From assembly GCA_030374765.1 (NCBI GenBank), contig JARGXX010000068.1, positions 3,348,001 through 3,412,000 of the forward strand: DNA of 64,000 nt, in the 5' to 3' direction. This document shows, in pieces, positions 1-64,000 of this stretch. Every line of letters begins with the position of its first letter. The stretch's first letter is position 1. A program made the position numbers and the translations under genes. The notes beneath the pieces are model-generated. The model was given only the letters and a program-made list of their open reading frames with translations, searched no databases and was not told the origin of the DNA. Source of the DNA: Agarophyton chilense (Eukaryota > Rhodophyta > Florideophyceae > Gracilariales > Gracilariaceae).

Positions 1-501
1 ATGGTGCCATATTTGCGCGAGTCAATGCGCATCTGCTACAGAATATGCCATGTGTTCCGATACGGTATGCAAGATAATTGTCTGCCGTGGTTGTTTCTTG
101 AGATTCTCTTGGGGATGGGGTAAACTGCAACGGTCGACATGGAGATGTGTGCACTGTAGAAGGCTTTGTCCGGCAGTGGCGCACTGCCGGATCAGCGGCA
201 TCCACTCTATTCGAAAGCGACGACATTCATCAGCCATGTCTAGGTTGAGAGGCTGAAGACTATAATGCCCATTACCACGTGCATGCCATGTGCTTTCGTC
301 TGCGTCACAAATAAGGGCTCAACTGACACTGGCTCCCGTTTTAACACACACCATCCCATGCAGGTTCCGCTCAAATGTCATGTTACGGACAAGCAAACAG
401 CTCATTACCGTAACGATTACGTGTAAAATTACGTTTCGTAATAGGCTGCAGGTACCCTCACCATACGGAATGAACGTAAAAGAAGTAGGCTTTCCTCGTA
501 A
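1..501. other. Intergenic sequence left of the TONSOKU-like gene
   Basis: No convincing gene is visible. Short open frames on both strands (about 70 codons) have no recognisable domain and overlap each other. The stretch holds the 3' flank of the minus-strand TPR/LRR gene that ends at 502. Confidence 0.5.
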
Positions 502-3324
502 TCATTTCATGCCGCAGTCGTTCAAAATCAAATTGGAATCGTCGGCTTCGTCGATAATCTCTTCGGAAACAGTTAAGATTTGTCTCGGGAAGACGTTATT
601 ATCAATGTTTACACCTTTTAGCAGTTTCCGAAGCGTACCGCTCGCTCCACATGCACGTACGTCCACCATTTCCAGCTGGGGAAGAAATTTGAACAGTTCT
701 GAAAAGCAAGCGACTGTAGCTTGTGGATCGTCCAGCTCTAGGAAAGCCGTGGGACAACAGCGATTATTCAAGACAAACGAAAGTTTTTTCACTGGACTAA
801 ACATTTTTTCAGTTTGGGGATTCTTTCGCATGAGTCTTAAACTGTTTACAAGATGCTCCATAAATGAGTTCGGCAACAAATTGTTTGAAACATCGAATAG
901 CTCAACTCTGAACGCATTCAGTAGAAGTCGAGCCATTGCGAAGGCAGTTGCCTTCGATTGTCGACCAAGAGCATTCTTACTGACATTCACGTTCTTTACT
1001 GACGACAATGATCCAGTCTCACTCAGAGCATCTGCCAGAATTCGAAGAGCATGTCCGGAAAGTCCAGAACATGACAGATTAATTTCCTTGAGGCAATGTA
1101 GATTGGAAGGCGAGACGTATGAACGCAATTTCAAACAGTCGTAAGCGCTGGAAGTTACGGTAGGATTGAAGCTCAGATTCAAATGAACTGGAAAGTCTTC
1201 GCCACATTTTGATAAGGTCTCGAAAACAGTTGAGATGTCGGCGTTGCTGAGAAACATACGAGACAAATTGAGTCCCAGCGGAACTTCTGAGTGTTCATCG
1301 CATGCATCTCGAGCAATTAAAGCCGAAGAAAGTGCTCGCAATGCCCTAACAATTCTCTCTTGCACGCGCGTTGTCGGACTTTGTCGCGCTCCACATATCT
1401 TCTTGTATTCTGTAACTAGATCTGTCACTCCCTTGAATCCAAATGAACGTCGATCTGCCAGAATAGTTCCTCCGTGAGAATGTGAGTGGGAGTGGTTCCC
1501 GCTACAATTCTTAGAGCCAATGCTGGAGCAACGGTCCTTTTGATGACGCTGACGCCTGTTGTCAGAGAAGTGTCGACTAGATTCATCACACACGCGCATT
1601 CTGTGGGGTATCGCAGTTGCCGGTTGAGTAGATAATACCATAACAGACTTCTCTCCTTTTCTGGATGGCACATCGTGAACGAGAGTGTGCGTCTCGGAGG
1701 TGTGGCAGACAGTTTGATATGCTGAACTCATTGCATCGAAATTACCTAGTGCTGGAGCCTTCCCTAAGTCCTCGTTGCGATTATTAAAGATGCTGTAAAT
1801 GTCAACTTCGGTTTGCTTTTCTTCAAAAAGTGGATGTGGCTTAACGCTCGCTCTCGCCTTTTTCATTTCTTCGTAGATGAGTTCTAGGTTGATTTGTGCT
1901 CTTTTGAAGATCCCTTTGTCTGCAGCTTTCTCAGCGAAAAACATACTCTTCTGAAGAGCGTCAATCGCCTTTTGCTTGTTCCCAAAGTCATCCAAGTACA
2001 CACCAAGATTGCACCATGCCTGCGCTTGACCGGCATCATCACCATCGAAAACCGCAAGTTCTCGCGAGGCCCACTTCACTGCTTGCTCGTACTTGTTCAT
2101 CTTCCACATGGCTTCCGCAACATTGGCAACAGCGCTATTGTGAACCGGGCTCGGAATGTCGGTAACAGCTGTATTGCAACCGAATTCATCGACCAAAAGG
2201 AAGTACCTTTTTAACAGTTCCGCCGCTAGTTTCCATTTCTTTAAGGTAAACGCAAGATTCCCAGCTGTCAGTCGATGCCTTGCTTCTTCGATAAAGTTCG
2301 ATTCCGTTTCTGATTCGGCAGCATTCCGCTGTGCCGTTGCCAACTGCCTGTGCATCTGCTCATATTCAATCATTTCTTGTTCTACCACCGCCAAGAACCT
2401 CCGGGCTTCATCTGCGGCATCTCTAGTAGCGGCAATGAGAATAGCTCTCTCTAGAGCCTGTTTAGCGCCTCGATAATCCTGTGTCTCACGCAAGGCCACT
2501 GCCAATTTCCGGAGAGCATCGCTTTCATCAGGCTCATCACCTGCTTGTCTCGCCATTTGAACCCACTGTCGAGAGTAAAACTGACACATACGCCAATCGT
2601 CCTCTTCGCCAGCTTCTTCAGCTAGATTAGCCATAGCCCTTAAGAAGTTTGGCATGTCATTGACTCGTTTAGCATTTAAAACAACAGCATTCAACATGAT
2701 CTTGGCCTTTTTCTTCTCGCCCATGCCGCTCAAAGCAATGGAAAAGTTGACCGCCAAGCCATGTGTCATAACGTTTCTATCGACCGAGAGGGCACTGCCG
2801 ATACAAGGGTCAATGCATTCAATGAGCTTGGCAGCATGGATGCAGCACTGGGCGGCATGCGTGAACGCAGAAACTCGCTTCGTTTCCATGGCAAGAGCCA
2901 GTGCGCTTTGTGCGATTGCAGCAGATGCGGCCTGACGTTCTAAAGAAGCCGAAGGATTTTCTATAGCGCGCGCAATCTGTAGGGCCTGCCTGTGTTGCTT
3001 ATGAGCGGCACGGATGACTTCAGCCTTGTCGGTAATGAGATTATCGTGTGCGTCAACAAGTCGATCTAACTTTAGAATGACATCCCCGCAGCGACGGTAC
3101 GCGATAGCCAGATCAAGTCTATGCTGGAAGTTGTTCGGGTTGGTGTCTACGAGTCGCTTGCAAGCGGCCTTTTCGAGTCGGTGGGCGTTGAGCGCATGGC
3201 GGTAGCGGCGCGCTTGTAAGTAGGCAAGGCCCAAGTTGTTGTACAACTTTTGCGCTTCAGAATCATTATGATCCTCAAGGTTTTCAAGCTGGCGTTGGAG
3301 CTGGGCAATATCGTAGCGCTGCAT
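502..3324 (-). CDS. TONSOKU/TONSL-like TPR and LRR repeat protein
   Basis: A single-exon 940-aa protein starting at an ATG (3324-3322). The first ~500 residues are helical TPR-type repeats, for example the A/LGN-like hairpins around 'NNLGLAYLQARRYRHAL' near the N-terminus and 'WCNLGVYLDDFGNKQKAIDAL' around residue 440. A low-complexity Ser/His linker (about 560-640) follows, then ribonuclease-inhibitor-type leucine-rich repeats (about 690-890, for example 'LNLSFNPTV', 'INLSCSGLSG', 'VNVSKNALG'). TPR followed by C-terminal LRR is the plan of plant TONSOKU/BRU1/MGOUN3 and animal TONSL. Those nuclear scaffolds bind new histone H4 with MMS22L at stalled forks and act in homologous repair. No ankyrin block is seen, as in plant TONSOKU, and the protein is shorter than either family (roughly 1300 aa). 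The family assignment rests on architecture and local repeat style. Another TPR-LRR scaffold is possible. Confidence 0.7.
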   Translation of the reverse strand: MQRYDIAQLQRQLENLEDHNDSEAQKLYNNLGLAYLQARRYRHALNAHRLEKAACKRLVDTNPNNFQHRLDLAIAYRRCGDVILKLDRLVDAHDNLITDKAEVIRAAHKQHRQALQIARAIENPSASLERQAASAAIAQSALALAMETKRVSAFTHAAQCCIHAAKLIECIDPCIGSALSVDRNVMTHGLAVNFSIALSGMGEKKKAKIMLNAVVLNAKRVNDMPNFLRAMANLAEEAGEEDDWRMCQFYSRQWVQMARQAGDEPDESDALRKLAVALRETQDYRGAKQALERAILIAATRDAADEARRFLAVVEQEMIEYEQMHRQLATAQRNAAESETESNFIEEARHRLTAGNLAFTLKKWKLAAELLKRYFLLVDEFGCNTAVTDIPSPVHNSAVANVAEAMWKMNKYEQAVKWASRELAVFDGDDAGQAQAWCNLGVYLDDFGNKQKAIDALQKSMFFAEKAADKGIFKRAQINLELIYEEMKKARASVKPHPLFEEKQTEVDIYSIFNNRNEDLGKAPALGNFDAMSSAYQTVCHTSETHTLVHDVPSRKGEKSVMVLSTQPATAIPHRMRVCDESSRHFSDNRRQRHQKDRCSSIGSKNCSGNHSHSHSHGGTILADRRSFGFKGVTDLVTEYKKICGARQSPTTRVQERIVRALRALSSALIARDACDEHSEVPLGLNLSRMFLSNADISTVFETLSKCGEDFPVHLNLSFNPTVTSSAYDCLKLRSYVSPSNLHCLKEINLSCSGLSGHALRILADALSETGSLSSVKNVNVSKNALGRQSKATAFAMARLLLNAFRVELFDVSNNLLPNSFMEHLVNSLRLMRKNPQTEKMFSPVKKLSFVLNNRCCPTAFLELDDPQATVACFSELFKFLPQLEMVDVRACGASGTLRKLLKGVNIDNNVFPRQILTVSEEIIDEADDSNLILNDCGMK

Positions 3325-3924
3325 TGCCGCGGCCGGAGTCGGAAAGGGGATTAGGCGCGAGGTTGCATAAACGAACCTTTAAAAAAAAAGGCCGCGGGCC
3401 AAAAGTGCACACAACTATGAAGTGCCGAGTTTACGGGATTGGGCATTTCGTTTCGTTTCGGTTTGGCGCCAAAATGAATGGCATAACAACGGTACGAACT
3501 TTGGAAACAGAAGTAGCTCATGGGAGAATCTGGGAATGTTCACGTGTCCACGTGGATGAGAAGCATGGAAGTGGAGCTTTGGTTGTTGTGTAAGCAGCTG
3601 CGCTCGCTGGTTGGTTAGAGCAATGCGTCGGCGGAAGGTAGCCTTTTGGAGGTACTGTGCGCCATTAAGTGCACGCCGGGTGGAAACGGGGGTGTCGTGT
3701 GTGACGTGGAAGGGGGCGTCGCTGCTGTGAGCGCCTGTGCATGACATGCATAGCGGCTCTAAACCGCCGTCTAATACTGTTGGAGAGCTGCGAGCCCCCG
3801 ACCGTTACATTTGCGCATCCTTCCGTTTGAGCTGCCGACGCTGCCGCTTCCCGTCGCGTGCTGCTTATGTCTTTCTGGAGGCACCATCCCTCGCGCTGGC
3901 GTGCAAACTCGCCTGCGTAACGCC
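3325..3924. promoter_or_regulatory. Shared divergent upstream region of the TONSOKU-like and bZIP genes
   Basis: About 600 bp separate the minus-strand TPR/LRR start codon from the first in-frame ATG of the plus-strand bZIP gene, so both promoters must lie here or overlap it. No clear TATA box or repeated operator was seen. The bZIP frame is open upstream to a TTG at 3811, but no ATG precedes 3925 in that frame. Confidence 0.45.
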
Positions 3925-4911
3925 ATGACTGTCTCCAAGCCCCCAACTCCCACCCCCTCACCGCCGTCTCGGAACGCGGTGCGGCCAAAGTCGGAGTCGC
4001 AATCACAATCCGAGGCGCAGTCGCAGACGCAGTCACGGCAGCAAGCGCAGATACAGCTGCAGCAGCTGCCACAAACACAGACGCCACCGCCGCCGCTGCC
4101 AAATACTACACAGGGATTATCGCAAGTGCACCACCAGTCACAGCCGCAGCCACAGCTGCAGCCGCAATTGCATCTAACTCAACCGCAGACGCCAAGAACC
4201 CCTAAAGCCGAAGCCGTCCTTCCCTCGACGCCCACCACTCCCGGCCCGCTATCTCCGCTTTCCGCTTCGAAAAAGCTCAAAGGTGGCCGTCGAGTCGTGA
4301 ACCCCAACCTCACCGATGAACAGCGCCGACGCGAACGAGTGTTAAAGAATCGTGAGTCTGCAATGAAGAGTCTACAAAAGAAAAAGCGCTACACCGAGGA
4401 CTTGGAGCACCGCGCGGTGGCGCTGGCCTCAAGAAATCGCGAGCTCCGCGATAAGATTCGGCTCTTGCTCGCTCGGCTTCAGCAGATGGGAATCGTCGCC
4501 GTCCCGGGTGTTGGCGTCTTCTCGTCCCCAGCTGTTCAAACGCCCTTTTCAAGTATGCCACCATCGTCTGCACCTGCCGAGCCCCCGGCCGCATCAGCTC
4601 CAATCGTTCCCTCTGATTGGTCTGTCGATTTCCACAATCCTGCGCCGGTTTCGGTTACTCCTGGCCCTGCTGTTTCCGCACCTACTTTGCAAATCCCGGA
4701 AGCCCTTCAAACCACAGCCGAACTCGCGACTCCGACTGCCGCCTCTAGCTTGCCGCACGACGATATATCCGCTATGATCAATCAGTCCTTACCGATTGTA
4801 GGAACGCCTCCCACTTCGCCCGCTCTGGCTCTCCAACCGGACCTTTTTTCGTTATCCGAATCAGAATCAAAGCTTGGTGTTTTCGATATTCCCCACATGA
4901 CATGTCAATAA
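3925..4911 (+). CDS. bZIP transcription factor with Gln/Pro-rich activation-type N-terminus
   Basis: A 328-aa protein counted from the first in-frame ATG (3925). Residues ~20-115 are Gln/Ser/Pro-rich low complexity, typical of transactivation regions. A basic-leucine zipper spans about 128-190: the basic region carries Asn142, and leucines at 160, 167, 174 and 181 (then Met188) form the zipper. The C-terminal half is Pro/Ala/Ser-rich and acidic near the end. bZIP proteins bind DNA as dimers in the nucleus. The invariant basic-region arginine eight residues after Asn142 is Leu150 here (codon cta), with Gln151 and then KKKR following. The gene diverges from the TPR/LRR gene and converges on the GNAT-VOC gene 243 bp away. 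The bZIP fold is certain; target and subfamily are unknown. Confidence 0.9.
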   Translation: MTVSKPPTPTPSPPSRNAVRPKSESQSQSEAQSQTQSRQQAQIQLQQLPQTQTPPPPLPNTTQGLSQVHHQSQPQPQLQPQLHLTQPQTPRTPKAEAVLPSTPTTPGPLSPLSASKKLKGGRRVVNPNLTDEQRRRERVLKNRESAMKSLQKKKRYTEDLEHRAVALASRNRELRDKIRLLLARLQQMGIVAVPGVGVFSSPAVQTPFSSMPPSSAPAEPPAASAPIVPSDWSVDFHNPAPVSVTPGPAVSAPTLQIPEALQTTAELATPTAASSLPHDDISAMINQSLPIVGTPPTSPALALQPDLFSLSESESKLGVFDIPHMTCQ

Positions 4912-5154
4912 TTCCTACGTATCTCACTCGTTCTCTATTTTTTACTAATTGTCTACGCGTTTTACCCCGTGTCCCACTGCCTGTTACACACACCATCAGG
5001 AAAAAAGGCAGATCACCATCTTCATTTCTTATTATGCATCAGTCACGAATTTCTCGAAGTCAGGTTCTCTTACCATCGGCTTCTAGTTCTCCTTACGTCG
5101 TGCAGCAACCTCTTCAAGGCTTTGTACATCATAGGTCGCCAGAGTAAACCTGAT

Positions 5155-6268
5155 TTACCACTGCGCGTCGTATTCGGACCCTTCATGTTTCTGAATGAGT
5201 CTGGTTAGTTCGAGCAACGTACCATCTGCATCTGAAATGAAGGAAACCTCCACCACGTTGCTGCCGATCATTATTGGTCTTGGTTTCTCCACTACTCGAA
5301 GAGACATTTGAAACCTATGAACCGATTCTTTTTGAACTGTGCTCAAGAACTTGCTTAAATCTGTGCACGCTCGAGAAACGTCAAAAGACATGTGGCCGAG
5401 ACCTGGTGTGTAGTCTGCCATTCCGCTCTCCCATGCGTTTCGTACTTGCTGTTCGGTGACCAAGGTTTTCATCTCCAGAAGCTCAATACGCTGTTCAATG
5501 TACGGTGACTGTTACGAACATTCAAGGCCGTGATCTTATATACTGTCAGTAGTTTGGTCTTTTCTAAAGATAAAAACACGCAGAAAGGTTACGCACCTCT
5601 ATCCACGCACCTCGAACTCCGTTTGCTCTAAATCGCGATATATCCTGGAACCCAAGCAATGAATAGAATCGTCTGGCGCGGGCTATATCCATCGTGCGGA
5701 CCATTACGTGACTCAAGCTAAAATTTCCGTTGCTCGCTCCCACAGGATGCCTCCTTCTTACCATCGCGACGTGCGGAATGCCTGCTTCCGTCAACACGCC
5801 ATGCCCTTCTTCGGTAACCCAACCTAAATTTCGATAAAAGAGCTCCTTGTCTTGCATGGCGTGGCAGTATAATACGCCTCGAAAGTTGCTCACCATGGGC
5901 AACCTCTCCACGTAGGTCAATAGAGCTCTTCCGATACCTTTTCTTCTAGCAAATTGCTCGACGGCCATGCGCTCGAGCTTTAATGTCATTTCGCTCATGC
6001 TGAGGCGACAGGTTGCGATGGGTTGTCTGTCAAGTGTTACTAGAAAATGAACTATATGTGCAGGTATAGGCCAAACATCGCAAAAGTCATATTCATCCTC
6101 TCGTGGTATTCCCATTTCTTCAACAAACACTCTGGTTCGGATAAGAAGTACGTGTCTAAGTTCTTCTGCGGTGCAAACTTTTCTAACCATAACGGCGCCT
6201 CGTTCCGCCTGAGGTTTGATCGCATCAAGATTCGCACTCATTATCGTTGGAAATATGTACGCTATCAT
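5155..6268 (-). CDS. GNAT acetyltransferase fused to a VOC (glyoxalase-fold) domain, two exons
   Basis: Exon 1 is 6268-5597 and exon 2 is 5490-5155. A 106-nt intron (GTGCGT...ACAG, phase 0) joins them into 335 aa. Residues ~28-172 are a YjcF/ElaA-type GNAT domain: 'RTRVFVEEMGIP' opens the fold, and the acetyl-CoA-binding R-x-x-G-x-G motif is RRKGIG (108-113). Residues ~184-323 are a vicinal-oxygen-chelate domain. After splicing, its four usual metal-ligand positions are filled: His187, Glu227 (in RIELLE), His257 (GLGHMSF) and Glu318. Without splicing the VOC domain is cut in half and its second ligand strand is lost, which supports the intron. The start may instead be the second ATG (Met10, codon at 6241). 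GNAT enzymes transfer acetyl groups to amines and VOC enzymes use a divalent metal. The substrate is unknown. Confidence 0.85.
5491..5596 (-). other. Spliceosomal intron in the GNAT-VOC gene
   Basis: Read on the minus strand, the intron begins GTGCGT after codon GAG (5599-5597) and ends ...TTGAACAG before CGT (5490). Removal keeps phase 0 and creates the VOC strand RIELLEM, which is interrupted by a stop codon if retained. It is the only intron that could be placed with confidence in this window. Confidence 0.8.
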
Positions 6269-6506
6269 GGGAAAAGCGGCGGTTTGGCCAGACAGACGAT
6301 GTGGGGGAAACTACTTTAAAGCGGCCGGGGCTCCTCAGATCGATGCAGCACCTTTGTACTTGTTTCGCAACAACGGTTTCTTGGTATTAGTTTGTTGAAC
6401 AGTTCCGGGTGGAAAAACGCCTCACTGATGCCTTCGATGCTGGTATAAACGACGGGAGATTTCCGACAGGGCGAAGGACTGCGGGCTACAGGAATCCCCA
6501 CCGGAG
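6269..6506. other. Upstream flank of the GNAT-VOC gene
   Basis: About 240 bp between the GNAT-VOC start codon and the TA that precedes a Tc1-type terminal repeat. No gene is visible. The promoter of the minus-strand gene should lie here. Confidence 0.4.
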
Positions 6507-6508
6507 TA

Positions 6509-7035
6509 CAGTGCGTTTCAAAAATATATCCCTTTGACAAAAACTGCGCCAAAAAGGCATTTCATGTACTGTAGAGCACATTTCACACCAAGAGGATTAA
6601 TGTTGATTTACTGCTGCGTAGGACGTCCGGCCCGGAGGGTCAACTAGTGAACGTGCCCACGGCGCCAGTGACTAAAATCGACGTTACAAGACATTACAAA
6701 CTAAAACATAGACCAGACCCAGAGAAAGAGAAATAGACATGTGAGCTGTCCGAACAAAGTAAGCAGGGTTGGGTAGCAATAGAAAAAGAAATAGAATTGC
6801 TGGAGACGTGCGACGGCGAAGAAAGGCCGCTCCTACCGCCATTAGATAGGCTACGCTCGGCATGCTTAGAAAGTTTACAGCTGCTCGCTACTCCCCGTGT
6901 ATCTTCATTTGCATACTTGTAGTACACAACCACATAAAAACCACGAAGTCAAAATCTCTGTTTCAAAATTATATCCTTTATACAATCACTAGCTCAACTA
7001 CGGCTCGTGGCCCGCCTCTGACAGGCTCTCAACAT
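6509..7035 (+). mobile_element. Remnant of a Tc1-type transposon (left end), with a ~340-bp insertion
   Basis: 6509-~6584 begins CAGTGCGTTTC directly after a TA (6507-6508). It matches, in reverse complement, the right terminal repeat of the Tc1-like element ending at 52144. The homology resumes at ~6928 with the inner repeat and runs to ~7035 over the start of the transposase reading frame; its first codon is ACG here instead of ATG. Between them lies ~340 bp (about 6585-6927) of unrelated sequence absent from the 52-kb copy. The transposase is otherwise deleted. Confidence 0.75.
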
Positions 7036-7064
7036 GTGACAACCATGCTATTAGTACCTCAAGG

Positions 7065-7476
7065 TGTCGTACAATCACCTTTGAGATCTGCTACTGCCTT
7101 GTCTTGGGAGCCTGGTGACGCTCAACCTTAGAAGGTAGACGTAATAAACTTAGATGGAAACGGGGTGCCGTGAAAACCCGCAGGAGCAAACGGCGGAGCA
7201 ACTAGCCTATACCATGTAGTTGAACGATTGTAGGCGTCGACGCGCGGGAAAGCCTGTGTCGTAGTTGAGAAACGGTGAACCAAAAGGTATAGTCGTGACC
7301 CAAGTGATGCCTGTCTTTATCAGACTAGGATGGAGGAGGTGCAGTTCTCTATATGCAGTGAACTGCACTCTCCAGATCACCCGGGAGATGCCAGCAAGGC
7401 ACGGTCTCTGACCTAGCGTCAAAGACCTGGCCAGCACTGGCTACAGTGGCATGTGGCCACTCTACTACTGTACTAA
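7065..7476 (+). repeat. Dispersed repeat R, uninterrupted copy
   Basis: Closely similar to 34314-34614 followed by 46335-46452. Those two halves are separated by gypsy copy A, so this copy is the paralogous empty site. It begins TGTCG and contains no ORF. It could be a solo LTR of an unrecognised element, but no clear CA end or target duplication was found. Confidence 0.8.
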
Positions 7477-7637
7477 AATAAATATAATAGCTCTCGCATC
7501 AGAGAACAGAGTCAGTCCTAAGGCGACACCTGAAGAAGGCCCGAGACGCTCTCAAGGTTGAACGCAGTCCCGGAACACGCACGATTGAGATACAGGAACG
7601 ACCTTGGGAGAGCAAAAGCATTACTTTATTTGATTAA
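7477..7637. other. Spacer between repeat R and the antisense-ORF remnant
   Basis: No gene or recognisable repeat is seen. It flanks the 3' end of the decayed minus-strand ORF. Confidence 0.3.
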
Positions 7638-9996
7638 CTAACACCATGACTTCAAAGTTCGCGGAGGCGCGCCAAAAACCAACAGCACTCCCTGGGGCGG
7701 CGCAGGGGTACCTCCGTCGTCTTCATTGGAATCTGCAGGAGCGAAACCCGGACTAGGGTCATCCGAGGAGACAACAGGACCACTATGACCGGCCCCAGTG
7801 AGCCGAGCCCGCTTCTTCGGCGGAGATTCACCTGAAGACTTATTGTCATCATCGAAAGCCTCATGGTCACTCAAATTTAGACCATACCGGTCATTCAAGT
7901 CAGAAGTAACCCTCTGGGAGGTCACTTGGGCATTCTGCTGCAGGGTATTGACCATGGACGTCTTCAGGTCCTGATCCTGTTGGAAAACTGCGGCGTGGCG
8001 CGCCGAGAGACACGCCCGGGAGCAAGCTTCCCTCAAAACTGTCACAATGTCCATCGAGTGTAATACCAACAGTATGGCACACATGACAAAGATCCGAAGC
8101 CGCAGCCGTGATCGAAGCGGGAAAGGGTGGAAATGGATAGGACGGAGTGATATCGACGCCCCGAGTGGACGTTTGAGCCAGCAAATCACCTACAGAACTT
8201 TCGGCCTCGACAATAACCTCGCCAGGGGGGATGTTCACTTGGGCGACTGGCGGCTCATAAGAGAGCTAATTCTGAGGAGCAGCACCCGGAGAAGTTGGAG
8301 GAGGAGAAGCGGTCGGCAACAACACAGCGGATTCGACCGGAGGATTAACACGCTCTACGGGTAGGACGAAGGGACCTTCACTGAAGGATTCTCCATCGGA
8401 CATCCCAGCAGGAACCAACGGCGTGGCTTCCACATCAGGCTCGAAGCACAGCGGATCGAAGCCGATGGCCTTCGGATGATAGTCGGGCACATGGCGCCTT
8501 GGGATATCCGATGGTTGATTCCTCAAAGAATTGGCGGGATAGGCATGAGCGTCGTCCCGACCCTACGGATGTAACGGAATCGACGTGAATGAGTCCGTAT
8601 CGTGGTCATACCAAAAGGAACCCGGGAGTCTTGCCCCACACGACCTGTAGGACATGATCCAAAAGGGCCTCGATCTCCTCGACGTCGAACTGGGTCCCAA
8701 GGACGATATTCTGAATTCCCAGGCTCCTTAGAAAACGGATCATGATGTCCCAGAGCGGGATTACGCGATCTCGAGGACCGGGTATGTTCTCGTCTTACCA
8801 TACCCTCCAATTCTCCAAACGGACATTACCACGTATTACGTATTTCGCGGTATCCAGGAAGGCCATAAGGGACAACACGTCGAACTCAACGAAGAATACC
8901 TGCCAGGAAAGCCACAACCTTCGGTCATTTCCATCGCCCATGAGTTGGGACGATTGGTACGCCACCGCAGACGGCTTGGATACCAAAAGGAGCGGCGAGA
9001 CACGCCAATACATTGCCTATTGGTTCTCATCCTCGTGGGGAAGCAAAAGATATAACTGAAAACGTTTGTCTGCGCTCATGTCCTGAAACTCCACCTGGTG
9101 CCAACAAAAGAAGAACCCCAGGGATTGAAGCAAACTACCATCGGGCTCGTGCATCTCGTTCCAAGAGACCCTATTGGACATCCAAAACAGGCGGTCATAC
9201 GGAGGCCGGAAGCACATAAGCGCCAAGAGGTTGTGACCCGCGGGAGGAAATCGCACATGAGGCGAGATGAAGTCCGTGAATAGGTCCGTAAGGAGTTTTT
9301 TCACCCTTGCCTGGTATTCGGCTTCCTCCTCGCACCGGATGTATGTCATTTCCGCTTGGATGAGGGTGCGACATCGCGTCTCCGAACGCAGATCTACAGG
9401 ACAATGCAACCAACGGTAATACCACGAGACGCTGCGCGCGTTCTTGCTGCTCCTCCGGAAATCGGGTATCTTTGCAAACCTTCGGGCGTCGAGATACATA
9501 TGACAGAACCTTTCGTATTCTTTCAAAGAGGGCGGAAGAATGGCATGACGCACAGTCCGCGGATTCCGTCCGATGGTATGGTCATAGCGGTCCCCGGGAC
9601 GTTCGTAAGCCACTTAGTACCCCGAGGAGCTCCCCGCTTGGTTGTTCGAAGCCATGTTACCACCGCTCACAGGCTGGTCCGCCGACAAATGGATTGGAAA
9701 GCCGACGCAAGTGACATAGTCCGGAGGGAGAACGGCGTATCCGACGGGCTTATGAGGCGAGTTCGGCATCGCGCGCGACCAATGGAGAAGTACCACGTTC
9801 AGAGGACGAGTTGACGGAATCGACCCGAACGGACCGACAGGCGTGAACCACGGTGGACGAAGCGCGGAGGGTCACCAAAGAAAGAACGGAGACTAAGGAC
9901 GGCCCCAATGACCGTCAGAGGAGAAGAAGCCAATGGACCGTCTCGGCAACGCGACGCGAAGATTGCGCCGGCGATGCACCTATGGCCAGCGCTCAC
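7638..9996 (-). pseudogene. Decayed, divergent homologue of the gypsy antisense ORF (element D)
   Basis: Minus-strand coding remnants in several frames: 9613-9017 (198 aa), about 8810-8600, 8526-8266 and 8189-7638. They line up in order with the intact antisense ORF at 43483-45339. The 'WHQVEFQD...LYLLLPH' stretch corresponds to 'RAEFRY...GFLVPYPH', the segment near 8800 to the 'FRIWYIPP' helix, and 'VLPVERVNPPVESAVLLP' to 'VLPVEPSAPFQPVGTT'. As in copies A and B, it lies just inside a polypurine tract and a 3' LTR (10206) on the opposite strand. Function is unknown. Many frameshifts make it non-functional. Homology was judged by eye at low identity but with colinear landmarks. Confidence 0.6.
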
Positions 9997-10190
9997 GACG
10001 CGTGGGAGTTTCAGTCCTTAGGCAAATTAATTGCTCTCCGGCGGCACTGGTCAGCTCACGCTTCCTCGCATCTGCGCAGGCGATGACGACGCGACGTTCC
10101 GTCGCGCCCAATGGTCCTGGGAGCGACTAAGCGCTCACGTCCCCTGGGTCAATCATGAAGAAATCTGGACATCGCCGTGACGGTCGAATC

Positions 10191-10205
10191 TTAAGGAGGG
10201 AGAGA
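10191..10205 (+). promoter_or_regulatory. Polypurine tract of element D
   Basis: The purine run (TTAAGGAGGGAGAGA) ends exactly where the LTR begins with TG, as expected for the plus-strand primer of an LTR retrotransposon. The same TTAAGGAGGG core precedes the 3' LTR of gypsy copy A. Confidence 0.65.
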
Positions 10206-10650
10206 TGTGAAGGAGCGACGGTAACGGTTGAGCTCTGTAAGCCGCCGGGCCCTGAAGGATCTTACAGACGCCACGTGGACTGGTCAACCTCAGGTGGACT
10301 CATGTATATTATTACTTTATTTTAATTGGTGTAATAGAATAGCATTACAGTGCCAGGGAGATCCCAGCGCCTCGCCAGTACTATTTACTTGGCCCGAGTG
10401 ACGCTTCTCCCTTAGAGTAAGGTAAGCACCGTTAGGATACTAAATAACCTCCTATGGTATATTAGTTCCACTAATTGGTCTGCAAACCACCGTTTCTGTA
10501 CTCCAACCTGTAGGACTACGCAGTAAACGCCAGCTCATTGCACCAAGTACTCTGGGAGTGCCGCCGTCCAGGATTCGAACCTTAGGACCCGCTCTACCAC
10601 GCTACCACCGGTCGAGACCAGTAGGCTGACCCCCGAGTCATTGCGTTACA
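10206..10650 (+). repeat. Family-2 LTR (445 bp)
   Basis: Starts TGTGAAGGAG after a polypurine tract and ends CATTGCGTTACA, giving TG...CA termini. Its last ~150 bp are shared in reverse complement by 21978-22128. Its first ~300 bp recur at 11227. It contains a tRNA-like A/B-box segment on the minus strand (about 10563-10620). Confidence 0.75.
10563..10620 (-). other. tRNA-like segment (A and B box) inside the family-2 LTR
   Basis: Read on the minus strand it has an A-box-like D-arm (GGTAGCGTGGTAGAGCGG) followed closely by a B box (GGTTCGAATCC), but no anticodon arm between them. A related copy lies at ~22026-22090 on the plus strand. It cannot be a functional tRNA. It may be a captured tRNA fragment or an internal RNA polymerase III promoter. 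Confidence 0.5.
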
Positions 10651-11226
10651 GAAGAGCGCCGTATCCGACGGGCTTATAAGGCGAGTTCAGCATCGCGCGC
10701 GACCAATGGAGGAATACCAAGACGGGTAGAAGGAAAGATGAAACCGAATCGGGCAGGATGACCGACGTGAGCCCAAATGGACGAAGCGCGCACCGTGGTG
10801 TACGACGAACGACGCGCGTAGGGTCGCCAAAGGAATAGTGGGAAACAGAGAAAGCGGCGGTGACCCCTTCCCCAACCCCCCCCGGTGAACGTACAGTACC
10901 TTAGGTGAATTAATTGCTAACCTGGGGCCAATGGTCGGCTCATACGCACTCATGCCCCCGAGGATTGGAGCGATGCGACGCCCCGTCGCGCTCAATGGTA
11001 TCGAAAGCAACTAAGCACTCACGTACCCCGAATTAGTCAGGGGACGCCTACATGTCGGACACGGCACCGCTCGTATCCAGGCCATTAGGATGCTGATGAT
11101 CACGACGTTCTGACAATTAAGGCAAGATTGGAGATGCACGTCTAGGTCCAATTAGGGCCAGTCCACCAGGAAGGTGTGAGTCAATTAGGACTTCGCCGTG
11201 ACGGTCGAATCCTAAGGAGGGAGATA

Positions 11227-11510
11227 TGTGAAGGAGCAACGCTTAAGGCTGAGTTCTGTAAGCCGCCAGGGCCTGAGGTATCTTACAGACGCCACGTGGA
11301 CTGGCTGACCTTTGCTGGGTATATTTAGATAATTATTTTATTTTATTTAGTGTAATAAGATAGCTTTATTGTGCAAGAGAGATCATAGCGCCTCCCCATC
11401 GATATTTACTTGTCTCGAGTGACGCTTTTTACTTAGAATCAGGTAGGCACCGTTAGGATACTAAATTACCCCCTTTGGTACATTAGTTACACCAATTGGT
11501 CTTCAAGCCC
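11227..11510 (+). repeat. Truncated second family-2 LTR, upstream of the methyltransferase-SET gene
   Basis: Starts TGTGAAGGAGC after a purine tract, like the LTR at 10206, and is similar until about 11510. There the sequence changes to short CCCACCCGCA repeats. The 3' part of the LTR, including the tRNA-like segment, is missing. It lies 85 bp upstream of the next start codon, in the same orientation. Confidence 0.7.
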
Positions 11511-11594
11511 ACCCGCACCCACCCGCACCCGCTGCTCTCTTTCACTCAGGCTCTCGTGACGACCGCCCGTGAGGTTGTTTGAACACGTACATAA

Positions 11595-14500
11595 ATGGCT
11601 CCAGAACCCACGAGAACTTCTTCATCGCCTGCGGCAGACACCTTCAAAATGGGTAAACTGTTTGGTACGGGGGATGAAGTTATCAGGGCATGTCTGGATT
11701 TGCGTGATCGTTACGCATCAACGAGGCGGGAGGAAGATGAGCCGCGAAAAGTGGGGCACACTGCATTCATCGATTTCGCAATTGCCAATCGCCACATCCT
11801 ACCGGAGACCGCGAAGTTTTTTTATACTCTCCTAGGTCCCGACCACACCAATTACACAGAAGATGAGCTCCGAGTTGTAGGAATGAGGGGCTCGAACTGT
11901 CAGAATTATTTCTCGGCGAGGTTGCTGGATATAAGGGATGGGGACCCAGATAGGCGCGTGAGGGACTTTAGGAACGCGTACGAGGCGGTGGAGTTCAAGG
12001 GCATCCCGAAGAATGTAACTTTGACAGAGTTCTTCAAAGGTCTGGATACAACCCGAAAGAAGGCGAGTAAAAGCCGGGCTCCATTCGCGACCGACTTCCC
12101 GACAATGTTCCACAGGTTGCTGTTCCTCATTTGTATTCAGTCGGTCTCTATGGAGAAGAGAAGAGTCTCCCGTAAGCGAAGAAAGGGGGACAGAACCTAC
12201 GATACGCCATTTTCGAAGGTTGCGATTTATGACAAACCAGTAGCTCAGCGTGTGGGCTTTGGTGTGCAGCTCGTCAATAACGCGTGGGACAGCTTCGCCC
12301 AGTATTTGGGATTCCCTGGCGTGGAATTCATGGTTTTGCCCTTTATCCATCTACGATATTCTGATATGCAGTTCCAGGCAATCGGAAACAGAAGGGATGG
12401 GTTCTCTCACAAGGACATGGCCCAACGACTCCTTCCTGATAGAAACCGTACTTTATTGGAGGAGGATGTCGTCCCATGGGCGTGGAACCTGCCGGAGTAC
12501 GTTGACACTCCACTTCGTATGTTGGCCAAAGAGTTTCTCGCTGACCTGCACAAAGTGGTGGTGAATGAGCAGCTTTACTCTATATCAACTCCGGAAAGAT
12601 GGGACGTTCTAAAACCGTTTACATACACTTTGCCTAGAGTGTTTGCGGAGAGATTCGACTGCTTCTCGAACTCTCTTATCTCTACCATCTCGGAATACAT
12701 ATCGCCACTAAAGCTGCGAGGGAGTGTGGAGGTGGAAGTGGTGGCTGCGACAAAGGCGGAACCTACTATGGTTATGGAAGAAGACGAGATAGAAGTTGTA
12801 CCCCCTGAGAAAGATTCGGAGGCTCCGGCGGTGGAGGATGGAGAGGGAGTGGAGGGTGGGACCGGGAATGAGGAAGAGAACATGTGTGTTGGTCAGCATT
12901 CTTCCACAGCTGGACCAAGGTCGGTCAAATCTGAGTCGGAGATGGATAAGCAGTGTCGAATGTACAATTGTTCTTTCGAGAACCTGGTGGAGATTGACGA
13001 GACATTGCGCAGCAATGGGGTCTCTCCGATAGGGAAAGTGCAGTTGGTTCTCACGGACCCGCCGTATAATATACGTGCGAAGAAGAACAGGAAAAACAGC
13101 TGGTACGACGTTCTTAACCGGCAAGACATGGTGAAGACGGCGAAGCTCATCTCTAAACTTCTGCGTCCGGGAGGGCATTTCGTTATATTCTGCGCGATTG
13201 AGCAGGTGAACGAATGGAAAGAAGTGTTGGGTCGAATTGGTGCAAAGGATGAGAATGGACAGAAGAGCAGGTCGTTTGTCGTGGACAAGGTCCAGCTGCA
13301 CTTCATTCGCTCTCAAGGCAATCCGATGCGTAATCCCGGACCTAGTTCGTGCTCCCTGTTTCCCGGAACAGAGTACGCCATTCATGGAGTTCGCAGCGGG
13401 TTGTCCTACGCCGAACAACATGGCATGGTGAACTATGAGAACTTCAGCTATGTACCATCGCGATATCCGGGTTACCATAGCTTGATTGACCAAATGCCTC
13501 CCATGTCGAATGGTGAAACACTTCTATGGAGAAGGAAGAATGCCAAAGGAGCAGTTACGTATCAGAAAGTGCGGGCGGAACAGAAGTCACGCGCTTTGCT
13601 GAAGGAGCTCATCAGCAGGTTTTCTCAGCCAGGAGACATAGTGGTGGACCTCTTCGCCGGAACATTTTCAACGGCCATGGCATGCATGGAACTGGAAAAG
13701 CACCGTCAGTTTCTAGGGTGTGAGCCAGATCCGCAGTGCTTTGCTCATGCGAAGCACGCCGCTACAGTGAAATTTGCGTCATGCATGCGGAACAACGAGA
13801 CAGACATTCATATAACGCAAGATGTTCGGAACGATGTGACTCGAGTGACATGCTTGTTTCCGGACGTCGTCATAACGCGTTCGAAGTCCTGGAAAACACC
13901 TACCGGATTTCCCGAGCATCAGATGTTTCCTCCCCATATCGTCGATTTTCTCTCCTCCATGTGGCAGGATAAGAATATATCGGAGATTGGGCGACGGCAG
14001 GCGCTGTATGAGTGGCCAAGAAGTTTTCAAGGAAAGATGTCACTGTTGGATTGGAATGCTATTCTGGCAGTGGAGGCGACAGTATGTGGTTGTCGGATTG
14101 GAAATGCTGGAGTTGGTGTGTACAAAACACGCCGGGTGATACAAGGTGAGACTGTTTGTTACTTTTACGGGACTTTGGTGTACCATGATCTTTCAAAGCG
14201 GAAGGAAGTTCATAAGGCATACGGAGGGGGGCTATTGAAAGCGAGTGCTGATCGTTTTCGGCAGTACGCGATGGAGATAAGCGTCCGAGGGGAAGTGTTT
14301 CACAAGCTACCAGGAAGAATTAGTGGGGTGTCTCTTATTCCGGTGTGGATTGTCCCTGCTCCATTTTGCTTGGGGGGAACAATTAACGACCCCAAGTATG
14401 TGGAAGGGGATAGGGACAGGGATGCGGTTGAAAACGTGTTAATGAGACGCCGAACTGCAAATGTTCGGGTCATCAGAACTCCGGGGACGGGGCGGACCCC

Positions 14501-14636
14501 ATTTCAGTTGAGAGACTATAGATTGCTTTCTGTGCAAGCAATTCGAGATATAGAAATAGGAGAGAAGCTGTTCGCGGATTATGGGACAGAGTATATCTGG
14601 AGTATGAATAACACGCCAGTCATAGTAATCGATTAA
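11595..14636 (+). CDS. Beta-class DNA amino-methyltransferase fused to a SET domain
   Basis: An intact 1013-aa single-exon ORF starting at ATG 11595 (A at -3, G at +4). Residues 1-~380 are an unidentified, mostly helical domain. An acidic linker (~385-440) follows. Residues ~450-730 are a DNA amino-methyltransferase in beta-class order: catalytic motif IV DPPY (488-491) comes first and the AdoMet-binding motif I DLFAG (685-689) comes after it. Such enzymes methylate adenine N6 or cytosine N4. Residues ~832-1003 resemble a SET domain: GNAGVGVY (836-843) near its start, a TINDP...ANV stretch where canonical enzymes have NHSCxPN, and GEKLFADYG (989-997) near its end. SET domains methylate protein lysines, often on histones. 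The two activities together suggest a chromatin or DNA mark writer. Domain calls are strong for the methyltransferase and moderate for SET. The substrate is inference, as is any mobile-element origin. Confidence 0.85.
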   Translation: MAPEPTRTSSSPAADTFKMGKLFGTGDEVIRACLDLRDRYASTRREEDEPRKVGHTAFIDFAIANRHILPETAKFFYTLLGPDHTNYTEDELRVVGMRGSNCQNYFSARLLDIRDGDPDRRVRDFRNAYEAVEFKGIPKNVTLTEFFKGLDTTRKKASKSRAPFATDFPTMFHRLLFLICIQSVSMEKRRVSRKRRKGDRTYDTPFSKVAIYDKPVAQRVGFGVQLVNNAWDSFAQYLGFPGVEFMVLPFIHLRYSDMQFQAIGNRRDGFSHKDMAQRLLPDRNRTLLEEDVVPWAWNLPEYVDTPLRMLAKEFLADLHKVVVNEQLYSISTPERWDVLKPFTYTLPRVFAERFDCFSNSLISTISEYISPLKLRGSVEVEVVAATKAEPTMVMEEDEIEVVPPEKDSEAPAVEDGEGVEGGTGNEEENMCVGQHSSTAGPRSVKSESEMDKQCRMYNCSFENLVEIDETLRSNGVSPIGKVQLVLTDPPYNIRAKKNRKNSWYDVLNRQDMVKTAKLISKLLRPGGHFVIFCAIEQVNEWKEVLGRIGAKDENGQKSRSFVVDKVQLHFIRSQGNPMRNPGPSSCSLFPGTEYAIHGVRSGLSYAEQHGMVNYENFSYVPSRYPGYHSLIDQMPPMSNGETLLWRRKNAKGAVTYQKVRAEQKSRALLKELISRFSQPGDIVVDLFAGTFSTAMACMELEKHRQFLGCEPDPQCFAHAKHAATVKFASCMRNNETDIHITQDVRNDVTRVTCLFPDVVITRSKSWKTPTGFPEHQMFPPHIVDFLSSMWQDKNISEIGRRQALYEWPRSFQGKMSLLDWNAILAVEATVCGCRIGNAGVGVYKTRRVIQGETVCYFYGTLVYHDLSKRKEVHKAYGGGLLKASADRFRQYAMEISVRGEVFHKLPGRISGVSLIPVWIVPAPFCLGGTINDPKYVEGDRDRDAVENVLMRRRTANVRVIRTPGTGRTPFQLRDYRLLSVQAIRDIEIGEKLFADYGTEYIWSMNNTPVIVID

Positions 14637-14960
14637 AAGTGCATCGCTTTTGTTACTTTACTTCATTGTAGTGTACCAGATATTGTGGGCTTTTACTATG
14701 TTTGTCGCTACATACAACGTCAAAGCGTGACGTAGTACATATGCTAAAGGAAAGTCATGTACACCGAAGGGGAATACTTTTCCAATATCTGGTGCGTTCG
14801 AGGGCATATTTAAAATATCTGAAAAGTTTGGGGGTTTTCTGAGAACACGAAAAGGGTGGAGGTATATTTTTGGAAGCAGAATGTTTCGAAGCTTCTCTCC
14901 CATCCATCGCATTGCAACGCATGGATGACCATACCACGATCGCTCTCTCTCTCTTCAACA
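14637..14960. other. Spacer with an 11-bp perfect inverted repeat
   Basis: No ORF is supported. ACCAGATATTG at 14675-14685 is repeated inverted as CAATATCTGGT at 14783-14793. The spacer should contain the 3' end signals of the methyltransferase-SET gene and the promoter of the next one. A CT run (14943-14955) precedes the next ATG. Confidence 0.5.
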
Positions 14961-16013
14961 ATGGCTCCGAAGCGCAAATCGAGAAGCGAGAACACTAGCG
15001 GGCGCGGTACAAAACCACGGCGGCATGGAGGGGATGCGGAGGGGGGAAGGGACAAGGGGCGTAGGATCCAGGGCGCGAGTGGAGAGAAGGGAGGCGTGCG
15101 CCTGAGAGGTAGATCAAGGCAAGATGGTGGGGAAAGAGAGGCGAGTGGGGGCAAAGGAAAGGCTTTTCGCGCAAAGGAGACGGTGACGGAGGAGAGTGCG
15201 GAGCAAATCACTTCGCGTACGGAGCAAATCACGTCGCCTACGGGAGAGATGGTGCGGAGCGGCGATGGAAAACGGGATGGCGTGCGAAGCAACAGCACGC
15301 GTGTACCTAGAAGTGGATTGCGGGGGAGGGCGAGCAGAGCTCCAGGAAGGACAATGAGAGGGGATGCATCCGAGTGGACTCTAAGTGCTGTACTCACGTC
15401 TTCAGCTGATGTGGAGCCGGTAAATCCATGCTCTGCACCTTAAGGAGGTGAAGAGATTCCGAATGAGAGGACGAAGTGGCGTAAGGAGGGAGAGAGAATG
15501 TTCGTAGAACGTGGATCCCGCCTCAGAGGGGTTGAAGAAGCAGGGGCATCGTTTACGGGTATGAGGGAAGAGGAAGGTGATGATGAGATACAGAAAGGGA
15601 GAATAGAGAGTAGCCGTGGTGGGGAGGGTAGAATAGGTGGACCCAGTAGTGGTCTAATCGCGGGCGCAAGAGTCGTTCGAGAGAGAACAGAAGGAGAGGG
15701 TGTTGGAGTTACCGCGGGGGAACAGGCAGAAAGATGGGAGGGGGCGAACTTGGATTACGTGGAAGAAAGGAGAGAGCGTGCAAGGGAAAAAATGGGGAGT
15801 GTTCGAGTTACAGGAAGAAGAGCGATAGACGAAAGGGAAAGCAGAGAAGTGCATGTGAGTGAGGGGGGAGAAGGGGGTTTGCTGGAGGGAGAACACGTGG
15901 TTCAGGGGAGGAAGGAGATGGAAGAGCAGCAGTTCTTTCTCATCAGGGAGAAGATGTCGAGCGTTTGCCACCGAGGAGAGGGGTGGGTTTGGGAGTTGAA
16001 GGGTTTGAGGTGA
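14961..16013 (+). CDS. Arg/Gly/Glu-rich low-complexity N-terminal region, probably part of the downstream gene
   Basis: From ATG 14961 one frame is open to a TAA at 15443 (160 aa, very basic, 'MAPKRKSRSENTSGRG'). The same frame is then open to 16013. The downstream 524-aa ORF is in a different frame, whose open stretch reaches back to before 15900. This fits a 5' region joined by one or two short introns, or broken by frameshifts, but no donor-acceptor pair could be chosen with confidence. No domain is recognised; the composition (RG, KR and E runs) suggests a disordered nucleic-acid-binding tail. Confidence 0.35.
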
Positions 16014-16039
16014 ACGCAAGGCGAAAGACGCCGGAAGGT

Positions 16040-17614
16040 ATGCGAGTAAAGAGAAACATTGTATTCACAAGGAATAATGATAACGGGGAGAATGCGAATT
16101 TAAATGTCGTGGAGAACGCCGTCCATATAGTAAAAGATGAAGCAAATGATGATGACATAGGTTTGTTGCCGCGGTCGATGCTAATTGAGAAGATGAATGT
16201 GTTGAAGGGACAAATGGGACGTATGAAGGAAGACAGCGACAGTGTGATGGTGGGTTTTAAAATGACCCAAACGGAGCTGGATCGGGCGAGGGAGGAAATG
16301 AAGCAGCAGAATGTGCTGATTGAGAGTTTGAGGGAGGCGTTGAAAGGTAGAATCGCTGGGGAAGGAAGGAGGGAGGGAGGCGTGACGCGGCGACGAAAGT
16401 ATGACATTGGAGTGCAGGAATGCTTTTATGGATTTGCACGTCGTGTGTATGATAGGATTCTTCATTATGCAAAACTGGAGGCATCGGAGCTTTGCTTCGA
16501 CACCGAGAATGTGGGTCGAAGCTGGAAGAATAGAAGTGAGGCGGTTGGGGAGACTAGGGAGGAAAGTATGTTTGTGGTGGGAGGGAAGGAAATAGTTCCG
16601 AGATGTCCAATTGAGGTTTCATATGAGATGAGACCGTATACGCCGTCGACAGAGGGCGGTAGCCATTTGTTGTTGAAACACGTGGTAGAGACTGAGTTAA
16701 TGGGAGTGAAATGGGAGTCGATAAGGGAAGCGGGGAGGAGAGAGGAGTGCGTGGAAAATGTAAGTGCGGATAGGTGCTTGAGACAGAGGATGAAGCAGAC
16801 ATTGAGCGATGTGGTTGGGGTGCGGAAGCGAGCAGCGCGTGATAAGCTGTTTTCCATGCTTGGATATGATTTGATCGCGAAACGAGCTAAGGTGACTGAA
16901 GGGACGGAGCTTTGGGCGGAGTTGAAAAAGCAGATTGAGGAGGCGCAGGAGAAGTTGATGGGGTCGGGGGAGGATCGGAGAGGTAAGCTGTGTGCGTGGA
17001 GAACGAGTGCGATTGAAGATATTACTTATTCTGGATCGAAGGTGTCTGAGAACTTGGAGGACTCTGGTGAGGCAGATATGTATTTTCGAAATCAGGTGTC
17101 GTTGAAAGTGTTGGAGGAGTTTATGGGCTACGCGGTAGAGAGTCACAGAAATGGAGAAAGGCAGTATGCGGATGGGACGGTGATGCATCTTGCGCGACTT
17201 GATGCATGGATTGGATGTGTGGTGACCACGATGGATAGAGACGTTGGGCGGGGAGGCCAAAGGCAACTTTTGTTCTCGACGCTGTTTGGGACGTTTCTGC
17301 CACTGGCTGTTGAGGACATATTGAGGGTTGCCTGGAACATGGTGAAGGATGAGTATGCTGAGGAGTTTGAGAATGATGGATTCTGTGGAGGGAATCGTAG
17401 AGATGTGAGTGGGAATAAGGAGAGAATCGCGACGGTTGGGCTATGGATACCGTCGAGAGAGAAAATCTATCTGGCGATAAAGGAGGAGTTTTTCATGGAG
17501 AATCTCACGAGAAGACTTGGAGCGGTGTTAGATTGCTATATAGCGTCATGTGGACCAGAAGGACCACGGTTCAAGAGCTTAGCGTTGGGGAGTAGGCAAG
17601 GAGTGGGAGAGTGA
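16040..17614 (+). CDS. Unidentified protein with coiled coil, possible partner gene of the CACTA-type transposon
   Basis: 524 aa counted from the first in-frame ATG (16040); the frame is open further upstream without an ATG. Residues ~55-110 are heptad-like and charged ('EKMNVLKGQMGRMKEDSDS', 'DRAREEMKQQNVLIESLREAL'), probably a coiled coil. The rest is a mixed alpha/beta-looking region with no recognised motif. It converges on the transposase gene with only 87 bp between stop codons, and shares its extreme purine bias on the plus strand. Plant CACTA elements often carry a second, DNA-binding gene (TNPA), so a similar role is possible. That is inference from position only. Confidence 0.5.
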   Translation: MRVKRNIVFTRNNDNGENANLNVVENAVHIVKDEANDDDIGLLPRSMLIEKMNVLKGQMGRMKEDSDSVMVGFKMTQTELDRAREEMKQQNVLIESLREALKGRIAGEGRREGGVTRRRKYDIGVQECFYGFARRVYDRILHYAKLEASELCFDTENVGRSWKNRSEAVGETREESMFVVGGKEIVPRCPIEVSYEMRPYTPSTEGGSHLLLKHVVETELMGVKWESIREAGRREECVENVSADRCLRQRMKQTLSDVVGVRKRAARDKLFSMLGYDLIAKRAKVTEGTELWAELKKQIEEAQEKLMGSGEDRRGKLCAWRTSAIEDITYSGSKVSENLEDSGEADMYFRNQVSLKVLEEFMGYAVESHRNGERQYADGTVMHLARLDAWIGCVVTTMDRDVGRGGQRQLLFSTLFGTFLPLAVEDILRVAWNMVKDEYAEEFENDGFCGGNRRDVSGNKERIATVGLWIPSREKIYLAIKEEFFMENLTRRLGAVLDCYIASCGPEGPRFKSLALGSRQGVGE

Positions 17615-17701
17615 TAAGGTACGGGGGGATAAGGGGGTAAGGAGGTGGAGCAAGATGGGGGTCGGCTATGGAAGAAAAGCAGCGGTGACTATTTTATTGG
17701 A

Positions 17702-20700
17702 TCATGTGCCTTGGGAGGTATTATTATGGGTGCCACCCAGTGGTGGTGTTGTGCCACCAGTGGTGGTGTTGGAGAAGTAGTGCTTGGCAGTTGGGTCTCG
17801 GTAGAATCTGTTGAGGTAAAATCGATGGAAGCGACAGTGCAATCGAGGGGTGAAGGGGGGTGCGGGGTAGTTTTGGCGAAGTACATGAACGGGGCCCAGA
17901 ATGGAAGAGGATGGTACGAGGCCGAACCAGGGGGAGACGTTGTCGGAGTTGGAAGTGTTTGAGATAGGAAGGGGGTGGGCGGTGTGGTTTTGTTCGTCGT
18001 CTGTTGCCCATCGGAGGCAGATGCAATTGAGAGAGACATCGACTTGATCCTGGGGTGGAACGAGTTCGAGGAACTGAACGAAGGCGAACTCGTTATGAGT
18101 GGAAGGGGAAGAAGGGGTGGTGAAGCGAAGAAGAGAGTTGAGCTTGCAGACCCAGGCGGTGGGAGTGGGGTTGGAGAAGCTGGAACCGGCAACGAGGATG
18201 TGGGAGAACTTTGGGGTTTTAGAGGGACCGAAGGAGGGAGCAGCGAAGATACGTTGAATGAGTGGGAGAGGGGGATCTTTGACGGCGAGCTCGTTTCGAT
18301 CGGCGATGTAGTCGTCTAGGGTTGGGGTGAAGCCGCCGACGACGTATGCGGAATTGACGAATGTGAGACGGGTTTGGCGGAGAGTGGGGGAGTCCTGGTT
18401 GAGAGCTAGTGTTTCGAGTGTGAGTGTGACGAAGGAGGGGAGTGCGAGGGTTCCAATCTGTGAGATGATGGCGATAGTGTCTGGGGAGAAGAGGTCCTGA
18501 AGGGAAGAGATTCTTGAGTGGGGGTTTGCTCGAAGGAATTTGTGAGCGGTGATGAGATCGGAAAAGGAGGTGTGCTTGCCATCACGGACGAAACCTGGTT
18601 TGCGGGCTTGGAAGGGAGGAGGAGGGGCATGGGAGGATGAGGTGACGGAAGGATCAGCGGAGAGAGAAATCCAATTGTTGACGGCATCGGAGAGTTCGAT
18701 GGCACGAATGGTTTCGTTGTGCGCGGTGGGTCTGCGCTTGGAGGTTCGGGAGTAATGTGCATTGAAGAGGGTATGGGCTTGTTCGAAGATGCCTGCATTG
18801 TTGAAGTGGAGACCCCCAAAGCGTCGAATGTCGTCTACGATGTGATCGAGGAGGTGGAATTTGAGGGTGCCAAGGTTGGAGGTATGGTATGGACCGAGAA
18901 TATCGACAGCTCTGTGCTTGAAGGAATGGATTTGGGAGGCGAGTTTGGCAAGACGAGAAGTGGTCCATTCGGGGACGGAGTTGTAGCACATGGAGGTGAG
19001 CAGGAGGTCTGTGTACTTGGGGAAGACGGTTGTGATGGGAGCGGAATTGGCTTCGTCACAGCAGCGGTCGAAGAAGGCGCCGATGAAGGGGAAGAACATG
19101 TCGAGGGCGCGGTAGTCTTTTGCTTCTAGCATGCTGCGGACGCCGTCAGTTGTGAAGAAGCCGTTGAGGGACTGCCCGCTTTTGGAAGTAGAGAAGTCGA
19201 TGTGGAGGCCGGTAGCTGGGGAATGATTTTCGATGGCGGTGAGGATGAAGTTGGAGTGCTTGAGGATGGAGGTGCGTACGGAGTGGAAGGAACTGCGGGA
19301 GTTTGTGGAGCTGATGGTGGTGAAGAGGTGTTCTGATCTGAGACGTTCGATGGCGGCGAGCTTTATGAGCTTGGAAACGCCGAGGTGGAAGTTGTGGAGT
19401 GGTTCGAAGGGGAAGATGTTGTATGGGGTGAGGAGGGGGGTGATGTTGAAAAGGGGGTAAGACTCGAAGAGGGAGGGGTATTTTGCGAGGGAGAGGGAGT
19501 GGAGTGCTTGGAGAGCTTGTTCCTTGAAGTTGCGCGAGACTCTGGGCTTGCGGGCGAGGAGAGCTGCTTCGGAGTCCTTGAGGAGGGAGAAGTGTTTGTT
19601 GCGGGCTGCAAGGGTGAGGGGAAGAGATCGAGGGGGATGGGCGTGAGAATGTTGGTGGAGTTGTGAACGAGGGACAGAGCATCTGTGGCAGGTGTGCTGG
19701 GGGCGGGTGCCGTGGGAGATGGCGAGAATATCCTTTGCCTCGGGAATGTCTGCGCAGTAGCTGGCGATGATGGGGTGGCATTGACGAAGAACGCCGTCTG
19801 CGTCGCGGAAGGGGAAACCGGGGAGGGCGGAAGAGAAGAGAGGTTGAAGGAGGGAGGAGATGGTCTGCTGTATGAGTTCCATTTTTGTTTGGCGGGGGAT
19901 GGAGGAAGAATGAGTGATGATATCTGCATCTGGAGAATGAGTGATTGGGGTGAAGGAGGTGGGAAGATAGCCGAGGAGTGTGAGATTGTCGGAGATGCAT
20001 TTGCGGCGAAAGGAGTCGGAGAAGTTGAGAAGGGTGATGTGGAGGGGTAGGAGGTGATGGAAGAATATTTGAGAGAGGTAGAGGACTTGTCGGAGTAGAT
20101 TTGGACGAGGCCGATGAAGGAGTCGATACCGGTGGAGTGAGGGAGATGCCAGACGATGTTATCTTTTGTGGACTGCATGATGGCGGTCTTAAGTGCGGGG
20201 ACGACTTTTGAGCCGAGGGTGGCTGCCATGGGGTGTGCGAAGGCGGGGGAGCCGGAGGCGGATGTTTGGGAGATGGGGTGGAAAAAGGTGTTCTTGAAGT
20301 GTGCGAGGGCGAGCTGTTGTTTGAGGACATGGATTGCGTCTTTCTGGAAGAGGGTTGCGGAGAAGCGTTTGTGGGGATCGAAGATGGTGGAGGGGGCGAA
20401 ACCAATGGACCTGATTCTCTGGTGAAAGAGGTCTGCCTGGAGCTCGAGGCATTGCTTTGCGGAGGAGACTGAGTTCTGGAATGTTGATTCGGAGAAGTGG
20501 GGATCATTAAGGAGAGTGATGAGTTCGTCAGCCTTTCGTTGTCCAAGCTTGGAGGCGATGGAGGAGATGTAGAGGACCATTTTCTCCAGGTGGGGGCTGT
20601 CGAGGGGGGGAGTGGAAGGAGGGAGGGGGGAGAGAGCGAGAGAGGAGGGGGAACCGAGAGGAACAGTGGCGACGTGGATGGCGTCCTGGGTGTGGAGGGA

Positions 20701-20964
20701 GAGAGAGAGCTGGTCTTGGAGGTAGGATTCATGGTGTGCGAGATGGACGTTGTCGGAAGGGTGATGTGAGGGAGGAGGATGCGGGGGGAGTTGTGAGGTG
20801 GACTTGTGGCGTTTTGTGCGGGGGGGGAAGTTGGGTTCATTTCCGCCAGGGGAGAGGAAGCGCTTGTTGGCGGAGAGGCGATGAGGGCACCTTCTCTGGT
20901 GCCGCTGGAGGGCGGGGATTTCTCGGGCGAAGAAGGAGCAACCGTTGAAGCAGCAGGAAGGCAT
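17702..20964 (-). pseudogene. Plavaka/CACTA-type (CMC) transposase with one frameshift
   Basis: The ATG at 20964 opens with a C2H2-like zinc finger (CCFNGC...HQRRC). The protein continues through a helical region to about 20047. The rest reads in another frame to 17702, about 1087 codons in all. Diagnostic stretches are 'LTLLGYLP', 'ASYCADIPEAKDI' with 'CHRCSVPRS' soon after, and 'LKFHLLDHIVDDIRRFG' followed by 'FEQAHTLFNAHY', as in fungal and algal Plavaka/CACTA transposases with the DDE catalytic core. The frameshift falls in a C-run (plus strand 20044-20049), where one base appears missing. The reading continues conserved on both sides, so it is a recent mutation or an assembly error. The C-terminal part is Pro/Thr-rich. 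Terminal inverted repeats were not found. Confidence 0.8.
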
Positions 20965-21081
20965 GGTGGGTGGAGGAGAGGTGGTGGGAAAGAAGTTGGT
21001 AGGGGGTGTAGACGGAGAGAGAGTATGGCGCACACAGGGCACGTGACAGGGGAGGGCGGTGGAGAATAATATAGAATGCAA

Positions 21082-21356
21082 AGCACGTGAGGTCTGCCAG
21101 GTCAGGCTGCGATTCTATTGCGATTGATATGGATGGTACTAAATGTTCAATTTCTATTTTGAGGTCCATTTTGGGACCGGTTGTTTGTACTAATCTGTCA
21201 ATCTAGAGCGCAAAAAGATTGAAACTGCTCCTGCACCACTTCTCTACTTTTACCTTTAAACTGCGGCGACAGAAAGATTCAAGCTAGTTTTACCTCCATC
21301 AAAACTAGAAAAACTGCAGATATGTGCTAGTTTTCCTTCCCATACAAACTAGCACT
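21082..21356. repeat. Cluster of CTAGTTT motifs in alternating orientation
   Basis: CTAGTTTT (21284-21291) pairs with AAAACTAG (21301-21308). GTGCTAGTTT (21324-21333) pairs with AAACTAGCAC (21346-21355), a perfect 10-bp hairpin with a 12-nt loop. Four copies of one motif upstream of a CACTA-type transposase resemble subterminal binding sites of such elements. No matching cluster was found on the far side. Confidence 0.5.
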
Positions 21357-22128
21357 AATGAACGAATGAAAATATTTTCGGAAATTAACACCTCCAAATA
21401 TGGATAAATTCACGGGTTTTTCGGTCATTTCAATTCGTCCTTTTTTGACCACTGAACTAGCATTCCGAGAACACTGACGGAGTCGCACGTCCGTAATGTA
21501 ATCCACATGGGCTGAGCAGAGCTCACGGAGAACGGGCAAGAGAAGGTAGGCAAGCCCTGCGGGCATGTTTTCTCTAATTAGTTCGGTCTGGTGGGTTTCT
21601 CCTTGAGGTTTCCTTGGCCTAGAGGTGGCCTTGGTGAGGCGTTCTCGTAAACGCGCTGTCACCGTGGGTTCTCGGCGAATATTTCAGGGCTATCCATGGG
21701 GGTCAGTACTTCTTGCGGCTGGCTCCTCGTGCTCCTGCGGTCGCTAGAGGTATCAAACTGAGAGTCAGGCGACACCGCCGGCATTGTAGTCGCACTTCGT
21801 CCTGCCATATAAGTCCTATGATCTGGTCGGTTGGGTGTGTTTCCTGCATCCATAATGGCGGTTGCTTCTGTACTTTTGGTCTGTTGGAGAATTAAACCAA
21901 AAGTTAGAATCAAGATACTTCTTCGTTTCAGTGGTCCGTTCAATTATTCCAAAGGCTTCTAAGTCGGGAGACCAAAATGTAACGCAATGACTGGTGGGTC
22001 AGCGTACGGGTCTCGACTGGTGGTAGCGTGATAGAGCGGGTCTTAATATTCGAATCCTTGACGGCGACACTCCCAGAGTACTTGGTGCAATGGGCTGGCG
22101 TTTACTGCGTAGTCCTGCAGGTTGTATC
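21340..22128 (-). mobile_element. Fragment of a family-2 gypsy-type element: LTR end, primer site and gag start (element E)
   Basis: Minus strand. 22128-21978 matches the last ~150 bp of the LTR at 10206-10650 and ends ...GTTACA. It is followed by TTT and a primer-binding site TGGTCTCCCGACTTAGAA (about 21973-21956), then by a short open stretch ('NRPDHRTYMAGRSATTMPAV', 21943-21659) continued in another frame to ~21340. This is the 5' end of an LTR element. The LTR itself is 5'-truncated where it meets the integrase of the neighbouring element at ~22130. The gag fragment has no recognised domain. Confidence 0.6.
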
Positions 22129-22337
22129 ATCGCTCCTTCACAGTGATATGTTGTAACAAACAAGTTCCTTATATCCAGGATTCTACACACCTTCTGAAAG
22201 AACTTCGCGGCGAATTGTGAGCCGTTATCCGAGAAAAGTTGCATCGGTGGGCCATACACGAACACCCAATGGGTTACGAAAGCTTGCTCAACCGCACTGG
22301 CGGTGATCCTCTTCAGAGAAACGGTACGAACTAACTT

Positions 22338-22910
22338 CTAAAAGCGGTCCGTAGTGACCAAAAGAAACCGACTACCTCGGGCGGTATGTAGAAGAGGACC
22401 CAGTATGTCGATGGCGACAAACTCTAAAGGGGCCCGTGCCGGAAACAGATTAAGTTTCTTCGAATACTTTCGTAACTTCAAGCTGTTCTTAGCGCAACCC
22501 GTACATCCTCGGACAACTGCAAAGATGTCAAATGCTATTGCTGGCCAGTAGAAATCTCTGAGAAGAGTTAGATATAACTTCCTTCCACCTGGGTGGGCAC
22601 CTATTTTCACGTAGTGAGATATATGTAAAACCCGTTGTTGCAGGGAGTGAGTTACCACAACCTGTGGGTTAGATTCTACCACCCTAATTAGGTATCCCTG
22701 GTCGTTGACCTGAAAGGGTAATTGATATCCTCCGTTTAACCGGGATTGGATCCGGGTACAGAACGGGTTCGTCTGTTGTTCCCTTGTGATATCCTCAAGA
22801 GTTATCGGGATAAAGAAAATCCAAAGAGGCTCCGACGGTTCGGTAGCCAGTAGATGGTCACAGACGTCATCCGAAATTGACTCGGTTTCCCTCTTTGTAG
22901 GGTTCACCAT
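22338..22910 (-). pseudogene. Integrase N-terminal fragment of element C
   Basis: Contains the zinc-binding H-H-C-C segment ('HYVKIGAHPGGRKLYLTLLRDFYWPA', shown by its His residues, then CTGCAKN) and the first catalytic Asp in 'FVAIDILGPLL'. The second catalytic Asp is in the next block (22265-22130). The frame breaks between them. Confidence 0.8.
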
Positions 22911-23044
22911 AAAGCATGATATCTACAGACCATCCACTGGTCCCGCTTCGGCGTTTGTTCCCGGCCGGGAGAGAGCATCGGCCTGGCAGTTCAGGGTGCC
23001 TTTTTGTACTCGACGTCAAAGTCGAATTCCGCGAGGCGAAAACG

Positions 23045-24310
23045 CTAACGTACAAGGCGACCTGAAGGCTCCGCAATCTCCATCAGCCATCGGATCGCGG
23101 AATAGTCCATACACACTATGAAGTGATTACCCATCAGATAGGGGCGTAGAATTGCTAACGACCAGACCACAGCGAGACATTCCTTTTCAGATACTGAGTA
23201 ATTGCGCTCATGCAAATTCAGTGTACGCGACCAGTAGCCTATCGGCTTTCTGTCTCCACTAGGCATGCTTTGGAACAACGCACACCCAATCTGCTGGGAA
23301 CTCGCATCTGTATCGATAGAGTACGGAAGTCCCATAGTGGGTAACGCCAGAATGGGCGGAGATGTTACAGCGTCTACAAGCAATTGAAATGCTGTAGCCT
23401 GTGCCTCATCAAGAGGTTCCATCTTCACTGGCTGCCCTTTACGAAGTAATTCGTTAAGAAGAGCCGATATATCCGCGTACATCAGTACAAAGCGGCGGTA
23501 GACATTACATAATCCTAAGGAGGATCTTAATGCTGTCTGTGGTGTCGGATGACGTGCCTCCTTGAGAGATCTGACTCGATAGGTGTCCATCGATAACTTT
23601 CCGGGGCGCAAGATATGTCCTAAGTATTTCAATGAATCAGTGAAGAGCTTACACTTCTTAAGCTTCAAAGTGATACCTGCACTACGCAGTACTGTCATTA
23701 CTTCTGACAAATGCCTCATGTGGTCGTCTAGGTTATTCGAGAAAACGATTATATCATCGAGATAAACGAGACAAGTCCTCCATTTGAAGCGAGCAAGTAA
23801 GATATCAACGGCACGTGGGAACGTCGCTGGCGCGTTTTTCAAGCCAAATGGCATCCGATTGAATCGGTAGAGTCCCTGATGACAAACATAAGCGGTCTTA
23901 TGGCGGTCTTCCATTTTAACGGGAACTTGCCAATATCCCCAATTCACATCCAGGGTAGTAAATAGGTTTGCCTTCCCAAGGGAGTCTATGAATTCATCCA
24001 TCCTTGGAATAGAGTATACGTCCTTGACGGTAGCGGCACTTAAACGACGGTAGTCGACACAGAATCTCCATGTTCCATCTGATTTCGGAGCTAACACCAC
24101 TGGTGAAGCCCAAGGAGATTGGGTAGCTTCGATCACTCCTGCATCTAGCATCTTCCCAATCTGAGTTTTTTCTTCCTCCCGAGCAGTCGGGCCAGCCCTG
24201 TATGGGTGCTGTGCTATCGGCCGTATAACGGGTATCAGATCAATTCCGTCTTCTGTAATCGCAATCTTGCCAAGAGAGCCATCCCACATGGGTCTAAATT
24301 CACGCAGCAT
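23045..24310 (-). pseudogene. Reverse transcriptase-RNase H fragment of element C
   Basis: A 421-residue open block. RT motifs are 'WRFCVDYRRL', 'FTTLDVNWGYWQVPV', 'MPFGLKNAPATF' and YLDD in 'CLVYLDDIIVFSNN'. RNase H begins with 'DTDASSQQIGCALFQ' and continues to 'EKECLAVVWSLAILRPYL'. The expected DTHHA-like RNase H site is 'CMDYSAIRWLM', so its catalytic His/Asp context is altered. The block ends in a frameshift before integrase. Confidence 0.85.
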
Positions 24311-27300
24311 CTTGCGTAAACTCTCACGATGAGTAACAGGAACATGGTCCAGGTCTAGATTCTTAAACTCTTCAAGAGAGTTCCTTGTTTAACCGCTCGG
24401 TGTTGTACCATTGACTTCTTTCTCGACTTCTGAGATTTTTGGACACTCGACGTCCGGTATCGTCGCAACGCAGTTCTTCTCCCCCTCCTTAGGATGACGG
24501 ATATCGATAATATCGGAAGCGCTCATCGGCGTCGGTACCACTGTTGTGGGGTGATGTAGAACTGTCCCAAAGATTTGGTGTTTCACTAACCACTGTGTGG
24601 AATTCCCAAAATTGGCGACCAACACCTTGAATGGGTGATGGGGATCAATCTGGGGTATCCCATTCGCCAGAGCTACCTGGCGTGTCTCATACAGTGAGTT
24701 TAACGGTTGAAATACCCGTAATCCATGTTGTGGTGACACCACGCTAACCCAGACTTGGGATTCCGGTGGATTGGAAATTGAACTCGCTACTCGGAGACGA
24801 GTTTATGATCGGCCCGGCTCCCAGGATAACTGCGCAGCAGGTAAAGGCACTTTCTTCTTAAACGCAGACCTCAGCGGTTTTCGAACGATCGGTATCGTAG
24901 ATCCATTTGCCATTTCTACAATCCTTTTTCGAGGTTTTATCGATTCGACGAAACGGTCGCAGAAGTCACACCCAAGTATTACTGGGGCAGCGAGTGCTTC
25001 GCAAAGGACAATTTGTAGTCGGACGATATAATTTCCCAACCTCACGACGAGTTCAATGATTCCTTCTGTACTCAACGGATTGTTGTTAGCGTCCGCGATA
25101 TCCAGAATTGGACCTTGACGTATTAACAACCCCATCGACGCGGGTAAAAGTGACTCAACCAAAAAGTTTGGGCCAGCTCCTATATCAAGGACAGAGAGTT
25201 GTCAAACCATAAATTGGGTAGAAAGGCCAAGGCTCGCATATAACTTGTAATTGCGTTTAGCTATGACCAATACCCGATCCGGGATACGTAAATTACGAGA
25301 CCATATCCACGGGCGACGAAAAGTACTGAGTTGTTCAGACTCTACGTCAGTAGTTATTGAGGATCTTAAAATAATCCTAACAACTGGGGAGCGAGGCTTT
25401 GACGCCTAGAGCGTCCCAGACCTCATCTCTGGGAGCATTCCTCTCACAATGGAGACTCCCTTGATAAGTTTTTCGGAGCAGATTCCGCAGTGGCGGTCTT
25501 ACTCCCTTCAAGAGGTGCTAAACTAGCAGCAACACCTCCCGCATTCGGGTGATCGTTAACGGACGGGACAGATAATCCATGTGATTCTTCCACCATAGAC
25601 AGTGTAATTCCTACAGTTGCTGGGGCAAACACAGACTTCGCCCGAAGATATGAAACATCCGGCACTCGGGATTTCTACTCACGAGTTAACAGTTCGTAAT
25701 TACGAATTACTCGGGCAAACTCCTTCAATGTGAGCATACAGTCAGGTGAAGTGTGTTCCGGTTTGTAGCACAGGTGGTATATCAGCAGTCTACCTGTTCT
25801 GTGCGACGGGCGGTAATCAAAACGACGCTGTGGGAGCAAATCCCTCCAACCAGGGCGATTATTGTGGGTCATTCCAGTTGAATGGGGAACGTGCGGTGCG
25901 GAAACGCGAGTAGCCGCGGCATAGAGAGCAGGATCTTCTTCTGTTCCAACCGATGTAGTCGGGTACTCGGATGTCAGAAGAGAGGATCCAACATCGCTTC
26001 CAGAAAGGTGCACGTTATCATAATCCGTATCGACACGGTGCTCTCTCATGGAGAGCGAAGGCCGCCTGAGCGTACTGTACTAGCTCATGATAGTTCATCT
26101 TGCACTATTCTTCACGGCAACGGGCAACGAATGATCTTATAGTAGAATCCAAACCATCTATAAACATGGTACACCGCTCCTGTGCGGGATAAAAATTACC
26201 ACAGCTGTGGAACGCTTTGTCCAATCTCGTCGAATAGATGGTCTCCGTTTCATCGGGCTTCTACTTAGTATCACGCAGGGCAAGTATCGCATTCTGAATT
26301 GCGTTTCCTGTCGCATAGGTGCGCAATAAATATTGTACGGGTTCGGGCCAACAAGTCACACCTCCTTCAGAGGCTAACGAGGAAACTCGTACAGAACTAT
26401 ACTGATATTCAGACATACCCTTTCGAAAATAGGGTAACGCAATATATGCTTGCGCTTCACTTAGATCCAAGATATCGGATTCCGCAACGAAGCAAGCAAG
26501 AAAATCTAACACCAGAATTGGGTCTTCTCTTGAAAAGTAGTTCGCTCTGAGTGTGAGATTAATCCGTTGGATGGCATCCTTGACCTTACCCGTGCGACGG
26601 GGCGTTCGATATGACGAAGAATCATCTAAGTGATAGTATCAATATGATAAAAGCTTCCTGTAAAGAGGATTAGTAGGTTTCAATTCCTTCAGTCCACGGT
26701 GCTTCTTACCTTTCTCGCCAGAGCGAATAGCTCCTTTTGAGTGATAAGTAGACTTCGACCGTATCACATGGGAACGATGACGACCGTCGTCGCTGTCCGA
26801 TGATTCAGACGAACTGTCCGCTCGGGGGTGACTGAAATCTGAACCAGACGAATCCGATGATTGGATATCAACTTTATTAGATTTCTGAGATACTCGATTC
26901 CTCGACTTACGAGCTAAATGATTCGAAACAATTTCGACTTCCGGATTGTCTGATTTTTTGTCTTGATCCATTCGTATGGTTTCTTCAACTGTCTCTAATC
27001 GACCACTCAATTTGAGGATTCGTTCAGAAACGTTGTGTACATACTCGTGCGTTCTGCCGAGGCTCTCTAAAATAAAGTTGACATCCCTCCGCAAAATGCG
27101 GGTATCGCTCGATGCGCTGTTTAAAAGGACCTCCACGAACTTCCTTTGAAGGTCCTCTATTAACTCCAGAGTGGAGCTCTGCGCGATTTACATCACGCGA
27201 ACTTGCGCTTCCAGTATCTGGATCTCCCCAATTGGGGTACCAGCTTGAACTGGTGAAACAGTAGAAGGTACCTCCACCACCGGAGTAGTGATCGGGTGTC

Positions 27301-27589
27301 CAACAGCCAGGACACCCTGTCCAACAGTAGTCTCCACAGGAGGTATCGCCATTGCGGGATCATTTTTTGAGCGAGCGGAGCCACGCGAGCGAACCATTAG
27401 AGTTCCCGGCACGGGGCTTTTCCAACTCGGTCACGAGCTTCTCTGTAAAGACAATAGAGCCAAATTAATCCAACCCAAAGGATGGGAAACGAAAAGAAAA
27501 ATCCAAAGAGGGATCGTACAAAGACGAGCACACAAACAAAACCCAATAGCGAAATGGGCTAACCTTTTCTAAGTCAAGAGACCATTTAT

Positions 27590-28135
27590 AGTGCAATGAC
27601 TGGCGAGGGGAAAAGACACTCAAGGTGTTCGAAGCCCTGCTCCCTTCTTAGAGGAACTCAGCGTAGAGCCTTCCGTATCTCTCAGCTGTGGGCGTAACTC
27701 CACGGACACTTCAGGATATACCACAGAAGTGGGAATATAAACGAGTATGAAGTGCACGATAGCAATGCCAATAACCCTTGGAACAGGGGAAATAAAGAGA
27801 TAAATAAAGGGGGAAACTCCAATGGAGTAGTACAAATAACAAGAAACCAAAAAACAACCCAATACTGGGGCGGAGAAGAAATCTGTAACACACAGTAAAA
27901 TATAAGAATAAAAGAAACAGGAAAACACACAAAAAGTAGTAATAATCACTTCTTAAGAGATGCAGGTTGGATATATGAACTGATGGCAATGCAGACACCC
28001 TCCGAAGGGAGAAGTAATCCTGCAAAGGCAGTCATAATTAGAGCCGAACACACCGTACCCATTTACTTGGTGATGGCGACGGCGAGATTTCAAGAGCCCA
28101 AGTACTGTTCTACTGTGACCACTAGAGTAATCAAC
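27590..28135 (-). repeat. Probable 5' LTR remnant and primer-binding site of element C
   Basis: On the minus strand the sequence ends CCAGTCATTGCACTATA and is followed by TGGTCTCTTGACTTAGAA, a primer site like those of copies A and E. Upstream stretches resemble the copy A LTR (the 'CTTCGAACACCTTGAG' and 'CCAGTATTGGGTT' segments). The outer boundary was not found and may lie beyond 28135. Confidence 0.5.
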
Positions 28136-28838
28136 TAAATTAAATAAAATAATCTAGTGCCACTTTTTATTTTACTACATTTCTAATTAATGTTGTTCTC
28201 ATATGGGGACCCAATATAGCAGGGATACCTGCCTTTAAAATATACCATGCTACCATAGCGCCAAAATCCTACAATTTTCCTCTCATAAATAGAGTATTTC
28301 CCAAAGGAGTATCATTATTAACTTATGAGTATCTGACACCGGAATATTGCCGAAGGCGTTGCACTACAATTAGATCTACTACTCTGTTACTGAGAAACAC
28401 TACATTTGTCAAAGACAATGCCATAACAGCTAGCACTATTGTAAAAAGTACAATAAATGCGAATTACATAATGAAGAATGCAGATTTTACACAAAATACA
28501 GTTTTGTATTGTTCAAACATGTACAAAATGAAATTATAAGCAATCAGTATGTACGGACAACAGCCCTTTAACAGTATAAAACCAATAAAATCATAAAGAG
28601 CTAAGGAACATCGCAGATAACCAGCTTCCTCTTAAATCACTACTCGAATTCTCATATAAATATGTATTTCATTTTCTTTTTAAATTCTTTTAATGGAAAA
28701 TTATTCATAGCTTCGAATTCACTCAGACAGTGACCAAACAGTAATTCCGGGCATTCAATTTCTGATACAATTTACGAACAAGAAATATCAAAAACTATTA
28801 TAGAAATGACAAATTTAAATGCTGATGAATTCTAAAAA
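28136..28838. other. AT-rich sequence without a recognised gene
   Basis: No ORF longer than a few dozen codons and no repeat shared with the rest of the window was recognised. It borders a decayed transposase to the right. Confidence 0.4.
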
Positions 28839-29735
28839 ATGTGGTATACTGCGTCAGATTATATATTTCAAGATTGGAACACCGGCAGAGGACAAAAGTA
28901 CAATTGTTTTTGCGAAGGATGCATTTTTCATGAATTAAACTGTTTTGAAGCACGGAAGACAGTGGGATTTTTTATCAAGTATTTTTCGAGTGAAATTGGC
29001 ATCATTCGAACGCATGATAACCAAATTTATTTCATTGATTGGTGATCATGTTCACGAAAAAATTTTCAAAAATATCATCGATTCATAGCCTTTGGGAAAA
29101 CTTGTTCAAGAAAAGAAAAATTCTAAGACTTATTCTTACGACCGATATGCGTACGATGTTACTTTTCAACAGTCGTTTCGACCTAGTGTTAATCTAAAGA
29201 AAGAGATAAAAATATTTCAGTGCAAATATACTGTTTGGTTTGAAGACTAAAATTTTAGTCTTACCGAATAGAAGGGCAATTAATTGTACGAAGCCATATC
29301 CGGGTTTAGCATCTGAGATTGATATTTTTTTGGAAATAATAAGTATCACAGTGATACAGTAGAAAAAAAATAAGAGAGTATAACATCGCGGATGAAGGAA
29401 TTCTTTCAGAAAAATACTTTAGTTCATAGGCAATTTTATTGGACAAAGGGTATCAAGGAGCAAAGGACTTTATCAGAGCTACTCATCCAAAGAAAAAACA
29501 ATTAAAGGTCTTCTTTCTCTAGATGATGAACTGCAAAACAAGAAGATTTCTTCAGACAAAATTATCGTTGACAATTATTTCGGGCGTCTTTGTCAGTTGT
29601 GAGCAATTTTGTCTAATAAGTTCAGGTGGAACCGCAATATTTATTATTCTATTTTTAAGATTTGTGTTGGTCTGACTAATTTGCACATTGGGACCTATCC
29701 GTTACGAAGTGGAAAATCTGTTTTCTATCAGCAAT
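28839..29735 (+). pseudogene. Decayed DDE transposase, Harbinger/IS5-like (DDE_Tnp_4 type)
   Basis: Fragments in several frames. 28839-29045 is an open 68-codon piece. Around 29230-29330 a 'VLPNGRAINCTKPYPG'-like strand precedes an Asp. Near 29445 'LLDKGYQGAKDFIRATHP' carries the second Asp region, and near 29560-29690 'SSDKIIVDNYFGRL' and 'RWNRNIYYSIFKICVGLTNLH' match the C-terminal signature of this family; the usual catalytic Glu before the N-x-FGRL motif reads Asp here. Stops break the frame repeatedly, so it is not functional. Confidence 0.6.
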
Positions 29736-30284
29736 TAAAAAATCGGCAATATACAATCTGGAAAATAGTACCAAGCAAAGGAAGCTGGCTCAATCGAAAT
29801 ACCGAAATAAGCGCGAGCGTCGCTTTAATACGGTGTTTCGCAGAGCAGCTGGTTCTGATGACGAAACAATTGAGCCGTAAATGAAGGAAAATGTACTACT
29901 GTGCACTTGCACATTATTTGCGTTGTTACTTGATCTCGCCAATTAGATTGGACGTTGTCTACATATATGATTAATAAATGCTTATATGTTGTGGTTTTAA
30001 CTATTTACTCTATTTTGGCTCAAATGAATGAAATATACGTTGAAATCGTGGTTTTGCACATTCATGCATTAATTGCGTGCGAGATCTATTGGCTAATTTA
30101 TGTTTTCAGGAATCCTTCAGTATTCTTACTCGGTTTGATTCTCATTGAAAGGGTTCACAAAACATCAAATAAGCTCTCCACTTTTATTTCAACAAAAAGA
30201 AGCCTCCTCAAATGTAGCAGACCTTCATCAATTGACAAGTTAGTATCGAAGATACCTTCGTATTAAAGGTCACTCCTTTCTAGT
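29736..30284. other. AT-rich intergenic stretch
   Basis: Contains the tail of the DDE pseudogene and a short plus-strand ORF (29955-30266, 103 codons) rich in Ile/Leu/Tyr with no recognised domain. Probably non-coding. Confidence 0.35.
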
Positions 30285-30590
30285 TTACATATCCGGGGAG
30301 GAAGCAGCAATACCGACACCGAAGCCAGGGCCAGCAGCAGCCGCGGCAACGTCCTCACCAGCAGCAGCCGCGGCACCAGAGTCCTTGTCGGCGCCGACGG
30401 CAACTGCGTTGTTGCCTGAGGCCATGGAAGCACCACTATTGAATTGAATGGCGGCACCGTTCATCATAGCCGGGACCGGGGTCGGCTCCGGGGTAGTCGG
30501 GACGGCGGTCGGGACGGCGGTCGGGGCACCCATGCGGTCGGCGAAAGCGACGACGGCGAAGGAGAGGAGAATGGCGGCAGTGTACTTCAT
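30285..30590 (-). CDS. Small secreted Ala/Gly-rich protein 1
   Basis: 101 aa from the ATG at 30590, chosen because it begins a clear signal peptide (MKYTAAILLSFAVVAFA). An in-frame ATG 27 codons upstream (30671) would put a polar stretch before it. The mature part is Pro/Thr-rich ('PTAVPTTPEPTPVP'), then Ala/Gly-rich with 'ADKDSG' and a terminal AAGPG...SSP segment. No cysteine is present after the signal peptide. It shares the DKDSG and AAGPG segments with the divergent gene at 31936, so the two form a small family. Likely an extracellular or cell-wall protein; exact function unknown. Confidence 0.75.
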   Translation of the reverse strand: MKYTAAILLSFAVVAFADRMGAPTAVPTAVPTTPEPTPVPAMMNGAAIQFNSGASMASGNNAVAVGADKDSGAAAAAGEDVAAAAAGPGFGVGIAASSPDM

Positions 30591-30690
30591 TTTGTTGATT
30601 GGAGAGTTGTTTGAAGTTTCTGAAATTGATGGAGCTTGATGGGTTGGTGGTGGTGGAAAACACAGAAGCATTCAGTGAGGGGGGATACAA

Positions 30691-30707
30691 CCTTATATAC
30701 TATTGGA
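30691..30707 (-). promoter_or_regulatory. TATA box and CCAAT-like element of secreted protein 1
   Basis: On the minus strand CCAATA is followed by TATATAAGG, about 100 nt upstream of the chosen start codon. This spacing suits a TATA-driven promoter with a ~70-nt leader. Confidence 0.55.
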
Positions 30708-30710
30708 GTC

Positions 30711-31935
30711 GAACGAGTTAGTCCAGCCAGCACTGTTGCTACAGACTCGTTTGGCTCGGCTAAGTCCATACTGAACGATTGTCGAATTATGAGCAATTAT
30801 GTCCTTCTGGACATATTCTTTGCTGGGTCAGAGAATTAGGACTGCAGTTGGCCCCGTTGACTGGCATACTGGTTCACTAATACCGATTACGATGGCTATT
30901 CGGGTAGCCTCACAACGTTCACGAAACTCCTTCTTGTTAACGGTTCAGTGTATCAGTATTGCTTCATTATGCGTCACTTTTGCTGCCCAGCAGCAAGCCC
31001 TTCCACGAAGTTCTTCACTGGCGTTGCCCGGTGGAAAGCTCTTGCATGCCCTTTGCACATTGTCTCACTGGCTGTCTTTGTACAAAAGGCCTGAGAATGA
31101 GGGTACCAACTGTCCAACGTGATCATAGTTTCGCGCTTAAGCGTGTAAATTGTGACAAAGAAAAGGCTACAGGGGGAAAGTTTGCACAAGGTCAGCGATG
31201 GGGGACAAGACTATGAGTCCACTAAAAACTTTCCCTGGAGCCTCTGAAGCTCATCTGTGCTCCTTTACGACATATAGTTAAACCAATATTTCAGAAAGCA
31301 AAGAAAAACGGAAATGGTTCAATCAAACTATGTTTTGAAGGACACCTGATAATTCAGCTTGTGAACACTTTTGAGCCTGTCTCACATACTTCGTTATCTT
31401 CGCATGACAGTTTCTTTGTTATCGAATGTACAGAAAAGTCAGTGATTTGTCACGCGCTCCAAGTTTTTCGTTAGTGACACATTTCTGTCAAAGATGTCCG
31501 GCTCCCACGTCAGCAGAACTGTGTGTCACCATGGCCTTGCAATTGAAAGGGCGCAGCGCTTTTTTCGTGATGACCGCAGCGGGGAAAGTCTACATTGCAT
31601 CATCAGCAAGCTTGATTTTCATCATAAAACACCCTGCAGCTGCAGTATGGTCTTGCAAGCGATTCACTTCATCGGGCCTTCCCTTCCTGCTGTCGAGAGA
31701 GAACGATTGTGCCCGTATGGTTCAGCGTCCGTGGAATATGCCTTCGATGTGTTCCGATTCTGACAGTCAGGAGCCAATGGGTCAACGGAACGAATCAATC
31801 TCCCCTTTCAGAGAGCTACTTAAGCGGCACTCATATCACCACTCGGCTCATGCTACTCACTTCTCTCCAGCACCAGCTGCGCGAGCTTTATTCATCAAGA
31901 CCATAGCCTTTGACTTCTCACTCAACTAACTTAAA
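30711..31935. other. Intergenic region between the two secreted-protein genes
   Basis: About 1.2 kb between head-to-head genes. Plus-strand open stretches (30799-31122, 31426-31929) have no recognisable domain and are judged chance ORFs. Promoter elements for the plus-strand gene should lie near 31800-31930. Confidence 0.4.
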
Positions 31936-32211
31936 ATGATGTCCAAGATCTTTGCTCTTGTTGCTCTCTTCGGCGCCGCCGTGGCCGCCCCGGTCCGTAT
32001 GAGCCGCCACGAGATTGCCGGTCAGCTCGCCGGTGGTGCTGGTTTCGCCGCCATGGGTGACAACTCCGCTGGTGCCGCCGCGGACAAGGACTCTGGTATC
32101 GCCGGTGCCTCCTCCACGGACGGTACCGTCCTTGGTGCCGCTGGCCCCGGAAACGCCCTCGCTGGTGCCTTCGGCCAAGGTTTCTTCGGTCCGGCTTCCC
32201 CTTCTGCATAA
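31936..32211 (+). CDS. Small secreted Ala/Gly-rich protein 2
   Basis: 91 aa starting at ATG 31936 (AAAATGATG). A signal peptide (MMSKIFALVALFGAAVAA) is followed by a Gly/Ala-rich mature chain with 'AADKDSG', 'AAGPG' and a C-terminal 'GFFGPASPSA'. There are no cysteines. The DKDSG-...-AAGPG-...-ASP order is the same as in the gene at 30285-30590. Codon use is strongly GC-biased at third positions compared with the AT-rich surroundings, which indicates a real, probably highly expressed gene. Function unknown. Confidence 0.8.
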   Translation: MMSKIFALVALFGAAVAAPVRMSRHEIAGQLAGGAGFAAMGDNSAGAAADKDSGIAGASSTDGTVLGAAGPGNALAGAFGQGFFGPASPSA

Positions 32212-34313
32212 ATCGTTTAGTTCTTGCACAAGATATGCTGAGTGAAGAATAGGATCCGTCGCTGCATTTCTTCGGCTTCGTTTGTGCGAACTGGATATTT
32301 ACGTCCTCCTCCTATTCGGGGATGCGTGAGTCCAGTCAAAAAGGGCATTGCAACGATTTGCTACCACTAGCACCCGAATCATGCATATGCAGTTTGTGGT
32401 TATGAGTGAGTCCAGGGAAGAGATACAGAAATCTCCTCAAAAACCTTGGATGAAGGCTTCTTTTGAAGGGTAACGCTGAAGGGAATTGCACATAGACTCT
32501 GTGGAAAACCGTAGTCTCTCATCGAGCATTGTAAACGAGTAAAACTTACGGAATGATTTGTCGCTTGTCTTCGTAAAATGGTTTTGTTTTCTTCATAATT
32601 TTTGACTACAAGTACATCCGCTTGACATGCTGTAGAAGACTGGCTTACACTTAAGTTCCGTTCTATGTGAAACTCCAGCGAAGTGGTTGTAGTTAAGATT
32701 CATGTTCGGTCCAAGAATTATTACAGATTCCTGTAGTTTCAGAGTTTTCTAAACAAGTACTTCGTGATTTTGTCTGCATGGTAAAAGCGAGATCTCTCTC
32801 GCTGGTTTTATGCCATACTGAATACAACGCAACTTGTACCAAGGTATGGCTAGCGATCACACCGGCTTAATTTGGGACGATGTCCCCTTCATCCAATAAA
32901 CAGCCGCCCGCTGACATCCCGACAGTCACGAGATAATAAGCGCCATGTCCTCGGCATCCCCGCAAGCGCCTTCTTCTTCCCAAAACGCACCAACCCCTTC
33001 ATGCGCAATGCCACTCTCGATGCGTAAACAAACAGTTCGTCGGAAAAGACAAATCGAACAAGAAACAGTAGAAATAACTATACGTGGGCGCGCATTTCAG
33101 CTGCTTGAAAGTGTGAAGTGTCAGTTCGAACGGTAGCTACAACGTGTAATTTATCTCGCTCAACCACCTACTGTGGCAATGTAGGTAAATAATTACAGAA
33201 TTAACTTACTAATTGGAATTGAACAAATAAATAAAAAAGTATAATTTATTTTAACTTCACTGACTAGTGTCTATACGACCGCTGGCTTCATATGAGGCCA
33301 AACTGTAAACTTACGTGCTGATTTTTAGTAATTGTGACTGGATTTCTTTCCTGTTTTGACCTCCAAGCAGTGAAGACTTGGGTATAACCTATTCAAAAGA
33401 ATATGCGCTTCACGAAACTGCTTTAATGTGATAGAATGCAACTTCAAGAACAAAACCATAAAAAATATATGTTTAACTGATAAGCAGGATAATTTCTATC
33501 TTAGAATATAAAAAGGTATTTTTGGGTGAAAAAACCGTAGTCGCACTCTAAAAAATCGTTTTGAAACTGTATATGAATCAGAACTACATTTAAAAACATA
33601 ACCAATTTCAAATTATCTCCCCGGTCGTATACAAACTAGTCGAGGCACCATTAGGCACTCTTTTCTAGTCTAGCGGTTGTCGCTGGCTCCAGAAGAAAGA
33701 GCAACCACGACGGTGTAGCATGAACTCCTTTTTAGAGAGTTAAAAAAGATTCAACTGCTCTTTTTGTAACCAAAAATGATATTGTTCTGCATTGTCATGT
33801 GCATGACGATGCACGTGCCAATAAAGTACAACAAATAATTGTTTACAAATTACGGTACTGAGTAACAAACTAATGCCCCTACCGCATTCAAGACTCGCTA
33901 AACAATAAATCACATTTAAAACTAAACCGCCTGTTTCAACCCACAATAAAAAAACCTATCCGTCTCCCAATTTTCTGCCAAGCCAAAGCCAATGAAATTA
34001 TAAATAGAGCGCTAGTTGCTGCAAGTTGTCGCTTTGAATTTGATGTTTTCAAAATGAAGAGAATCGTTATTGAACTAAATAAAGACTCTAAATCCAAATA
34101 CAAAGCAGTAATACTAACTGATGATGCCTTGAGGTGTTCCTGGAGAAGCAATTGTTCTGTGAAGTATAGAATCTTGAAGAAAAAAAGTCGCATAAATACT
34201 TCAAAGAAAAACATCTCGCTCGAGTTTGAACCGGTTTTGATACTTTGAAATAAATTCAGTGAAAAAAACAACAATTTTTTCCATACCCTAAAAGAGTCTG
34301 TAATGTTGATTAA
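32212..34313. other. AT-rich intergenic region with weak small ORFs
   Basis: Two weak candidates are noted: 32945-33136 plus (63 aa, Ser/Pro-rich N-terminus, then a basic stretch, ATG in good context) and 34054-34248 plus (64 aa, Lys-rich). Neither has a recognised domain or supporting context. The rest shows no gene or repeat I could recognise. Confidence 0.35.
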
Positions 34314-34614
34314 TGTCGCGCAATCACCTCTGGGGTCTGCTACTGTCTTGTCTCAGGAGCGTGGTGATGCTCAACCTTAAAAGGTAGACGTGATAAACCT
34401 CGATGGTGAAAGGGCACCGTAAAATCCCGCAGGAGCAAACGGCGGGGCAACTAGCCTATACCGTGTAGGTGAACGATGGTAGGCGTCGACGCGCGGTAAA
34501 ACCTATGTGGTAGTTGAGAAACAATGAACCAAAAGGTATAGTTTTGCCCCAAGTGGTGCCTGTCTTTATCAGAATAGGGCGTAGGAGGTGCAGTTCCCTA
34601 TATGCAGTGGAATG
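34314..34614 (+). repeat. Dispersed repeat R, left half, split by gypsy copy A
   Basis: Matches 7065-7365. The match stops exactly at the retrotransposon insertion point and resumes at 46335. Confidence 0.85.
34610..34614 (+). repeat. 5-bp target-site duplication GAATG (left)
   Basis: GAATG directly precedes the LTR here and recurs at 46335-46339 directly after the other LTR. The uninterrupted repeat at 7065-7476 has a single site at the same place. Confidence 0.9.
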
Positions 34615-35528
34615 TGTAGAGCAACGCCCAGTTAGGGGAAACTTGAAGATGCAACTCATAGAATGAGGATTGAACCCTCCGAGGGTTATGATTATGATCC
34701 CCTCTAAGGTGTGCTGAGGTGGCACTTTTTTCTGGTTAGAATTCGCCTATAAGGGAAAATTCGGATGGCCCACGGTTGGATTGGCCCCGTGATACACGTG
34801 GCTTAATTTTGGCACCGAATTTCGGATATTTTTAGAACGTTGGACTTTTGGGCCCTGACAGTTGGATCTCCACGTGTATGGCCCTGAGCAGGTGTGCACT
34901 ACTGTAGAGTTTAGTTAGTGGGCCCTACTTAGGGAGATGAGATCTGACAGTCCGAAGCTCAGAGTAAATGGGAACCAAGGTTGGTCTTCGATACCTTTAG
35001 AGGTTCCTCGTCGCCATCGTTTCGGCCTTACAACCCGGAACGGGCTCTGGTTAGCAACGCCTGCGTAGGGACACGACTCCACTTGGAGAGTGCCCACGTT
35101 TGGGTTCCGTGCAACCACCCCCTTGGGACCGCTCAGACGACCTGCGTGCACGATACCCCGTGGGGGTTCTGCTTACTTGTTGCGTGCTTTTTGTGTTTCC
35201 TTTCGAGGACAGGTTTTCGCCCCTGTATTGGGTTTCTTTTGTTGTTTCGCCCCTTTTCTGGTTCTCGGGTCCGGTGCCTGTCAGTGCCCGACCCTCGCCC
35301 CGTTTTTCCTCTTCGCCGGGTTTTCCCCCATTCTTTGGGACACCCATACCCATTCCCGACCCAACGGTTTCTACCCCTCACCTCCGTCGGTACTGCCGGA
35401 ATCCCCCGTGGGAGTTACACCCCACACTACGGGTGGAACGGAGGGCTCTGTCTCTGAGTCTGCCTCCCCCAGGGAGCAAGGCTTCGAACACCTTGAGAGC
35501 ACTTCCCGTCGCCGGGTTTTGCTCCACA
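34615..35528 (+). repeat. 5' LTR of gypsy copy A (914 bp)
   Basis: Begins TGTAGAGCAAC, ends TTTTGCTCCACA. The same length and sequence, with few differences, occur at 45421-46334 and in reverse at 54833-55746. Confidence 0.95.
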
Positions 35529-35530
35529 AG

Positions 35531-35549
35531 TGGTCTCGCGGCTTAGAAT
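35531..35549 (+). promoter_or_regulatory. Primer-binding site of gypsy copy A
   Basis: TGGTCTCGCGGCTTAGAAT begins two bases after the LTR. It starts with TGG, the complement of a tRNA CCA end. Related sites follow the LTRs of elements C and E. The tRNA was not identified. Confidence 0.7.
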
Positions 35550-35755
35550 CCGTTCTCGGACTTTTGGGTTGGTCATCCACGTGTTGGAATATCTCTTGGA
35601 AGAGGAAGCACCGTCGTGAAGATGTGTTGTAGTGGTCCCCTTTGGAAAGGGTGGAATTGGTTTTTATTTTTGTTTTGTGTTACGTCATCCGTTCTCCGGG
35701 AATCTCGTGATCGAATTTCATCGTTACCCCGAATCGTCGGTGTCGTGTCTGCAGC

Positions 35756-37790
35756 ATGTCGCCGCCTACCCGTGGTTCCAGGACTGGATCGAACCGTCAA
35801 GCGGATTCAGTGCCCCCGGCCCCGCCTAGGTCGAGGAGCTCAATTCCCGAAGGTCGGAACGATTCCGGTATCCATCCGGACACTCGGAGAGCACCCTCAG
35901 TGGTTTCAGGTCCTCGAGAAGTCGTGGCTGTGGGCCCAGCTCCAGTGGTGGAGACCCCCTCAGCAGCACCCCGAAGTCGGGCCGACCCTGAATTACAGCG
36001 CCTGGAGACTCGAATCGATATCGCCAACGCGGCTCATGTCGAGCTCCTTCAGGGGGTTACTACCCTCCGCCTCAAGGTGGAGGACGCCCCGGTGCGGGGA
36101 GTCGCCGATGACCTTCGTACCCTGAGGAGGGATGTGAACTCCCTTTTGGAAAGCTTTGGTACCCCTGGGGTCTTTATCCAGGAGTACCGGAGCCTCGTGG
36201 AGGAACAACGCGTGCAAGCGGAACGCTTCCGAGCTCGGCTGGACACCCTCGAGGCCATTATCCGTATGGACGGAGACGCAGAAGCCTCGAAGGATAAACC
36301 CGACGTTTCGGAAGACGAAGAACACCGCTCCGCTAAACGGGACCGCCGCAAGTCCAAGAAGAGGGTTCACCTCCAAGAGGATTTATCGGATTCCGATCCC
36401 AATCGCTCGCCATCGAGTTCGTCCGTCCTCCGAATCTTCGGATAGTGAAGATGAACTCCGGTCATCCCGGGCAACTCGGTCGAAGGCTACTTACACCTCT
36501 CAAGGGGAAATCCGTACCCGGAAGAAGGGTAGGAAACACCTTGGATTAAGGGAGCTGAAGCCGACGAATCCTCTCTATTGGAAGCTGCTATTGTACCGCT
36601 ATTACCGGTTGGATAACCCTTCGGGAGATCGAACATCCCGCGGAACGGGTAAGGTCAAGGACTACATCAAAAGGCTGAGCATCACCCTACAGAAGAGGGA
36701 GTTCACAGGAACAGACCCAATTCTGGTGCTCGATTTCCTTGCGAGGTTCGTCCAGGAGGCTGACATCCTCGGTATGAGTGAAGCGCAAGCGTATCTGGCA
36801 TTACCCTATTTCTTAAAGGGGATGGCTGAAGACCAGTTCAACTCCGTCCGTGGATCATCCCGAGCCTCGGAAGGGGGAGTCACGTGCTGGCCCGAAACGG
36901 TGCAGTACCTCTTGAGGTCATACGCTACTGGAAATGCGATTCAGGAAGCAATCCTTGCATTAAGGGATACGCGGCAGAAGCCGATGGAAACCGAAACGGT
37001 GTATTCAACTCGCTTGAATAAAGCGTTTCACCGATGCGGGAATGTATTCCCCGCCTACGAGAGATGCTCCATGTTTGTGGATGGTTTAGACCCCTCGATA
37101 AGGGCATTGGTTGCCCGACATCGGGAAGAGAAGCGCAAGCTGACCTACTTGGAACTGGTTCAGTACGCCCAGGCTGAGGGGGATACTCTCCGTGCCCGGT
37201 AGAACCGAAAGAGTCGGCCGACACGTGCACTCCTCGCCGATGGAGGTAACTCGTCTTTGTCACTCGCAGGAGGCCCTGCCCCTGTGGGGGTCAATGATAA
37301 CATTCACTTCATGGGAAGTAACCCCGAATCTATGGGTACGTCTGAGTTGCCGTCGACATCCGCTCCGACCACGGATGAAGAACCTGCGCTCTATACCCAC
37401 GGACGGAGGGTGCCAGCCGCATCGCTACCTTTTGCGAATACCGCTGCTCGGTTCTCTCGCCCCGGATGGAGGGATACAGCACCACGTCGCGTGGATTCAC
37501 GTCCACAACCAAACCCGGCAGAGCTGATTTGCTATTTGTGTTACCTCCGTGGTCACAAAGCACCAGACTGCACATTTCCCCTGCGGGAGGGTTCACGAAT
37601 TATCGCTCAGTACGAGGCTCTGACCCCTGAGGAGAAAGCTCGAGTCCCGAGTAGGTCCTATGAAGAACAAAGGATACTCCGAGCTCAGCTTGCTGACAGG
37701 GATACAGAACTTGTACCCGCGAACGGGGAACAACCGGTCCCCTTCGACGCAGCTGCACCGAATTCGGTGGGGTCCGCTTCGAAAAACTAA
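35756..37790 (+). pseudogene. gag of gypsy copy A, frameshifted
   Basis: Starts at ATG 35756. The N-terminal ~215 residues are disordered, then coiled and acidic. A one-base frameshift near 36415 is needed to continue into the capsid-like region ('LKPTNPLYWKLLLYRYYRLD', 'SEAQAYLALPYFLKGM', 'YSTRLNKAFHRCG'). A TAG stop (37200-37202) replaces CAG of copy B. After it lies the nucleocapsid zinc knuckle C-x2-C-x4-H-x4-C (CYLCYLRGHKAPDC, ~37530-37571). The frame ends at 37790 and overlaps no sense pol ATG, so pol is presumably made by frameshifting. Confidence 0.85.
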
Positions 37791-37792
37791 AC

Positions 37793-40700
37793 TTGGGAGT
37801 CTCCCCTGCGGGAGGGGCGTCTTCTAAGCCGGAGTTGAAGACGGCCGAGGCGCTCCAGCTTCGCTCCCCAGCTGTGACTATCCTTTCAATGAGAACGGCT
37901 GACACCGACGTTAACTCGGGATACTTTAGTGTCCTCCGTCGCCCGTGGATACGGTCCCGTAATCTCCGTATTCCAGATCGAGTTGTGGTAATGGCCAAGC
38001 GGAATTATAAAGTATTCGCCGACTTCGGCCTGTCCAACCAGTTTATGGTTCGTCAAATATCTGTCCTGGATACAGGAGCCGCTCCTAACTTAATTCATGT
38101 TGAATTGTTACCCCGCTGCTCCCGGTTCAAGTTCGTACCGGTCCACGTTTGGATATCGCCGATGCGAACAACAACCCGCTACGGACACTGGGTACAATTT
38201 CCCTCATGGTTAGGTTAGGCTCCTATCTCGTTCAGCTAGAGTTTATTGTATGCAAGTCACTTGCAGCACCAGTCATACTGGGTTGTGACTTTTGCGACCG
38301 CTTCGTGGAAGCCATCCGTCCTCGGAATAGAACTGTGGAACTCGAAGACGGGTCTACGATCCCAATTGTTCGTAAACCCTTACAGGGAGCAGCGCGAACT
38401 CGCGTTCCTCTCCCTGTCGCGCAGGAATCTGTGAAGAAGGACCCGGTGTCTACACGGGTAAAGGTTGCGAAGTCAGTGGCTATCCCGCCAGAAACCCAGG
38501 TTTGGGTCACAGTTGTTACCAAACAAATTGGTGTGTATGTGGTACAAACGAACCCGTCTCTGTATACGCGGCGTCAACTCGCCCTTGCGAATGGGGTTGT
38601 CTCCGTGGAACCGGATAAACCTTTCAAGGTTTTGGTAGCCAACTTTGGAAAGACAACGCAGCATTTGGTCAAACACCAGATCCTGGGTTCTGTTCTTCCA
38701 CACCCGCATGCGGTCGTACCTACAAAGATCTCTATCGCAGAGGTCCTTGGTGTGGCGGACCCTAAGGAGGGGGGGGACACTGCCGAAATCGCGGAAGACG
38801 GTGAGCATACGACTGCAGCTCCACACGCTGAACACTTTAAACCTCAGAAGGTTGCGGCCCCTATCACTGGAGCAGACCAGACGGATCCTGTTCAGTAATT
38901 GGAGAAATGGGATCTCAACCATGTACCCGCATCTCATCGGGAGAAGCTGAGGCACATGCTTTGTGAATTTACCCCCATGTGGGATGGTTCCCTTGGAACT
39001 ATTGGGATTACAGAACACCGCATCGACTTGTTACCGAACACTCGGCCTATTGCCCAACACCCTTACAGGGCTGGACCGAAAGCTCGGGAAGAGGAGAAAT
39101 CTCAGGTGGAGAAGATGCTTAAAGCGGGCGTAATTGAACCTGCCCAGTCCGCTTGGGCCTCACCAGTGGTGTTAGTTCCGAAACCGGATGGATCGTGGCG
39201 TTTCTGCATCGATTACAGACGCCTGAACGAGGTAACCATTAAGGATGTGTACCCGATCACTCGGATGGACGAATACATCGACTCCCTTGGGAGCGCTACT
39301 GTTTTCTCTACCCTCGACGCCAATTCGGGCTACTGGCAAGTCCCTATTAGGGAGGAAGATCGAGACAAAACGGCTTTCGTGTGTCATCAAGGACTTTTCC
39401 GATTCCGGAGGATGCCTTTTGGGTTGACAAATGCCCCCGCAACGTTTCAACGGGCGATAGACATTCTGTTGGCTCCCTTCAAGTGGAGGACGTGTCTAGT
39501 GTATTTAGACGACATTATTGTCTTCTCCAACAACCCGGATGACCACCTCGTACACGTCAGGGACGTAATTAAGATACTCCACGACGCGGGAATCACCTTG
39601 AAACTCAAGAAGTGCGAGTTTTTCACCGATTCGGTTAAGTATCTGGGTCATATCATCCGTCCCGGACAGCTTTCAATCGATGAAGTACGAGTGAAATCCT
39701 TGAAGGAAGCAAAACACCCGAAAACTCAAACGGAGTTGCGATCCTTCTTAGGTCTGTGTAACGTGTATCGCCGATTCGTCCCGAGCTTTGCGGATATTGC
39801 CACCCCCCTCAACAGGCTCCTGACGAAGGGACAACCAGTTGAACTGGAACCTTTTGGCGACGCGGAAGCGTCTGCCTTCACGGCACTGGTGAATGCCGTA
39901 ACATCACCGCCAATCTTGGCTCTACCCAATCCTGGGCTCCCTTACGAAGTGGACACCGATGCTAGTGCAAACCAAGTAGGGTGTGCACTGTTCCAATCCT
40001 CTGAGGATGTTGAACGTCACCCTATTGAGTACTGGTCACGTTCCCTGAATATCCATGAAAGGAACTACTCGGTCTCCGAGAAAGAATGTTTAGCAGTTGT
40101 GTGGGCCTTGGCTACACTTCGCCCCTATCTGATGGGTACTCGTTTCAAAGTCCATACGGACCATGCATGCTTGCGTTGGCTCCTGGAGATCTCCGAACCC
40201 TCGGGCCGCCTTATGCGCTGGCGTCTCCGACTGTCGGAATTCGACTTTGAGATCCTGTACAAGAAAGGGAAGCTGAACACTCAGGCTGATGCACTATCCC
40301 GCTTGGGAACCACAGCGGAAACGGAACCCTACGAGGACGATGACATCCCATGTTTTATGGTATCAGACCTCGAGGAAGGAGCTCAACCGCTGACGGATGA
40401 TGTTTGTGACGATATACTCGTCAACGAGAGTCTGGATTCGCCGACCGGCTCTTTTATACATATCTCTCCAGAGGAGATGATACGCGAGCAACAGCTCGAC
40501 CCATTCTGTACACGGATTCGGGCTCGCCTCAACGGAGGATTTCAGTTACCTTTCGAGGACGACGATCAGGGTTACCTAATCAGGACCGTTGGACCTCGCC
40601 CGAGGATAGTGGTGCCGCACACCCTACAACAGAGGTTATTACACCTCACTCACTATGTGAAGGTTGGCGCCCACCCCGGGGGAAGAAAACTGTACCTCAC

Positions 40701-42324
40701 GTTGAGAAGGGACTTTTACTGGCCGGCAATGGCATTCGATTGTTACGCCGTCAGACGGGCCTGCGCCAATTGCGCCAAGAATGACGTCAAACTTCGGAAG
40801 CACTCTAAGAAGTTGACGCTGTTCCCGGCACGGGCTCCACTCTAATTCGTGGCCATAGACATCCTAGGGGAGTTTATCAGGACGCCCCGAGGTCATCGGT
40901 ATCTGCTTGTCATTTCTGACAGATTCCCTAAGCTAACGAGAACTGTGCCGCTGAAGCGGACCACCGCCGCTACCGTCGCGCAAGCGTTCGTGACCCATTG
41001 GGTGTTCGTATATGGACCGCCGGTGCAGTTGTTATCCGACAACGGAGGGCAATTCGCATCAAAGTTCTTTCAGGATGTATGTCGAATCCTTGATGTAAGG
41101 AATTTATTTTTTACTACGTATCACCCTCAGGGGAATGGCCAGGTGGAGAGGTTTAACCGCACGATACTCAACGCTTTGAGATCGTATGTTGCGGATCACC
41201 CCAAAAATTGGGACTTGTACACAGACGCTATCACGTATGCATATAACACCCAGGTACATCGGGTTACATCGTTATCCCCATTCGAACTGGTACTGTCGAG
41301 GACACCGCCGCCGGTCGCCATCGAGGCTCAACCGACGCTGTCGACGTACCCGTCAACGGGATTGTACCGAGAAGCCTGGAAGGAGTGGCTTACGAAGATG
41401 GTGCCGATAGCCCGGAAAGCAATGGACAAAGCTCAACGCGCCTACAAGAAGGACTTTGATAATCGGGTTCGCAAACCTCTACCTCAGGTGGAGCCCGACG
41501 ACTTCGTCTTCCTTCGAAAGGAATACTACAATCCTGAAAAGGAACGTAGGCACAAGCTTTCGCCAATTGTGGACGGACCCTATCGGGTGGTTTCTGTAGA
41601 CCCGGACACGGTGGTATTGGATATCGCTAACCGCCACGAACGGATCTCCAGGGACCGCATCACACGAGCGCCCAACCCAAATGTGGAAGTGGTGTCGGCA
41701 CCAACGCCCTCCACAGGGGATGATTCAACGGAAGTTAACCCGTCAGGCGGAGATTCGGACACCCGCCTCGTTATACTTCCGCACCCAGAACGTGGTTTAA
41801 CCGACCTACCGGAAACTTCGGATACTCCGGAACCTGGGCCCGCTCCCTCAAGAGCCCAGTCAACGAACGCTTACAGAGTTACTCCCCCACCGGAGGTAAT
41901 CGAGCCTCCTGGCTCTCCGCCTAAGGAGGGGGAGGAGGACTTAGTTCCTTCGCAGGACGATATTTCGGCGTCAGCCAGTCGCCCTAACGGGGAATCTAGT
42001 TCTCGCAGTGAGACGGCGAGCCCGACCGAGCCGGCGACAGAGAAGTCACAACCCCAGCGTATGGGTAGCGACATCACCGCCGACCCAGCCGAGCACGACG
42101 TCAGAAAAGATGACGAAAACCCGCCTAGGGAGAGTCGTGTGGAGAACTCCGCACCCGGAACGCCTACAGAGCCGACGATCACCCGCCGCCGCGGACGAGA
42201 CACTGAGGTGTCGCACACTCAAACCCCGCTTTCTCGGGCACGAGCTGTGTCAGCGGACCCGCAGGGGGAAGATCTCGACGACGAGGTTGACCAAATTTGG
42301 CTCTCCGTTATGGAATGGGAATAG
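37793..42324 (+). pseudogene. pol of gypsy copy A: protease, RT, RNase H, integrase, with inactivating changes
   Basis: Protease has an intact DTGA (~38070), but a frameshift follows at ~38110-38150. The reading then stops at TAA 38896-38898 (GAA in copy B), resumes through RT (YLDDIIVF) and RNase H (DTDASANQ), and stops again at TAA 40843-40845 (GAA in copy B). Integrase continues with three acidic residues (VAIDIL, LLSDNGGQF, GNGQVERFN) and a GPY/F-type module ('SPIVDGPYRVVSVD'). A ~230-residue Pro/Ser/Glu-rich tail ends at 42324. Four domains in gypsy order identify the family. Both stops are single-base changes, so inactivation is recent. Confidence 0.9.
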
Positions 42325-42874
42325 GAACTCCTATGGAGACACTGGAACCCTCAGGAATGGGAAAGAAATGAGTGAGACCCGTCGGGGACAGCTCAGGAGA
42401 GTGCTAGCGCGTGTCGAAAGCGCCACCTCACATCCACTTGCGGAGTGGCAACCGGCGCCCGCGCATTTATGTGGCACACGTCGAATGGCACCGAGCCAAT
42501 CAAAAGGCTCTGACGACCAACCGTCGCGCAAACCGCCTCCGTCGCACGGCGCGTTGCACAAGAGCAACCTTCGTCCCCGTAGCTTGGGTTGACGTTGAAG
42601 TCTTACCCCCCTGAGATCGGAGACGCTACCGCGTCGCGGTTTCTCAACCGTCACGGAATCTAAGAACATTGTCGTTATCGGAAAGATCTCAGCTTTAAGA
42701 AGAACCCAAAACTGGGCCGTTTTGACTCCGTAGACGGAAGTTACCACGTAGCCCACAGGCCACTCGGCGCCGTTCGGACGAAGTGCTGAGACCCGCTCGC
42801 AACACGGAAAAAAACCCACCGGGGTGTGTCTAGACCCTACGTTGACACCCTCAAGGGAACTAGAGCGTTCCAAG

Positions 42875-43051
42875 ATGGAACAGAAGCCCGAAAAGGGAAA
42901 AGTGTACCCGCAGGAATTCGTTATCGATCGCATCGTGCGTCACATCTACACACCCGAGGGAGAAGTCCGCTACCAATTTTGATGGTACGGATTCTCGCCT
43001 GATGAGGATACAGTGGAACCCATTGAGCACCTTCCGAGGTCTAAGGTTTAA
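42875..43051 (+). pseudogene. Chromodomain coding region in a separate frame, with in-frame TGA (copy A)
   Basis: From ATG 42875 the frame reads 'VYPQEFVIDRIVRHIYTPEG' and 'EVRYQF', then TGA (42980-42982), then 'WYGFSPDEDTVEPIEHLP', and ends at TAA 43049-43051. This matches the chromodomain pattern Y-x-VE-x-I-x-D-x-R ... Y-L-V-K-W-x-G-Y ... TWEP-x-x-NL, with the TGA at the Lys of LVKW. Chromodomains usually end chromovirus integrases and steer insertion to marked histones. Here it lies 550 bp after pol in another frame. Whether it is spliced, read through or dead is open. Confidence 0.65.
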
Positions 43052-43482
43052 TCCTATCACCGACGCGCTCGGGTAACCTTGCCTCCAAGTCTGGATCGTG
43101 CCAAAGTCGGGTAAGCCACCACGGGAACTGGTGTGGATGCGACCTCGAAGTGAGGAAGATGTTAGACCTCTGAAGAGGAATTGAGGAGAGTATCCCGAAA
43201 AACACGTATTGAGAGGGAATGTCTACTGGCCCTCGGCCTAGCGCCGTTAACCGGGGAACACAGCACCGGTTATCGGGACAGTTTATGATGAAAAAAAAAG
43301 AAAAAAAGAAGACCCACGAAGTGGAGAAGAAGATTAAGAAGAAGATTGGACCTTAGGAAGGGAAGAAGATGAAGACGAAGATGAAGATGATCCTAAGAAG
43401 GAAGAAAAAAAGAAGTTATGCAAATATCAGAAGTTTACTATTGTCGCCAAGCTATAGACTCCACAATTGCCCGAAGGCGGAA

Positions 43483-45339
43483 CTACGGGAAGCCCGAGGA
43501 GGGACCCGCCCCACCGTTGGGATTCTGACCCTGATGGTACGCCGAGGCGAAAGCCAACATCTGGCTCACATCCGTCATACCCGGGGGAATCGGAATGCCC
43601 GCGTTCACGAGGCCTTGTCGCACACTATCCGCTTGCGGAGTGGCAACCGGCGCCTGCGCAAGGGTGTTCACACCCCACCCGGGGGGAGCAGATGAACCGC
43701 CACCGGATGCATTCGCCGCCGCAGCTGAGGTCGTTCCCACTGGTTGGAAGGGTGCAGATGGCTCCACAGGGAGTACTCTACTAGGAGCTGGCATGTCGTT
43801 ATCCAACGCTGGATCGTCCAGGTCTACTGGAGGCTCGTACTCGTAATCGTCGGTATAAATGAACCCCGTCGGGTGTCCCACCGGCATCGGTCGAGGCGAG
43901 TCAATCAGCGCCCGTGCTTGCGCCGCGCTGATGCGAACCCCTTCGAAGGGATTGTAATAGACCCAGTTACCGGAGCCCGGATCGTACCGGCCGGGAGACT
44001 TGTCTCGCGCGGATCCTTCCCCTGCGGGCTGATTTGCCACTGGAACTCGATCCCATTGGGTGTTGTCGATCACGTCCAAGATTGGATACAGGTCCTGCAC
44101 GTTGCTGGCCGAACCCAACGCTGGGACAAGGTCGATCTGACGCATGATGGTCCGTAGCATCGGAGGAATATACCAGATACGGAAATGGTCATGAGCATCC
44201 CAGAGGAGGTGCGCCGCTACGCGGGCTGCCCACTCGGCTGCAACGAGGGCCCAGTATCCCGAGTTCGGGTCGTGCATCAAACGAGACCCGATATAGTAGA
44301 TACATGGGGGCAGTTCAGCAAAGCACCCTCGGGGGACCTCGACCTTACTCCACCAAGCTGGAAGGGGCACGAATCGCCCAACCTTCGCCGTGTTACGGAT
44401 ACGCTCCAGTTCCACGTGAGGATAAGGGACAAGGAACCCGAAACGGGAGCGCGAGCGGCACTCGAAGCGCACGCGTCGATCGAACCCATACTGGGTAAAC
44501 TGCCGTTGAGGGTACCTGAATTCAGCCCGAAGGATGGGACGACTCCATTGGAGCATATCTTCTCGGAGAGGAAAACCCGGTCCGCGGAACTCGGCTTCGG
44601 GAAAGGCTGCCAGGTTATCCCCGTAGGAGACCTCACCGTACGTGCGGTAATAGGCGACATCGAACCCGTACTCCGGGGGAACCAGATGGTCAAAGCGTGA
44701 CCTCTCCAATCGCTGGTAGGCCAGAGCCGCCATCGCTGCGCGCGCCTTGTCCAGGGACTCCCCGCGACTGCGGTATAGATACTGAGGCTCTATGGCTACC
44801 CGTGCCCTCCAATCGGGAGAACGTACAACCTCAACAGGTAGGCCACCCGGCAATAAGCCGTCCTCCACGTAGGATTCGATGAGCTCATCGTCGCGAACCG
44901 CTGTCGGATGGAACCACGGAGCGCGGGAATATATCACCGGATCGCTAAGGGGACTCCACCTTCGAAAGGATTCGTTTGAGATCCAACCTCTGGAGTTTGC
45001 TACCAAGGGCATCGAATGAGCGGAGTTCCACGCCACCGCGTTGATGTCCAAATCCTCCTGAGGATGTCGGCTGCCCGCCGAGGCGGAAGGTTCGGTACCT
45101 GACGGAGCGGCATCCAAACCGGAGAAATATCCACCCTGCTGGGGAGCTTCGTTGTCCGCCGGCGCGGAGGCCGATGGCCCCGAGAGTGGGTTGAGGACGT
45201 ATGGGTTCATTCCCTTGAGAGGGTTGGTTGAGACTGCTGTTGCGAGAAGTTGCTTATCGCCCGAAGTCGGAGGAGTAGGAGAAAGTTGTACCGATGTGCC
45301 GGTTTTGTGGCGATCCCCAGAAGTGGTGAAGGACCCCAT
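43483..45339 (-). CDS. Long antisense ORF between pol and 3' LTR (copy A), function unknown
   Basis: 618 aa from the first ATG (45339); the frame also has a GTG at 45378. It is on the strand opposite gag-pol and starts 82 bp inside the 3' LTR. It is completely open although gag and pol of this copy are broken. The N-terminal ~90 residues are Ser/Thr/Pro-rich, the central ~100-450 look globular with many Arg, Tyr and Trp, and the C-terminal ~470-618 are Pro/Gly/Ala-rich and disordered. No known domain, transmembrane segment or zinc motif is seen. Copy B carries the same gene with one inserted base, and element D has a divergent, decayed homologue in the same position. A divergent promoter in the LTR is a plausible driver. 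Confidence 0.7.
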   Translation of the reverse strand: MGSFTTSGDRHKTGTSVQLSPTPPTSGDKQLLATAVSTNPLKGMNPYVLNPLSGPSASAPADNEAPQQGGYFSGLDAAPSGTEPSASAGSRHPQEDLDINAVAWNSAHSMPLVANSRGWISNESFRRWSPLSDPVIYSRAPWFHPTAVRDDELIESYVEDGLLPGGLPVEVVRSPDWRARVAIEPQYLYRSRGESLDKARAAMAALAYQRLERSRFDHLVPPEYGFDVAYYRTYGEVSYGDNLAAFPEAEFRGPGFPLREDMLQWSRPILRAEFRYPQRQFTQYGFDRRVRFECRSRSRFGFLVPYPHVELERIRNTAKVGRFVPLPAWWSKVEVPRGCFAELPPCIYYIGSRLMHDPNSGYWALVAAEWAARVAAHLLWDAHDHFRIWYIPPMLRTIMRQIDLVPALGSASNVQDLYPILDVIDNTQWDRVPVANQPAGEGSARDKSPGRYDPGSGNWVYYNPFEGVRISAAQARALIDSPRPMPVGHPTGFIYTDDYEYEPPVDLDDPALDNDMPAPSRVLPVEPSAPFQPVGTTSAAAANASGGGSSAPPGWGVNTLAQAPVATPQADSVRQGLVNAGIPIPPGMTDVSQMLAFASAYHQGQNPNGGAGPSSGFP

Positions 45340-45405
45340 TGGGAGAGCAGCATATATAGCGACCGGAACGCGAGACACCCGCGGCTCGGAATGTTCTTCC
45401 TCGTC

Positions 45406-45420
45406 TTAAGGAGGGGGAGA
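45406..45420 (+). promoter_or_regulatory. Polypurine tract of gypsy copy A
   Basis: TTAAGGAGGGGGAGA lies directly before the 3' LTR TG. The same tract is found in reverse at 55747-55761 in copy B. Confidence 0.8.
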
Positions 45421-46334
45421 TGTAGAGCAACGCCCAGTTAGGGGATACTTGAAGATGCAACTCATAGAATGAGGATTGAACCCTCCGAGGGTTATGATTA
45501 TGATCCCCTCTAAGGTGTGCTGAGGTGGCACTTTTTTCTGGTTAGAATTCGCCTATAAGGGAAAATTCGGATGGCCCATGGTTGGATTGGACCCGTGATA
45601 CACGTGGCTTAATTTTGGCACCGAATTTCGGATATTTGTAGAACGTTGGACTTTTGGGCCCTGACAGTTGGATCTCCACGTGTATGGCCCTGAGCAGGTG
45701 TGCACTACTGTAGAGTTTAGTTAGTGGGCCCTACTTAGGGAGATGAGATCTGACAGTCCGAAGCTCAAAGTAAATGGTAACCAAGGTTGGTCTTCGATAC
45801 CTTTAGAGGTTCTTCGTCGCCATCGTTTCGGCCTTACAACCGGGAACGGGCTCTGGTTAGCAACGCCTGCGTAGGGACACGACTCCACTTGGAGAGTGCC
45901 CACGTTTGGGTTCCGTGCAACCACCCCCTTGGGACCGCTCAGACGACCTGCGTGCACGATACCCCGTAGGGGTTCTGCTTACTTGTTGCGTGCTTTTTGT
46001 GTTTCCTTTCGAGGACAGGTTTTCGCCCCTGTATTGGGTTTCCTTTGTTGTTTCGCCCCTTTTCTGGTTCTCGGGTCCGGTGCCTGTTAGTGCCCGACCC
46101 TCGCCCCGTTTTTCCTCTTCGCCGGATTTTCCCCCATTCTTTGGCATACCCATACCCATTCCCGATCCAACGGTTTCTACCCCTCACCTCCGTCGGTACT
46201 GCCGGAATCCCCCGTGGGAGTTACACCCCACACTACGGGTGGAACGGAGGGCTCTGTCTCTGAGTCTGCCTCCCCCAGGGAGCAAGGCTTCGAACACCTT
46301 GAGAGCACTTCCCGTCGCCGGGTTTTGCTCCACA
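45421..46334 (+). repeat. 3' LTR of gypsy copy A (914 bp)
   Basis: TGTAGAG...CTCCACA, the same length as the 5' LTR, and followed directly by the GAATG duplication. Confidence 0.95.
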
Positions 46335-46452
46335 GAATGCACTCTCCAGATCACCCGGGAGGTACCAGAAAGGCACGGTCTCTGACCTAGTGTCAGAGCC
46401 CTGGCCAGCACTGGCTACGATGCCAGGTGGCCACTCCACTACTGTACTAAAA
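46335..46452 (+). repeat. Dispersed repeat R, right half, with right GAATG duplication
   Basis: Begins with GAATG (46335-46339) and continues the match to 7360-7476 (ACTCTCCAGATCACCCGGGA onward), completing repeat R interrupted by copy A. Confidence 0.85.
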
Positions 46453-49331
46453 AAGATAAATTACAATTACTAAAAAGTACTCAACCAGAAGGTACATGTC
46501 AACACTACACGTGGTTGGCAACACCTAGATGGTACCTCGCCCGGAGCTGCGTGGCCGATGATCCCTCGCATTCATCACCTACAAGGTCAGGTTACTTTAT
46601 CGACTACCTCAAAGGTCAAACCTTCTGCCACTATACGACAATTAAACCAGTATTAACGCGCGATTTAGAAAGCATCTGAAAGAGGACAGCCCCAAAGACA
46701 CTTACTTTTTTGGGCGACGGCACAACATCAAACAAAACTGCACCCATCTCACCAACGCTATTTCTATCTACGTTGCTGGCCATAAAAAGGTATCGACGTC
46801 TTGGATGAACAACATCGAGCAATAAACGGCCAAATTGTTTCGTGCGAATAAAAAACGGTTGAAAAGCGTTTGCTGGATACCAAGCAGAACTCTCGTTGAC
46901 GAAATACAAAGGATTCTATTGATTCAAAAATTTGTCCGCATGCATGTTTTACTTTGAATAGTTTCCGAGGCGATGCATACTGCAAAAGACAACTTCCATT
47001 CTCTTTCCTGACGGATAGAGTTCACCCAGAGCCTTTTTGGCTTGAACTACGAAACAAAAACGTTCGGTTCGCCCAACTGTCTGCGAAAAAGTCCAATTAA
47101 CTCCAAATCTGTACCTCCTTGACAAAAAACGTTTACGTATTGATACAAGATAACTAAATGACTCTTTTTTACTTACAGTATAATAAAATAATGGGAATAT
47201 GACCTTCAAAACAAAATTGGCGGTAGCAGCAAAATTTGTCGATATCCTAAAAACCATCATCTGAAGTTTCAGAAAGGTTGAATATTGGCCTACTGATTTC
47301 TAAGTAAATGGTTTTCAGAAGCCCGAATTTGACCGTACTGCACGAACATATAAAATTCGTGACGATAGCAGGAGTACAACGAGAATTCGTTCGTATCGGC
47401 TAAAACAAAAGACGAAAAGTTTTTCAGTCAATTCAAAAAGGTTAGTAAGACTGTGTCAAATCCGATTAAAGTTCTTACAACAATTGAAAACATATTTCAA
47501 ATAAATCGAACAATCAACATTGTTTTATTGAAGCGTAGTCGCTTCTCCGCACGAATGAACTGTGTATTGTAACCCAAAAGATAGCAAGAAGTGTGGGGCA
47601 TGACAATTTTACAGAGAGCGGTATGTATTTGTCCTAGAAGGAGGAGATTGAGAATATGTTTAAGGTTTGGCAGCACTATTTACTGAAAAATGCATCAAGA
47701 ATGGCGGACTCACTTTAAATACGTTAGGAGACAATGATAAACAGAGCTCAAGCGTCCAAAACCCCATGAAAACACTTAACTGACACTTGTGGTTGAAAAA
47801 AAGAAAAAAAAGATAAAAGTAGTCTAGTAGGTGCTTTTTTATAATAATGAAAGGGTTGGCCATGTTTGGAAAGATAAATATCTCACCGATCAAACGACTT
47901 ACGATGGCACTCCTTGCCACGTAGCCACCAGAAAATACACTTGAGGTGCGCCTCCCTATCTACTTACTCTTATTTAAGTATTCCTAAATTAGCGAAAAGC
48001 TAAGCTAATTGATAACGAATCCACTGTATTATACTACCCATGCTGGTAACCATCTAGGTCTAACACGTGGCATAGCTACTTCATCGTTGTAGCTGAATAC
48101 ATTTCAAGCTGCAAACCAAAGAAACCTGGAGCGATCGGTTGGAGGCTTGTACTTCTGCTGAAGAGAAAACATCAATCTGAATATCCTTAGCTGGCGTTTG
48201 AAAACAACGAAATTAAATTGTTGACGCAAAAGTATACTAGGTTTTCATTTGATTTGACAAGAGAAGGGTTTTACGTTTGCGGACGTAAAAGAGCAAAAAA
48301 TGAACTTAATAGAAAGATGTGCCATATTGGTACTGATGAAGTACCGATTGCGCAGTTCAGGCGATGTTATTGTTGCAAACTGGTAAATTCGAACGCTGCC
48401 TTTGGCCCGGAGACCGCAAAGTGCGGCGATTAAGCGTTCTTGCACTTTCAGTCTATGTGTTAGAGGTGATGGAAGGGGAGTCGGACGGCCGTGGTGGGGT
48501 CCCAAATAAAGCCACAGCCTTCGTTTGGTGTGTTTGCAAGGGGGAAATCTTTGTTTCTGATGGCATCGTGCCATAATTCTGAGATGCAAAATATGTCCCA
48601 AATCAAACCGTTGGGATATCTAACTCTTTACACGTAGCCCCAGAATTAGCTTTCTAGATATAACTGCTACCCTGGTTACCATACTACACTACCGTTGGAT
48701 CAAAAGGAAGTCTTAGATACGTATTTTCTCGCTTCTTTTAGTTCTATTCAACAGAAATCGGAGCGATATGGGGTTATTGAGTTAATTGCGGTCAAAAACT
48801 TCTCTATTCTGTTGAAATAGAAGCGGAAGTTAGAGTTCACTTTTGAATCATTCCGCTAAAAATTACGAAATAGCATGAACGCTATTTCCTATTAACCTTT
48901 TCTAATTAAACATTTCTTCTTTATGGTTAAGACCCCCATTTCCAGCTCAATTCTTATTCTGAAATAAAGGCAAAAATCGAAATAGCTTTGTTTCGTGTCA
49001 CAGGTATTCTGCCGTTTATTTGAGGAGCAAGCTGAGGAGGCCGAAGAAAAGGCAAAGGAGACGACGATCGCACCCTGAAGCGCATCAAAAATGGATCTTG
49101 CGCTTCCTGTTCTTTTCTATCAATAGATGACCAGAACTGCCTTGCATACATACCGACTGGTGCAACAAGGCTTTGCTACGCCATCAAATGAAACTGTGTC
49201 GGGGTTAGCATGCGTATGGGCTTCATCCACACGACGCATGTTTTGTTGTTGTTCCTAGGAAATGGATTCGTTTTGCATATTTGATGTATAAGCTCGGATA
49301 AGGGTGACGAAATGCACCAATTGCTTTTATG
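46453..49331. other. AT-rich region without a recognised gene
   Basis: Minus-strand open stretches (47260-46949, 46909-46631) and a plus-strand one (48218-48433, with CHIG..RRCYCCK) hint at old coding sequence, possibly a further decayed transposon, but none gave a convincing family match. No RNA gene was seen. Confidence 0.35.
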
Positions 49332-49333
49332 TA

Positions 49334-50714
49334 CAGTGGTGTGCAAAAAAAAGAACGGTGTGTTTTTTGAACAAAAAGGGCTTCAGAGAGCCAGATGAAG
49401 AAAAGATTTAGAGGAAAGCAAGCTGCCCCATCATCAATAAACAATATTTATTCAACTTAGGCCAAAAACTTATACATTACTTACAGTTTTAAAAGCACTG
49501 TTTCTGCAGCAGTGCAAAAATATAAGAACGACTTAAAAAACCGCGCACTGATGTTCCACGTGCACAACAAATTATCCATTGCGCATATGTACTACAAATA
49601 ATTCTACTTCGTTTTTTAGACCTTTCAAAGGTTCTTTAAACCTTTCAAACTATGCCGAAGGGTAAACAACTTATGAGCATAGAAGTCGCCCAAATAATTG
49701 CACTTAATGGAGACAATCTGTCCTTGAAAAGCAAAACAACTCAGATAGATCGCTCCAAAACAGCGGCATACCAATTCCTGAAACGAGAAAGCGTAGGTGT
49801 TACGAAGAAAAGAAGTGAAAGGCAGCAAAACTCACACCCCATGATACCCGTCACATAAAGCGGCTGCTTTCTAAGCAATCCTGCTCCGCTAAAGTCCTAA
49901 AAAGGATCTCAATCTAGACGTCTCTGTTTCTACTGTGACAAGGGCTATCCATCGGTTGAACACCTTCGAGTACAAGAAGAAAAAATCGGCACCCCTGATA
50001 ACCGAACAGCATCTAATTGCGCGTCTCGAATGGGCCATGTGATACAATCGATTTTATCCTCACGAATGGAATATAGTTGCATGGTCCGTCGAGAAAAAAA
50101 ATTGACGGTGACGGTCCAGATGGGTGGACCTATTACTGGCATGATTTACGTCATCATGAACAAGTTTTTTCTAAGAAGAAGAATGGAGGATTTTTAGTAA
50201 TGGTTTGGGCATGTTTTTATCGTTATGAAAAAAGACCTTTGGTTTTTACTGATGGAAATATTAATTCGGAGCGATATTTAGAGATGCTGAAGTCCAAATT
50301 TCTACCTTGGATGGTCGAAGACAATGGACAGAAGCTTATATTTCAGCAAAACAATGCACCCATTCATGCAGCTAGGTACTCTAAGGCTTAGTTTCATGAA
50401 GAAAATATTGAGCTCTTGGAATGGCCTGCAAACTCACCGGATCTTAACCCTATCGAGAACCTTTGGAGTATTTTGGCTTACAGAGTTTATGCTGATAGTC
50501 GCCAGTTTGGTTCAATAGAAGAGCTAAAACAGGCACTACGTGATGAGTGGTAAAAAATAGACGCAAACGTGCCCACTATACTTTTCAAAAGCATGTCGCG
50601 TCGTTGCATGGCTGAAATTAGAGCCAATGGGAAGAAAAAAAAGTATTAAAACACCTTTATTGTTGTGTTGTGCAATAAATTAAATATCGTTCTTTTAATT
50701 TTGACGCGGGCATT
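49334..50714 (+). mobile_element. Tc1-like transposon 1, inactive
   Basis: Left end CAGTGGTGTGCA after TA (49332-49333). The right end, near 50714, is an imperfect inverted copy (the shared core contains AAAAGAACG). It encloses a broken Tc1-type transposase, and the size (~1.4 kb) is usual for the family. Confidence 0.7.
49652..50649 (+). pseudogene. Tc1-like transposase pseudogene
   Basis: ATG 49652 begins an HTH region ('SIEVAQIIALNGDNLSLK') that stops at 49858. Further blocks in other frames give 'DGPDGWTYYWHDLR', 'GGFLVMVWACFY', 'LIFQQNNAPIHAAR' and 'EWPANSPDLNPIENLW', the hallmark Tc1/mariner DDE sequence. Several stops interrupt it. The first catalytic Asp context reads W-S-V-E-K-K (Val for Asp) and the second, normally QQDNAPxH, reads QQNNAPIH. 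The enzyme is doubly dead. Confidence 0.85.
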
Positions 50715-50847
50715 ATATGTTATTCTGTAGCTGCCGTTCGTTAGGTGCCTGTTTTATTAAAAAAGAGTTCATAAAACTCATTTTAACCTTGTGACCGACG
50801 TTTTACCGTGTTCAAGGGTTACCTCTCTACTTTGTGCGCCGCACATA

Positions 50848-52144
50848 AAGTCTGTTTCAAAATCATATCCCTCGCCCAAATTTTCCAAAAATCGACGTTT
50901 TGGCTACAGTAAAACTAACAAAATCAGTGTGAAAAAATTTTCAAGTAAAAAAACTGTTTCAAAAACATAACCTTTATTGCATTCTTTTTATTCTAACGCG
51001 AGTTCAGTAATTTATTTTTGCCCCTTTAGCCTGTATAACACTTATACAACGCTTTGGAATTGATTCTATAAATGGATGATAGAATTACAGTCAATCGTTT
51101 CCCAGCAATCTTTGATACAATTTTTTAGATCAAAAATTGTATCAAATTGCCTTCCTTGCCCATAAACCATTCTAGCCAACATTCCCTAAATGTTTTCGAT
51201 AGGGTTGAGGTCAGGAGAGCGCGCAGGCCATTCCATAACCGACATATTTAGACTATTGAACCACTGTTTCATAGAATTGGACGTATGCACAGGTGCATTA
51301 TCTTGCTGAAAAATTAATTCTTCTCCGTGCATACAGTATGCAAAAAGTAAAAGATAGTTTTGTAGAACCTCAGCATACTTCTCAGAGTTCATTGTAGTTT
51401 CAACAAAAGCCATATCAGTTGCTCCTTTCGTATAAATTACAGCCCAAACCATTACTGATGCGCCTCCTGAATGCCTGGTCACAAATTCTTTCTTTTCCTT
51501 TCGTAGATAATGCCAATAAAACTTATAGCAATCTGGACCATTAAGGTTAAACTTTTTTCCTCGGAAAAGATAACATTATTCCATTCCGTTTTCCAATAAG
51601 CCTTTTGCGCACACTTTTCAACTCGATTTTTCTAGTGATTATCTTTTAAAAAAAAGTTTTCCTTATTTTTGTGCACTTGAACAAATTTTGACGGTTGACT
51701 TCACGCCATATTGTAGATCTTGATAGAGGCAAATTTAGATTTTTGACAATTTTTCCACAAGATGAAGTGTTACGGCATAGTTCTCGCTTAATTCCACGCT
51801 TATCGGTCGGGGATAGTGACGTAGGACGGCCGGTTGAACGCTTTTTTCCCTATGTAGCGGGGTTTTTGATGAAGTTTCTGATTGTTTTTGGGCTGCGCTT
51901 GAGTTTTTGGGCTATATCTGCTGGAATCATACCCTGACCTACTATTTTCATGATTTTCAGCTGTTCAGAGCGTGTCAGAGGTGCGCCACGAGCCATAATT
52001 GAGCTAATGATTGTATAAAGGATATACTTTTGAAACAGTGTTATTGACTTAGTGGTTTTTATTTGTTGTGAAATGTGCTCTACACTACGGGAAATGCCTT
52101 TTTGGCGCAGTTTTTGTGAAGGGATATGTTTTTGAAACGCACTG
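50848..52144 (-). mobile_element. Tc1-like transposon 2 with double-repeat termini (IR/DR type)
   Basis: 1297 bp between TA dinucleotides (50846-50847 and 52145-52146). The right end is CAGTGCGTTTCAAAAACATATCC on the minus strand. The left end is a diverged match (AAGTCTGTTTCAAAATCATATCC). A second inner copy (CTGTTTCAAAAACATA at ~50990; the inverse near 52040) gives two direct repeats in each terminus. The remnant at 6509 belongs to the same family. Confidence 0.75.
51180..51996 (-). pseudogene. Tc1-like transposase pseudogene in transposon 2
   Basis: Starts with ATG 51996 ('MARGAPLTRSEQLKIMKIVG', an HTH domain) and breaks at a TAG about 50 codons later. The open block 51482-51186 has 'GGASVMVWAVIYTKG', 'LIFQQDNAPVHTS' with the second catalytic Asp intact, and 'EWPARSPDLNPIENI'. 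Frame breaks between these make it non-functional. Confidence 0.85.
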
Positions 52145-52146
52145 TA

Positions 52147-52389
52147 CTCTCAGGTCGAGTGCAAATGAGCGTAGGAGAGGCTAGTTAGGTGAAAACAAGA
52201 CGATAGGAGTTGAGTACTGCTGATACAAACAGTAAGATCAGCAGTCCTTCCTTTATACTCAACAGACGAATACGAGAGCAATAAACTACGAAGTGTATGC
52301 TCTCGTAAACAAATACAAATACAAAATTAAACGAAAGTCACGGATGCAATACAAGAATAAATTGACCATGATACAAACATTCAAGTTCA
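52147..52389 (-). repeat. Partial 3' LTR of the copia element
   Basis: On the minus strand it begins TGAACTTGAATG at 52389, right after a purine-rich tract (GAGGGGGGATCTCAG). The first three bases of the LTR are the pol stop codon. The element's left part is cut by Tc1-like transposon 2 at 52146. Confidence 0.5.
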
Positions 52390-54832
52390 CTGAGATCCCC
52401 CCTCGACCGGTACGGGTGAAACATGGAGAGCTGTTCGATGCAGTGCAAACAATTCTCCAATCAGAGACTTCGTGAATATATCTGCTCGATTTTTCTCAGA
52501 CGGAACGTGATGAATCGCTATAAGTCCTTGATTGACAGCATCCAATACGTGATGATGCCTTAGTTCAATGTGCTTCACTTTTCGCATGCCAAATTCGGTT
52601 TTCGTCAATGCAATTGCACCAAGATTGTCCTGAAACAAAGGAATCGGGTAGTCCAGTGCAAACCCCAGTTCATTTAGAACGTTCCTGATCCAAGTGAGTT
52701 GTTTAATGCATTCCGAGATAGCATAGAACTCAGCTTCTGTTGTCGATAGGGCCGTTGGTTTCTGGAGCTTCGAACTCCAAATCACAGGAACGTCACCAAT
52801 AGTGATTACATGACCCCCCCTCGATCGACGTTTACCCAGATCACGGCCCCAATCGGCACCGGACCAAGACGCGACAGAAGAAGAGACGCTGTATGGTATT
52901 TCCAAGCCGTAATGCTTCGTCGCAAGCAAGTACCGTACGACCTTCTTCATGCATTGCCAATGTTCAGGTGAAGGATTAGATGCAAACTTTCCAAGCATGG
53001 ACACCGCTGCGGACAAATCCGGTCGGGTGCGAGTACTTAGAAAAAGTAGCGATCCAAGAACCTCCTTGTATCACACATTCATCATAGCCGAACATTCAGA
53101 GTCACTGGGAACTGTCAATGCATCATACAGACAATGTGTTTGAGGAAGAGGAGCAGCGACGGGTGTTGCAGTATCCATATGACACATTTTGATGATCTTC
53201 TCAATGAGCGGCCGTTGGTGAAGCAGAATTCCTCTGTGGTTCTCATTAATAGAAACACCAAGATATAAATCAGTTCGACCGAGATCAGAAATGTCATACC
53301 TAGTGCAGAGTTTTTCCTTTACCCATGTAGTCATATGAGCCGGTCCGAAAATGCTGAGATCATCCACATAGGCCAGAACGATGACCTTATTCGTTCCAGT
53401 TCCAAATAGAAAGACACAAGGAGCAGATTGGAGCGGTTTGAAACCGATGGAGGATAGATAAGAAGAAATGTCTTCGAACCAGAGTCTCGGCGCTTCCCGA
53501 GTGCCATACAATGATTTCACAAGCTTCACAACACGGCCATCGGCTTCACTTACGTCCTTAATTTTCGGGAGCTTAATCCAAATGGGACTCTCCGTAGGCA
53601 TATTAGCATGTAAAAATGCTCCTTTCACATCAATGTGCTGACGATCCCATTTCATAGTAGTGGAGAGAATCATCATGACGCGAAATATTTCAAAGTTGAG
53701 TACCGGTGCGTAAAGACTGTCTTTATGAGAGACGGTCTGGAAATTTCCTCGTGCAACCAATCGAGCTTTGAAACGTAAAGGCTTACCGTTGTGATCTCGT
53801 TTAAGACGGAAAATAAATCCGGAGGGAATTGGCTGGCAATGGTCAGAGGTGGCATCTTCGTAGGTACCGAGATTGCGAATAGTTTCGAATTCAGTACGGA
53901 TAGCGTCCTTCCAGTTGGTAGCTTCAGGAGATGAGAGAGCGTGACGTAGTGTAGGTTCATCAGATGTGCTGATTTCTTCAGGAAGTGTCCGTACTGCATT
54001 TGCAACCTCTGTCTCAAAGTCAGATGCATACCCGCCAAGGTCTGGATCGTAGGTTGACGGTTTCTCTGGATAATGAGTCAGTCCGGAGCTACTGTCACTG
54101 TGGTATAAACTGAGGGATTCAGTTTCGTCTGCATGAGACGAGAGTGAGGGGGTGATATGATTGGAACCAGGGGGAGTGTCATCGTCATCATCACTGGAAG
54201 CATAGCCTTTTGAAGGGCAATAGGAAGAACAGTCTGATGCGGTTGGAGGTATAGGTGAAGCGGACCCATTAATGAAAGAAAGACCAGGAAACTCATTTTC
54301 AAGAAATCTGACATGCTTGGTTATGGTAACACCGATGCTGGTTAAGATTTTGTACATGCCACCACGGATGTGTCCAAGATTGAGGCCTTCCACAAGTCGG
54401 GGTTGCATCTTCTTACGATCTTTGGGATTTTCCTCCACAAGGGCACGGCACCCAAAACTTCGAAGATGCTTTACATCGTGAGGAGGCTCCTGAAGTAAGT
54501 GGACCAAGGGTATGCGAGCTGTACTGCGGTGGATGCCGACATTTTTGTAGAAAACTACATGATGAAAAGCATCTTTCCAGAAAGAGAGCGGCAGATGAGC
54601 CTATTCCAGACAGACTCAAATGGGTCCCATAGGGACAGCAATGTTACGTTCAGCAAGACCACTCGATGATGGTGTGTAGGCAGAAGTTGTAGTAATGACG
54701 ACGCCACTGCGCTTCAAGGTCTTTTGCGCCTTGAAGAACTCTGAACCACCGTCTGAGTGAAGCGAAAGGACACGTTGGTTAGATTGGCGCTCGAACCAAT
54801 TTACGTACTCCAACAGTATATCAGATGCTTCG
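52387..54832 (-). pseudogene. Ty1/copia pol, decayed and split by gypsy copy B
   Basis: Integrase: 'LHSDGGSEFF' and 'SSGLAERN', interrupted by stops at 54616-54618 and 54601-54603. RT: 'QHIDVKGAFLHANMP' and YVDD in 'VLAYVDDLSIFGP'. A single in-frame TGA (53071-53073) precedes the rest of RT and RNase H ('STTEAEFYAISECIKQLTWI', 'DNLGAIALTK'), ending at 52387. The order integrase-RT-RNase H is diagnostic of copia. The integrase frame runs up to 54833, where the gypsy LTR begins, so the missing 5' part should lie beyond the right edge of the window. Confidence 0.9.
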
Positions 54833-55746
54833 TGTGGAGCAAAACCCGGCGACGGGAAGTGCTCTCAAGGTGTTCGAAGCCTTTCTCCCTGGGGGAGGCA
54901 GACTCAGAGACAAAGCCCTCCGTTCCACCCGTAGTGTGGGGTGTAACTCCCACGGGGGGTTCCGGCAGTACCGACGGAGGTGAGGGGTAGAAACCGTTGG
55001 ATCGGGAATGGGTGTGGGTATGCCAAAGAATGGGGGAAAATCCGGCGAAGAGGAAAAACGGGGCGAGGGTCGGGCACTAACAGGCACCGGATCCGAGAAC
55101 CAGAAAAGGGGCGAAACAACAAAGGACACCCAATACAGGGGCGAAAACCTGTCCTCGAAAGGAAACACAAAAAGCACGCAACAAGTAAGCAGAACCCCTA
55201 CGGGGTATCGTGCACGCAGGTCGTCTGAGCGGTCCCAAGGGGGTGGTTGCAAGGAACCCAAACGTGGGCACTCTCCAAGTGGAGTCGTGTCACTACGCAG
55301 GCGTTGCTAACCAGAGCCCGTTCCCGGTGGTAAGGCCGAAACGATGGCGACGAAGAACCTCTAAAGGTATCGAAGACCAACCTTGGTTATCATTTACTTT
55401 GAGCTTCGGACTGTCAGATCTCATCTCCCTAAGTAGGGCCCACTAACTAAACTCTACAGTAGTGCACACCTTCTCAGGGCCATACACGTGGAGATCCAAC
55501 TGTCAGGGCCCAAAAGTCCAACGTTCTAAAAATATCCGAAATTCGGTGCCAAAATTAAGCCACGTGTATCACGGGGCCAATCCAACCATGGGCCATCCGA
55601 ATTTTCCCTTATAGGCGAATTCTAACCAGAAAACAGTGCCACCTCAGCACACCTTAGAGGGGATCATAATCATAACCCTCGGAGGGTTCAATCCTCATTC
55701 TATGAGTTGCATCTTCAAGTATCCCCTAACTGGGCGTTGCTCTACA
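54833..55746 (-). repeat. 3' LTR of gypsy copy B (914 bp)
   Basis: Reverse complement of the copy A LTR, with the same TGT...ACA ends and length. Confidence 0.95.
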
Positions 55747-55827
55747 TCTCCCCCTCCTTAAGACGAGGAAGAGCATTTCGAGCCGCGGGTGTCTCGCGTT
55801 CCGGTCGCTATATATACTGCTCTCCCA

Positions 55828-57685
55828 ATGGGGTCCTTCACCACTTCTGGGGATCGCCACAAAACCGGCACATCGGTACAACTTTCTCCTACTCCTCCGA
55901 CTTCCGGCGATAAGCAACTTCTGGCAACAGCAGTCTCAACCAACCCTCTCAAGGGAATGAACCCATACGTCCTCAACACACTCTGGGGGCCATCGGCCTC
56001 CGCGCCGTCGGACAACGAAGCTCCCCAGCAGGGTGGATATTTCTCCGGTTTGGATGCAGCTCCGTCAGGTACCGAACCTTCCGCCTCGGCGGGCAACCGA
56101 CATCCTCAGGAGGATTTGGACATCAACGCGGTGGCGTGGAACTCCGCTCATGCGATGCCCTTGGTAGCAAACTCCAGAGGTTGGATCTCAAACGAATCCT
56201 TTCGAAGGTGGAGTCCCCTTAGCGATCCGGTGATATATTCCCGCGCTCCTTGGTTCCATCCGACAGTGGTTCGCGACGATGAGCTCATCGAATCCTACGT
56301 GGAGGACGGCTTATTGCCGGGTGGCCTACCTGTTGAGGTTGTACGTTCTCCCGATTGGAGGGCACGGGTAGCCATAGAGCCTCAGTATCTATACCGCAGT
56401 CGCGGGGAGTCCCTGGACAAGGCGCGCGCAGCGATGGCGGCTCTGGCCTACCAGCGATTGGAGAGGTCACGCTTTGACCATCTGGTTCCCCCGGAGTACG
56501 GGTTCGATGTCGCCTATTACCGCACGTACGGTGAGGTCTCCTACGGGGATAACCTGGCAGCCTTTCCCGAAGCCGAGTTCCGCGGACCGGGTTTTCCTCT
56601 CCGAGAAGATATGCTCCAATGGAGTCGTCCCATCCTTCGGGCTGAATTCAGGTACCTTCAACGGCAGTTTACCCAGTATGGGTTCGATCGACGCGTGCGC
56701 TTCGAGTGCCGCTCGCGCTCCCGTTTCGGGTTCCTTGTCCCTTATCCTCACGTGGAACTGGAGCGTATCCGTAACACGGCGAAGGTTGGGCGATTCGTGC
56801 CCCTTCCAGCTTGGTGGAGTAAAGGTCGAGGTCCCCCGAGGGTGCTTTGCTGAACTGCCCCCATGTATCTACTATATCGGGTCTCGTTTGATGCACGACC
56901 CGAACTCGGGATACTGGGCCCTCGTTGCAGCCGAGTGGGCAGCCCGCGTAGCGGCGCACCTCCTCTGGGATGCTCATGACCATTTCCGTATCTGGTATAT
57001 TCCTCCGATGCTACGGACCATCATGCGTCAGATCGACCTTGTCCCAGCGTTGGGTTCGGCCAGCAACGTGCAGGACCTGTATCCAATCTTGGACGTGATC
57101 GACAACACCCAATGGGATCGAGTTCCAGTGGCAAATCAGCCCGCAGGGGAAGGATCCGCGCGAGACAAGTCTCCCGGCCGGTACGATCCGGGCTCCGGTA
57201 ACTGGGTCTATTACAATCCCTTCGAAGGGGTTCGCATCAGCGCGGCGCAAGCACGGGCGCTGATTGACTCGCCTCGACCGATGCCGGTGGGACACCCGAC
57301 GGGGTTCATTTATACCGACGATTACGAGTACGAGCCTCCAGTAGACCTGGACGATCCAGCGTTGGATAACGACATGCCAGCTCCTAGTAGAGTACTCCCT
57401 GTGGAGCCATCTGCACCCTTCCAACCAGTGGGAACGACCTCAGCTGCGGCGGCGAATGCATCCGGTGGCGGTTCATCTGCTCCCCCCGGGTGGGGTGTGA
57501 ACACCCTTGCGCAGGCGCCGGTTGCCACTCCGCAAGCGGATAGTGTGCGACAAGGCCTCGTGAACGCGGGCATTCCGATTCCCCCGGGTATGACGGATGT
57601 GAGCCAGATGTTGGCTTTCGCCTCGGCGTACCATCAGGGTCAGAATCCCAACGGTGGGGCGGGTCCCTCCTCGGGCTTCCCGTAG
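55828..57685 (+). pseudogene. Antisense ORF of gypsy copy B, one-base frameshift
   Basis: Same gene as 43483-45339 of copy A. It is open from ATG 55828 to a stop at 56851-56853, and continues in another frame to 57685. The cause is one extra A near 56820 (AGTAAAGG against AGTAAGG). Apart from that, the two copies are almost identical. Function unknown. Confidence 0.85.
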
Positions 57686-58116
57686 TTCCGCCTTCGGGCA
57701 ATTGTGGAGTCTATAGCTTGGCGACAATAGTAAACTTCTGATATTTGCATAACTTCTTTTTTTCTTCCTTCTTAGGATCTTCTTCATCTTCGTCTTCATC
57801 TTCTTCCCTTCCTAAGGTCCAATCTTCTTCTTAATATTCTTCTCCACTTCGTGGGTCTTCTTTTTTTCTTTTTTTTTCATCATAAACTGTCCCGATAACC
57901 GGTGCTGTGTTCCCCGGTTAACGGCGCTAGGCCGAGGGCCAGTAGACATTCCCTCTCAATACGTGTTTTTCGGGATACTCTCCTCAATTCCTCTTCAGAG
58001 GTCTAACATCTTCCTCACTTCGAGGTCGCATCCACACCAGTTCCCGTGGTGGCTTACCCGACTTGGGCACGATCCAGACTTGGAGGCAAGGTTACCCGAG
58101 CGCGTCGGTGATAGGA
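57686..58116. other. Purine/pyrimidine-biased spacer between antisense ORF and chromodomain region (copy B)
   Basis: Contains a GAA/GAT-rich tract (on the minus strand) also present at 43290-43430 of copy A. No ORF is supported. Confidence 0.45.
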
Positions 58117-58293
58117 TAAAACCTTAGACCTCGGAAGGTGCTCAATGGGTTCCACTGTATCCTCATCAGGCGAGAATCCGTACCATCAAAATTGGTAGCG
58201 GACTTCTCCCTCGGGGGTGTAGATGTGACGCACGATGCGATCGATAACGAATTCCTGCGGGTACACTTTTCCCTTTTCGGGCTTCTGTTCCAT
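58117..58293 (-). pseudogene. Chromodomain coding region with the same in-frame TGA (copy B)
   Basis: Same sequence as 42875-43051 of copy A, ATG at 58293, with TGA at 58188-58186 inside the Y-x-x-x-W core. Sharing of the stop by both copies shows it predates their divergence. Confidence 0.65.
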
Positions 58294-58843
58294 CTTGGAA
58301 CGCTCTAGTTCCCTTGAGGGTGTCAACGTAGGGTCTAGACACACCCCGGTGGGTTTTTTTCCGTGTTGCGAGCGGGTCTCAGCACTTCGTCCGAACGGCG
58401 CCGAGTGGCCTGTGGGCTACGTGGTAACTTCCGTCTACGGAGTCAAAACGGCCCAGTTTTGGGTTCTTCTTAAAGCTGAGATCTTTCCGATAACGACAAT
58501 GTTCTTAGATTCCGTGACGGTTGAGAAACCGCGACGCGGTAGCGTCTCCGATCTCAGGGGGGTAAGACTTCAACGTCAACCCAAGCTACGGGGACGAAGG
58601 TTGCTCTTGTGCAACGCGCCGTGCGACGGAGGCGGTTTGCGCGACGGTTGGTCGTCAGAGCCTTTTGATTGGCTCGGTGCCATTCGACGTGTGCCACATA
58701 AATGCGCGGGCGCCGGTTGCCACTCCGCAAGTGGATGTGAGGTGGCGCTTTCGACACGCGCTAGCACTCTCCTGAGCTGTCCCCGACGGGTCTCACTCAT
58801 TTCTTTCCCATTCCTGAGGGTTCCAGTGTCTCCATAGGAGTTC

Positions 58844-61800
58844 CTATTCCCATTCCATAACGGAGAGCCAAATTTGGTCAACCTCGTCGTCGAGATCTTC
58901 CCCCTGCGGGTCCGCTGACACAGCTCGTGCCCGAGAAAGCGGGGTTTGAGTGTGCGACACCTCAGTGTCTCGTCCGCGGCGGCGGGTGATCGTCGGCTCT
59001 GTAGGCGTTCCGGGTGCGGAGTTCTCCACACGACTCTCCCTAGGCGGGTTTTCGTCATCTTTTCTGACGTCGTGCTCGGCTGGGTCGGCGGTGATGTCGC
59101 TACCCATACGCTGGGGTTGTGACTTCTCTGTCGCCGGCTCGGTCGGGCTCGCCGTCTCACTGCGAGAACTAGATTCCCCGTTAGGGCGACTGGCTGACGC
59201 CGAAATATCGTCCTGCGAAGGAACTAAGTCCTCCTCCCCCTCCTTAGGCGGAGAGCCAGGAGGCTTGATTACCTCCGGTGGGGGAGTAACTCTGTAAGAG
59301 TTCGTTGACTGGGCTCTTGAGGGAGCGGGCCCAGGTTCGGGAGTATCCGAAGTTTCCGGTAGGTCGGTTAAACCACGTTCTGGGTGCGGAAGTATAACGG
59401 GGCGGGTGTCCGAATCTCCGCCTGACGGGTTAACTTCCGTTGAATCATCCCCTGTGGAGGGCGTTGGTGCCGACACCACTTCCACATTTGGGTTGGGCGC
59501 TCGTGTGATGCGGTCCCTGGAGATCCGTTCGTGGCGGTTAGCGATATCCAATACCACCGTGTCCGGGTCTACAGAAACCACCCGATAGGGTCCGTCCACA
59601 ATTGGCGAAAGCTTGTGCCTACGTTCCTTTTCAGGATTGTAGTATTCCTTTCGAAGGAATACGAAGTCGTCGGGCTCCACCTGAGGTAGAGGTTTGCGAA
59701 CCCGATTGTCAAAGTCCTTCTTGTAGGCGCGTTGAGCTTTGTCCATTGCTTTCCGGGCTATCGGCACCATCTTCGAAAGCCACTCCTTCCAGGCTTCTCG
59801 GTACCATCCCGGTGACGGGTACGGCGACAGCGTTGGTTGAGCCTCGATGGCGACCGGCGGCGGTGTCCTCGACAGTACCAGTTCGAATGGGGATAACGAT
59901 GTAACCCGATGTACCTTGGTGTTATATGCATACGTGATAGCGTCTGTGTACAAGTCCCAATTTTTGGGGTGATCCGCAACATACGATCTCAAAGCGTTGA
60001 GTATCGTGCGGTTAAACCTCTCCACCTGGCCATTCCCCTGAGGGTGATACGTAGTAACAAATAAATTCCTTACATCAAGGATTCGACATACATCCTGAAA
60101 GAACTTTGATGCGAATTGCCCTCCGTTGTCGGATAACAACTGCACCGGCGGTCCATATACGAACACCCAATGGGTCACGAACGCTTGCGCGACGGTAGCG
60201 GCGGTGGTCCGCTTCAGCGGCACAGTTCTCGTTAGCTTAGAGAATCTGTCAGAAATGACAAGCAGATACCGATGACCTCGGGGCGTCCTGATAAACTCCT
60301 TTAGGATGTCTATGGCCACGAATTCGAGTGGAGCCCGTGCCGGGAACAGCGTCAACTTCTTAGAGTGCTTCCGAAGTTTGACGTCATTCTTGGCGCAATT
60401 GGCGCAGGCCCGTCTGACGGCGTAACAATCGAATGCCATTGCCGGCCAGTAAAAGTCCCTTCTCAACGTGAGGTACAGTTTTCTTCCCCCGGGGTGGGCG
60501 CCAACCTTCACATAGTGAGTGAGGTGTAATAACCTCTGTTGTAGGGTGTGCGGCACCACTATCCTCGGGCGAGGTCCAACGGTCCTGATTAGGTAACCCT
60601 GATCGTCGTCCTCGAAAGGTAACTGAAATCCTCCGTTGAGGCGAGCCCGAATCCGTGTACAGAATGGGTCGAGCTGTTGCTCGCGTATCATCTCCTCTGG
60701 AGAGATAGGTATAAAAGAGCCGGTCGGCGAATCCAGACTCTCGTTGACGAGTATATCGTCACAAACATCATCTGTCAGCGGTTGAGCTCCTCCCTCGAGG
60801 TCCGATACCATAAAACATGGGATGTCATCGTCCTCGTAGGGTTCCGTTTCTGCTGTGGTTCCCAAGCGGGATAGTGCATCAGCCTGAGTGTTCAGCTTCC
60901 TTTTCTTGTACAGGATCTCAAAGTCGAATTCCGACAGTCGGAGACGCCAGAGCATAAGGCGGCCCGAGGGTTCGGAGATCTTCAGGAGCCAACGCAAGCA
61001 TGCGTGGTCCGTATGGACTTTGAAACGAGTACCCATCAGATAGGGGCGAAGTGTAGCCAAGGCCCACACAACGGCTAAACATTCTTTCTCGGAGACCGAG
61101 TAGTTCCTTTCATGGACATTCAGGGAACGTGACCAGTACCCAATAGGGTGACGTTCAACATCCTCAGAGGATTGGAACAGTGCACACCCTACTTGGTTTG
61201 CACTAGCATCGGTGTCCACTTCGTAAGGGAGCCCAGGATTGGGTAGAGCCAAGATTGGCGGTGATGCTACGGCATTCACCAGTGCCGTGAAGGCAGACGC
61301 TTCCGCGTCGCCAAAAGGTTCCAGTTCATCTGGTTGTCCCTTCGTCAGGAGCCTGTTGAGGGGGGTGGCAATATCCGCAAAGTTCGGGACGAATCGGCGA
61401 TACACGTTACACAGACCTAAGAAGGATCGCAACTCCGTTTGAGTTTTCGGGTGTTTTGCTTCCTTCAAGGATTTCACTCGTACTTCATCGATTGAAAGCT
61501 GTCCGGGACGGATGATATGACCCAGATACTTAACCGAATCGGTGAAAAACTCGCACTTCTTGAGTTTCAAGGTGATTCCCGCGTCGCGGAGTATCTTAAT
61601 TACGTCCCTGACGTGTTCGAGGTGGTCATCCAGGTTGTTGGAGAAGACCATAATGTCGTCTAAATACACTAGACACGTCCTCCACTTGAAGGGAGCCAAC
61701 AGAATGTCTATCGCCCGTTGAAACGTTGCGGGGGCATTTGTCAACCCAAAAGGCATCCTCCGGAATCGGAAAAGTCCTTGATGACACACGAAAGCCGTTT

Positions 61801-63490
61801 TGTCTCGATCTTCCTCCCTAATAGGGACTTGCCAGTAGCCCGAATTGGCGTCGAGGGTAGAGAAAACAGTAGCGCTCCCAAGGGAGTCGATGTATTCGTC
61901 CATCCGAGTGATCGGGTACACATCCTTAATGGTTACCTCGTTCAGGCGTCTGTAATCGATGCAGAAACGCCACGATCCATCCGGTTTCGGAACTAACACC
62001 ACTGGTGAGGCCCAAGCGGACTGGGCAGGTTCAATTACGCCCGCTTTAAGCATCTTCTCCACCTGAGATTTCTCCTCTTCCCGAGCTTTCGGTCCAGCCC
62101 TGTAAGGGTGTTGGGCAATAGGTCGAGTGTTCGGTAACAAAACGATGCAGTGTTCTGTAATCCCAATAGTTCCAAGGGAACCATCCCACATGGGGGTAAA
62201 TTCACAAAGCATGTGCCTCAGCTTCTCCCGATGAGATGCGGGTACATGGTTGAGATCCCATTTCTCCAATTCCTGAACAGGATCCGTCTGGTCTGCTCCA
62301 GTGATAGGGGCCGTAACCTTCTGAGGTTTAAAGTGTTCAGCGTGTGGAGCTGCAGTCGTATGCTCACCGTCTTCCGCGATTTCGGCAGTGTCCCCCCCCT
62401 CCTTAGGGTCCGCCGCACCAAGGACCTCTGCGATAAAGATCTTTGTAGGTACGACCGCATGCGGGTGTGGAAGAACAGAACCCAGGATCTGGTGTTTGAC
62501 CAAATGCTGCGTTGTCTTTCCAAAGTTGGCTACCAAAACCTTGAAAGGTTTATCCGGTTCCACGGAGACAACCCCATTCGCAAGGGCAAGTTGACGCCGC
62601 GTATACAGAGACGGGTTCGGTTGTACCACATGCACACCAGTTTTCTTGGTAACAACTGTGACCCAAACCTGGGTTTCTGGCGGGATAGCCACTGACTTCG
62701 CAACCTTTACCCGTGTAGACACCGGGTCCTTCTTCACAGATTCCTGCGCGACAGGGAGAGGAACGCGTGTTCGCGCTGCTCCCTGTAAGGGTTTACGAAC
62801 GATTGGGATCGTAGACCCGTCTTCGAGTTCCACAGTTCTATTCCGAGGACGGATGGCTTCCACGAAGCGGTCGCAAAAGTCACAACCCAGTATGACTGGT
62901 GCTGCAAGTGACTTGCATACAATAAACTCTAGCTGAACGAGATAGGAGCCTAACCTCACCATGAGGGAAATTGTACCCAGTGTCCGTAGCGGGTTGTTGT
63001 TCGCATCGGCAATATCCAAACGTGGACCGGTACGAACTTGAACCCGGAGAAGCGGGGGTAACAATTCAACATGAATTAAGATAGGAGCGGCTCCTGTATC
63101 CAGGACAGATATTTGACGAACCATAAACTGGTTGGACAGGCCGAAGTCGGCGAATACTTTATAATTCCGCTTGGCCATTACCATAACTCGATCCGGAATA
63201 CGGAGATTACGGGACCGTATCCACGGGCGACGGAGGACACTAAAGTATCCCGAGTTAGCGTCGGTGTCAGCCATTCTCCTTGAAAGGATAGTCACAGCTG
63301 GGGAGCGAAGCTGGAGCGCCTCGGGCGTCTTCAACTCCGGCTTAGAAGACGCCCCTCCCGCAGGGGAGACTCCCAAGTTTAGTTTTTCGAAGCGGACCCC
63401 ACCGAATTCGGTGCAGCTGCGTCGAAGGGGACCGGTTGTTCCCCGTTCGCGGGTACAAGTTCTGTATCCCTGTCGGCAAGGTGAGCTCAT
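58844..63490 (-). CDS. Intact gypsy pol polyprotein, copy B (1548 aa)
   Basis: One uninterrupted frame from ATG 63490, overlapping the end of gag. Retropepsin motif DTGA is at 131-134. RT has 'WRFCIDYRRL', 'MPFGLTNAPATF' and YLDD (609-612). RNase H has 'DTDASANQVGC'. Integrase has the zinc-binding HHCC region, then catalytic D1061, D1121 and E1157 in an exact D,D(35)E arrangement. A GPY/F module and a ~230-residue disordered Pro/Ser/Glu-rich tail follow. No chromodomain is fused at the end. All catalytic residues are present. pol is in a different frame from gag, so production needs a frameshift or re-initiation. This copy may retain enzyme activity, but its gag has an early stop. Confidence 0.95.
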   Translation of the reverse strand: MSSPCRQGYRTCTRERGTTGPLRRSCTEFGGVRFEKLNLGVSPAGGASSKPELKTPEALQLRSPAVTILSRRMADTDANSGYFSVLRRPWIRSRNLRIPDRVMVMAKRNYKVFADFGLSNQFMVRQISVLDTGAAPILIHVELLPPLLRVQVRTGPRLDIADANNNPLRTLGTISLMVRLGSYLVQLEFIVCKSLAAPVILGCDFCDRFVEAIRPRNRTVELEDGSTIPIVRKPLQGAARTRVPLPVAQESVKKDPVSTRVKVAKSVAIPPETQVWVTVVTKKTGVHVVQPNPSLYTRRQLALANGVVSVEPDKPFKVLVANFGKTTQHLVKHQILGSVLPHPHAVVPTKIFIAEVLGAADPKEGGDTAEIAEDGEHTTAAPHAEHFKPQKVTAPITGADQTDPVQELEKWDLNHVPASHREKLRHMLCEFTPMWDGSLGTIGITEHCIVLLPNTRPIAQHPYRAGPKAREEEKSQVEKMLKAGVIEPAQSAWASPVVLVPKPDGSWRFCIDYRRLNEVTIKDVYPITRMDEYIDSLGSATVFSTLDANSGYWQVPIREEDRDKTAFVCHQGLFRFRRMPFGLTNAPATFQRAIDILLAPFKWRTCLVYLDDIMVFSNNLDDHLEHVRDVIKILRDAGITLKLKKCEFFTDSVKYLGHIIRPGQLSIDEVRVKSLKEAKHPKTQTELRSFLGLCNVYRRFVPNFADIATPLNRLLTKGQPDELEPFGDAEASAFTALVNAVASPPILALPNPGLPYEVDTDASANQVGCALFQSSEDVERHPIGYWSRSLNVHERNYSVSEKECLAVVWALATLRPYLMGTRFKVHTDHACLRWLLKISEPSGRLMLWRLRLSEFDFEILYKKRKLNTQADALSRLGTTAETEPYEDDDIPCFMVSDLEGGAQPLTDDVCDDILVNESLDSPTGSFIPISPEEMIREQQLDPFCTRIRARLNGGFQLPFEDDDQGYLIRTVGPRPRIVVPHTLQQRLLHLTHYVKVGAHPGGRKLYLTLRRDFYWPAMAFDCYAVRRACANCAKNDVKLRKHSKKLTLFPARAPLEFVAIDILKEFIRTPRGHRYLLVISDRFSKLTRTVPLKRTTAATVAQAFVTHWVFVYGPPVQLLSDNGGQFASKFFQDVCRILDVRNLFVTTYHPQGNGQVERFNRTILNALRSYVADHPKNWDLYTDAITYAYNTKVHRVTSLSPFELVLSRTPPPVAIEAQPTLSPYPSPGWYREAWKEWLSKMVPIARKAMDKAQRAYKKDFDNRVRKPLPQVEPDDFVFLRKEYYNPEKERRHKLSPIVDGPYRVVSVDPDTVVLDIANRHERISRDRITRAPNPNVEVVSAPTPSTGDDSTEVNPSGGDSDTRPVILPHPERGLTDLPETSDTPEPGPAPSRAQSTNSYRVTPPPEVIKPPGSPPKEGEEDLVPSQDDISASASRPNGESSSRSETASPTEPATEKSQPQRMGSDITADPAEHDVRKDDENPPRESRVENSAPGTPTEPTITRRRGRDTEVSHTQTPLSRARAVSADPQGEDLDDEVDQIWLSVMEWE

Positions 63491-64000
63491 AGTATCCTTT
63501 GTTCCTCATAGGACCTACTCGGGACTCGAGCTTTCTCCTCAGGGGTCAGAGCCTCGTACTGAGCGATAATTCGTGAACCCTCCCGCAGGGGAAATGTGCA
63601 GTCTGGTGCTTTGTGACCACGGAGGTAACACAAATAGCAAATCAGCTCTGCCGGGTTTGGTTGTGGACGTGAATCCACGCGACGTGGTGCTGTATCCCTC
63701 CATCCGGGGCGAGAGAACCGAGCAGCGGTATTCGCAAAAGGTAGCGATGCGGCTGGCACCCTCCGTCCGTGGGTATAGAGCGCAGGTTCTTCATCCGTGG
63801 TCGGAGCGGATGTCGACGGCAACTCAGACGTACCCATAGATTCGGGGTTACTTCCCATGAAGTGAATGTTATCATTGACCCCCACAGGGGCAGGGCCTCC
63901 TGCGAGTGACAAAGACGAGTTACCTCCATCGGCGAGGAGTGCAAGTGTCGGCCGACTCTTTCGGTTCTGCCGGGCACGGAGAGTATCCCCCTCAGCCTGG
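63487..64000 (-). pseudogene. C-terminal part of gag, copy B (partial, early stop)
   Basis: The frame enters from the right edge of the window and contains the zinc knuckle CYLCYLRGHKAPDC. It ends at TGA 63487-63489, where copy A reads CGA and continues 36 more codons. At the position of the copy A TAG stop, copy B has CAG. The shortened tail is beyond the knuckle, so Gag function may survive. Confidence 0.8.

Follow-up and report, generated by a model that had tools for sequence, protein, structure and literature searches.

A transposon-borne fusion of a putative DNA amino-methyltransferase and a SET domain in the red alga Agarophyton chilense

A gene of Agarophyton chilense that joins a putative DNA amino-methyltransferase to a SET domain belongs to a mobile element, a Plavaka-type DNA transposon that has multiplied recently in the genome. 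We propose with a probability of about 0.6 that the fusion protein acts as an epigenetic writer of this selfish DNA transposon, and that its paired marks would determine the chromatin state in which copies of the element lie. The genome examined comprises 79.8 Mb in 135 contigs, and the window is the 64,000-nucleotide stretch C68:3348001-3412000.

The fusion gene and its product

The original prediction was an intact 1013-aa open reading frame (ORF) with both domains, and translation of the window bears this out. The gene has the following parts:

11595..14636, + strand: methyltransferase-SET fusion gene, 1013 aa, single unbroken frame
11595..12722, + strand: mostly helical N-terminal domain, residues 1-376 (structure model, pLDDT mostly >85; homolog alignment)
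13038..13751, + strand: beta-class DNA amino-methyltransferase domain, residues 482-719 (Pfam N6_N4_Mtase, E=3.1e-18)
13056-13067 and 13647-13661, + strand: DPPY and DLFAG motifs inside the methyltransferase domain
14109..14585, + strand: SET domain, residues 839-997 (GxG, YG, IND, NV and DYG motifs; Pfam PF00856; fold)

Assignment of the first catalytic half to the beta class was borne out by the N6_N4_Mtase match, the position of DPPY before the AdoMet motif, and a methyltransferase fold in structure comparison. When the protein sequence was compared with solved structures, seven PDB rows fell below E=0.01, all of them DNA methyltransferases (best 5hek_A, E=8.7e-10). We scored 7989 candidates for homologs and found 40 at E<=0.001, with 22-49% identity to the window protein; one of them comes from Chondrus crispus. 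A profile scan matched N6_N4_Mtase in all 41 family rows, and across these rows the PP of DPPY, GGH, EQK and D.F.GT either do not vary or are conserved at 90% or more. AdoMet motif I reads DLFAGTF in the window protein and thus departs from the canonical FxGxG. At least 62 IMG/VR loci and two loci on GTDB contigs matched the query, all within residues 441-743; among the matches listed, the SET part was unmatched in both collections.

The SET half is less clear in the single sequence. The proposed HMM search gave a match at residues 839-997, but its score of 15.0 bits (E=0.033) lies below the curated Pfam cut-off of 22.4 bits. At the level of the family the SET assignment holds, with Pfam SET at E<=0.01 in 31 of the 41 rows (the other ten fall short). 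Among the 25 PDB rows that a profile built from the 41 rows matched at E<=0.01 were SET enzymes as well as DNA methyltransferases; the first SET row was KMT2C (1.9e-5, a weak match, as is that to KMT2D), followed by KMT2D, EZH2 and KMT5A. Foldseek and VIA-align searches with the full-length model (pTM = 0.58) returned methyltransferases alone among the matches listed. Because the methyltransferase domain dominated these structure matches, the SET region was folded separately, and the resulting model has a SET fold, as the structure-prediction check had called for. The fold matches of this model include repressive-type enzymes such as G9a/GLP.

Of the NHxxC..PN and catalytic Tyr motifs of SET enzymes, the first N, the second N and the Tyr are kept, and the His is replaced by Asp. 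For an alignment of 34 rows picked for having SET, seven of the 40 homologs (P0019, P0022, P0023, P0025, P0026, P0028 and P0037) were left out because their SET domain looked degenerate or incomplete. These 34 rows show no variation in GxG, in the G of YG, in two N or in the Y of DYG; numbered from residue 766, the invariant residues are W42, G74, G76, G94, N166, N191 and Y231.

Three other explanations were rejected. Two genes run together are discounted by the single frame and the presence of both domains in 31 of 41 rows, and chance resemblance to SET by the family profile and the fold. Bacterial contamination was discarded as well, as the element sits among Ty3- and copia-like ORFs (identified by eye) in an 80-Mb genome.

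To compare the histories of the two halves, we used 41 of 42 rows, with one second-family protein (see below) included and P0028 left out. Pairwise distances of the methyltransferase and SET halves were correlated (Spearman rho 0.725; none of 1000 permutations reached this value), and the two trees share 17 of 38 splits. The correlated distances and common splits point to one old fusion whose halves have stayed together. Among copies within the genome, pooled pN/pS values (12 copies, 66 pairs) were 0.78 for the N-terminal domain, 0.46 for the methyltransferase and 1.07 for SET; in the five copies without stops they were 0.95, 0.54 and 1.02. Decay after insertion inflates all such values; they suggest that in the recent past the methyltransferase was constrained and SET was not. 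The case for a SET function is made from its long retention across species.

The Plavaka-type element and a second element family

Two roles had been offered for the protein, writing of both marks at one locus or protection of a mobile element; the mobile-element setting holds, as a high-copy Plavaka-type transposon carries the fusion gene. Its features, in the window and in full-length copies, are as follows:

11508..21479: copy of the Plavaka-type DNA transposon (18.7 kb at full length), truncated on its 5' side (copy comparison)
15965..17614, + strand: 549-aa ORF, possibly coding (pN/pS 0.94, 10 copies)
17702..19882, - strand: 726-aa ORF for the C-terminal transposase part (Plavaka, Pfam PF18759, E=1.1e-11)
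19883..21081, - strand: N-terminal transposase part in another frame, with a C2H2-like finger seen by eye (ORF list)
21457..21479: right terminal inverted repeat CTAGCATTCCGAGAACACTGACG (common right end of copies)
L095:203-3889, - strand: ORF of 1228 aa that lies divergently to the fusion gene in full-length copies
L073:2575-3264: palindrome array (inverted repeats on TGTCGGCCGACA) that separates the fusion gene from the divergent 1228-aa gene

Eleven further copies share the stretch 11508-21479, with long pieces 96.4-98.8% identical; they occupy ten other loci, two of the copies being on C77. The right end lies at the identical base in all ten copies whose right end was within the stretch compared. 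The right end of the window copy is complete; on the left, the element breaks off 87 bp ahead of the start codon of the fusion gene. The copies on C86 and C10 are full-length, are 98.4-98.7% identical over 18.7 kb and extend 8.7 kb further left; the copy C68b carries an internal deletion. The C86 and C10 termini are inverted, reading CGTCTGTGTTCTCGGAATGC and, inverted, CGTCAGTGTTCTCGGAATGC. The reverse complement of CTAGCATTCCGAGAACACTGACG shares 22 of 23 bases with CGTCTGTGTTCTCGGAATGCTAG, the left end of the C86 copy. For the C105, C100, C135 and C25 copies, a left end was not found within the stretches compared.

Plavaka transposons are described as making target duplications of 2 or 3 bp, and PlavakaB as ending in 5'-CATCA..TGATG-3' (PMC12730594). 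Here, four of the five copies with both ends read are flanked by 2-bp duplications (TA in three, CG in one); the C68b flanks, ta/ca, give no matching 2-bp duplication. The left end CGTCT is two bases off CATCA and the inverted right end, CGTCA, one base off, and the C25 copy reads CATCA at that place.

The inverted repeat 10504-10650 / 21978-22124 was considered as the element boundary and rejected, since other copies place the right end at 21479 and the left-hand cut at 11508. Another repeat family lies on both sides of the truncated element (7488-11509 and 21978-22124); it has inverted 147-bp arms, and an 83% match to it occurs beside the C135 copy. At C77:802000-811999, two element copies stand head to head, with some 0.6 kb between them and a palindromic 5' region in common. 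Elsewhere in the window, two very similar Ty3-like polyprotein regions (38899-45378 and 55789-63490, by eye) run in opposite orientation, each beside a 631-aa-type ORF that is unbroken at 43483-45378 and split at 55789-57685, with a copia-like remnant between them (53071-54507, by eye). A 940-aa tetratricopeptide-repeat protein at 502-3324 on the - strand (TPR_12, E=1.7e-8) is probably encoded by a host gene.

From 231 first-look candidates, at least 45 copies of the fusion gene were scored in the genome, including that of the window, and the C-terminal halves of the others are 93-97% identical to it. According to the match table, the matched range is free of stops in 13 of the 45 copies and holds at least one stop in 32, indicating that most copies are decaying. 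The transposase of the window copy is broken in frame: over 19951-21081, each of the nine other copies compared shows one or more 1-nt length changes relative to it. In C86 the transposase is a single 1087-aa ORF with a C2H2-like finger at its start (by eye), and Plavaka frames are unbroken at 1087 aa or more in other copies. The pN/pS of the transposase ORF is 0.68 (10 copies). A convergent Plavaka domain lies 2.5-5.1 kb downstream of the fusion in 39 of the 45 copies and is absent in six. Conversely, 123 of 235 Plavaka candidates were scored as matches, and 55 of these have a convergent PF01555 match within 9 kb, so many Plavaka copies are without a detected fusion. We found 25 transposase homologs; no contig common to these and the fusion homologs was found, with sizes compared by eye.

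The main ORFs of the C86 copy, in a list that omits overlapping antisense ORFs, encode 274 and 248 aa (+), 1228 aa (-), the fusion of 1036 aa (+), 350 and 524 aa (+) and the transposase (-). The 549-aa ORF of the window gave no Pfam match above cut-off. The 1228-aa ORF likewise matched nothing in Pfam above the cut-off, nor anything in NCBIfam or, at E<=1, in the PDB; scoring of 7993 candidates yielded no homolog at E<=0.001. By eye, its protein shows a ParB-like DGHHR and an HxD...H pattern as in 2-oxoglutarate dioxygenases, which the searches did not support. Exact copies of TGTCGGCCGACA number one to nine per locus at ten loci (nine in C86, C10 and C12), and no such array is present in the window copy or the second-family locus. 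The palindrome array is a candidate common control region of the divergent genes.

A second element family in this genome also makes use of a fusion of this kind. PF01555 gave 116 matches, 30 of which were sorted into a second family by match span and open frame. The stretch C10:1-26999 holds one unit cut by the contig start and one whole unit, offset by about 12.04 kb and 99.9% identical over 11.2 kb, plus a third stretch that is partial and includes just the helicase gene. The second-family fusion matches N6_N4_Mtase at 2.1e-16 and keeps DLFAGTG at the AdoMet motif; its SET match (1.3e-5) passes the Pfam cut-off with 26 against 22.4 bits. This fusion shares 34% identity with P0001 and 59% with P0003. 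The adjoining gene of 1847 aa, whose sequence was read piecewise in two copies, matches OrsD (3.5e-7), DEAD (2.8e-12) and Helicase_C (2.6e-10), and is of RecQ type (PDB RecQ 4q47_A at 5e-21).

These units lie close to contig ends. With the left end counted as the near one for the nine contigs of unknown extent, 27 of the 30 second-family matches have a contig end within 25 kb, and 27 of 30 point inward. Exceptions by distance are C92, C21 and one C103 match (48-69 kb from the end); C32, C89 and C87 are small contigs with outward orientation. As a yardstick, four of 28 first-family copies on contigs of known extent are within 25 kb of an end. Contig breaks at repeats are disfavoured as the whole cause of this bias because the orientation is common to most units. 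Repeats of the CCCCTAAA type begin C88 and also follow the helicase gene in the C10 units. The second-family unit looks like a telomere-linked helicase element.

Proposed role of the fusion protein

In the writer model, the protein, made from any intact copy, would bind DNA via its methyltransferase half and methylate adenines in element DNA; the DPPY motif favours N6A as the methylated position, with N4C as the alternative. The SET half would methylate lysine on histones nearby, and the paired DNA and histone marks would fix the chromatin state of element copies. We give slight preference to a permissive, anti-silencing effect over self-silencing and over a control of transposase binding. We count in favour of the writer model the copy number and Plavaka setting of the gene, the copies free of stops, the conserved residues of both domains and the correlated distances of the two halves, and also that KMT2C/2D are the best SET profile matches and that 6mA is described as accompanying permissive chromatin in many eukaryotes (PMC12695648). 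Counted against it are the SET pN/pS near 1, the ten rows short of E<=0.01 for SET and the seven homologs with a degenerate or incomplete-looking SET, the His to Asp change, DLFAGTF and the pTM of 0.58, as well as the weakness of the KMT2C/2D match together with the G9a/GLP fold matches.

Alternatively, the marks may be repressive and hold the activity of the element down to a tolerable level, a form of self-silencing or dosage control that we regard as possible on analogy, at clearly lower odds. The bdelloid N4CMT, a beta-class enzyme with a C-terminal chromodomain encoded by an allelic pair of genes, puts 4mC at transposons, with SETDB1 as a proposed partner (PMC8885841). The stops in most copies and G9a/GLP among the SET fold matches fit such a role. 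However, no chromodomain or chromodomain-like reader was found among the Pfam matches of the 1013-aa protein at E<=1, and the solved-structure profile matches comprise KMT2C/2D, EZH2 and KMT5A but no SUV39-type enzyme, which is weak evidence.

We hold it similarly doubtful that the methyltransferase alone matters and SET is a passenger or a non-catalytic binding module. This could explain why pN/pS is 1.07 in SET versus 0.46 in the methyltransferase, why SET is degenerate or weak in some homologs, and the NH to ND substitution. Yet GxG, N and Y are retained in all 34 rows picked for having SET, and the second-family SET exceeds the Pfam cut-off.

That the fusion is a host gene for genome-wide methylation, with a single-copy ancestor in other algae and merely picked up by transposons, is improbable: the Chondrus crispus homolog does lie on a 58.7-kb contig, but 39 of 45 first-family copies stand beside a transposase and the second family is repeated too.

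Returning to the writer model, a broader version is clearly more tentative. One mobile protein would write a bacterial-type base mark and a histone lysine mark at the same place, giving a self-contained chromatin state, and the module would be shared by cut-and-paste and chromosome-end (telomere-linked helicase) elements. It might even provide the main DNA methylation of a host in which no C5-methyltransferase was detected: PF00145 had no match in this genome, where introns could hide such a gene, and the control matched in 10 of 14 genomes.

Relation to known systems and significance

The closest parallels are fungal transposons (Plavaka, Kyakuja, Zisupton and others) that carry TET/JBP genes (PMC12730594). 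As described there, the Plavaka transposase group is among them, a DNA-modification enzyme sits inside the transposon, and one kind of gene is common to unrelated element types; the enzyme there is a dioxygenase, whereas here it is a putative writer, an amino-methyltransferase fused to SET, in an algal host. According to the same source, oomycete HarbingerS and MuDR elements carry SET genes (PMC12730594), so that a SET histone methyltransferase is likewise encoded by a transposon, but with other transposases and no mention there of a fused DNA methyltransferase.

Dinoflagellate and charophyte retrotransposons carry their own DNA methyltransferases (DNMT; PMC5890265); unlike the present elements, these are retrotransposons with C5-cytosine enzymes, and the abstract makes no mention of SET. 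The bdelloid N4CMT differs in having a chromodomain reader in place of a SET writer and is not described as a transposon gene (PMC8885841). In Amoebidium, large Plavaka-flanked repeat blocks likewise carry extra, intron-poor genes, but the named cargo is tyrosine recombinases and the term 'SET domain' is absent from the paper's wording (PMC11244446). A survey of 6mA across eukaryotes from 2025 deals with MT-A70 enzymes, and its main text has no word beginning with 'red alga' or 'rhodophy' (PMC12695648). The original prediction knew of no described protein with the methyltransferase-SET combination, and no report of it was found in searches of open-licence PMC papers either.

Transposons are known with single chromatin-modifying genes; a fused writer of DNA-base and histone marks would, if true, be an unusually direct case of a self-encoded chromatin state. 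The fusion also offers a clear test of whether parasites, and not the host, write 6mA or 4mC in a genome of this kind. Two element types with the same module, one of them near contig ends, link transposon biology to subtelomeric chromatin.
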